Assembly: GCA_003224145.1 (NCBI GenBank)
Contig: QHYN01000221.1
Location: 1-32,115, forward strand
Reading direction: 5' to 3'
Length of the DNA: 32,115 bases
Source: Acidobacteriota bacterium
GTDB lineage: Bacteria; Acidobacteriota; Terriglobia; Acidiferrales; UBA7541
The notes under the pieces are model-generated. The model had not been told where the DNA came from. It was given only the letters and a program-made list of their open reading frames with translations, and made no database searches. How positions within the stretch are numbered: position 1 is the stretch's first letter; every line of letters begins with the position of its first letter. A program made the position numbers and the translations under genes. This document shows positions 1-32,115 of this stretch, piece after piece.

Positions 1-100
1 TGGGCTCCACTCCGTCCGAGGCCATGGAGGCTCTTACATGAAGTTCAGGGGTGGGGAATTTTCGACCGGTACAACGGGGAATTTTCAACCGGAATTGACA
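1..100. mobile_element. Probable terminal end of an IS21-like insertion sequence (partial)
   Basis: Two near-identical 17-bp direct repeats, at 53-69 and 76-92, differ at one base and are 23 bp apart. They are followed by GGAATTGACA ending at 100. Multiple short direct repeats near a CA-3' (TG-5') terminus are characteristic of IS21-family ends. To the right of 100 the sequence codes, on the minus strand, for a conserved-looking protein whose tail is lost at this point, which fits an insertion boundary. No transposase (istA/istB) is visible because the window begins only about 50 bp inside. It cannot be decided whether this is the left or right end. Assignment to IS21 rests on recalled family architecture, not on a search. 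Confidence 0.55.
53..92. repeat. Tandem 17-bp direct repeats at the presumed IS end
   Basis: GGGGAATTTTCGACCGG at 53-69 and GGGGAATTTTCAACCGG at 76-92 match at 16 of 17 positions, with a 23-bp period, about two helical turns. This spacing suits side-by-side binding of a transposase to one DNA face. Confidence 0.8.
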
Positions 101-664
101 AAACCTTCAATCTTGCAGTTGAAGTCGACGTTCCTTTCGTCGCCCGCGATGGTGGATCGCCAGAGGGGGTCTTCTTAGGGAAGTAGAAAATGGCGGCCGT
201 AACCAAGACTCCTTTTTCATCGCGTTCGTATCGAACATGGCTGGGAGGGAGCTTCCGCTTGGATTTTCTCGACTCAAGGAAAGCGTTGGCCTCGAAGAAC
301 TTTTCGTCATGGCGAACAAAGGGAGCCATATCCTGCGACTGAACAACTATTTGATACTCGTCCTGGGGCTCCGCAGCGTATTTGTCGACGTCCAAGTCCT
401 TCTTAGGTCCGTGAAGAACGGCTTTCCGGACGGAAGCAGCACGCATGACACGGGAAGAAGCCCAATAAATATTGACGTTAAAGTCGCCTCCAACGGAGGT
501 CTCGCTGGGACGCTCGAGTTCCTTGGCAGATTCCTGCCCGAGCGTCGGAGCTGCGGAATACTTTGCGGCTTGTCGGACGAAGTTTGCGTGGGTTGCTGGC
601 TGAGGGCGACGTGGGAGGTCGCCAAGATGCAGAACAAGATGAGGGCAAGCAAAGGAGGCAACAA
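85..664 (-). pseudogene. Frameshifted, 3'-truncated small secreted protein gene
   Basis: Reading on the minus strand, a frame beginning near 664 (TTG) gives a signal peptide (LLALILFCILATSHVALSQQ). Around 575-595 the coding signal moves to another frame and continues as FVRQAAKYSAAPTLGQES, then through the motif ESRKSKRKLPPSHVRYERDE and IFYFPKKTPSGDP. At about 151-155 it shifts again to TIAGDERNVDFNCKIEGF, and it then runs into the IS end and stops at 85-87. I read this as one exported protein of roughly 190 residues with two single-base indels whose last residues were lost at the IS junction. Similar small proteins occur in Acidobacteriota, but I know no function for them. It starts 24 bp after the CRTAC1 gene on the same strand and was probably co-transcribed with it. 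The indels could also be sequencing errors. Confidence 0.6.
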
Positions 665-688
665 AGGTCGGCGGTACGCGAGAGCGGC

Positions 689-2398
689 TTATTTTGTAAC
701 CGCTCCGGGAGGAGGCTCGTCCACTTGGAGGATTTGATCTGCGCGCACGTTTTTGAGGGCTTGCGTGACGCCGCTGGGCCAGCGGATTTCGATGGATTGG
801 GCGAGGGATTCGGCGCCGAGGCCAAAGTGGACACGCTTGTCGCTAGACGATAAATAACTGGCGGCAGTGGAAACGGTGACGAATTGTGGGCCAGTTGCAG
901 TGACGAGTTTGACTTCGGCACCAATGGCGTCGCGGTTGCTGTTGTGGCCTACAAGCTTCAGGGTGAGCCAGTGATTTTGCGTGGGAGTCTCGTTGTGAAG
1001 GACATGGACTGGCCCATCGTTGGTGGTGACCACGGCGTCGAGGCGGCCGTCGTTATCGATATCACCAATCGCCATGCCGCGACCCAGCCAGGGTTCGCGA
1101 AAGAGGGCGCCTGAGTCGGCGGAGACGTCGACGAAATTCTTCCCGTTATTGCGAAGTAGAAGCATGGGTTCGCGATAGCGGAGATTGGGATAGTTGATTT
1201 CAATGGTGTCCAGGTCGTGGCCCTGGGCGATGAGGAGATCCTTCCAGCCGTCGTTGTCGTAGTCGAAGAAGCGCACGCCCCATCCGGAGTGCGTCATGGT
1301 GCTGCGGGCGAGACCAGAGGCGAAGCTAGCATACGTAAAAGTGCCGTCGCCATTATTTTGATAGAGCGCGTAGCGCTGGTTGGCGAGATCGGTGATCACC
1401 AGGTCGGGCAAGCCGTCGTTATTATAGTCGGCGAAATCGACGCCCATGCCAGCGTAGGTGCGGCCGTCGCCGTCAACGGCGACTTGCGAGAGGAGACTGA
1501 CTTCCTCGAAGGTACCGTCGCCTTTGTTATGGTAGAGAAATTCGACCATGGAGTCGTTGGCGACGAAAAGGTCAATGTGGCCGTCACGATCGTAATCCGC
1601 AAGCGCGATGCCCAAACCTTTTCCAGGTTTCGAGAGGCCGATTTTTTGTGAGACTTCAGTGAAGTGGCCATTGCCGTCGTTATGGTAGACGAGCGGAGCA
1701 ATGGGCTGAAAGATGTCCGGATGGCAGTAGGAACGATAGCCCTCTTTGTGTTCCCCACACCAGATGTCATCAAAATCCCACTGAACGTAGCGCAGGACGA
1801 CAAGATCCAGAAGACCGTCGTTATCGAGATCAACCCAGGCGGCGCTGGTCGACCAGCCGCCCCCTGCGGCGCCCGCTTTTTCCGTGACGTCGGTGAACGT
1901 GCCGTCGCCATTGTTGTGGTAGAGCTTGTTGCCCCCGAGCGCGGTGACGTATAAATCTTCGAAGCCATCGTTGTCGTAGTCGCCGACGGCAACACCCATG
2001 CAGTAGCTGGTGCCTTGAAGGCCGGCTTTTTCGGTGACGTCTTGAAACGTACCGTCGGGCTTCTGGTGGTAGAGACGGTTCCAATGATTTGGGCCGGTTT
2101 TCTGAGGGATCGTACCCTTGGGAGTCGGGTCGAGGAGGGGAGCGCCGTTCACCAGGAAGAGGTCCAGACGACCGTCGTTGTCATAGTCGAAGAGGGCAGC
2201 CCCCGCGCCCATGGTCTCCGGCAAGTAGTGTTTGGGGGTGTGGGAAGAGATGTAATTGAAGCGAACGCCGAGTGCGGAAGTGACATCGGAGAACTTGCCG
2301 GGGGGTGGCTTCTGCGGATCGACGGGATGCGTGGCTTGCCGGGCAAATACAGCCCCGACAATTACCGCAAAGAGGGAAAGGCCCAAGAGAGTGCGCAT
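689..2398 (-). CDS. CRTAC1-family protein: FG-GAP/VCBS repeats with C-terminal ASPIC/UnbV domain
   Basis: A 569-residue exported protein with a short N-terminal signal (about residues 1-20). It carries a series of FG-GAP/VCBS-type calcium-binding loops of the form DYDNDGxxDL (for example FDYDNDGRLDLFLVNG, VGDYDNDGFEDLYV, LADYDRDGHIDLFVAND), each followed by LYHNxGDGTFxxV, which together should form a beta-propeller. The last ~80 residues (from GAEVKLVTATG, through YLSSSDKRVHFGLG, to IEIRWPSGVTQ) match the ASPIC/UnbV domain. Such proteins are common in Acidobacteriota and Planctomycetota and are thought to act at the cell surface, but a biochemical role is not established. The ATG at 2398 lacks a strong Shine-Dalgarno but gives a sensible signal peptide. 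It is divergent from the GH38 fragment. Confidence 0.9.
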   Translation of the reverse strand: MRTLLGLSLFAVIVGAVFARQATHPVDPQKPPPGKFSDVTSALGVRFNYISSHTPKHYLPETMGAGAALFDYDNDGRLDLFLVNGAPLLDPTPKGTIPQKTGPNHWNRLYHQKPDGTFQDVTEKAGLQGTSYCMGVAVGDYDNDGFEDLYVTALGGNKLYHNNGDGTFTDVTEKAGAAGGGWSTSAAWVDLDNDGLLDLVVLRYVQWDFDDIWCGEHKEGYRSYCHPDIFQPIAPLVYHNDGNGHFTEVSQKIGLSKPGKGLGIALADYDRDGHIDLFVANDSMVEFLYHNKGDGTFEEVSLLSQVAVDGDGRTYAGMGVDFADYNNDGLPDLVITDLANQRYALYQNNGDGTFTYASFASGLARSTMTHSGWGVRFFDYDNDGWKDLLIAQGHDLDTIEINYPNLRYREPMLLLRNNGKNFVDVSADSGALFREPWLGRGMAIGDIDNDGRLDAVVTTNDGPVHVLHNETPTQNHWLTLKLVGHNSNRDAIGAEVKLVTATGPQFVTVSTAASYLSSSDKRVHFGLGAESLAQSIEIRWPSGVTQALKNVRADQILQVDEPPPGAVTK

Positions 2399-2733
2399 GC
2401 TTGATTCATATTACCGCAAGAGGGAGGAAGGACTGTCTCCAGAGGGGATTCCAGCTCCCGGAGAAGGGGAATGACGACAGATATCCTTAGACAGTTGAAC
2501 AGGTTAGGTGGGAAGGTCGAAATGAAATGGAAGTGAATTGACATCTTCCAAGCACTTGAGAAGAGTAAGTTACTAGACGCGGACAACCGAGGGGTGGGTT
2601 CGGACAGAGCGCGGGGAAAGTCCTAGAAATCGAGTTCCTTTTCAGTTGGGTCGTGGGGAGAGTGTACATGGAGCCGGGACTCTGCAAGTGACCTTCTTGG
2701 GAAAAAACAAGTCCAAAACAGGTGCCAAAAGCC
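2399..2733. other. Divergent intergenic region, 335 bp, no gene seen
   Basis: The region separates the minus-strand CRTAC1 gene from the plus-strand GH38 fragment and should hold both promoters. A TTGACA hexamer lies near 2538, but I see no convincing -10 at the right distance. No RNA gene, repeat or terminator hairpin was recognised. Confidence 0.4.
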
Positions 2734-3699
2734 ATGAAAAAGATCGCTGGAGCATCAATTGTTGCCTTGCTTTTCTTCGGAGAAGCCGGTTTTGCACAGA
2801 AAACCGAGGCGCCGGATCCTTACAAGCCGATCCTCGAAAGGCTCAATTCGTTGCAGACAGTCCAGTTGCCGGAGTGGCGCTATCACGCGGACATGCCGCA
2901 CCCGGAAGGCCCCGCCGTGAACGATGCAGACTGGCCCGTCGTAAAGCTTCGGGAAGAATGGAAGACCGGCCCACGGGTGCTACGGCGGACGATCGAAATC
3001 CCGGAAAAGATCAATGGCTACGCCGTCCGTGGCGAGCGAGTGAAGCTGAACCTGCGTATCGGCAGCAACGACTCGAGCACCATCACTGCATTTTCCAACG
3101 GCTCGCTCGTGGAGCGTGGCGACGAAGACACACAGCAGCCTATCTTGTTGGCCGAAAACGTGCAGCCCGGACAGAAATTCCTTGTTGCTGTTCGCGTGGA
3201 TTGTGCCGATGGGGGCACTCAGTTCTACCAGAGTGAGTTGAAGCTGGAAGCCGTGCCGAACCGGCCCGATCCGGCCATCTTGCGTGAGGAAATCCTTTCG
3301 GCGAGGCCAATGATTGCCGCCTTCCCCGAAGGTAAAACGGAGCGTGAGGCACTGCTCGATGCGAGCGTAAAGGCCATCGACTTCACCGCTCTGGACCGCG
3401 GCGACCAAGCAGCTTTCGATGCGTCTTTGCAACAAGCGCACGCAAGATTGAAAATTCTTGATCCCTGGCTTAAGCAATTCACGATTCGCGCGGTGGGCAA
3501 TTCTCACATTGACATGGCCTGGCTGTGGCCGTGGACGGAAACTGTGGAAGTCGTTCGGAATACTTTCCGCAGCGTACTGGACCTGATGCGCGAATATCCG
3601 GACTTCAAGTTCACCATGGCGCATGCATGCACCGTTCTATTCCTCATGTGGTATTTGTCCTATTGGTTGTATCGGCGTAACATCTTTTTGAAGCTCTGA
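2734..3699 (+). pseudogene. 3'-truncated GH38 alpha-mannosidase (N-terminal ~300 residues only)
   Basis: The protein starts with a signal peptide (MKKIAGASIVALLFFGEAGFAQ), then an N-terminal beta-sandwich-like region, and enters the GH38 catalytic domain at RAVGNSHIDMAWLWPWTET. There H258 and D260 correspond to the metal-binding HxD pair of alpha-mannosidases. The match continues through FKFTMAHACT (to residue 300, about position 3633). It then switches abruptly to an unrelated hydrophobic tail of 21 residues and a stop. GH38 enzymes of this type are usually around 1,000 residues, so about two thirds, including the nucleophile Asp and the C-terminal beta domains, is missing. The remnant cannot be an active mannosidase. 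The ATG at 2734 is preferred over the GTG at 2722, because AGGTG at 2720-2724 then sits as its ribosome-binding site. Confidence 0.85.
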
Positions 3700-3820
3700 A
3701 CCTGCGAGGCGCCTCGTCATTGCATCCATCGACTACGCCCCAAAAACTTCCGATCGCTCGCCACTGTTTAGGCAAAAGAGATATTTGCTAACCGCTTTCT
3801 AATCAAGCTGAGGTGATCAA
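3634..3820. other. Unassigned sequence after the GH38 breakpoint
   Basis: From the point where GH38 similarity ends to the next start codon I recognise no coding similarity. It contains a perfect 12-bp palindrome, CGAGGCGCCTCG, at 3705-3716. The last bases hold GAGGTGATCAAATG, the ribosome-binding site of the alpha-galactosidase gene. Confidence 0.5.
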
Positions 3821-5671
3821 ATGAAGCAGCCGTTAGTTCTTAAATCGTCGGCGGCGTCGATTGTTTTTCTGACACTTCTTATGAGCTCGTTCAACTATGG
3901 CTATCTACTGACGGCAGAGGAGGCGACATCAGCCTCACAGGGTTTGCGCGTCACAGTTAGTCCTGCAACGGGTGACTATGCCATCGGACAACGCGGCACG
4001 GCTTCGGACGGGTTGAACGCTACCGTTGCCGCGAAGGTAGATGGACACTGGATTCACGCGCGCGATTATGGTTCGTTGATTCGTGTGCTCCATCACGCGC
4101 GGACTTGGTCTCCCCCGCTGATGGGCTGGTGGAGCTGGACCGCCTATTATTTCGGGCTCAACGAAGGGATCGCATTAACGAACGCACACTGGCTGGCTCA
4201 ACATTTGAAGCCGCTGGGATACCAGTTCTTCCACATTGATGAAGGGTATCAGTACGCCCGAGGCGAGTACGTTACTCCGGATTCCACACTCTTCCCGAGT
4301 GGCATGGCTGCGCTAGAACGAAAGGTTCGCGGAGAAGGTCTGGTTCCCGGCGTATGGACCGCGCCTTTCCAGGTCTCGGACCGCTCCTGGATATATAAGA
4401 ATCATCTCGGCTGGCTGGTGCACAATGCGAAAGGGGATCCGATACGCATTGGGCAAGTCCACGGCGCGGACCGGTTATTTGTCCTCGATACGACGAATCC
4501 CGAGGCTCAGGAATATTTGCGCAGGACTTACTCGACGCTGGTGAACGAATGGAATATTGGGTATATCAAGCTGGACTTCATGGAAGATACAGCCGTCGAA
4601 GGTTTCTTTTACAGGCCCAATACTACAGCCCTCGAAGCTCAAACAATTGGTTTACAAATCATTCGGCAAGCTGTCGGTGAGCAAGTGCTCCTAGACAAAG
4701 ATGGAAGCCCGATGCTCAATCCTGTCGGCATTGTTGACACCGGGCGCATTTCTCTGGACACTGGCCATACTTTCGAGGCCACGAGAGATGCCGCTCCTGG
4801 AATTGCGGCAAGGTACTACATGAACCGCAATTTCTTTGTCAGTGACCCCGATGCTTTTTGCGTTTCCACGCAGGTTGTGGCGGATCAGCCCTGGCATGGG
4901 GGCAAAGTTCCCCTCACTCTTGACGAGGCCAAGGCTTCCATCGCCCTTTCCGCGGTTTCAGGAGGAATGTACGAAATCGGTGACGACCTGCCTGCTCCCG
5001 GCGCAGATCCGGAACGACTGGCCCTGGTTCAGAATCAAGATTTGATCGAGATGATAAAACTAGGCCGGGCCTCGAAGCCTCTCGACCTCATGAGTTATTC
5101 GGCAGAGGATAATCAGCCAAGTGTTTTTTGGGTGGAGGAGGACCATCGCCAGGGCATACTGACGATCTTCAATTGGACTGACCAAGGTCATTCGCGCTCC
5201 GTCAAGTTCTCAAGCCTTGGCTTACCCACTTCGGGTCGGTACGCAGTCTCAGATGTGTTCGATGGCAAAACGGTGGCAACTCCAGATCCGAACTCTGTCG
5301 TTGTGGACGTGCCTCCCCATTCGGCTCGCGTACTCAAACTCGTAAACACGAGTATCTCCGAGCGGCGACCGGCTATCAAAGTGGAGCATCTGCCGAGCGT
5401 TAAGACAGGAGCTGCCGCAACCTTTCGTGCCCAGCGGGCAACTCCCGACGACGTCGTAGTTACATATCGGTGGAGTTTTGGGGACGGTGTCACCCTGGAG
5501 GGCCCGGAGGTTTCTCATGCCTATACAAAGCCGGGCGCATACCAAGTGGTCGTAACTGCAATCGGCTTGGCCGGAATCTCGACAGAAGAAAGCTTCCGCC
5601 TCACGGTATCAGGTTTAGTCTCAACTAGGTTTGACCCTGCAGAAAAAAGACGCTCTCAGCTGCCTAACTAA
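3821..5671 (+). CDS. Exported GH36/GH27-clan alpha-galactosidase with C-terminal PKD domain
   Basis: The 616-residue product has an N-terminal hydrophobic export segment (residues 8-30). A (beta/alpha)8 barrel follows, beginning at PPLMGWWSWTAYYFG (about 99), with FFHIDEGYQ (137-144) and the strand YIKLDFMED (248-256). D252 is the likely nucleophile of the clan GH-D motif (Y-I-K-x-D). The acid/base is probably an Asp in ATRDAAPG (D323) or SDPDAF (342-344), which I cannot decide by eye. A beta-sandwich domain spans about 430-510. The C-terminus, about 515-600, is a PKD-like Ig fold (YRWSFGDGVTLEG ... HAYTKPGAYQVVVTA), often used for glycan or surface contact. It would release terminal alpha-galactose-type sugars outside the cytoplasm. 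Start at ATG 3821 is backed by GAGGTG six bases upstream. The exact substrate is not known. Confidence 0.82.
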   Translation: MKQPLVLKSSAASIVFLTLLMSSFNYGYLLTAEEATSASQGLRVTVSPATGDYAIGQRGTASDGLNATVAAKVDGHWIHARDYGSLIRVLHHARTWSPPLMGWWSWTAYYFGLNEGIALTNAHWLAQHLKPLGYQFFHIDEGYQYARGEYVTPDSTLFPSGMAALERKVRGEGLVPGVWTAPFQVSDRSWIYKNHLGWLVHNAKGDPIRIGQVHGADRLFVLDTTNPEAQEYLRRTYSTLVNEWNIGYIKLDFMEDTAVEGFFYRPNTTALEAQTIGLQIIRQAVGEQVLLDKDGSPMLNPVGIVDTGRISLDTGHTFEATRDAAPGIAARYYMNRNFFVSDPDAFCVSTQVVADQPWHGGKVPLTLDEAKASIALSAVSGGMYEIGDDLPAPGADPERLALVQNQDLIEMIKLGRASKPLDLMSYSAEDNQPSVFWVEEDHRQGILTIFNWTDQGHSRSVKFSSLGLPTSGRYAVSDVFDGKTVATPDPNSVVVDVPPHSARVLKLVNTSISERRPAIKVEHLPSVKTGAAATFRAQRATPDDVVVTYRWSFGDGVTLEGPEVSHAYTKPGAYQVVVTAIGLAGISTEESFRLTVSGLVSTRFDPAEKRRSQLPN

Positions 5672-5732
5672 ACGTGACCGTAGAGGCTTCCACGGGCGGA
5701 TCGACGTGACGGTTCCCGTTTGCGCTGCTAGG

Positions 5733-7067
5733 CTATGCCCCTGATGGGTAGTCGAGAATTGCTTCCGCCTTTGGATCCCAATAGATCTTTTTTCCAGACC
5801 AATAGGCGCGCGCGGCCATCATGCAGGCTACGGAGTGTGAGAATCCGTTGTGGACGGTGGCGTTCGGTTGCGTCCGGCTGCGCAGGCAATCCAGCCAGTT
5901 GATCATGTGCGAGGGATCTTCGTCCCCTATTCCCATGGGCGGAAGTGTCTTGTCCCCGGGCAGCAAGATGTCTTTGACGGCACGCTGTTTGTCAACATTG
6001 GTGTCGTCTTCATGATTTCCCTTCTCTTCCACCATTTGCCAGCGCGGGCTTCCTTCGCCGCCGTGATTAATCATTGTGGCTTTCTTTCCCATGATCCGCG
6101 TGAAACTGGGCGCATCATTTCCGAAACTCGTCGCGTAGCTCGCCAGGAAACCCTTCGGATAAGTGAAGAGCGCATGGAAGGTATCGGGATTCTCCCGGCC
6201 ATCATGCCAGGCAAAAATACCGCCATTCGTCACGACCGACTCTGGAAACCTCTCATCCATAAAGTAATGACAGAGGTCAATGCCATGACTCATCCACTGG
6301 TCAGAGATGCCGCTGGAAAACTCCTTATAGAGACGAAATTCAAAGTAAAGCTGGGGATCAAACGGCCGGTGCGGCTTGTTCATCAGCCAGGCGCGCCAGT
6401 CCGTATCCTGTTCGCGAATCATCTTCACTTCGGGACGCCCGCGCCAGCGAGGCCCGTGATAGTTCCACTCAATTTCGTACTTGGAGACTTCGCCAAGAAC
6501 ATCGGAACGGATCACGTCGCGCACCGCAATCTGATATGGTTCGCTGCGGTGCTGAGTGCCAATCTGAACGACAAGGTTCCTCGCAACGACCGCATCGCGC
6601 GCCGCTTTGACCTCTTCGAGAACATTGCCCATGGGTTTTTCGCAATAGGCGTCTTTGCCCGCTTCGGCTGCCATTTTCAGGAGCGGTGAGTGCGAGTGCT
6701 CGGGCGTGGAAATCATCACCGCGTCCACGTCCTTCAGAGCCAGGAGTTCCTGCGGATGCTGGAACGCCCTAGGCGTTTTGCCGTAATACTCTTGGTTGGC
6801 AGCGGCCGCCTGCTCGAGATTGTGACTCCACAAGTCACAGACCGCCGTTACTTCCGCGCTTTTCGTGTCTTTGAGCAACGCTACTATGCCGTCGAGCTCC
6901 CTGCCGCGATTGCCGATACCGATGTGCCCCAGCGAGATCAGGTCGTTCGCTCCAACAATGCGCGTGTAGGACAGAGCCGTGGTGCTTAATGTCGCGCCTC
7001 CCGCCGCCACAACCACACCCTTCTGTAAAAACTGTCTTCGGTTGATCTTACTTTCTGACCTGTTCAT
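5733..7067 (-). CDS. Tat-exported Gfo/Idh/MocA-family oxidoreductase
   Basis: A 444-residue protein starting MNRSESKINRRQFLQKG, a clear twin-arginine signal (RRQFLQ), so the folded cofactor-containing enzyme is exported. A Rossmann dinucleotide site GHIGIGNRGRE lies at 47-57. The family EKP motif (CEKPMGN, about 142-148), whose Lys is usually catalytic, and the C-terminal alpha/beta domain with SDQWMSHGIDLCHYF follow. Family members oxidise, reduce or epimerise sugars and inositols with tightly bound NAD(P). The longer upstream reading (to 7169) is rejected because AAGGAG lies six bases before the ATG at 7067 and the Tat motif then falls at the N-terminus. It is convergent with the alpha-galactosidase gene. 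It is not a typical GH109 glycosidase, since the EKP motif of the dehydrogenase branch is present. Substrate is unknown. Confidence 0.9.
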   Translation of the reverse strand: MNRSESKINRRQFLQKGVVVAAGGATLSTTALSYTRIVGANDLISLGHIGIGNRGRELDGIVALLKDTKSAEVTAVCDLWSHNLEQAAAANQEYYGKTPRAFQHPQELLALKDVDAVMISTPEHSHSPLLKMAAEAGKDAYCEKPMGNVLEEVKAARDAVVARNLVVQIGTQHRSEPYQIAVRDVIRSDVLGEVSKYEIEWNYHGPRWRGRPEVKMIREQDTDWRAWLMNKPHRPFDPQLYFEFRLYKEFSSGISDQWMSHGIDLCHYFMDERFPESVVTNGGIFAWHDGRENPDTFHALFTYPKGFLASYATSFGNDAPSFTRIMGKKATMINHGGEGSPRWQMVEEKGNHEDDTNVDKQRAVKDILLPGDKTLPPMGIGDEDPSHMINWLDCLRSRTQPNATVHNGFSHSVACMMAARAYWSGKKIYWDPKAEAILDYPSGA

Positions 7068-7431
7068 CGGTTTCTCCTTGGGATTGAAGTTATTGGGAGC
7101 CATCTCGAAATGGAGCGCTGCGTCTTTGACGCCCGCAATGGTCGCACTCTGATAACGTGTACCGGCCACAGTCTCGTCGCGGAGACCAATCTCTAACTAA
7201 TCAGTGATTCTACCGCTGTTTGTTATACCATCCCAAATGCAATCAACTAGTGTTTGGTGGCATACCGAACGGCACGGCAGCGCGGCGCAGAGCTACAGAC
7301 CGACTGCCCAGGGCATTTCACTGCCATCGATGTCAAATCCATCGTCAGAACCAAAGGCTGTGATATAAAAATTCTTTCCAAGAACCAAGTACAGGGCACC
7401 TGTATGTTTGTCACCACGGAGGAAATCACAC
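7068..7431. other. Divergent intergenic region, 364 bp
   Basis: Lies between the Gfo/Idh gene (-) and the nagB-like remnant (+). Apart from the short palindrome listed separately and the GGAGG ribosome-binding site just before 7432, I see no gene, RNA or terminator here. Confidence 0.4.
7390..7404. promoter_or_regulatory. 15-bp inverted repeat upstream of the nagB-like gene (candidate operator)
   Basis: TACAGG-GCA-CCTGTA is a perfect 6-bp-arm inverted repeat, ending 27 bp before the GTG start at 7432. The size suits a dimeric sugar-sensing repressor of the GntR or LacI type. No cognate regulator is identified. The only regulator in the window is a DeoR protein about 8 kb away. Confidence 0.35.
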
Positions 7432-7900
7432 GTGATTGTTAGAGTTTTCGAAGACAAGCATTCTCTGAGCGAAGCGGCCGCTGAGCAAGCATCCGCTGCA
7501 GTGCGCCGTGCTGTCATCGTCGCTACGCGAGCATCCCAGTTGGATTTTATCGACGCGCTGACCAACGCTAAAAACAACGACTGGCAGCGAGTCGAGATGT
7601 TTCACCTTGATGAGTACGTGGGGCTGCCTATATCTCATCCGGCCATCTTTCGCAAATATCTTCTCGACCGGTTGATTCATAAGGTGGGGATCAAGCGATA
7701 TCACTTTCTCGACGGCAGCGATCATCCTGCTGAAGTTGTCCGCCGGGTTGGCGAGGCCCTGTGATCAGCACCCGTGGACGTCGCTTTTTGCAGGCATCGG
7801 AGAAAACGGCCATCTGGTGTTCAACGACCCTCCAGCGGATTTCCAAGCCGAAGAGCCTTACCTCGTCGTCAATCCCGATGAAGCCTGCCGCCACCAACAG
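7432..7900 (+). pseudogene. nagB: Broken glucosamine-6-phosphate deaminase (nagB-like) gene, 3' end lost
   Basis: The start GTG at 7432 has GGAGG nine bases upstream and reads VIVRVFEDKHSLSEAAAEQA, then WQRVEMFHLDEYVGL, both typical of glucosamine-6-phosphate deaminases (DEY region). A TGA at 7762-7764 interrupts the frame after RRVGEAL; the same frame continues as SAPVDVAF. At a five-T run (7785-7789) the frame then shifts by one and continues as [18 protein letters not shown], the substrate-loop motif. Similarity stops after DEACRHQQ at about 7900, and the next codons belong to an MFS transporter. The last ~90 residues of the enzyme are absent. The family converts glucosamine-6-phosphate to fructose-6-phosphate plus ammonia; this copy should be dead. 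Confidence 0.82.
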
Positions 7901-8339
7901 ATGTATCACCTGCCTCAGGATCACTCGCGCATCAGCGATGCGGAGCGAAGCATGATTCTTGCCGAGACCCTGGGGAACGATCATCTCCAAAGGTCTTACC
8001 GATCCCGTTTGATTTTTCGTCACGGACTGGTTTCCCATCTACCTGGTCGCAAAGGGGATTCCACTCAAGAGCGGTTTGCTGGCTGTATGGGTTCCTTTTC
8101 TCGCGGCGGATTTGGGTATTTTTTTTGGCGGCGGCGTTTCGGTGAATTTGTACCTGATTGCACTTAGGCCGCTCACCGAAGCAAGGCACTTTTCCGATGC
8201 GCTCCAGGCGACCGGAACTCGTGCTTTCGACCCAATTGTCGTCGTCGCCGGGCTAATTCCATTCCTTGGGATGATCCTGGTCTTGATGCTCGTGCACAAT
8301 ACGCGCGCAACCGGTCAGGGAATGGTACGGCGCATTTGA
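7901..8339 (+). pseudogene. Decayed 3' half of an MFS (hexuronate/sugar:H+ symporter-type) transporter
   Basis: Immediately after the nagB remnant, and in frame with it, is [19 protein letters not shown], which resembles the central loop of ExuT-type MFS transporters. The frame then shifts to [15 protein letters not shown][19 protein letters not shown]. The stop is TGA at 8010-8012, where family members have Trp. The open part [27 protein letters not shown] continues to a final helix GLIPFLGMILVLMLV and a short basic tail ending at 8339. An internal stretch of some 70 residues between GGGVS and VNLYLIA also appears to be missing. All N-terminal helices are gone, so no transporter can be made. 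The tail is clearly homologous to the partial gene at 31954-32115 (about three quarters identical over 50 residues by eye). Confidence 0.75.
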
Positions 8340-8364
8340 ACTGACAGTCGCCGCATGGCTTAGG

Positions 8365-9303
8365 TCAATTCGCTCTCGCGTAGCGCTGCAGAAAGGTCTC
8401 ACGGTGCTGGCGGTCGCGAAAAGCTTCGGTGCCGCCCGCGCGTGTAGTGGAGAGCGCGGCCATTGCGCTGCCGTATTCAAGGCAGTCATCGAGATTGGCG
8501 CGGAGAATAAATTTGTGCAGGAAGCCGGCGTTAAAGCTGTCGCCCGCCCCAACGGTATCCACGGGCTGCACCGACAAGGGCGACGCATGAAATTGATCTT
8601 TGCCGCGCCTTGATATTGCGCCGGCCGGACCGCACTTGATCACAACAATAGGAACGAGCCGCGATAGCGCATCCAGGGCACTTTGCACATCGCCCGTGCC
8701 TGTGAGCTTGCATGCTTCTCGCTCGTTAGGCAAAAAGATGTCAACATTTTTCAGCACAGACTTGACATCATCGGCCCAGAGATCTTCCGGGTCGTCGTTG
8801 GTGTCGAGTGAAGTCGTGAGGCCTGACTTCTTCATTTGCAAAAAAAGGTCGGGGATGCTCGGGCGCAATGCCCGCAGAAGAAAAAAAGAGGAGAGATGAA
8901 AATGGGAGGCGCTGCGGAGATAGTTCAGGTCGAGGTGAGCAAATTGCAGGTCCAAAGTGGTGCCCAGATAGGTGAGTATCTGGCGCTGTCTGGCAAAAGG
9001 AACGATCACGGTGACACCGGTGGTCTTGCCTGAAAGAGTTTTGACGCCGGAGACATCAACGCCGCTCTCTAATAGCCGTTCAACACAGAATTTGCCGAGT
9101 GGATCGCTGCCGATACAGGAGGTGAAGCCAACGCGGCTTCCCAGGAGAGAAATGTTGTGGGCGAAGATTGCCGAAGAGCTGCCAAGCGTTATCGCAAAGT
9201 CGCTGGCCAGGTGTTCTCGTTCGGGTTCGAGCGTTGGAGGCAGGCCGTACAAAATCAAGTCGGCATTGAGCTCACCAACAACGCTTAAATCAAAACGCTT
9301 CAC
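8365..9303 (-). CDS. PfkB-family sugar kinase (intact copy)
   Basis: A 312-residue ribokinase-type kinase. The N-terminal FDLSVVGELNADLIL and the glycine-rich region form the sugar site. The C-terminal signature PVDTVGAGDSFNAGFL carries the catalytic base D255 and the anion hole. NDDPEDLWADD and FLPNEREACKL are also typical of the family. The start is GTG at 9303 with GAGGAG nine bases upstream. It is the third gene of a minus-strand operon, 18 bp after the lacC-like gene. With a LacC and LacD already present, this enzyme may phosphorylate the incoming sugar itself (an AgaK-like role); that is inference from position. Its 3' end lies 25 bp from the decayed MFS gene, tail to tail. A truncated paralogue, about 80% identical, is at 31208-31909. 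Confidence 0.88.
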   Translation of the reverse strand: MKRFDLSVVGELNADLILYGLPPTLEPEREHLASDFAITLGSSSAIFAHNISLLGSRVGFTSCIGSDPLGKFCVERLLESGVDVSGVKTLSGKTTGVTVIVPFARQRQILTYLGTTLDLQFAHLDLNYLRSASHFHLSSFFLLRALRPSIPDLFLQMKKSGLTTSLDTNDDPEDLWADDVKSVLKNVDIFLPNEREACKLTGTGDVQSALDALSRLVPIVVIKCGPAGAISRRGKDQFHASPLSVQPVDTVGAGDSFNAGFLHKFILRANLDDCLEYGSAMAALSTTRAGGTEAFRDRQHRETFLQRYARAN

Positions 9304-9321
9304 TCCGCTATCTCCTCATTC

Positions 9322-10302
9322 CTAGACGCGTTCAACGCGAACACTTTGCTCGATGCGCAAAACATCCTCTTGCTTAATGCGGGCCGGAAGCGTTGCTAGG
9401 CAATTAGCCGCGCCGCAGGCAACGGCAAGGGCCAGGCTGCGTTCAAAGGAAAGCCCCGTCGCGGCGGCGAACGCTAATCCCGCAAGAGCTGAGTCGCCAC
9501 AGCCAACGGTCGATTTGGAATGCAATGGAGTAGTCCAAACATGAATCGCAGGCTCATCGTGTTGACGAATGCCGACGAGTCCGCGATCTCCAAGGCTAAT
9601 GGCTGCCGATTTCGCGCCGCGATCAAGTAGCTTGCGGGCAGCGCGAGCCGCAGAGACGGGATCCTGTATCGCCATCTCCGTAACACTCTCGGCTTCTTCG
9701 CGATTTATTTTGACCAGGTCCGGACCGGCGGCCAGCGCTTTGGCCAGAGGTAAACCGCTGGAATCGATGAAGGCAAGACAGCCCGCGGAGTGGGCCAATT
9801 TCACCAGCGAAGCGCAGGCTTCTGCTGGAACACCTGGAGACTGGCTTCCCGAGATTATTGCAATTTTCTTAGTCGAAATCCGTTGAAACTCATCGGTACA
9901 AATCCGCTGAAACTCGCACCATTCAGGCTGCGCAATCATTCCTCCGGGCTCGAGGATTTCAGTCACGCCTCCACGAGTATCCACGATTTCGAGGTTGACG
10001 CGGGAGTCTTGAACCGTCAACACGGAGACGGCTTCGATTTGCAAATGGCGGAGTCCAGCGAGTAATTCGTTTCCTGTCGAGCCTCCGGAGAAACCGATCC
10101 ATGTTGGATTTGCGCCCAGGCTTTGGAGTGCCATAGCCACGTGCGCGGCCTTGCCTCCTGGGGTTCGATGAACCTCTGAGGCACGATTGACGCGGCCTGG
10201 ACGAAATTCGTCCAGCACGAGCCGGGTGTCGATGGCAGGATTCAGACTGACACAGAAGAAGGCGATGGCGTGATCACGTGAGTCTGCGGCTGGCTTACTC
10301 AT
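9322..10302 (-). CDS. lacC: Tagatose-6-phosphate / 1-phosphofructokinase-type kinase (LacC/FruK branch of PfkB)
   Basis: The 326-residue protein starts MSKPAADSRDHAIAFFCVSLNPAID; the motif SLNPAID is characteristic of the LacC/PfkB/FruK hexose-phosphate kinase branch. RTPGGKAAHVAMALQSLGA is the substrate-binding region (PfkB signature 1) and SKSTVGCGDSALAGL contains the catalytic D270. It would phosphorylate tagatose-6-phosphate (or fructose-1-/6-phosphate) with ATP. The ATG at 10302 overlaps the end of the aldolase gene by 8 bp (ATGAGTAA), indicating translational coupling. The longer reading to 10482 is rejected because it runs well into the aldolase gene and adds no conserved sequence. Coupling to a LacD-type aldolase favours tagatose-6-phosphate as substrate. 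Confidence 0.85.
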   Translation of the reverse strand: MSKPAADSRDHAIAFFCVSLNPAIDTRLVLDEFRPGRVNRASEVHRTPGGKAAHVAMALQSLGANPTWIGFSGGSTGNELLAGLRHLQIEAVSVLTVQDSRVNLEIVDTRGGVTEILEPGGMIAQPEWCEFQRICTDEFQRISTKKIAIISGSQSPGVPAEACASLVKLAHSAGCLAFIDSSGLPLAKALAAGPDLVKINREEAESVTEMAIQDPVSAARAARKLLDRGAKSAAISLGDRGLVGIRQHDEPAIHVWTTPLHSKSTVGCGDSALAGLAFAAATGLSFERSLALAVACGAANCLATLPARIKQEDVLRIEQSVRVERV

Positions 10303-11296
10303 CGGCAGGATATTTTTCCGACCAGGGCGTGGCGTGTTTGAGGTTCGCGTTGACGGCTCGAATATTTTGCACGCCATCGGTCTCCAGCCATTTTTGGATG
10401 GCCTCGGCTCCATCACGGGCAAAGACGCCGACGCCGTCCTTCCAAGTTGCGCGTCCACAAAGTACGCCGCAAAAATGCACACCGGCTTCGGAGGCTAGCT
10501 CAAGGGCTTCGTTGAAGACCCGATTGCTCACGCCCGCAGAGAGAAACAGAAAGGGCTTCCCGGTTACTTCCGCGGCGCGACGAAAAAGCTCCAGGGCGTC
10601 CGTGCGGCTGTGCACAAAAGTACCGTCCGAAGCTGACGAACCCTGAACGTAGGCCATGGTTACCGGCACTCCCACCTTCAAAACATCGACGCAATACCGA
10701 GGCTGAGAGAATTCCTGCATGGCACTGGTCAGGATACTGGGCTTGCAGCGCGCGAATACCGGGCTTCGCTCATCCACGCCGGCTTGATAGGGGACAATTT
10801 CAAGGAAGAATGGGGCGTCACAGCCGGCGCATTCCCGGCCAACACGTTCAACCCAAGCGCGTTTGCGATCCATGATTTCGGGTGTATCCGACAGAGCATA
10901 GTACAGCAAGACTTTGATGCAATGGGCGCCAGCCTCGACCAATCGGCGCACCGACCAGCCCTCCAGCAGCCGCGGAAGGCGGCCGGGAACGTTGGTATCG
11001 TACCCGCTTACTTCATAGGCCATCAGGAGGCCGGAGGATGCAGCCCGTTGACCGGCCGCGCGCAGACCGTATTCCGGTTCGAGAAGCACGGCGCTGGCAT
11101 GTGGAGAAAGGGCGCGTACCACAATGGATTTGAATTCCTCAAGCTGTTCACGAGGGACCGCCTGTTTCTCGATTCTGAGTTCAGCCGAGAACAGGCTCCG
11201 CAGCGCATCACGCTGATCAATGGCCAGCGCACCAATGACCCCGCGGGAATCCGAGACGGATTCGAGTCTCTTGCGTTTGCCCGGCGACAACTTCAC
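10295..11296 (-). CDS. lacD: LacD-type class I tagatose-1,6-bisphosphate aldolase
   Basis: The 333-residue length and motifs fit the LacD family: ALAIDQRDALRSLF (24-37), VLLEPEYGLRA, HCIKVLLYYA (K128), FFLEIVPY, and CVDVLKVGVPVTMAYVQG, where K207 corresponds to the Schiff-base lysine of LacD. The reaction cleaves tagatose-1,6-bisphosphate, and usually also fructose-1,6-bisphosphate, to glyceraldehyde-3-phosphate and dihydroxyacetone phosphate in the cytoplasm. The start is GTG at 11296 with GGAGG seven bases upstream. It is the first gene of the lacD-lacC-kinase operon and is separated from the upstream TonB receptor by a terminator, so it should have its own promoter in the ~50 bp between 11297 and 11346. 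Confidence 0.88.
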   Translation of the reverse strand: MKLSPGKRKRLESVSDSRGVIGALAIDQRDALRSLFSAELRIEKQAVPREQLEEFKSIVVRALSPHASAVLLEPEYGLRAAGQRAASSGLLMAYEVSGYDTNVPGRLPRLLEGWSVRRLVEAGAHCIKVLLYYALSDTPEIMDRKRAWVERVGRECAGCDAPFFLEIVPYQAGVDERSPVFARCKPSILTSAMQEFSQPRYCVDVLKVGVPVTMAYVQGSSASDGTFVHSRTDALELFRRAAEVTGKPFLFLSAGVSNRVFNEALELASEAGVHFCGVLCGRATWKDGVGVFARDGAEAIQKWLETDGVQNIRAVNANLKHATPWSEKYPADE

Positions 11297-11346
11297 CTCG
11301 AATCCTCCGTTCGAAGGTTACTTGCGGTTCGCAGTTGTTGATTTGC

Positions 11347-11379
11347 AAAAAAGGGGCGAACCTGCGTCCGCCCCCTTTT
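11347..11379 (-). terminator. Rho-independent terminator of the TonB receptor gene
   Basis: On the minus strand AAAAGGGGGCG pairs with CGCCCCTTTTTT across a ten-base loop; one C is bulged. The T run ends the hairpin in the minus direction. It lies 67 bp after the receptor stop codon and before the aldolase gene, so it separates two transcription units on the same strand. Confidence 0.75.
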
Positions 11380-11445
11380 GCTTATCTTAATTGTTTGCGT
11401 TTCCGCGGACTAGAACGTAAACCTGAGCCGCAGACGCACGGTGGA

Positions 11446-14400
11446 TCAGAAGGTCAGCCGCAAGGCGAGTTGAATGACTCGCGGGTCGTGGCCCGGGTCG
11501 GTGATAATGCCAAATGTGCCGCAATCCACACACGTATCCGGATCGGCCAGCCCTGTCCGGTTGAAGACATTAAACATATCAGCCCGAAACTGAACCGCCA
11601 CTCGCTCTGTAACTCGCGTGTTCTTCACAATCCCAAAATCCTCGCTAGTGTGGCCTGGTCCCCGAGTGTGCGGCAGGAAACCGGGAGAATTGCCAAAACG
11701 AAGAGCGAAAGAGTTGACGGGTGACTGAGGTGGGGCCGCAAATGCAGCGGGATTCAGGTACTGCGTCCCGTTGACGATGTCCAGACCTTGCGTGGGCAAG
11801 GTCTGAGGGACTCCGGGGATAACATCTGCGCGCAATCCGGCAAAGGAGAAAAAGCCGGGAGAAAGCTGCGAGGTGATGACCAGCGGGTCGCCGGAGGAGT
11901 AGTTCTGGATTGCCGTAAGCTGCCACCCAGAAACCAGGCGGTCGAATGGCCCGGCAGTGTTTAGCCACCTCCTGCCATGTCCGAACGGCAACTCATAGAT
12001 CCAGGTGAGTTTCAGAAACTGAGGGAAATCGAAGCTGGCGATCGCTTTCTCCGCCTTGCGGTTATAAAAGTCCTGAACCACCTGACTGCCAGAAGCGGAA
12101 AGGGCACTGTCCGTGTCCGTGAGAGTCTTGGACCAGGTGTAGGCGGCTATGAAGCTCAAGCCGTGCCGCATAGTTTTGCGAGCCATGAGCTGGAGAGAGT
12201 GGTAAGTGGAATTTCCCATGGTCGGATAGTTGTTGACCAGCCCCTGAAACTGAGGAAAAGGCTGGATGGCCGCCGCTACTGACGGGTCGTAGTTGTTGTT
12301 CTCAAAATCAGGATACGGCAGGCCTGTGATCCCAAACTGAGCGAGCATGGCCGCTGAATTCGGGAAGTGGGCAGTGTCGCAGTTGGTTAGTGCGCAGGCT
12401 AAATCCTCTGTCAAGTAGTCGCCCAAGCCTAGAAACTTTGCGGGCGCCTGGTTGAATGAAGAGCCGAAGTAGCCGTTCAAAAGACGCGTGCCCTTCGAAC
12501 CCACATAGTCGGCCTGAAGCAGTATCTCGTAGGGCAGCAAATACTGAAATCCAGCACTCCAGTTTTGCACATACGGCTGTGCTGCAGCATTCCTGGGCAT
12601 GAAGTCGATAAATTGTCCGTTAGCCGATGCCGGATCACGATTAGGCAGTGTTGGTCCCGTATACGGAGGAACACCTACCTGGGCCAGCGCTGGCAAAGGA
12701 GCCGACTTCAGGGTCGACAAATAGGTCGCTGGATCTTGGGGAAATCCAGTTGGAGACGATCCCTTGTTCAAATTCACAGCGCTGTTGAACCCGAAAAGGT
12801 TCAGGCTGCCAAAATTGTTTTCGATAGGAGGACCGTAGGAGATTCCGTAACCGCCACGAAAGACAAGGTTTTTGTAGACCTGGTAAGCAAGGCCGAGGCG
12901 CGGTCCGAACTCTTTGAAGTACCAGTCTTGGAAAGAATTGCGATGGATGCAAGTGGAGCAACTACCCAAGAAGACCAAGGCGCCCGGAATGTTGTCGGCA
13001 CCGGGATTGGGCACTGTGGGATCGAAGCCGGATTCGCGGTTCAACACCTCTCTCTGGGGCACTGGAATCTCCCAGCGGAGCCCAAGATTGAGAGTTAGTT
13101 TGGGTGTGGCTTTAAAGTCGTCTTGAGCAAAAAAGGCATATACGCCAGCGCGATAGCCTGGCTCAGTAGTGTATATGGAGCGGCTGCCATGCTGGACGGC
13201 CCCCAGGATAAAGCTGGCAAAAGGATGGCCCGTGTCTGATGTGAATCCGGGAAGCGACGTCTCGCGATCCGTGAAGGAGAAATCGCCTGAGAGAGGACCG
13301 GGTTCAAAAGTGTTGTAACGGTAGCGACGGAATTCCCCGCCAAACTTCAGACTATGCTTGCCGCGCAAATAGGTAAACGTGTCCTGATAAACGTAACTCT
13401 CCGACGGGTCCACGTTCTTGCACCCAACGCCAAAAAGTGGAGCAACCGGAACGTGGCCGCTGAAGCGCATGGGCGGGAAACAGTCGTTGGGAATACCTGT
13501 AATTCCCAACTGTGGCGTGAATTTAGCGTTATCGGTGATGTTATTCTTGTTCTGAAATCTGTTGTATCCAACCGAGAATTCATTCACGCTGCGGCTGCTG
13601 ATCGTCCATGCATGGGCGATGCGCACTTGCGGACCGCCCACAATCTGTCGCTTGACGGGGTTGATCGGTTGTCCGGGAAAAGGCAGGAAAGTCCCCCTAC
13701 TGTTCCTGTTGTAGCGATCCCTGTGATTCCAAGTATAGGACGCCCACAGTTTTTGCTTACTGGTCAGAACGTGATCGATTTTGCCGGTATACGCATTCCG
13801 AGAGAGTATTGGGCAGCAGCCACTGAGTCTAAAGTTGTTATTTTTGTTTCCTGGCAGCGATGGGTCAGGAATCAGGGGGAGAAGAACGGAAGTGGCGTTG
13901 CTGAACTCCCCGGCGGGAATGACGTTAGATGGCGGGAGGGCCGGGTTTGACGGACCGCCGGAATTGAAGGGATCCCGAATAACTTTGGTTGCGTTGGCCG
14001 TTAGCCCCGTCACCGGATCGACCTGTCCGGCTGTCACGTTGCGAGTGGTTGTGGGATCGTAGATTTCGTTTTCAAAGACGGGGCGCCCCAGGGCGTCGAA
14101 GCAAGGCTGCGGATTTTTGGGGTCGGGTCCGCAGAAATCCTGCGTCCCCAGCCAGGAGCTGAAATCGCCTGCCTTCATGGCAGCCGTTGGCAGGGTCATT
14201 TTGCCGGCAAACTGAAAGCTTCGGAAGCGGTCACCCTCGTAGTTGAAGAAGAAGAAAGTGTGATCTTTTCTGATCGGGCCGCCTAATGTGCCGCCAAAAT
14301 TGTTCTCTTTCTGATTGTCCTTGGGAGGACCAAACACACCTGTGGCGTTAAACACGGGGTTCTTGTTGTATTCAAAAAGCGACCCGTGAAAATCATTGGT

Positions 14401-15135
14401 TCCCGACTTATAAGTGAAATTGGCGATGCCTCCGCCCGTCTCGCCGAACTCCGCAGAGTAATTGGACGTCTGTACCTTGAACTCGCCAATCGCGTCTGTT
14501 CCAGGACTGAACTCATCCAGGCTGCCTCCGCTGAGGTCGTAACGCCCAATGGTGACGCCGTCTATGAGAATTTCATGGCTGAAGAGTTGGCCGCCGTTGA
14601 TCGAGCCCGAAAAGGTATCGCCCGCGGTTCCCGGCAGGCTGGTAAAGATGAATGTCTGAAGCTGTCGTCCTCCATCACCAACTTCAATAGGCAGCGTCTC
14701 AAATTCCTGAGGGCTCACGGAAGAGCCCACTTCGGCACTGGAGGAAGTAAGTAAAGGCGTTTGAGAAGTGACTTCAACTACTTCCGATTGGATTCCAACT
14801 TGTAAGGTAAGGTCGACCGTAACTACCTGCGCGACCGGCACGAGGATTTTATCGGCTATTTGCGTTTTGAAGCCTTGTTTTTGCGCTTCCAGGCGGTATG
14901 TTCCAGGAAGCACCGCCACCCTGTAATACCCGGCGCTGCTGGTTGTGGCTGTCCACTTCACACCTGTCTCAACGTTGGTAATGGTGAGCGGGAGATCGGG
15001 AACTACCGCGCCGCTCGAATCCTGTACGGTACCTGTGATGGCTCCAAGATTACCTTGCCCAAGGACAGTGCCGGTCGCGGAAAGGAAGAAGGCCGCCAGT
15101 AAGACAACGCAAATCGAGGCAGTACTGCGCTTCAA
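11446..15135 (-). CDS. Oar-like TonB-dependent outer-membrane receptor with carboxypeptidase-regulatory-like domain
   Basis: A 1229-residue outer-membrane protein. After a signal peptide ending near TVLGQG comes a carboxypeptidase-regulatory-like Ig domain (ITGTVQDSSGAVVPDLPLTI ... YRLEAQKQGFKT). A plug region follows (IPQ-type segment SPQEFETLPIEVGDGG, INGGQLFSHEILIDGV), then a long beta-barrel with YVQNWSAGFQYLLP and MFNVFNRTGL, ending VIQLALRLTF with the usual C-terminal Phe. Large Oar-like receptors are abundant in Acidobacteriota and are thought to import oligosaccharides or other bulky ligands. The start is read as TTG at 15135 because GGAGGTG lies just upstream and the signal peptide then begins KRSTASICVV. 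The longer frame to 15195 would add an unlikely Cys/Pro-rich leader. It is divergent from the DeoR gene. Ligand is unknown; a galactosamine glycan is suggested only by the neighbours. Confidence 0.92.
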   Translation of the reverse strand: MKRSTASICVVLLAAFFLSATGTVLGQGNLGAITGTVQDSSGAVVPDLPLTITNVETGVKWTATTSSAGYYRVAVLPGTYRLEAQKQGFKTQIADKILVPVAQVVTVDLTLQVGIQSEVVEVTSQTPLLTSSSAEVGSSVSPQEFETLPIEVGDGGRQLQTFIFTSLPGTAGDTFSGSINGGQLFSHEILIDGVTIGRYDLSGGSLDEFSPGTDAIGEFKVQTSNYSAEFGETGGGIANFTYKSGTNDFHGSLFEYNKNPVFNATGVFGPPKDNQKENNFGGTLGGPIRKDHTFFFFNYEGDRFRSFQFAGKMTLPTAAMKAGDFSSWLGTQDFCGPDPKNPQPCFDALGRPVFENEIYDPTTTRNVTAGQVDPVTGLTANATKVIRDPFNSGGPSNPALPPSNVIPAGEFSNATSVLLPLIPDPSLPGNKNNNFRLSGCCPILSRNAYTGKIDHVLTSKQKLWASYTWNHRDRYNRNSRGTFLPFPGQPINPVKRQIVGGPQVRIAHAWTISSRSVNEFSVGYNRFQNKNNITDNAKFTPQLGITGIPNDCFPPMRFSGHVPVAPLFGVGCKNVDPSESYVYQDTFTYLRGKHSLKFGGEFRRYRYNTFEPGPLSGDFSFTDRETSLPGFTSDTGHPFASFILGAVQHGSRSIYTTEPGYRAGVYAFFAQDDFKATPKLTLNLGLRWEIPVPQREVLNRESGFDPTVPNPGADNIPGALVFLGSCSTCIHRNSFQDWYFKEFGPRLGLAYQVYKNLVFRGGYGISYGPPIENNFGSLNLFGFNSAVNLNKGSSPTGFPQDPATYLSTLKSAPLPALAQVGVPPYTGPTLPNRDPASANGQFIDFMPRNAAAQPYVQNWSAGFQYLLPYEILLQADYVGSKGTRLLNGYFGSSFNQAPAKFLGLGDYLTEDLACALTNCDTAHFPNSAAMLAQFGITGLPYPDFENNNYDPSVAAAIQPFPQFQGLVNNYPTMGNSTYHSLQLMARKTMRHGLSFIAAYTWSKTLTDTDSALSASGSQVVQDFYNRKAEKAIASFDFPQFLKLTWIYELPFGHGRRWLNTAGPFDRLVSGWQLTAIQNYSSGDPLVITSQLSPGFFSFAGLRADVIPGVPQTLPTQGLDIVNGTQYLNPAAFAAPPQSPVNSFALRFGNSPGFLPHTRGPGHTSEDFGIVKNTRVTERVAVQFRADMFNVFNRTGLADPDTCVDCGTFGIITDPGHDPRVIQLALRLTF

Positions 15136-15232
15136 AGGACACCTCCAGAAAAAACTCGGCAAGGGTGTAACACAGTGGGAAAGCAAACGCAACAAGAAAT
15201 AAAATAAATAGGAGCCAAGAGAAAGCAGAAGA

Positions 15233-15255
15233 AAGTATTTGCAACACTCATACTT
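15233..15255. promoter_or_regulatory. Candidate DeoR operator between receptor and regulator genes
   Basis: AAGTAT-N11-ATACTT is a perfect 6-bp inverted repeat; extended to 8 bases per arm, 7 match. A third ATACTT half-site lies at 15292-15297, 42 bp further on and inside the regulator gene's -10 region. Repeated half-sites spaced by whole helical turns suit autorepression by an oligomeric DeoR-family protein. Confidence 0.45.
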
Positions 15256-15266
15256 GCTTTTGCCAT

Positions 15267-15296
15267 TTGACTCCCCACCGGAGGGACCCCTATACT
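15267..15296 (+). promoter_or_regulatory. Sigma-70-type promoter of the DeoR regulator gene
   Basis: TTGACT at 15267-15272 and TATACT at 15291-15296 are separated by 18 bp; both match the consensus at five of six positions. Transcription should begin near 15303, leaving a leader of only about 13 bases before the ATG at 15316, close to leaderless. Confidence 0.6.
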
Positions 15297-15315
15297 TCGT
15301 CCAGCGGATGGGTGC

Positions 15316-16101
15316 ATGACCCCGAAAGCTCGCCTTCTTACGGAACAGCGGCGCCGAAACGTGTTGGATTTAGTGGATCAGGACGGCCAGGTTACCGTTG
15401 CGGACCTGGTCAAACGTTTCTCTATTTCCGCAGTAACCGTTCGCACCGACCTCGACGCCCTCGCCTCTGTCGGGGCAGTGGTGCGTTCCCACGGCGGCGC
15501 CGTGCGTCGTCTGGAAGCTACTCAAGATTACCCACTTCGCATGAAGGAGACGATTCACCGAGACGAAAAAATCAGAATCGGAAGGGCAGCGGCGGAACTG
15601 GTACGGCCAGGCGAAACCATCATTCTCGATTCGGGGACAACGACCGCGGAGATTGCCCGGCATCTGAAAAGGGTGAAAACCCAATCCCTCACAGTCATCA
15701 CGAACGCGCTGAACATCGCCGCCGAGCTTGCAGACTTGCCCAGCATCTCCTTGATCATGATCGGAGGATTGTTGCGCCCGATTTCCTGCTCATTCGTGGG
15801 ACCGCAGGCAGAAGCGATGATGAATGAGTTTCACGCTGACCGGCTTTTCTTGGCGGTTGACGGTTTCGATCTCGTGGACGGCCCTTCTACCCCGGATGTA
15901 CTCGAAGCCCAACTCAATAATGTGATGATCTGCTCGGCGCGAGAGGTGAACGTGGTCACGGACTTCAGCAAACTGGGTCGCAGGAGCGTTTCGAGGATAG
16001 GGCCCTTCGACACAATCCGGCGCCTGATTACTGATACCCGCGCGCCTCAGGAATTTACCGAAAGGCTTCGCAACCGAGGCATCGAAGTCATCGAGGTGTA
16101 G
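15316..16101 (+). CDS. DeoR-family sugar-catabolism transcriptional regulator
   Basis: 261 residues, the usual DeoR length. Residues about 10-60 are the winged helix-turn-helix (RRRNVLDLVDQDGQVTVADL ... VRTDLDALASVGAVVRSHGG). The C-terminal effector domain has the phosphosugar-sensing DSGTTTAEIARHL and ITNALNIAAELA, as in AgaR and GlpR. Such proteins repress sugar operons and release DNA on binding a phosphorylated intermediate; tagatose-phosphate or galactosamine-6-phosphate would fit here but is inferred. It is divergent from the TonB receptor gene, with the candidate operator between them, and its 3' end overlaps the convergent DUF5107 gene by 14 bp. The ATG at 15316 has only a weak GGATGGG upstream. 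Confidence 0.9.
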   Translation: MTPKARLLTEQRRRNVLDLVDQDGQVTVADLVKRFSISAVTVRTDLDALASVGAVVRSHGGAVRRLEATQDYPLRMKETIHRDEKIRIGRAAAELVRPGETIILDSGTTTAEIARHLKRVKTQSLTVITNALNIAAELADLPSISLIMIGGLLRPISCSFVGPQAEAMMNEFHADRLFLAVDGFDLVDGPSTPDVLEAQLNNVMICSAREVNVVTDFSKLGRRSVSRIGPFDTIRRLITDTRAPQEFTERLRNRGIEVIEV

Positions 16102-19100
16102 CTCCCCCTATAGCCAAACGGCTTAGGTGATAAGACATTCGCGTTTCCGGCGCAAGCAATGCTTCGTGGAGCGAAGCGTTGCCCTTCTGCGTATTTCCCA
16201 GCGCGATTTGCAAAACTCCTGCAGCATAGAGCCACCACCCCGGTGAGCTTCCGTTTCCCACGTTGGATTCAGCTTGGGACAAGGCTGCGTGGAGACACGG
16301 GCGCCACTTCGCTGGGTCATAGGCATTCAGCTTCCGAGCCGAGGCCCATGCCCAAACAATGTCCGAGGCGCTGGTCGCCTGAGCCGATCGACGATACCAT
16401 TGGCGCGCTTCCTCCACTTGGCCGCACGTTAAAGACACTTCACCAAGCAGAAAGTTGCTTCTCGCCGAATTCAGGAATGGCAATAGCCCGTCTTGCGCGA
16501 ATATCAAGTCAGGTATTGGAGCACCGAGGGACTTCGCAACGGTGAGAGCGTCTTTGCAGCGGTTTTCTCGCGCGAGTTTCAGCGCCCTTTGCAAGTTGAT
16601 TTCAATCCACACTTGACGAACATTCGTGCCGCCTTCTTCCCGGCCAAAGAAGCGATTGCGGAATAAATCCAGGGCTGCGTCATAGTTTCCTTCCTCGGCG
16701 CGGTTCAGAGCAAGTTCATACACCAATGGGGTAGGCATACGGCTCAGGTCGGGATAACGCTCCAGCACTCTCACGCGCTCCGCTGGGGATCTTCCGAGCA
16801 ATGTCATGGCGACCAGTGCGCCGGAATAATTCACGGTGTTTAGGGGATCGTTCGTTATTCCTTCTTCGAAGGCATTTAAGGCGGCTGCGAATTCGTGTTT
16901 TGCGTGGAGCAATGCCAGACCGGTGCTGGCCTCCAAAACCGGTATTTTGGGATTGATCTCTTGGGCGCGTTTCCATTCGGAGAGAGCTTGGTCCGTTTGT
17001 CCACGCGCGAAATGCCACGTTCCGAGCAGGTAGTGGGCTGATGCGTCTTTTGCATTTATCCGGATGGCGGCTCGGAGTGCACGCAGGTCTTCGATTCGGT
17101 TCGGGAAGATGTACAACGCGGAAAGGCGGGACCCGTGCAAGTAGTCATTTTGTGCGTCCTCGCCAAGCTTCTGGCGGCAATATCCACGAAAGTAGACAAC
17201 CAAAGGATGGTTCTGGGGCAGGACGGAGCCGGGCTCGGACTGATCGGCCTTTGCGCGTGGATATTCTCGAGAGAGGACGCCCACCGACTGCCGATAGAGT
17301 CCCAATCGTGCGTATTCGTAGGCAATATTCAGCACACGGTAGGGGTCGCCGCCTAAATGGGCGAGGTTCGGACTTCCAAGCTCTTCGCGGAGAAAATCGC
17401 TCAAGGGCGAGCGTGCAAGGCGATCTTTGGCCAGCGTTTGCGCTTCCGCTGTTTTTCCGAGCGTGTTCAGTACAGCTACCAATTCTTCCGCAGCGCGAAG
17501 ATCTTCGGGAGCAAATTGCAAGCTTTGTGTCAGTAACTCCTGAGCTCGTTCCAATCTACCTGCGCGCGCCTGCACTTCCGCGAGACGCATTGCGGCTGCG
17601 GCGCGCAAATCAGGCAGACGCATGGCTTCACGATAGGCGTCGGCCGCATCCTCCTCTCGTTCGAGCCCTTCATAGGCAATTCCGAGGTAGTAAGAGACTT
17701 CCGTGTCGCTAGTGTTTCTGTCATGTACCTCAATGAGTGGAGGGAGTGCCTCGTCAAAACGATTTAGGCTGGCGTCAAGGCGTCCCGCAGCTTTCGACAA
17801 TTCAAAGCTCCCCGGGAATTTCAGCAGCGCTTTTTCATACGTTTGCATTGCAGCGAGCGCGTTGCCGTTCAGCTCTTGTGTTTTCCCAAATTGAAGCCAA
17901 TCGTCCGCAGTTCTCCGGCTTTCTTCCGGGACTTTGTAGGAAACCTGGGGGCCGACTTTAATCTGGGATTCCGGCACCCAGTCATATTGACCTTCGGTCT
18001 GGCGGAGCAGCATAACGCCTTCGTTCGTCCTGATTTCGAATGTAAGATTTCTGGCGGCATTTGGAATCGGAATCTCCTTCTTCCAGACTCGCCCGGGCAC
18101 TAAATCCGCTTTTTCCTGTAGCAAGGAGATAGTCTCATTTAGATTAGTTGGATTAGCTTCATTCAGAATAGTGATGGCCGCCCCGGATATTTTCCGGTTG
18201 GCATTGAACGCGACGCTCAAAATGCCGTTGTTTCGCTGGAGATGGACCACCCCGGCAAGGTTGGCTCGGGAGATGCCGCCGGTATCACGCACCGGCATCC
18301 AATACTCCGTAAAGGACATAGTTTGCCGTGGCTCAAGAAAGGCGTACGTCTCCTGATTTCGGAAAAGACCGGCTTGCAACTCGACATAAGCGCTGTTGTT
18401 ATCCGAGAGCGCCTTTCGCCAGTCGAGCCCGTCTGCGTCCACGCCCCAAGACCAGATTTTTTTCGCTGGAACCTCGAGGTATTCGGAAAAATGCGCAGTA
18501 CCTGTATTGGAGTGGGGATTCCAGACGCCCATAAAGTCTTCCCGGCTTCCATGGACAAATAATGATACAGGTCCATCCTTCTGATTGCGTATGACGCTGA
18601 GATCTTTTCCTTGCACATCAATTGGCCATCTCTGTACCTCGGCAAATCCATGTGCGGCCGCAAAACGCATCGGGTATTGAATCCGGGAGTCGTCCCAAAC
18701 CTGCACGCCCGCATTGTTCCACCAATAAAAACGATGGCGAACGTCACTGCGGTTGCTGAGGGTGATGCGTTGCCCGAGAACTGTAGAGCCCGGATGCAGT
18801 GTCAGTTCCACGGTCCATTCCATCCCATAAACTCGGTCGACATTGCCCACAGTGACGCTCGCGCTGCCGTCCTGGTGCTGTGCGTATGCGAAGTTCACAG
18901 GCGACATCGAGACCCAATTATGGGAAACGGGAAAGTTAAACTCGACGCCAAAGGCGGCCCATGCGCCCCGATAACCAATCCGAGCCTTCTTGATGGATGG
19001 ATTCGCGTAGAACATGGGCTGCCCGTTGATCTTGTCGATGCAGGTGTAAACGTGCCCGCCCAGGTCCGGCAGCACGGAACATTTCAGGTATTCATTTTCA

Positions 19101-19375
19101 AGATAGACTGCCCGCCACTGGTGTTCCGCAGGCGTGTTGGTTATTTCGTTTCGCAGCGTATACGGATAATTGAAACGGCCTGTCGAGAATTGATCAAAAG
19201 GAGGGTTGGGGTCCGGCGCTCCCTCTTCGTACGCCGGAAGATTCAAAGCGCCTTCCCATACCTTGACTTGGCTATAAGTTGGGAGTGAACCGACAAGGGT
19301 GAGCAAGAGGGCAAACGCCCAGCGCCCCGCTCTTGTCCTGATGAGAGACTTTTGCGGCCACCGCTTCAAGCACAT
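16088..19375 (-). CDS. Exported DUF5107 and TPR-repeat protein
   Basis: 1095 residues. A signal peptide (RAGRWAFALLLTLVGSLPTYS) precedes a DUF5107-type domain (roughly residues 40-360). It is rich in aromatic residues, with ENEYLKCSVLPDLGGHVYTC, RGAWAAFGVEFNFPVSHNW and WNPHSNTGTAHF, and resembles galactose-mutarotase-like beta-sandwiches. From about residue 500 to the end are many tetratricopeptide repeats (for example ALLKFPGSFELSKAAGRLDA and ASAHYLLGTWHFARGQTDQA). Function is not established; such proteins sit in glycan loci and may bind sugar polymers. The ATG at 19375 has GAGGGG close upstream and a good signal peptide. The longer reading from TTG 19453, overlapping agaS by four bases, has no ribosome-binding site. 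It is the last gene of the minus-strand run that includes agaS. Confidence 0.85.
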   Translation of the reverse strand: MCLKRWPQKSLIRTRAGRWAFALLLTLVGSLPTYSQVKVWEGALNLPAYEEGAPDPNPPFDQFSTGRFNYPYTLRNEITNTPAEHQWRAVYLENEYLKCSVLPDLGGHVYTCIDKINGQPMFYANPSIKKARIGYRGAWAAFGVEFNFPVSHNWVSMSPVNFAYAQHQDGSASVTVGNVDRVYGMEWTVELTLHPGSTVLGQRITLSNRSDVRHRFYWWNNAGVQVWDDSRIQYPMRFAAAHGFAEVQRWPIDVQGKDLSVIRNQKDGPVSLFVHGSREDFMGVWNPHSNTGTAHFSEYLEVPAKKIWSWGVDADGLDWRKALSDNNSAYVELQAGLFRNQETYAFLEPRQTMSFTEYWMPVRDTGGISRANLAGVVHLQRNNGILSVAFNANRKISGAAITILNEANPTNLNETISLLQEKADLVPGRVWKKEIPIPNAARNLTFEIRTNEGVMLLRQTEGQYDWVPESQIKVGPQVSYKVPEESRRTADDWLQFGKTQELNGNALAAMQTYEKALLKFPGSFELSKAAGRLDASLNRFDEALPPLIEVHDRNTSDTEVSYYLGIAYEGLEREEDAADAYREAMRLPDLRAAAAMRLAEVQARAGRLERAQELLTQSLQFAPEDLRAAEELVAVLNTLGKTAEAQTLAKDRLARSPLSDFLREELGSPNLAHLGGDPYRVLNIAYEYARLGLYRQSVGVLSREYPRAKADQSEPGSVLPQNHPLVVYFRGYCRQKLGEDAQNDYLHGSRLSALYIFPNRIEDLRALRAAIRINAKDASAHYLLGTWHFARGQTDQALSEWKRAQEINPKIPVLEASTGLALLHAKHEFAAALNAFEEGITNDPLNTVNYSGALVAMTLLGRSPAERVRVLERYPDLSRMPTPLVYELALNRAEEGNYDAALDLFRNRFFGREEGGTNVRQVWIEINLQRALKLARENRCKDALTVAKSLGAPIPDLIFAQDGLLPFLNSARSNFLLGEVSLTCGQVEEARQWYRRSAQATSASDIVWAWASARKLNAYDPAKWRPCLHAALSQAESNVGNGSSPGWWLYAAGVLQIALGNTQKGNASLHEALLAPETRMSYHLSRLAIGGATPR

Positions 19376-19449
19376 TTGCCCCTCAGTATTTGATTGCGTG
19401 TCTACCAGCTCATTCGTGGGGCGCTGCCGTCTTGTTCCGGAGAGCACCT

Positions 19450-20673
19450 TCAAGAAGGAGCATGCAGGGGGAACTTTTCCACCACGCGATTGATAATCCC
19501 TTCCTCGGAGGGGGAATCGGGCAAGAGCCCCTCTCCCAGGCAGCGGAAAAATGCCAGAAGCTGCGCCACGACAACGTGTACCGTCAGATCATCGTCCTCG
19601 CCAAGCTCGCTCAATCCCCGACATTCTATGACTTCATCACCCTCTCTAACCGCGGAATCTGGAACGTTTTCACCAACGATGACTTTGAACAGTCCGAGTT
19701 TCTTGCGATCCAATTCGTGTAACAAATCCAATTCATACGCACGAATCATGGGATCGCACGATAGGTGACAAACAATCAACGTGTCATCGTGTACGCAACT
19801 CATGGGGCCGTGTCGAAAGCCCAGATACGTTTCGCAAACCGTGGTTACCCGGCCGGCGGTCAGTTCCAGCATCTTCAATGCCGCCTCGCGCGATGCCGCG
19901 AAACGCGACCCGCTGCCAAGAAACACCGCACGCCGGAAATCCGCAGCGGCAATCTTTGCCAGCAGGTCAAATTTTGACTGTACCAGTTCTCTGGTTATTT
20001 GGCTCAGCCTCTCGCACAGCATGCGATACTGATCCGGTCGTTCGAGCATGCCCATGAACCGCACAGCCAGCAAAAGGTTGGTGAAGCTGCTCGTCATGAC
20101 GAGACTCTTATCATGCGTTTCGCTGGGAAGCGTGATGACTCGCACGTTCCTATTCTGGAGCCATGCCTTTGCCAATCTTCCTCGCTCGTTGCACGTCACC
20201 ACAACGTGCCGAATTTGGGGTTCCGTGCCCAATAGCAATTCAACGACCCCGCTGCTCTCCGGGCTGTCCCCCGACCTGGCCACAGAAACAAGCAATCCGG
20301 GCCTACCGGCAGGAAGAGCTTTCGCTCCATACATTAGCAATGCACCGCCGCTGATCGATTCCGTGTGTATGCCCCGCTCATTCTGTAGAGGGTAACGCAC
20401 GCATTCAGCCGCGTACTCTGAACTCCCAGATCCCGTGAGCGCCAGGCTCTGAATACCTTTCAAGTCTTCCCTCAGTCCATCTCGCGAAGCGATCATTCGC
20501 GCGCACGTGCGTAGCCACGTCCAAGGCTGCTGGCAGATTTCCTGAAGCGTGTGGAAGTAACCCAGCCGCCTCTGCTCCGCTTCCGACCGCCCAAACAATT
20601 CCTCGGCCCTTGCCTGATCCTTCACCAAGGCCCGTTGCCAGTCTAACTGCGTCAACAGGTAAGTACTGTTCAT
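19450..20673 (-). CDS. agaS: AgaS-type SIS-domain sugar-phosphate isomerase/deaminase
   Basis: 407 residues with two SIS domains. The first contains LALTGSGSSEYAAECV (77-92) and LLVSVARSGDSPESSGVVEL (127-146). The second contains FLGSGSRFAASREAALKMLEL and the AgaS-typical ETYLGFRHGPMS. In characterised pathways AgaS turns galactosamine-6-phosphate into tagatose-6-phosphate and ammonia, in the cytoplasm. That product is the substrate expected for the LacC-like kinase at 9322-10302, so the two loci form one route although they lie in separate operons. It is preceded by the Asp-box gene (39 bp) and followed by the DUF5107 gene (74 bp). The start ATG at 20673 has only a weak purine-rich site upstream. 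An aldose/ketose isomerase role without deamination is the main alternative. Confidence 0.85.
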   Translation of the reverse strand: MNSTYLLTQLDWQRALVKDQARAEELFGRSEAEQRRLGYFHTLQEICQQPWTWLRTCARMIASRDGLREDLKGIQSLALTGSGSSEYAAECVRYPLQNERGIHTESISGGALLMYGAKALPAGRPGLLVSVARSGDSPESSGVVELLLGTEPQIRHVVVTCNERGRLAKAWLQNRNVRVITLPSETHDKSLVMTSSFTNLLLAVRFMGMLERPDQYRMLCERLSQITRELVQSKFDLLAKIAAADFRRAVFLGSGSRFAASREAALKMLELTAGRVTTVCETYLGFRHGPMSCVHDDTLIVCHLSCDPMIRAYELDLLHELDRKKLGLFKVIVGENVPDSAVREGDEVIECRGLSELGEDDDLTVHVVVAQLLAFFRCLGEGLLPDSPSEEGIINRVVEKFPLHAPS

Positions 20674-20712
20674 ACCATTCCGCTATTTCTTTCTTGCCGC
20701 AAAATCTAGATG

Positions 20713-22989
20713 CTAACGCCCGGGTTGAAGCTGCGGGGTCATAATGTCGAGCGGGTGATCTTCTCCGTCCACGGAGCCATACCAAACGCCACCGCCGAAA
20801 GTTGTAATGTAGACTTTTTTCGGGTCCTGCGGATCAGGAATGACCCGATGCCCCCATTTGAAGTTGAAGCCCGGTATGCGCGTCCAGTTCTCACCCCGGT
20901 CCTCGGATCTCCAAGCGGAGGACTCAAATCCCGCAGCATACAGAATGTTTGGGTTGCGAGGATCAATCGTCACATCATAAATGTGGCGGTCGCGATCGAG
21001 CACTTGCCTCCAAGTTTTGCCTGCATCCTCCGACAAGTAGATGCCGCCGCCATCCCCGTGTTCTCCTTTATCCCGTGCCCATGCCGCAAGATAGAGACGA
21101 TCCGGTGTGTTGGGATCGATTGCCAAGCCATTCGGACCATTGCTTGCCTGGGGCATTGCTACACGCGTCCAGCTTTCTGCCCCGTTGCTGGATTTGTAGA
21201 TCGCACCATCACCCTCGGTCCCGATACTCCCGTCTTCGGAACGTCGCGCTACGAGAACGTAAAGCGTGCCCCTAGTGTCTCTCACGATTCTCCAGGCAAA
21301 TGGTTCTTTTTGCGTAATGCCTGCATTTTTCAGCGTCCAGTTCTTCCCTCCGTCCGTACTCTTGTATACACCGCGCCCGAACGCGGCAACATAGAGGACG
21401 CGCGCATCAGGCGGGCTAGTGGGAGCCAGCAAGATGTGCGTGGCCGCGGTTTGCTCCATTCCGTCATTGGATTTTGTCCACGTCCTTCCGCCATCATCGC
21501 TGCGGCATACTCCGCCACGATAGTCTCGAATCCCTTTCCTCCTCCACATCTTTGGCCGCGGCAAATCATGCGTCCAGCTATTCACACTCCACACGCGACC
21601 CTTCACTGCGGGATCAAATTCGATCCAATACGTCGTATTCATCCAATCTTTGGGCACGCCCTGCGTGGAACTCATCCAGGACTGCCCGCCGTCTTCGCTG
21701 CGGAAGAGGCCTATGTCCGTTGTGGAAATGAACTGCCGGTTGTGATCAAACGGGTCAAAATGGTAGCCGTAGGCGTTCGTGACATCGAGCCCGGTGCTAG
21801 TCCAACCACTTTCCCCTGACCTTCGCGAATACACAGCAACCCAATTTGCGCCACCATCCGTCGTGCGCATGGTTCTTCCTAAGTCTGTCCCGTAACTTAC
21901 ATTGGGGTCCTGGTCTGCGACAGTAAGTGCGAGTGGATTCTCTCCCCAATCCGGTCCAAATCGCTCTGTGATCCATGCATCGTGAATATTGGGCGCGGAT
22001 TTAGCAGCGGGATGGCTGTCTTCTTTCCAAACCAATTGCCAGGTTCGCCCTGCATCCGTCGTTTTGGCTACTCCCAACCATTTGATTCCACTTTCTTCCA
22101 AACTATTGTAGGAAACATAAGCCGTATCGGGGTTACGGAAGCTCGTTGCAATGGCCCGCATCTTTGCATTCCCTTGTCCCAAACTCACCTTCCGCCAAGT
22201 TTTGCCTTCGTTGTCGGATACATAGGCTGATTCGTTCCCCACCACGTAAATCACCGGTTGGCCATTCTTGGAGAATCCCGCCGAGATATCTGAGAACGTT
22301 TTCGCTGCGGGCGCCGGAAGCTTTTGGATCCCCGTCGAGGTTTTCTCCGCGATGAAATGCGGACCGGCAACCAGAAGTATTCGCGCGTCAGGCGGTGAAC
22401 TCGGATTAATCCAAACTTTGTTGGCCAGTTCCGGCAAATCACCTTCCTTCGTCCAGTTCTGGCCAGCGTCTCGAGAGACAAAAAGGGCAGAGGTCCCTCT
22501 TTTTCTGTCGCCTGCGGCCACATACAAGACCTTTGAATTGCCAGGATCAACGGCCACCGCTGTGATGCTACCCAGCGGATTTGGCTCAGCGATTAGTTCT
22601 TCGTCGGAATGGTCGGAACTCATTTTGATGCTCTTTACCGAAGATGGCTTTGGATAAAACAGATTCCAGGTCGCGCCTTGGTCCTCGCTCCGCCACAAGC
22701 CATTGGATTGAGCGTAGATCACCTTCTTGTCCAGCGGATCAAAAACAAAAAACTGTGCAACACCTCGTAGATTGAACATGCGCCAGGACTTGCCGCCATC
22801 CTGGGTGATGTAAGCTCCGGTCATGTCGCAACCGACCAAAACTGTATTGGGGTCGTGAGGGCTGACCGTTGGATGGAACATGGCCCCGCCACCACCGGGT
22901 CCAATAACTCGGAAATTCCCAGGACGGTGGTTTTCGCCAGTGGCTAGAAGTAGGGCCCCCAACAGAAATCGAAGAAAGAAAAGTGTCAT
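20713..22989 (-). CDS. Exported Asp-box (BNR) beta-propeller protein, sialidase/GH74-like fold
   Basis: 758 residues beginning with a signal peptide (LFFLRFLLGALLLATG). At least twelve Asp-box motifs of the S/T-x-D-x-G-x-x-W type run the length of the protein (TQDGGKSW, SEDQGATW, SRDAGQNW, SDNEGKTW, TTDAGRTW, TTDGGANW, SEDGGQSW, SDDGGRTW, STDGGKNW, SSNGAESW, SEDAGKTW, SEDRGENW), pointing to one or two seven-bladed propellers as in GH74 xyloglucanases and sialidases. No sialidase arginine triad or certain catalytic Asp pair can be assigned by eye, so hydrolase activity is unproven. GAGG seven bases upstream supports the ATG at 22989. It lies between the amidohydrolase and agaS genes on the same strand. 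Confidence 0.85.
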   Translation of the reverse strand: MTLFFLRFLLGALLLATGENHRPGNFRVIGPGGGGAMFHPTVSPHDPNTVLVGCDMTGAYITQDGGKSWRMFNLRGVAQFFVFDPLDKKVIYAQSNGLWRSEDQGATWNLFYPKPSSVKSIKMSSDHSDEELIAEPNPLGSITAVAVDPGNSKVLYVAAGDRKRGTSALFVSRDAGQNWTKEGDLPELANKVWINPSSPPDARILLVAGPHFIAEKTSTGIQKLPAPAAKTFSDISAGFSKNGQPVIYVVGNESAYVSDNEGKTWRKVSLGQGNAKMRAIATSFRNPDTAYVSYNSLEESGIKWLGVAKTTDAGRTWQLVWKEDSHPAAKSAPNIHDAWITERFGPDWGENPLALTVADQDPNVSYGTDLGRTMRTTDGGANWVAVYSRRSGESGWTSTGLDVTNAYGYHFDPFDHNRQFISTTDIGLFRSEDGGQSWMSSTQGVPKDWMNTTYWIEFDPAVKGRVWSVNSWTHDLPRPKMWRRKGIRDYRGGVCRSDDGGRTWTKSNDGMEQTAATHILLAPTSPPDARVLYVAAFGRGVYKSTDGGKNWTLKNAGITQKEPFAWRIVRDTRGTLYVLVARRSEDGSIGTEGDGAIYKSSNGAESWTRVAMPQASNGPNGLAIDPNTPDRLYLAAWARDKGEHGDGGGIYLSEDAGKTWRQVLDRDRHIYDVTIDPRNPNILYAAGFESSAWRSEDRGENWTRIPGFNFKWGHRVIPDPQDPKKVYITTFGGGVWYGSVDGEDHPLDIMTPQLQPGR

Positions 22990-23081
22990 CTCTTTCCTCT
23001 GCTTTCGTTATCATTTTGTTTCGCTTTCCTTCTTTGGCAGAATCTCCTTACTTTGTCAATCTCTTTGTCTGCTTCGAAAAC

Positions 23082-24296
23082 TCACACCCTTACTTTGACC
23101 TGCAAGAGCCGAGCGGCATTTTCGTAGTAAACCTTCTTGAGGATATCATCCGGCAATCCGAGACCATAAATCCGCCAGCGTCCTTGAGGCGGTACCCGTG
23201 CGGGCGCGTAATCGAAGTATTCGTCTTCGGTTTCCAGAAAGCGGTAATAGATTTCATACAGTTGGTCGCTGAAGATCTGTTGCGGGGTGTCGGTCCCGTG
23301 AGGAACCGCGTCCGTGCCGAATAGTATTCGATCCTGATATTTGTCAAAAAACTTCCTGGTCATACGCGGTTGGCGTCCAAGCTCTCCAATTCGTGCGCCT
23401 AACTCCACGTGCATGTTGGGGAAGCGATCCATGCATTCACCGACGTAGGGAAGATTTTCGGCGTTATTGCCTACATGGAGCACGATGAACTGCGTCTTAG
23501 GGTGGCGAGCCAAGACGTGGTTGCGCGCCTCCAACAGTTCGGCGTTACTGGGAAAATCGCCGCCGTAAAAAGACCAATCCGGATGATTATTCAATTCCTC
23601 GAAGCGCTCGTTGAAACGGTCGATGGGCAGAAAGAAAGCTTCCGGATCGGAAACGTGTATCGCCACAGGAATACCCAGCGACCCGCACGCTTCCCACATG
23701 GCATCGAAGCGTTTGTCATCTACTTTCACGAGTGGACCCGTCGAGATTTTCTCGCGCAAGTAGAGTCCCAGCGTTTTAAGAACCTTCAATCCGCGTGCGC
23801 CCACTCGGTGGGCGCGAACAATCTCATCCGCCTGAAATTGACTGTATCCCGGTTGATTTGAGCGCTCCCACCAAGGCTCCGTGAAAGTCAAAAAGCGGTC
23901 GGGATGTGGCGTCTGAAACTTTTGAATGGCTTCATCCAGCCCTTTCCCGACTCCACCGGTGAGGTTGATCATAATGCGGATGTTCTTCCGATCCATGAGG
24001 GGAAGCACCGCCTCGACTGGAGCGGAATATTGCATCTCCTCGCCTATGCCAACACCGTGTGTATGTTTGGCGACCGTGGAAAGGTGTGTATGGATATCAA
24101 TCAGCGGGTAGCGTGACCGCTCTACCTTCGTTTCTGGAACGTGGAGCATGCTACGCGGTTCAAAGTCCGCAAGCAGTAGCGGCTTGACTGGGTTTGGTTC
24201 GGCGCCCGACGCAGTTATGTTGCCGATGCGGATTCCGCCGGCGGCCAAAAAGACTCCCGCGCTTTCCAACAGCCGTCGCCTGCCCATTGTGCCCAT
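23082..24296 (-). CDS. Exported metal-dependent amidohydrolase (amidohydrolase-2 family)
   Basis: 404 residues. The N-terminus MGRRRLLESAGVFLAAGG resembles a twin-arginine signal. The TIM-barrel metal site is visible as IDIHTHL (H69, H71), VAIHVSDPEA (H214), FIVLHVGNN (H274) and LFGTDAVPHG (D329), the order expected for the ACMSD-like amidohydrolase-2 group. These enzymes decarboxylate or hydrolyse small ring compounds, lactones or carboxylates; the substrate cannot be read from the sequence. It is not of the NagA/AgaA deacetylase type. AGGAGGG about five bases before the ATG at 24296 supports the start. It is the first gene of the run with the Asp-box and agaS genes, but a 92-bp gap before 22989, containing a TTGACA, may hold a second promoter. 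Confidence 0.87.
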   Translation of the reverse strand: MGTMGRRRLLESAGVFLAAGGIRIGNITASGAEPNPVKPLLLADFEPRSMLHVPETKVERSRYPLIDIHTHLSTVAKHTHGVGIGEEMQYSAPVEAVLPLMDRKNIRIMINLTGGVGKGLDEAIQKFQTPHPDRFLTFTEPWWERSNQPGYSQFQADEIVRAHRVGARGLKVLKTLGLYLREKISTGPLVKVDDKRFDAMWEACGSLGIPVAIHVSDPEAFFLPIDRFNERFEELNNHPDWSFYGGDFPSNAELLEARNHVLARHPKTQFIVLHVGNNAENLPYVGECMDRFPNMHVELGARIGELGRQPRMTRKFFDKYQDRILFGTDAVPHGTDTPQQIFSDQLYEIYYRFLETEDEYFDYAPARVPPQGRWRIYGLGLPDDILKKVYYENAARLLQVKVRV

Positions 24297-24357
24297 CAGC
24301 CCTCCTAATTCAGAATCGTTGCCGCTGCGTCCTCTTCTCTAGCTGAGTTCTATCTCG

Positions 24358-24386
24358 TTTACTTTCTGTTGTCAAAGTGCGATAAA
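24358..24386 (+). promoter_or_regulatory. Possible promoter of the CBM9-like lipoprotein gene
   Basis: TTTACT at 24358-24363 and GATAAA at 24381-24386 are separated by 17 bp, in the divergent region between the amidohydrolase and CBM9-like genes. The -10 match is only four of six. Confidence 0.3.
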
Positions 24387-24474
24387 ACAGCAGGTTCAGT
24401 TTTTGCTGGAGGTCAACGGAGTGCTCGATGAGGCTGCACTCCGCCTTCGACGGTCACATGGCAGGAACGCACTG

Positions 24475-25236
24475 ATGTTTGCTTCCACAACACGACTCTG
24501 GCTCGCCGCTGTGGGCCTGGCGACGTTCACGGTTCTCGCAATTCTTGCCGCTTGTCCAGTTGCCGGTGTGCCGGAGCAGGCCTATTCCGGCAGCGTTGAA
24601 CTCGAAGCAAGACGTTCTTCCGTGGAACTCGTGCCGGACGGCGATCTCGCTAAGCCTACGTGGAAGCATACCAAATGGGTAGAGTTTGACAACGATGCCT
24701 CAGGCAAGTCCCATTACCCCGAAGCTACAACCCGTGTGGCATCCGTTTGGACAGAAACACATATCTACTTTGCGTTCTGGAATCGCTACGATTCGCTGAA
24801 CATTTATGATGGTGAAGATCCGAAGACGGAACGATGGCAACTTTGGGATCGTGACGTCGTTGAAGTCTTCCTGAACCCTCAACCCGATCGCGTGAATCAT
24901 TACTTTGAGTTTGAGGTAGCCCCGAATAACCAGTGGTTGGACCTGGAGATCGACAAGAACAAAGATCCCTTCAACGATCCGTCATGGAATTCCGGCTTTG
25001 TGCATGCAACTCGGATCGATGCTGAGCATCACATCTGGACCGCCGAAATGCGCATACCGCTTGCGTCGATGAACGTGAAAGAAACTCATCCCGGAATGCA
25101 ATGGCGTGTCAATTTATTCCGGGCCGCAGGAAAGGGCGCCGACGATCACCGCAAGTTTCTGGCCTGGAGCATTATTCCCGAAGGAAAAACATTTCATGTG
25201 CCGACGCGGTTTGGAACCTTGAAGCTTGTGAACTAG
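24475..25236 (+). CDS. CBM9-like (DOMON-fold) carbohydrate-binding lipoprotein
   Basis: 253 residues from ATG 24475. The N-terminus has one hydrophobic helix ending in a lipobox (LAAC, Cys27), so it is probably a lipoprotein. The body fits the carbohydrate-binding family 9-like fold: TETHIYFAFWNRYDS, ERWQLWDRDVVEVFLNPQ, YFEFEVAPNNQWLDLEID, WTAEMRIPLASM and MQWRVNLFRAAG. Such domains bind reducing ends of sugars; here it stands alone, so it may be a surface glycan-binding or accessory protein. An alternative GTG start at 24421 has an excellent GGAGG eight bases upstream and would add 18 residues; I cannot exclude it, although the shorter form gives the more regular signal. It is convergent with the tandem hydrolase gene. 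Confidence 0.85.
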   Translation: MFASTTRLWLAAVGLATFTVLAILAACPVAGVPEQAYSGSVELEARRSSVELVPDGDLAKPTWKHTKWVEFDNDASGKSHYPEATTRVASVWTETHIYFAFWNRYDSLNIYDGEDPKTERWQLWDRDVVEVFLNPQPDRVNHYFEFEVAPNNQWLDLEIDKNKDPFNDPSWNSGFVHATRIDAEHHIWTAEMRIPLASMNVKETHPGMQWRVNLFRAAGKGADDHRKFLAWSIIPEGKTFHVPTRFGTLKLVN

Positions 25237-25282
25237 CGGTGCAAGGCGGGTAAGAAGGTGCGTAAACCGCAATGGAAACCAC

Positions 25283-27316
25283 TTAATGTATGTAGGCTCC
25301 GGATGGCAGTAGATACTGAATCGGCCAGATCTCGCGCTTTTGCTCCACGATTTCAGACCATTTCAAGGATTTCCTGTTTGACTCTGGCAGGAGTTTTAGT
25401 CCGGGTAGCGTTTCGGCCACAGCGCTTGCGAGCGTGTACGCGTCTCCGGCGGCGGTAACAGCAACCGCTTTCGCGTGCAGTTTCTCAGTAGCAAATCGTC
25501 TGGCGATTTCCGCATCCTCAATCATTTGCAAAAAATACGGTCTCCCGGTCAGAAGCGAATTGTAGACATAATTCGCCAGTACGCCGGAAACGGAATTGAC
25601 ATAGGCGTGCTCGAAGTCCAGCCGGCCCAGGAGCGGATCGTCCGGGGAGACCGCCGTGTAAGGCATTCGCGTCTCGCCGAGCCCGCGAAAATCAAACGAG
25701 ACAATGTCGTAGCCCTGGTTCAAATATTTTTCGATCTCCGGCCAATCCTCCGCTGTTGCTTTGCCATTTTCCCAGAACCACATCAAAACAGTCCGGGGGC
25801 CGGCGCCGGATTTGTGAATATGCAGAAGCGGCATTTCGAGCTGCTCGCTGTGATGCAAGACATAACGGTCAATCGACGCCTCTCCAGCTTTTGAGCTGCC
25901 CACTGCTTCCCAGGTGATCTGGCCAGCTTGCGGAGGAACGTTCCTGTATTCGCTTACACTCCAATTTCTAACGCCGCTGTATTGGCCTCCGTAGTATTCC
26001 TCGGAAATTGTCCGCGTGTTTCTACTCTTATGCTCGTAATAGTATTCCCGGATCATGTCCATCAATGATCTTGCATCTGCGTAATCGATCAGGACTTGCC
26101 CGGTTCGAGTGCATCGCAATTCTTCCCCGTCCAGTTCCTTCACGGAAGGAAGGCCCTCTCGCACCGGCATCTGATTGAAGCGGTCGAGAAAGTCCAGCGC
26201 GGCTTGCTGATTCTCGCTGGAGTACTGATGCTGGTGATAGCCTTCGACGAGCGCGATTCGATCTCCGTGTCCGAATCGCGCATACAGTTTTTGTAATTCC
26301 CTAAAGGTTTTACGCGTCCCTTCGATAGGGAAGAAATCGAGCACGGCGGCCGCCACCAATACAGGCCGGGGGTACATCAGCAGCAGCAACCCTGGATGGT
26401 CTACTCCGTTGGAAATCATGCCGAACAAATCCTGCTCAGGATCGCTGTCCGGATCAACAAAAATGCGGTTAGACATCCGCATTGGCAGCGCCGTGATATA
26501 GCACGACGGCACGACTACTTTGATGCGGGGATCAAGCACCGCAATGAGGACGGTTTGCGTTCCTCCGCCGCTTGTGCCGGTAATGCCAATTCGCTCGCCG
26601 TCGACTTCCGGGCGCGTTAGGAGGTAATCGACGGCGCGAATGCCGTCCCATGCTTCCCATCGAGCAAGATTTGCTCCCGCCAAATAGGCCAGGTTGCCCA
26701 TCACCGCGTGCTCGGCGCAGATCAAGTTGTAGCGGCTCTTTCGGGCTTTCGGATCCCAGAACTGACTGCGCTCGCCCTGCCCCACGGGATCCCAGGAAAT
26801 CACCACGTAGCCGCGTCCTGCCAATCTCTGGCTCAGCGCCTGATAGTGAAATTTCCCATCAGCCGCATGCCCCGCAGGCACCAGCACCGCCGGATGCTTG
26901 GTCGTGTGGTCATTCGGAACGTAAACGAGCGCGGTGACATAGACGCCTGGCAAACTCTGGTAAACGAGTTTTTCAATAACAAATCCATCCATTTGAATCT
27001 TGCCGGTGATCACCGGGTGCAGATCGGTCTTTACGGCAGGCAGGCCGCCAATCATTTGCAGGAGTTTTTGCCGCAACTCATCTTGTGTCTTCAATAGGGC
27101 CGCCTCGTCCCGGATAGCTTCCCACGTTTTTTGCCGTGCCTCGTCCTGCTTCCAGGCTTGCTCCTCTTGATATCGCAGGTACGGCGTGATACGCGGACCC
27201 TGTGGCAAAGGCTCCTTTACCACTCGGAAAACCTGCGGTGGAGGAGAGTCGGTTCCGGTCAGCGAACAAAACGCACTCGCTACTGCCAGCAGCACACCGA
27301 TGCATGTCCGGATCAC
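25283..27316 (-). CDS. Exported two-domain alpha/beta-hydrolase (acetyl-xylan-esterase-like)
   Basis: 677 residues with an N-terminal hydrophobic segment (CIGVLLAVASAFCSL). The first alpha/beta-hydrolase domain, about residues 90-390, has VISWDPVGQGERS, a nucleophile elbow GTSGGGTQT, and a late acidic/His region VEGYHQHQYSSENQQA. The second half repeats the fold (VLMWFWENG, YDIVSFDFRGLGET), but where the elbow should be it reads VTAAGDAYTLAS with no Ser, so it looks catalytically dead. Likely a carbohydrate or acyl esterase acting outside the cytoplasm. The start is GTG at 27316, giving a GTGA overlap with the stop of the DUF4832 gene; the longer frame to 27352 is rejected for that reason. 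Translation is thus coupled to the gene upstream. Confidence 0.83.
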   Translation of the reverse strand: MIRTCIGVLLAVASAFCSLTGTDSPPPQVFRVVKEPLPQGPRITPYLRYQEEQAWKQDEARQKTWEAIRDEAALLKTQDELRQKLLQMIGGLPAVKTDLHPVITGKIQMDGFVIEKLVYQSLPGVYVTALVYVPNDHTTKHPAVLVPAGHAADGKFHYQALSQRLAGRGYVVISWDPVGQGERSQFWDPKARKSRYNLICAEHAVMGNLAYLAGANLARWEAWDGIRAVDYLLTRPEVDGERIGITGTSGGGTQTVLIAVLDPRIKVVVPSCYITALPMRMSNRIFVDPDSDPEQDLFGMISNGVDHPGLLLLMYPRPVLVAAAVLDFFPIEGTRKTFRELQKLYARFGHGDRIALVEGYHQHQYSSENQQAALDFLDRFNQMPVREGLPSVKELDGEELRCTRTGQVLIDYADARSLMDMIREYYYEHKSRNTRTISEEYYGGQYSGVRNWSVSEYRNVPPQAGQITWEAVGSSKAGEASIDRYVLHHSEQLEMPLLHIHKSGAGPRTVLMWFWENGKATAEDWPEIEKYLNQGYDIVSFDFRGLGETRMPYTAVSPDDPLLGRLDFEHAYVNSVSGVLANYVYNSLLTGRPYFLQMIEDAEIARRFATEKLHAKAVAVTAAGDAYTLASAVAETLPGLKLLPESNRKSLKWSEIVEQKREIWPIQYLLPSGAYIH

Positions 27317-28782
27317 TTGGCTTTCACCGTGAGCGAACCCATGGCATACCATCCGTCCGCTTGACGCCCCTCGACCGCAAGGCGAATCGCGGGCTGTCCT
27401 GTTCTTGGATCCAGAATTCCAATGCTAACGTCGTAGTTGCCTTCCGGCAGATTCTCTGGGACGTACAAAGTGCCGTCGAAGACGGCATCGCCTGGAAGCC
27501 ATTTGCGAATATCCACGGGAACTTGAATCACAGCCGCCGTTTGAGATGACCGCAATTCCATGGCAAGCTTGAATTCTTTGTAAATCGGTGCGACTCCCTC
27601 GTTCAGCCACCACATATGAACCGGCATCATTGTTCCGGGATTGACTACCCGCGAATATTCCAGCCGCCGCAGATTGAATCGATACCCGATCTTTTTCTGA
27701 AAAGTGTCGCACTGATTCTTCCACTCACTCGGTATTGGCGCGGATTTGATGTTCACTGTGCTCACGTGCCAGCGCAGCGCTTGATCGAGAATGTAATCAA
27801 GGTCGTAGCCCCTTTCCTTCCAACCGGCCACCGTGTAGCAAGTTTCTAGCGAAACGGGCTTGCGCTGCCAAACGTCCTGAATTCCAGCGCGCGCCACCTG
27901 CTGCGGGTAAATCTCCAGCATTTCCGCAGGGAAATAGGGATTCGTTGAACTTGTTCGCATGTCCCCGAGGCAATCCAGTCTCCACCCTGCGCCATGTTCC
28001 GTACCGTAGGTGAGCGCGTGTTGCTCGTCAAAGTTCATCAGCAGCGTAGTTCGCGGGAAAGCCTCGAGCCAGATGTCAATCAGTTGCTTTTGATATGGAA
28101 ATGCGGGCATGTAAGGGCTCCAACCTTCTCCCCAGTAGCCCACAGAAGAAATGTCCACGCTGTCGAGATAGGGGTTCCCGTCGTATCGCTTTCCGGCCTC
28201 AGCCACAAGCTCGCCCCAATACTTGATATAGAGCGGATCGCTGAAATCCGGCTGCCAAATTTCGCCGTCCTTGTCCTTGGGTTTGTTGGCGCGTCGCGCC
28301 CCGGACTTCCGATACCACTCCGGGAGAGGATCTTGGTTAGAGTACGGCATCAGACGAATCGCAAGCGTTTGCCCGTGCGCTCGCGCCTCTTCCAAGGCAA
28401 GATCCACAATCTCCCAATGAAACTTGCCGGGCTCGGGCTCGAGAACATTCCAATACCAGCGGCAATAGGAGATGGATGTGTCGGGGAAGTCGGGTTTTGT
28501 CGGCGCTTGCGGCAGTTTCGTCACGGGCCCTACTTCGGACCATTTCAAGGGTGGATTTGGTTCTTGTCCATTGAATCTTTGAAACGTGGTTATGCCCATT
28601 CCGGGGTTTACGAGCACATCATGAATCCCTTTAGGGCGAACCACCACGACGTTGGATTGCGCAATTGCCTGGTTTCCGGCTACAAGCGAAAAGAGAATCA
28701 AGAAACAGCAAGGGTTTGTAATTTTGATGAATTGTGCACCACCGTTTTTGCGGAACTCAAATTCCATCAATGACCGAGACAT
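27313..28782 (-). CDS. Exported DUF4832-type TIM-barrel protein, glycoside-hydrolase-like
   Basis: 489 residues. A signal segment (NPCCFLILFSLVAGNQAIAQ) is followed by a barrel-like domain with LVNPGMGITTFQRF, YCRWYWNVLEPEPGKFHW, DISSVGYWGEGW and LLMNFDEQHAL. The C-terminal beta domain (about 380-489: MPVHMWWLNEGVAPIY ... YDVSIGILDPRTGQPAIRLA) is characteristic of DUF4832 proteins. The barrel resembles GH42/GH5-like enzymes, with acidic residues in W-N-V-L-E and N-F-D-E at plausible positions, but activity is not known. The ATG at 28782, with GGAG eight bases upstream, is preferred to the GTG at 28818. It lies 85 bp after the PQQ dehydrogenase gene and overlaps the hydrolase gene by four bases. 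Confidence 0.82.
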   Translation of the reverse strand: MSRSLMEFEFRKNGGAQFIKITNPCCFLILFSLVAGNQAIAQSNVVVVRPKGIHDVLVNPGMGITTFQRFNGQEPNPPLKWSEVGPVTKLPQAPTKPDFPDTSISYCRWYWNVLEPEPGKFHWEIVDLALEEARAHGQTLAIRLMPYSNQDPLPEWYRKSGARRANKPKDKDGEIWQPDFSDPLYIKYWGELVAEAGKRYDGNPYLDSVDISSVGYWGEGWSPYMPAFPYQKQLIDIWLEAFPRTTLLMNFDEQHALTYGTEHGAGWRLDCLGDMRTSSTNPYFPAEMLEIYPQQVARAGIQDVWQRKPVSLETCYTVAGWKERGYDLDYILDQALRWHVSTVNIKSAPIPSEWKNQCDTFQKKIGYRFNLRRLEYSRVVNPGTMMPVHMWWLNEGVAPIYKEFKLAMELRSSQTAAVIQVPVDIRKWLPGDAVFDGTLYVPENLPEGNYDVSIGILDPRTGQPAIRLAVEGRQADGWYAMGSLTVKAK

Positions 28783-28867
28783 CCTGAACTCTCCGTCCCC
28801 TCGAACAAGTCGGAGCACACTCTATCGCTCCACATTCATCTCTTCAATATTTGACGTTCTGCACGGT

Positions 28868-30754
28868 CTATTTGTCCGGGAGTGTAAACGCCGCAAGGGT
28901 ATCGGATACTTTGCCTCTGAAATATCCGCCTCCTCCGGCAGCGATCACTACAAATTGCTTGCCCGTTTTCTTACCCATATAAGTCATCGGCGTGGCGTGC
29001 GCGCTGGCTTCCAGGTTGGTGACCCACAGTTGCTCCCCGGTTTTCGCATCGAATGCGCGAAAACGGCTATCGATCGTCGCCCCGATAAATACTACTCCGC
29101 TGTCCGTCACAATCGTCCCGCCAAGGTTAGGTGTACCGGTAGTCTCCTTCAGTTCGTCGACAACCCCTAGTGGCACTTTCCAAACAATCTCCCCCGTATT
29201 CACGTCCACCGCGCTGAGCGTTCCCCATGGTGGTTTCTGACATGGCCATTGGTGCTCGTCCCAGAAGCGGGCATACTCCCCTTCTTTGGAACCTCTCCGG
29301 TATCGCACTGGTGCCTCGGCAGCTTGCGGTTCCATTGCTCCAACGGCGGCCAAGTCATTTGCATTGACAAACAAGAAGCCGGAAGCACTATCAAAAGACG
29401 CACCGGACCAGTTCGCCCCGCCCAGCGTGCCGGGCATCACTAATGTCATCTTGCGACCGTAGGGTGTGTACATTCCATGGCTCTCGAGCGAATGAAATAG
29501 TTGAGCGCAATAGCGGTTGGATTCCGGTGTGATGGTGCTGATGTCGCCTTCGCTCAACGACTGTCGAACAAGAGGCGGAGGCTTGAGCGGAAAGGGCTGT
29601 GTCGGCCAGGCAGCTTCCCCGGGCACATCGCTTTTGGGAACCGGGCGTTCCTCCACCGGAAATAGCGGTTTCCCTGTAAGCCGGTCCAGGATAAACACAA
29701 ATCCCATCTTCGTAAGCTGCGCAATCGCGGTAATATCCCCGCCATCGCGCCGCACCGTGATCAGCACGGGTTGCGCAGGCATGTCGTAATCCCAGATATC
29801 GTGGTGCACCATCTGGTAGTACCAGACGAGTTTGCCGGTTGCGGCGTCCAGCGCCACTAGACAGTTGCCGAACAGATCCCGACCCTTGCGGTCTCCGCCG
29901 TAGAAATCATACGAAGCCGACCCGATGGGCAGAAAAGCCAAACCGTGTTCTAGGTCTACGCTCATGATCGACCAGACATTCACGCCGGTGCGCTCTTTCC
30001 ACGCATCTCCCTCCCAACTCTCGTGCCCTGGTTCTCCCGGCCGAGGAATCGTGTGAAAGGTCCAAACAAGTTTGCCCGAGCGAACGTCAAACGCGCGCAC
30101 CTCCCCACTTGGTCCTTTGGACGGATATTCAGGAACCGCCGCCCCTGTAATGACCAAGTCTTGGTAGATGGCAGGAGGCGACGTCACCGAGTATTCCGCA
30201 CGAGGATAAGCGTCCGCAATCCCTGCGCGCAGATCGACCCAGCCGTCTTTTCCAAATTCGCGGCAAGGTTTTCCGGTCTTCGCATCCAGGGCGATTAAGC
30301 GCGCGTCGAAAGTGCCGTACAGAATCCGGCTTTCTCCTCCGGCCTTACTCTGCCAGTAGGCTACACCGCGGTGTTGAAAGAACTGGCGGGGCCCGGCGCG
30401 CCCCCCTTGCGGATCGAACCGCCAAATCTCCTGGCCAGTTTCCGCATCCAGCGCAATCACACGATTGGAAGGAGTCGAGAAGTAAAGCACTCCATCAATC
30501 ACGATTGGCGTGGACTCAAATGGAACAATGTGATGCCGGTCCATTTCGTTGCCTCTGCGGTCCAGCTCTCCCATATGATACGTCCATGCTCTCTTCAAGT
30601 TCTTAACGTTTTGACGATTGATTTGTTTGACTGGAGACGATCGCGTTCCGCCTGGGTCGCCGCCATAAAATCGCCATTCTTGCGCTGAGACGGTTGGGGA
30701 CAGGGCCATCATAACTAGAATCCTGCTTACTGAATTTGGGCTGATCATCCACAT
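28868..30754 (-). CDS. PQQ-dependent dehydrogenase (quinoprotein, GDH-like), no haem domain
   Basis: 628 residues with an N-terminal signal (ISPNSVSRILVMMALSPTVSAQ). Propeller-blade motifs typical of PQQ enzymes recur: GEIVWKVPLG, GKLVWYYQMVHHDIWDYD, GQEIWRFDPQGG and AFDAKTGEQLWVTNL. HDIWDYDMPAQPVL and GGANWSGASFDSASGFLFVN are hallmarks of the membrane-type glucose/quinate dehydrogenase group. There is no CxxCH, so it has no own cytochrome domain. It would oxidise an alcohol or aldose in the periplasm and pass electrons to quinone or a separate acceptor. The ATG at 30754 has no clear ribosome-binding site. It heads a run of three minus-strand genes, including DUF4832 and the tandem hydrolase. 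Confidence 0.9.
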   Translation of the reverse strand: MWMISPNSVSRILVMMALSPTVSAQEWRFYGGDPGGTRSSPVKQINRQNVKNLKRAWTYHMGELDRRGNEMDRHHIVPFESTPIVIDGVLYFSTPSNRVIALDAETGQEIWRFDPQGGRAGPRQFFQHRGVAYWQSKAGGESRILYGTFDARLIALDAKTGKPCREFGKDGWVDLRAGIADAYPRAEYSVTSPPAIYQDLVITGAAVPEYPSKGPSGEVRAFDVRSGKLVWTFHTIPRPGEPGHESWEGDAWKERTGVNVWSIMSVDLEHGLAFLPIGSASYDFYGGDRKGRDLFGNCLVALDAATGKLVWYYQMVHHDIWDYDMPAQPVLITVRRDGGDITAIAQLTKMGFVFILDRLTGKPLFPVEERPVPKSDVPGEAAWPTQPFPLKPPPLVRQSLSEGDISTITPESNRYCAQLFHSLESHGMYTPYGRKMTLVMPGTLGGANWSGASFDSASGFLFVNANDLAAVGAMEPQAAEAPVRYRRGSKEGEYARFWDEHQWPCQKPPWGTLSAVDVNTGEIVWKVPLGVVDELKETTGTPNLGGTIVTDSGVVFIGATIDSRFRAFDAKTGEQLWVTNLEASAHATPMTYMGKKTGKQFVVIAAGGGGYFRGKVSDTLAAFTLPDK

Positions 30755-31207
30755 TGTTTTTCGTTAGGTCGCCAGACAAGTCATTCCGCCAACTCGACTG
30801 ACCTCCTAGGAATGCTCTTCCACGAGAGCTACATTGCCAAGTCTTCAGATCGGATGTCAACCCAATCGAACCCGAACGTGTGGACTTGCAACGGACAAGC
30901 GCATCCGCTCTAGGCGTTCGAGCTGGCTTAGCTCCGATCGATGGTTATGTTCTCCCTACCGGATCGTGATAATCGTTTTAGGACCACTGATTTAGTGGAC
31001 TTCGTCCGGCTATGTACTTGAATATATGGCAGTTAGCCTAGTTCGTTTCGCAATTTCAGATTTCCGTCTGACCGGAAGTCAAATTACAGGATTCACCACG
31101 AACGGGAAGCGCTCATCGGCCGTAAGAATGCACCTTCGAGCGCAAATGGTTAGCCGCCAAGTTCAGGCGAAGCTGGACATTGTTGGTGACGATCACCGAG
31201 TTTTCCG
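30755..31207. other. 453-bp region without a recognisable gene
   Basis: Precedes the PQQ dehydrogenase gene (-) and ends where kinase similarity starts (+). I see no conserved coding signal in either strand; the short open frames look fortuitous. A small inverted repeat, CCACT-N5-AGTGG, at 30984-30998 could be an operator or hairpin. Its right boundary is the breakpoint of the truncated kinase gene. Confidence 0.45.
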
Positions 31208-31909
31208 GAAAGTGGTGTCGACATCTCGGGAATCAAGACCCTTCCAGGCAAGAATACCGGCGTTACCGTGATCCTTCCTTTTGAGAAGCAACGCCAGATT
31301 CTTACCTATCTGGGCACCACTCTGGACTTGCAGCCCGCGTACCTCGACCTGGACTATCTGCGCAGCGCCCTGCACTTCCATCTCTCGTCTTTTTTCCTTC
31401 TGCGCTCGCTGCGCCCCAAGTTACCCGAGCTTTTTCTTCAAATGAAACAAGCCGGTCTCACCACATCGCTCGACACAAACGATGATCCGGAAAATCTGTG
31501 GGCCGATGATGTCAAGTCCGTGCTCGAGAACGTGGATGTGTTTTTGCCCAACGAGCAAGAGGCATGCAAACTCGCAGGCACCAGCGACGTTCGCGGCGCG
31601 CTGGATGCTCTGTCAGAACTTGTTCCCATCGTTGTCATCAAGTGTGGCCCGCAAGGTGCGATCGCTAAACGTGGCCAGGAGCGTTTTCGCGCTGCCTCGC
31701 TCTCAGTCCAGCCCGTCGATACCGTGGGCGCCGGTGACAGCTTCAACGCCGGCTTCCTTCACAAATTCATTCTCGGAGCCAAGCTTCAGGACTGCCTTGA
31801 ATACGGCAATGTCATGGCCTGCCTATCCACGACCCGCGCTGGCGGCACTGAAGCGTTTCGTGACCGTCAGCACCGCGAGGAATTCTTAAAGCGCGGCGGA
31901 AAATCTTGA
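31208..31909 (+). pseudogene. 5'-truncated PfkB sugar kinase, second copy
   Basis: From GAA at 31208 the frame reads ESGVDISGIKTLPGKNTGVT and aligns without gaps to residues 79-309 of the intact kinase at 8365-9303, about 80% identical by eye. The catalytic signature PVDTVGAGDSFNAGFL is kept. The first 78 residues, including the N-terminal sugar-binding strand and the first glycine motif, are absent, and a stop codon lies in frame at 31187-31189. The next possible start, within ILPF near 31268, would lack a third of the fold. It should not be functional. It is tail to tail with the MFS gene, 44 bp apart, the same arrangement as the first copy but in inverted orientation. Confidence 0.85.
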
Positions 31910-31953
31910 TTGCATCGGCTGGATGTTTGGCCTATACGGTTTTCCCCGCTCGA

Positions 31954-32115
31954 TCATATTCGCCGTATCAGCCCCTGCTCCGTTGCACTTGTGTTGCGCA
32001 CGAGCAACAATACCAGGATCATACCGATGAACGGAATGAGTCCGGCCACAATCACAATCGGATCGAAAGAATGAGTGGCCCCCGCCTGACGCGCATCGGA
32101 AAAGTGCCCGATTAA
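31954..32115 (-). CDS. MFS sugar transporter, C-terminal end (gene continues beyond the window)
   Basis: The last 53 residues are visible: LIGHFSDARQAGATHSFDPI, then a hydrophobic helix VIVAGLIPFIGMILVLLLV and a basic end RNTSATEQGLIRRI, with a stop at 31954-31956. The sequence is homologous, position by position, to the end of the decayed transporter at 7901-8339 and fits the ExuT-like hexuronate/sugar:H+ symporters. Whether the rest of this copy is intact cannot be seen. Only the final membrane segment is present. Confidence 0.72.
   Translation of the reverse strand, partial: LIGHFSDARQAGATHSFDPIVIVAGLIPFIGMILVLLLVRNTSATEQGLIRRI

Follow-up and report, generated by a model that had tools for sequence, protein, structure and literature searches.

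The window analysed here, the whole 32,115-nucleotide stretch of a contig from a soil Acidobacteriota bacterium, carries a run of three genes on the minus strand, encoding a PQQ dehydrogenase (28868..30754), a DUF4832 barrel protein (27313..28818) and a tandem hydrolase (25283..27316), and these coordinates confirm those of an earlier note on this DNA. The GTGA overlap which that note described for the last two genes was also recovered, the GTG start of the hydrolase (27316) overlapping the TGA of the DUF4832 gene by 4 b; an in-frame, open ATG lies 12 codons upstream of the GTG (27352). This overlap is present in 5 of 13 relatives; the remaining 8 keep the two genes adjacent, with the hydrolase start lying 11-74 b downstream. 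Judged by eye, all three products have signal-peptide-like N-termini, in agreement with the export previously proposed for them.

The PQQ-dependent dehydrogenase is predicted to be an exported propeller of the glucose/quinate type (PF01011, 742.6 bits). Its match to TIGR03074 (579.2 bits, below the cut-off of 832.65) begins at profile position 149, indicating that the membrane part is missing. Residues D319 and K349, which by analogy with solved quinoproteins we take to be the catalytic Asp and the PQQ-contacting Lys, are conserved in 14 of 14 sequences. We considered an apo or 'empty' quinoprotein in a PQQ-less host and rejected it, because the genome holds both pqqE (495.7 against a cut-off of 381.35) and pqqC (334.5 against 240).

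The tandem hydrolase (minus strand, GTG start) comprises an N-terminal alpha/beta-hydrolase domain at about residues 55-400 and a second domain at about residues 450-677 (25283..25969, minus strand). The first domain looks active, as had been claimed from its GTSGGGTQT motif; it has a full triad, S249/D327/H363, none of whose residues varies across the 21 sequences aligned. The two domains are homologous (hhalign probability 99.0, E 3.1e-17), with S249 aligning to G624 of the second domain inside VTAAGDAY, an elbow without a nucleophile Ser. The chain stops approximately 50 residues past G624, after the elbow helix, so that the strands bearing the acid and His are missing from the AF2 model (pLDDT 79.2, pTM 0.81). 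The reading of this domain as dead therefore stands, and the search for a nucleophile Ser at another place in it found none, the point on which the earlier note had allowed that it might fail. That note had also treated the dead repeat as a trait of the operon, which does not hold: GxSxG is absent from the second domain in 16 of 16 relatives compared, and a conserved Ser is absent from the elbow among 15 orthologues, with TASGDAY in L008 as the single exception, while two relatives have serines that do not align with the elbow (GWSAP in L089, GTGSV in L097). A device special to the trio was rejected on these grounds, the dead half being common to all relatives compared and a property of the whole tandem hydrolase family.

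The central gene encodes a TIM barrel followed by a C-terminal beta-sandwich with DUF4832 (PF16116, 75.8 bits, above the gathering cut-off of 29.2), a candidate glycoside hydrolase. In its structural model (pLDDT 91.1), E231 (codon 28126-28128, minus strand) lies after strand 4 and E325 (codon 27844-27846, minus strand) on strand 7, which are glycosidase positions, and both residues are invariant in 53 sequences. The top fold likeness was to the GH14 beta-amylases (Z ~20 over 280 aligned residues), followed by GH42/GH35 and others at Z ~16. Sequence searches against solved structures gave nothing better than E 0.12, and GH14 was absent from the Pfam matches of the barrel at E 0.001. GH166, GH114 and GH135 are known hydrolases of galactosamine (GalN) polymers; neither of two fold searches named any of them in its list of 50 matches, an absence which proves nothing. 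Taken together, the barrel is a candidate for a little-studied kind of enzyme that cuts sugar polymers.

The trio forms one end of a ~22-kb cluster which is syntenic across one gp2 acidobacterial genus; in the relatives fetched, the part beyond the trio holds AgaS, TPR, AgaR, TonB, LacD and two PfkB genes. The frame of the earlier note was too small in this respect: it missed the much larger cluster, of a galactosamine-catabolic type, which the three genes terminate and which supplies the substrate class. Convergent with the hydrolase and conserved in the cluster is a gene for a CBM9-like carbohydrate-binding protein (24403..25236, plus strand; PF06452, 43.2 bits). On the minus strand follow an Amidohydro_2 family protein with a Tat-like N-terminus (23082..24296; PF04909, 80 bits), for which no solved relatives were found, and a GH74-like BNR/Vps10 propeller protein (20713..22989; PF15902, 127.9 bits; NF045728 144.9, below the cut-off of 175), which matches PDB 6p2m, presumably a GH74 enzyme, at E 2.2e-10. 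Next come an AgaS-family SIS protein of the galactosamine-6-P deaminase/isomerase type (19450..20673, minus strand; PDB 3odp, E 5.9e-61) and a DUF5107 + TPR protein (16088..19453, minus strand; PF17128, 216.1 bits). The AgaS protein scored 256.7 bits against TIGR02815, far below the curated cut-off of 529.2; this cut-off was passed by none of 297 phylum genomes, all Acidobacteriota AgaS matches falling far below it.

An AgaR-like, DeoR-family repressor is encoded on the plus strand (15316..16101), where AgaR (NF040755) was the top family among 12 listed, its 257 bits narrowly below the cut-off of 260. The remaining genes lie on the minus strand: a TonB-dependent receptor (11446..15195; Oar-like by eye, placed by synteny), a candidate for oligosaccharide uptake; a LacD-type tagatose-1,6-bisphosphate aldolase (10295..11296; PDB 3iv3, E 3.6e-88; NF009498, 387.9 bits against a cut-off of 184); a PfkB kinase of the 1-PFK/LacC type (9322..10482; TIGR03168, 232.8 bits, above the cut-off of 216.4), whose ORF start overlaps the aldolase gene and which is a candidate tagatose-6-P kinase; and a second PfkB sugar kinase (8365..9303; PF00294, 166.6 bits), a candidate galactosamine kinase with a homologue found near AgaS in other loci. 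As judged from these matches, the AgaR-like, AgaS-like, PfkB and LacD genes would make up a route from galactosamine-6-P to tagatose.

A putative AgaR operator with GAAAG repeats lies between the TonB receptor and agaR genes (15218..15239, plus strand) and is recognisable in 7 of 7 aligned sequences; because the motif was trained on 7 hand-picked sequences, this best match in the window is one of its own training sites. A weaker match (22988..23009, minus strand) directly upstream of the Vps10-AgaS-TPR genes scored 15.7, with a maximum of 15.5 in 20 shuffles, and was seen in 11 of the 12 relatives holding the gene.

Surveying the phylum, we found AgaS in 6 of 8 genomes that hold DUF4832 and in 23 of 289 others (297 genomes; Fisher p 1.3e-5), or in 5 of 7 holders when the genome under study was left out (p 9.8e-5), the test ignoring kinship in both cases. 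Xylose isomerase, used as a control, showed no co-occurrence (2 of 8 holders vs 41 of 289; p 0.33). Nor was GH109, an alpha-GalNAc enzyme family, enriched with DUF4832 in this phylum sample (3 of 8 vs 70 of 289; p 0.41). Within the genus, AgaS was present in 12 of 16 cluster holders vs 2 of 20 others at E < 1e-60, a threshold set after the data had been seen (matches split into 1e-65 or better and 1e-36 or worse), with one genome (G029) counted as a holder from a DUF4832 fragment and an 88% PQQ gene, likewise a choice made after seeing the data. Among 66 DUF4832 loci outside the genus, an AgaS homologue occurred in 6 (within 500 b in 4), which leaves most DUF4832 genes in other settings. One of these six loci (L140) holds an AgaZ-type aldolase subunit above cut-off, and another (L128) has a GH109-type protein directly upstream of DUF4832. 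The commonest partners listed for DUF4832 outside the genus include TonB-type receptors (23 of 66) and Amidohydro_2 proteins (19 of 66). Among cultured bacteria, Granulicella mallensis and Silvibacterium bohemicum are holders.

We give a probability of about 50% to the reading that a conserved cluster of ~13 genes serves the use of a galactosamine-containing glycan, with the trio as its exported, degradative end. Computation shows the gene order, the triad, the loss of the domain-2 nucleophile, the barrel fold with its invariant Glu residues, the cytosolic genes and the co-occurrence with AgaS; what each enzyme catalyses, which substrate is used and whether the three exported proteins work together are inferences. 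The DUF4832 barrel would be a glycoside hydrolase in which E231 and E325 share the roles of catalytic acid and of nucleophile or base, and its target may be an alpha-linked polymer rich in GalN(Ac), of the Pel or fungal galactosaminogalactan kind. The first hydrolase domain would strip ester groups as a serine carbohydrate esterase in the CE19/CE15/CE7 group, its catalytically dead copy being retained for structure or binding, and the quinoprotein would oxidise, in the periplasm, a sugar or an alcohol that has been released, perhaps with the Amidohydro_2 protein to open the lactone. Once imported, galactosamine would receive a phosphate from a PfkB kinase and lose its amino group through the AgaS-type enzyme; the resulting tagatose-6-P would be phosphorylated a second time and cleaved by the LacD-type aldolase, this route being controlled by AgaR. 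What the esterase and the quinoprotein do within the galactosamine cluster is a guess, and the stepwise attack of all three exported proteins on a single substrate, as the earlier note proposed, was not supported.

The substrate might instead be a mixed plant or bacterial heteroglycan, uronate-rich and pectin- or hemicellulose-like, with GalN a minor component at most, from which the esterase strips uronate methyl or glucuronoyl esters while the Vps10/GH74-like protein cuts the backbone. The best structural match of the first hydrolase domain was the pectin methylesterase BT1017 (6goc; Z 37.1 over 340 residues, 23% identity), with CE15 glucuronoyl esterases lower at Z 23-28, and the GH74-like propeller and CBM9 are modules of the plant-glycan type. 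The domain has the alpha/beta-hydrolase fold and Ser-Asp-His triad by which CE19, which we take to be the family name of BT1017, is recognised. This closest solved esterase uses methyl-esterified uronates and gives no pointer to GalN. Against a heteroglycan, the cytosolic steps are represented by AgaS, LacD and PfkB genes and an AgaR-like regulator rather than by uronate or pentose genes, and DUF4832 co-occurs with AgaS, not with xylose isomerase; we regard this alternative as unlikely.

The linkage of the three genes bears on a further alternative, namely that the PQQ dehydrogenase and hydrolase are neighbours of DUF4832 by history only, a lineage-specific insertion with unrelated substrates. 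Within the genus, the DUF4832 gene is adjoined by the hydrolase in 15 of 15 assessable genomes and by the PQQ gene in 14 of 15, at 64-88% identity, the PQQ gene being missing from the locus in G004. Outside it, a PQQ homologue lay within 500 b in none of the 66 loci and a hydrolase homologue in 2. The linkage on which the earlier interpretation relied thus held across the genus and failed beyond it, being nearly confined to that one genus, while the esterase-type domain with its dead copy, the glycosidase-like barrel and the quinoprotein were all borne out. Scans for an AgaR-type site in front of the PQQ gene, on its upstream side, gave none in the window or in 10 scannable relatives (best 8.4, in L071; the rest <3), so the trio may lie outside the AgaR regulon, and the loss of the last-two-gene overlap in 8 of 13 relatives also fits a chance neighbourhood. 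The genus-wide adjacency at such identity speaks against it, as do hydrolase-family genes anywhere in the locus in 12 of the 66 loci outside the genus and a PQQ homologue (58%) alongside TPR and Amidohydro_2 genes in L121, and we consider history alone improbable. A last alternative is that the barrel acts on exopolysaccharide made by the cell itself, trimming or releasing it in the way proposed for Pel-operon hydrolases. In its favour, streptococci and clostridia have DUF4832 genes within their Pel synthesis operons (PMC7112168). Against it, no polysaccharide synthase was recognised in the window, and the genes around the barrel encode catabolic enzymes and a TonB-type receptor; we hold it to be very improbable.

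Use of a galactosamine-containing glycan remains our preferred reading. A broader and more tentative proposal, which we hold at somewhat less than even odds, is that DUF4832 TIM barrels constitute an unrecognised GH14-like family for alpha-1,4-galactosamine polymers, and that the soil Acidobacteriota loci built around them feed on Pel or fungal galactosaminogalactan via the AgaS/LacD route. Galactosamine polymers are the glue of bacterial biofilms (Pel) and of fungal hyphae (galactosaminogalactan); if the proposal is true, a domain of unknown function can be assigned a class of substrate and a role in catabolism, a soil phylum that ranks among the commonest gains fungal and biofilm matrix as a niche open to testing, and enzymes that cut such matrix have a new source. 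According to the available text of a 2026 study, Acidobacteria rise around wild-type Verticillium and less so around a mutant in VdGtb, a galactosaminogalactan synthesis gene, the cause suggested there being nutrients or a physical platform (PMC13245733).

Among known systems, BT1017 shares with the hydrolase its catalytic-domain fold and Ser-Asp-His triad, whereas its second domain is DUF3826 rather than a dead alpha/beta-hydrolase copy and its genomic setting differs; its family has a zinc site near the active site with 2 Cys and 2 His ligands (PMC7939467). The barrel resembles GH14 beta-amylases in its fold and may share with them a Glu after strand 4 and another on strand 7, the places that E231 and E325 take in the model, but differs in its identity of 9-14%, its lack of a GH14 Pfam match and its C-terminal DUF4832 beta-sandwich. 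By domain make-up (TIM barrel + DUF4832) it is like SIR_1591 of the Streptococcus intermedius pel operon, a hydrolase described in the available text of PMC12345266 as disrupting aggregates of Pel, an alpha-1,4-GalNAc/GalN polymer; SIR_1591 is surrounded by a polysaccharide synthesis operon, whereas the barrel here is surrounded by sugar-catabolic genes and a TonB receptor. The cluster as a whole is most readily set beside the aga/gam regulon of E. coli, where agaS, according to the portion of PMC3668189 available, is required for GalNAc and GalN use. No PTS gene was recognised in the window and, unlike in E. coli, no NagA-type deacetylase lies in the cluster, one being present on another contig (C324). 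The two systems have in common an AgaR-like repressor, an AgaS-family deaminase and a tagatose-bisphosphate aldolase step, the cluster here being kinase-based and TonB-linked and having LacD where E. coli has KbaYZ.

The three consecutive minus-strand genes that encode a PQQ dehydrogenase (28868-30754), a DUF4832 barrel protein (27313-28818) and a tandem alpha/beta-hydrolase (25283-27316) are best interpreted as the exported part of a cluster for galactosamine-glycan catabolism, headed by a GH14-like DUF4832 hydrolase, with the substrate and all activities being inferred. The earlier note had proposed stepwise de-esterification, cleavage and oxidation of one substrate outside the cell; this interpretation is partly supported, and the sequence observation beneath it was confirmed, namely the gene row at 25283-30754 and the four-base GTGA overlap of the hydrolase GTG start with the DUF4832 TGA stop. 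This junction is identical in 5 of 13 relatives, with the hydrolase starting 11-74 bases further downstream of DUF4832 in the remaining 8. Export of all three products is consistent with N-termini that resemble signal peptides, as judged by eye only. The window is one complete contig (G000:C236) of a 4.8 Mb genome, whose closest relatives in a scan of named genomes were Acidobacteria gp2 MAGs.

Complete or near-complete orthologues of DUF4832 and of the hydrolase were found in 15 of 36 genus genomes, and the hydrolase directly follows DUF4832 in all 15, a count which takes in G011 (contig break between the two) and G005 (partial DUF4832 at a contig edge). Of 15 genus genomes in which this could be assessed, 14 have PQQ ahead of DUF4832, the exception being G004, where it is absent from that place; G029 is included by a DUF4832 fragment, and the G005 contig ends before the PQQ position. 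One PQQ orthologue contains an in-frame TGA (G017:C155:84108-85919), and DUF4832 is broken across two frames in loci L141 and L143. A second place in G029 (C447, L056) holds a diverged hydrolase (35%) adjoining a DUF4832 fragment (38%), possibly a paralogous pair. Scanning named genomes yielded 87 relatives, from which 80 loci were kept: 14 belong to the genus, and the other 66 come from Acidobacteriota outside it, apart from one in Sorangium. Outside the genus no PQQ homologue lay within 500 bases of DUF4832 in the 66 loci, many of them short contigs, and a hydrolase homologue did so in at least 2; linkage of the three genes is conserved within the genus and is not supported beyond it. Partner counts in these 66 loci (≥80 bits, 40% cover) are lower bounds because many loci are short contigs: at least 23 held a TonB-type receptor, 19 Amidohydro_2, 12 the hydrolase family, 10 Gfo/Idh, 8 DeoR/AgaR, 7 CBM9, 6 each AgaS and TPR, 5 each PQQ, PfkB2 and GH36-type, and 4 Vps10, with PfkB1 and aldolase each at 0. 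The Gfo/Idh reference, at 5733-7169 (minus) with a Tat-like start, is nearest to glycoside 3-dehydrogenases by sequence (BT_2158 family, 78.7 bits; PDB 8tdf, E 6.1e-12). In Granulicella mallensis (L128, 8347-9792 and 5291-6739) a GH109_C protein lies directly upstream of DUF4832 and AgaS directly downstream, with a GSDH-type dehydrogenase also nearby. The Sorangium cellulosum chromosome (L134) carries a DUF4832 orthologue (54%) outside Acidobacteriota; no other window reference genes were found in its neighbourhood, and two neighbour genes tested gave no Pfam match.

Additional cluster genes encode CBM9-like, Amidohydro_2, Vps10/GH74-like, AgaS-family, DUF5107-TPR, AgaR-like, TonB receptor, LacD and two PfkB proteins. 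Gene order is conserved in same-genus neighbourhoods (stretches up to 20 kb), and the LacD-PfkB-PfkB end is present in all 7 further stretches reaching it (L158-L164); an eighth stretch, L165, lies on the opposite side and is left out of this count. Exceptions are a diverged TonB receptor in L160 and L161, L164 without AgaR among its listed matches, and G004 and G030 without an intact AgaS in place. At the other contig end, a truncated duplicate (31268-31909, plus) of the PfkB gene at 8365-9303 is 79.8% identical to its residues 99-311 and lacks the first 98; a GH38-type mannosidase fragment at 2722-3699 (plus) matches profile positions 1-49 of 270 before the frame ends. E. coli agaS mutants are described as no longer growing on GalNAc or on GalN, and the same work puts AgaS forward as the GalN-6-P deaminase/isomerase (PMC3668189). 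Among 297 phylum genomes (DUF4832 at E ≤ 1e-50, AgaS family at E ≤ 1e-30), DUF4832 occurred in 8, AgaS in 29 and both in 6; AgaS was present in 6/8 DUF4832 holders vs 23/289 others (p 1.3e-5), or in 5/7 with the own genome left out (p 9.8e-5), p-values that overstate the significance to an unknown degree because the genomes are related. Across the same 297 genomes neither the control xylose isomerase (2/8 vs 41/289, p 0.33) nor GH109 (3/8 vs 70/289, p 0.41) was significantly associated with DUF4832.

Conserved GAAAG repeats occur between agaR and the TonB gene, and an AgaR-type matrix was built from 7 such intergenic sites. Its next best window match immediately precedes the Vps10-AgaS-TPR genes and scores 15.7 (vs 15.5 for the best of 20 shuffles), and a match falls within 60 bases upstream of the Vps10 gene in 11 of 12 relatives holding that gene. 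Upstream of PQQ no convincing site was found in the window (-3.0) or in the 10 relatives scanned there, one of which (L071) reached 8.4. These motif positions make AgaR control likely for the AgaS arm but leave it unsupported for the trio.

The hydrolase had been described as an active-looking first domain with a dead second one, and both descriptions stood. The domain 1 triad (S249, D327, H363) is invariant in 21/21 sequences. The top structural match of the AF2 model (pLDDT 79.2, pTM 0.81) is the pectin methylesterase BT1017 (Z 37.1, 340 residues, 23% identity), followed by two putative Bacteroides esterases (Z about 30); CE15 glucuronoyl esterases also match (Z 23-28). Domain 2 is, by profile comparison with domain 1, a genuine repeat (hhalign probability 99.0, E 3.1e-17). 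Its nucleophile position is occupied by G624, within VTAAGDAY, and in the model the elbow strand (616-622) leads into a helix (624-636), after which the chain ends, so that no acid or His can come next as it normally would. Among 15 orthologues a single one (L008, TASGDAY) has a Ser beside this position; it ends at the same place, and the remainder of the triad is therefore also missing. No nucleophile Ser was found elsewhere in domain 2. In the 16 wider-family relatives shown, domain 2 has no in-register GxSxG (GWSAP in L089 and GTGSV in L097 are one or two residues out of register), and several of these proteins extend further at the C-terminus. The dead domain is therefore an old feature of the whole family, and it is additionally truncated in the window protein.

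The PQQ dehydrogenase matches PF01011 at 742.6 bits; it lacks the membrane part, which puts it under the TIGR03074 cut-off. D319 and K349 are kept in 14/14. Both pqqE and pqqC are present in the own genome above cut-offs, and the host should therefore be able to make the cofactor.

The DUF4832 protein model (pLDDT 91.1) comprises a TIM barrel and a C-terminal beta-sandwich, the latter containing most of the DUF4832 profile match. GH14 beta-amylases are the best fold matches of the barrel (Z about 20, 280 residues, 9-14% identity), followed by GH42, GH35 and endoglycoceramidase (Z about 16). E231 after strand 4 (GYWGEGW) and E325 on strand 7 (SLET) are both invariant in 53/53 sequences. GH14 enzymes use a Glu pair at these two strands. 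Streptococcal and clostridial Pel operons are reported to include DUF4832 genes (PMC7112168). By domain content, a published relative is SIR_1591 of S. intermedius; the purified protein is described as breaking up preformed Pel aggregates, as the PelA hydrolase domain does, and cell-free Pel as alpha-1,4-linked, partly de-N-acetylated GalNAc (PMC12345266).
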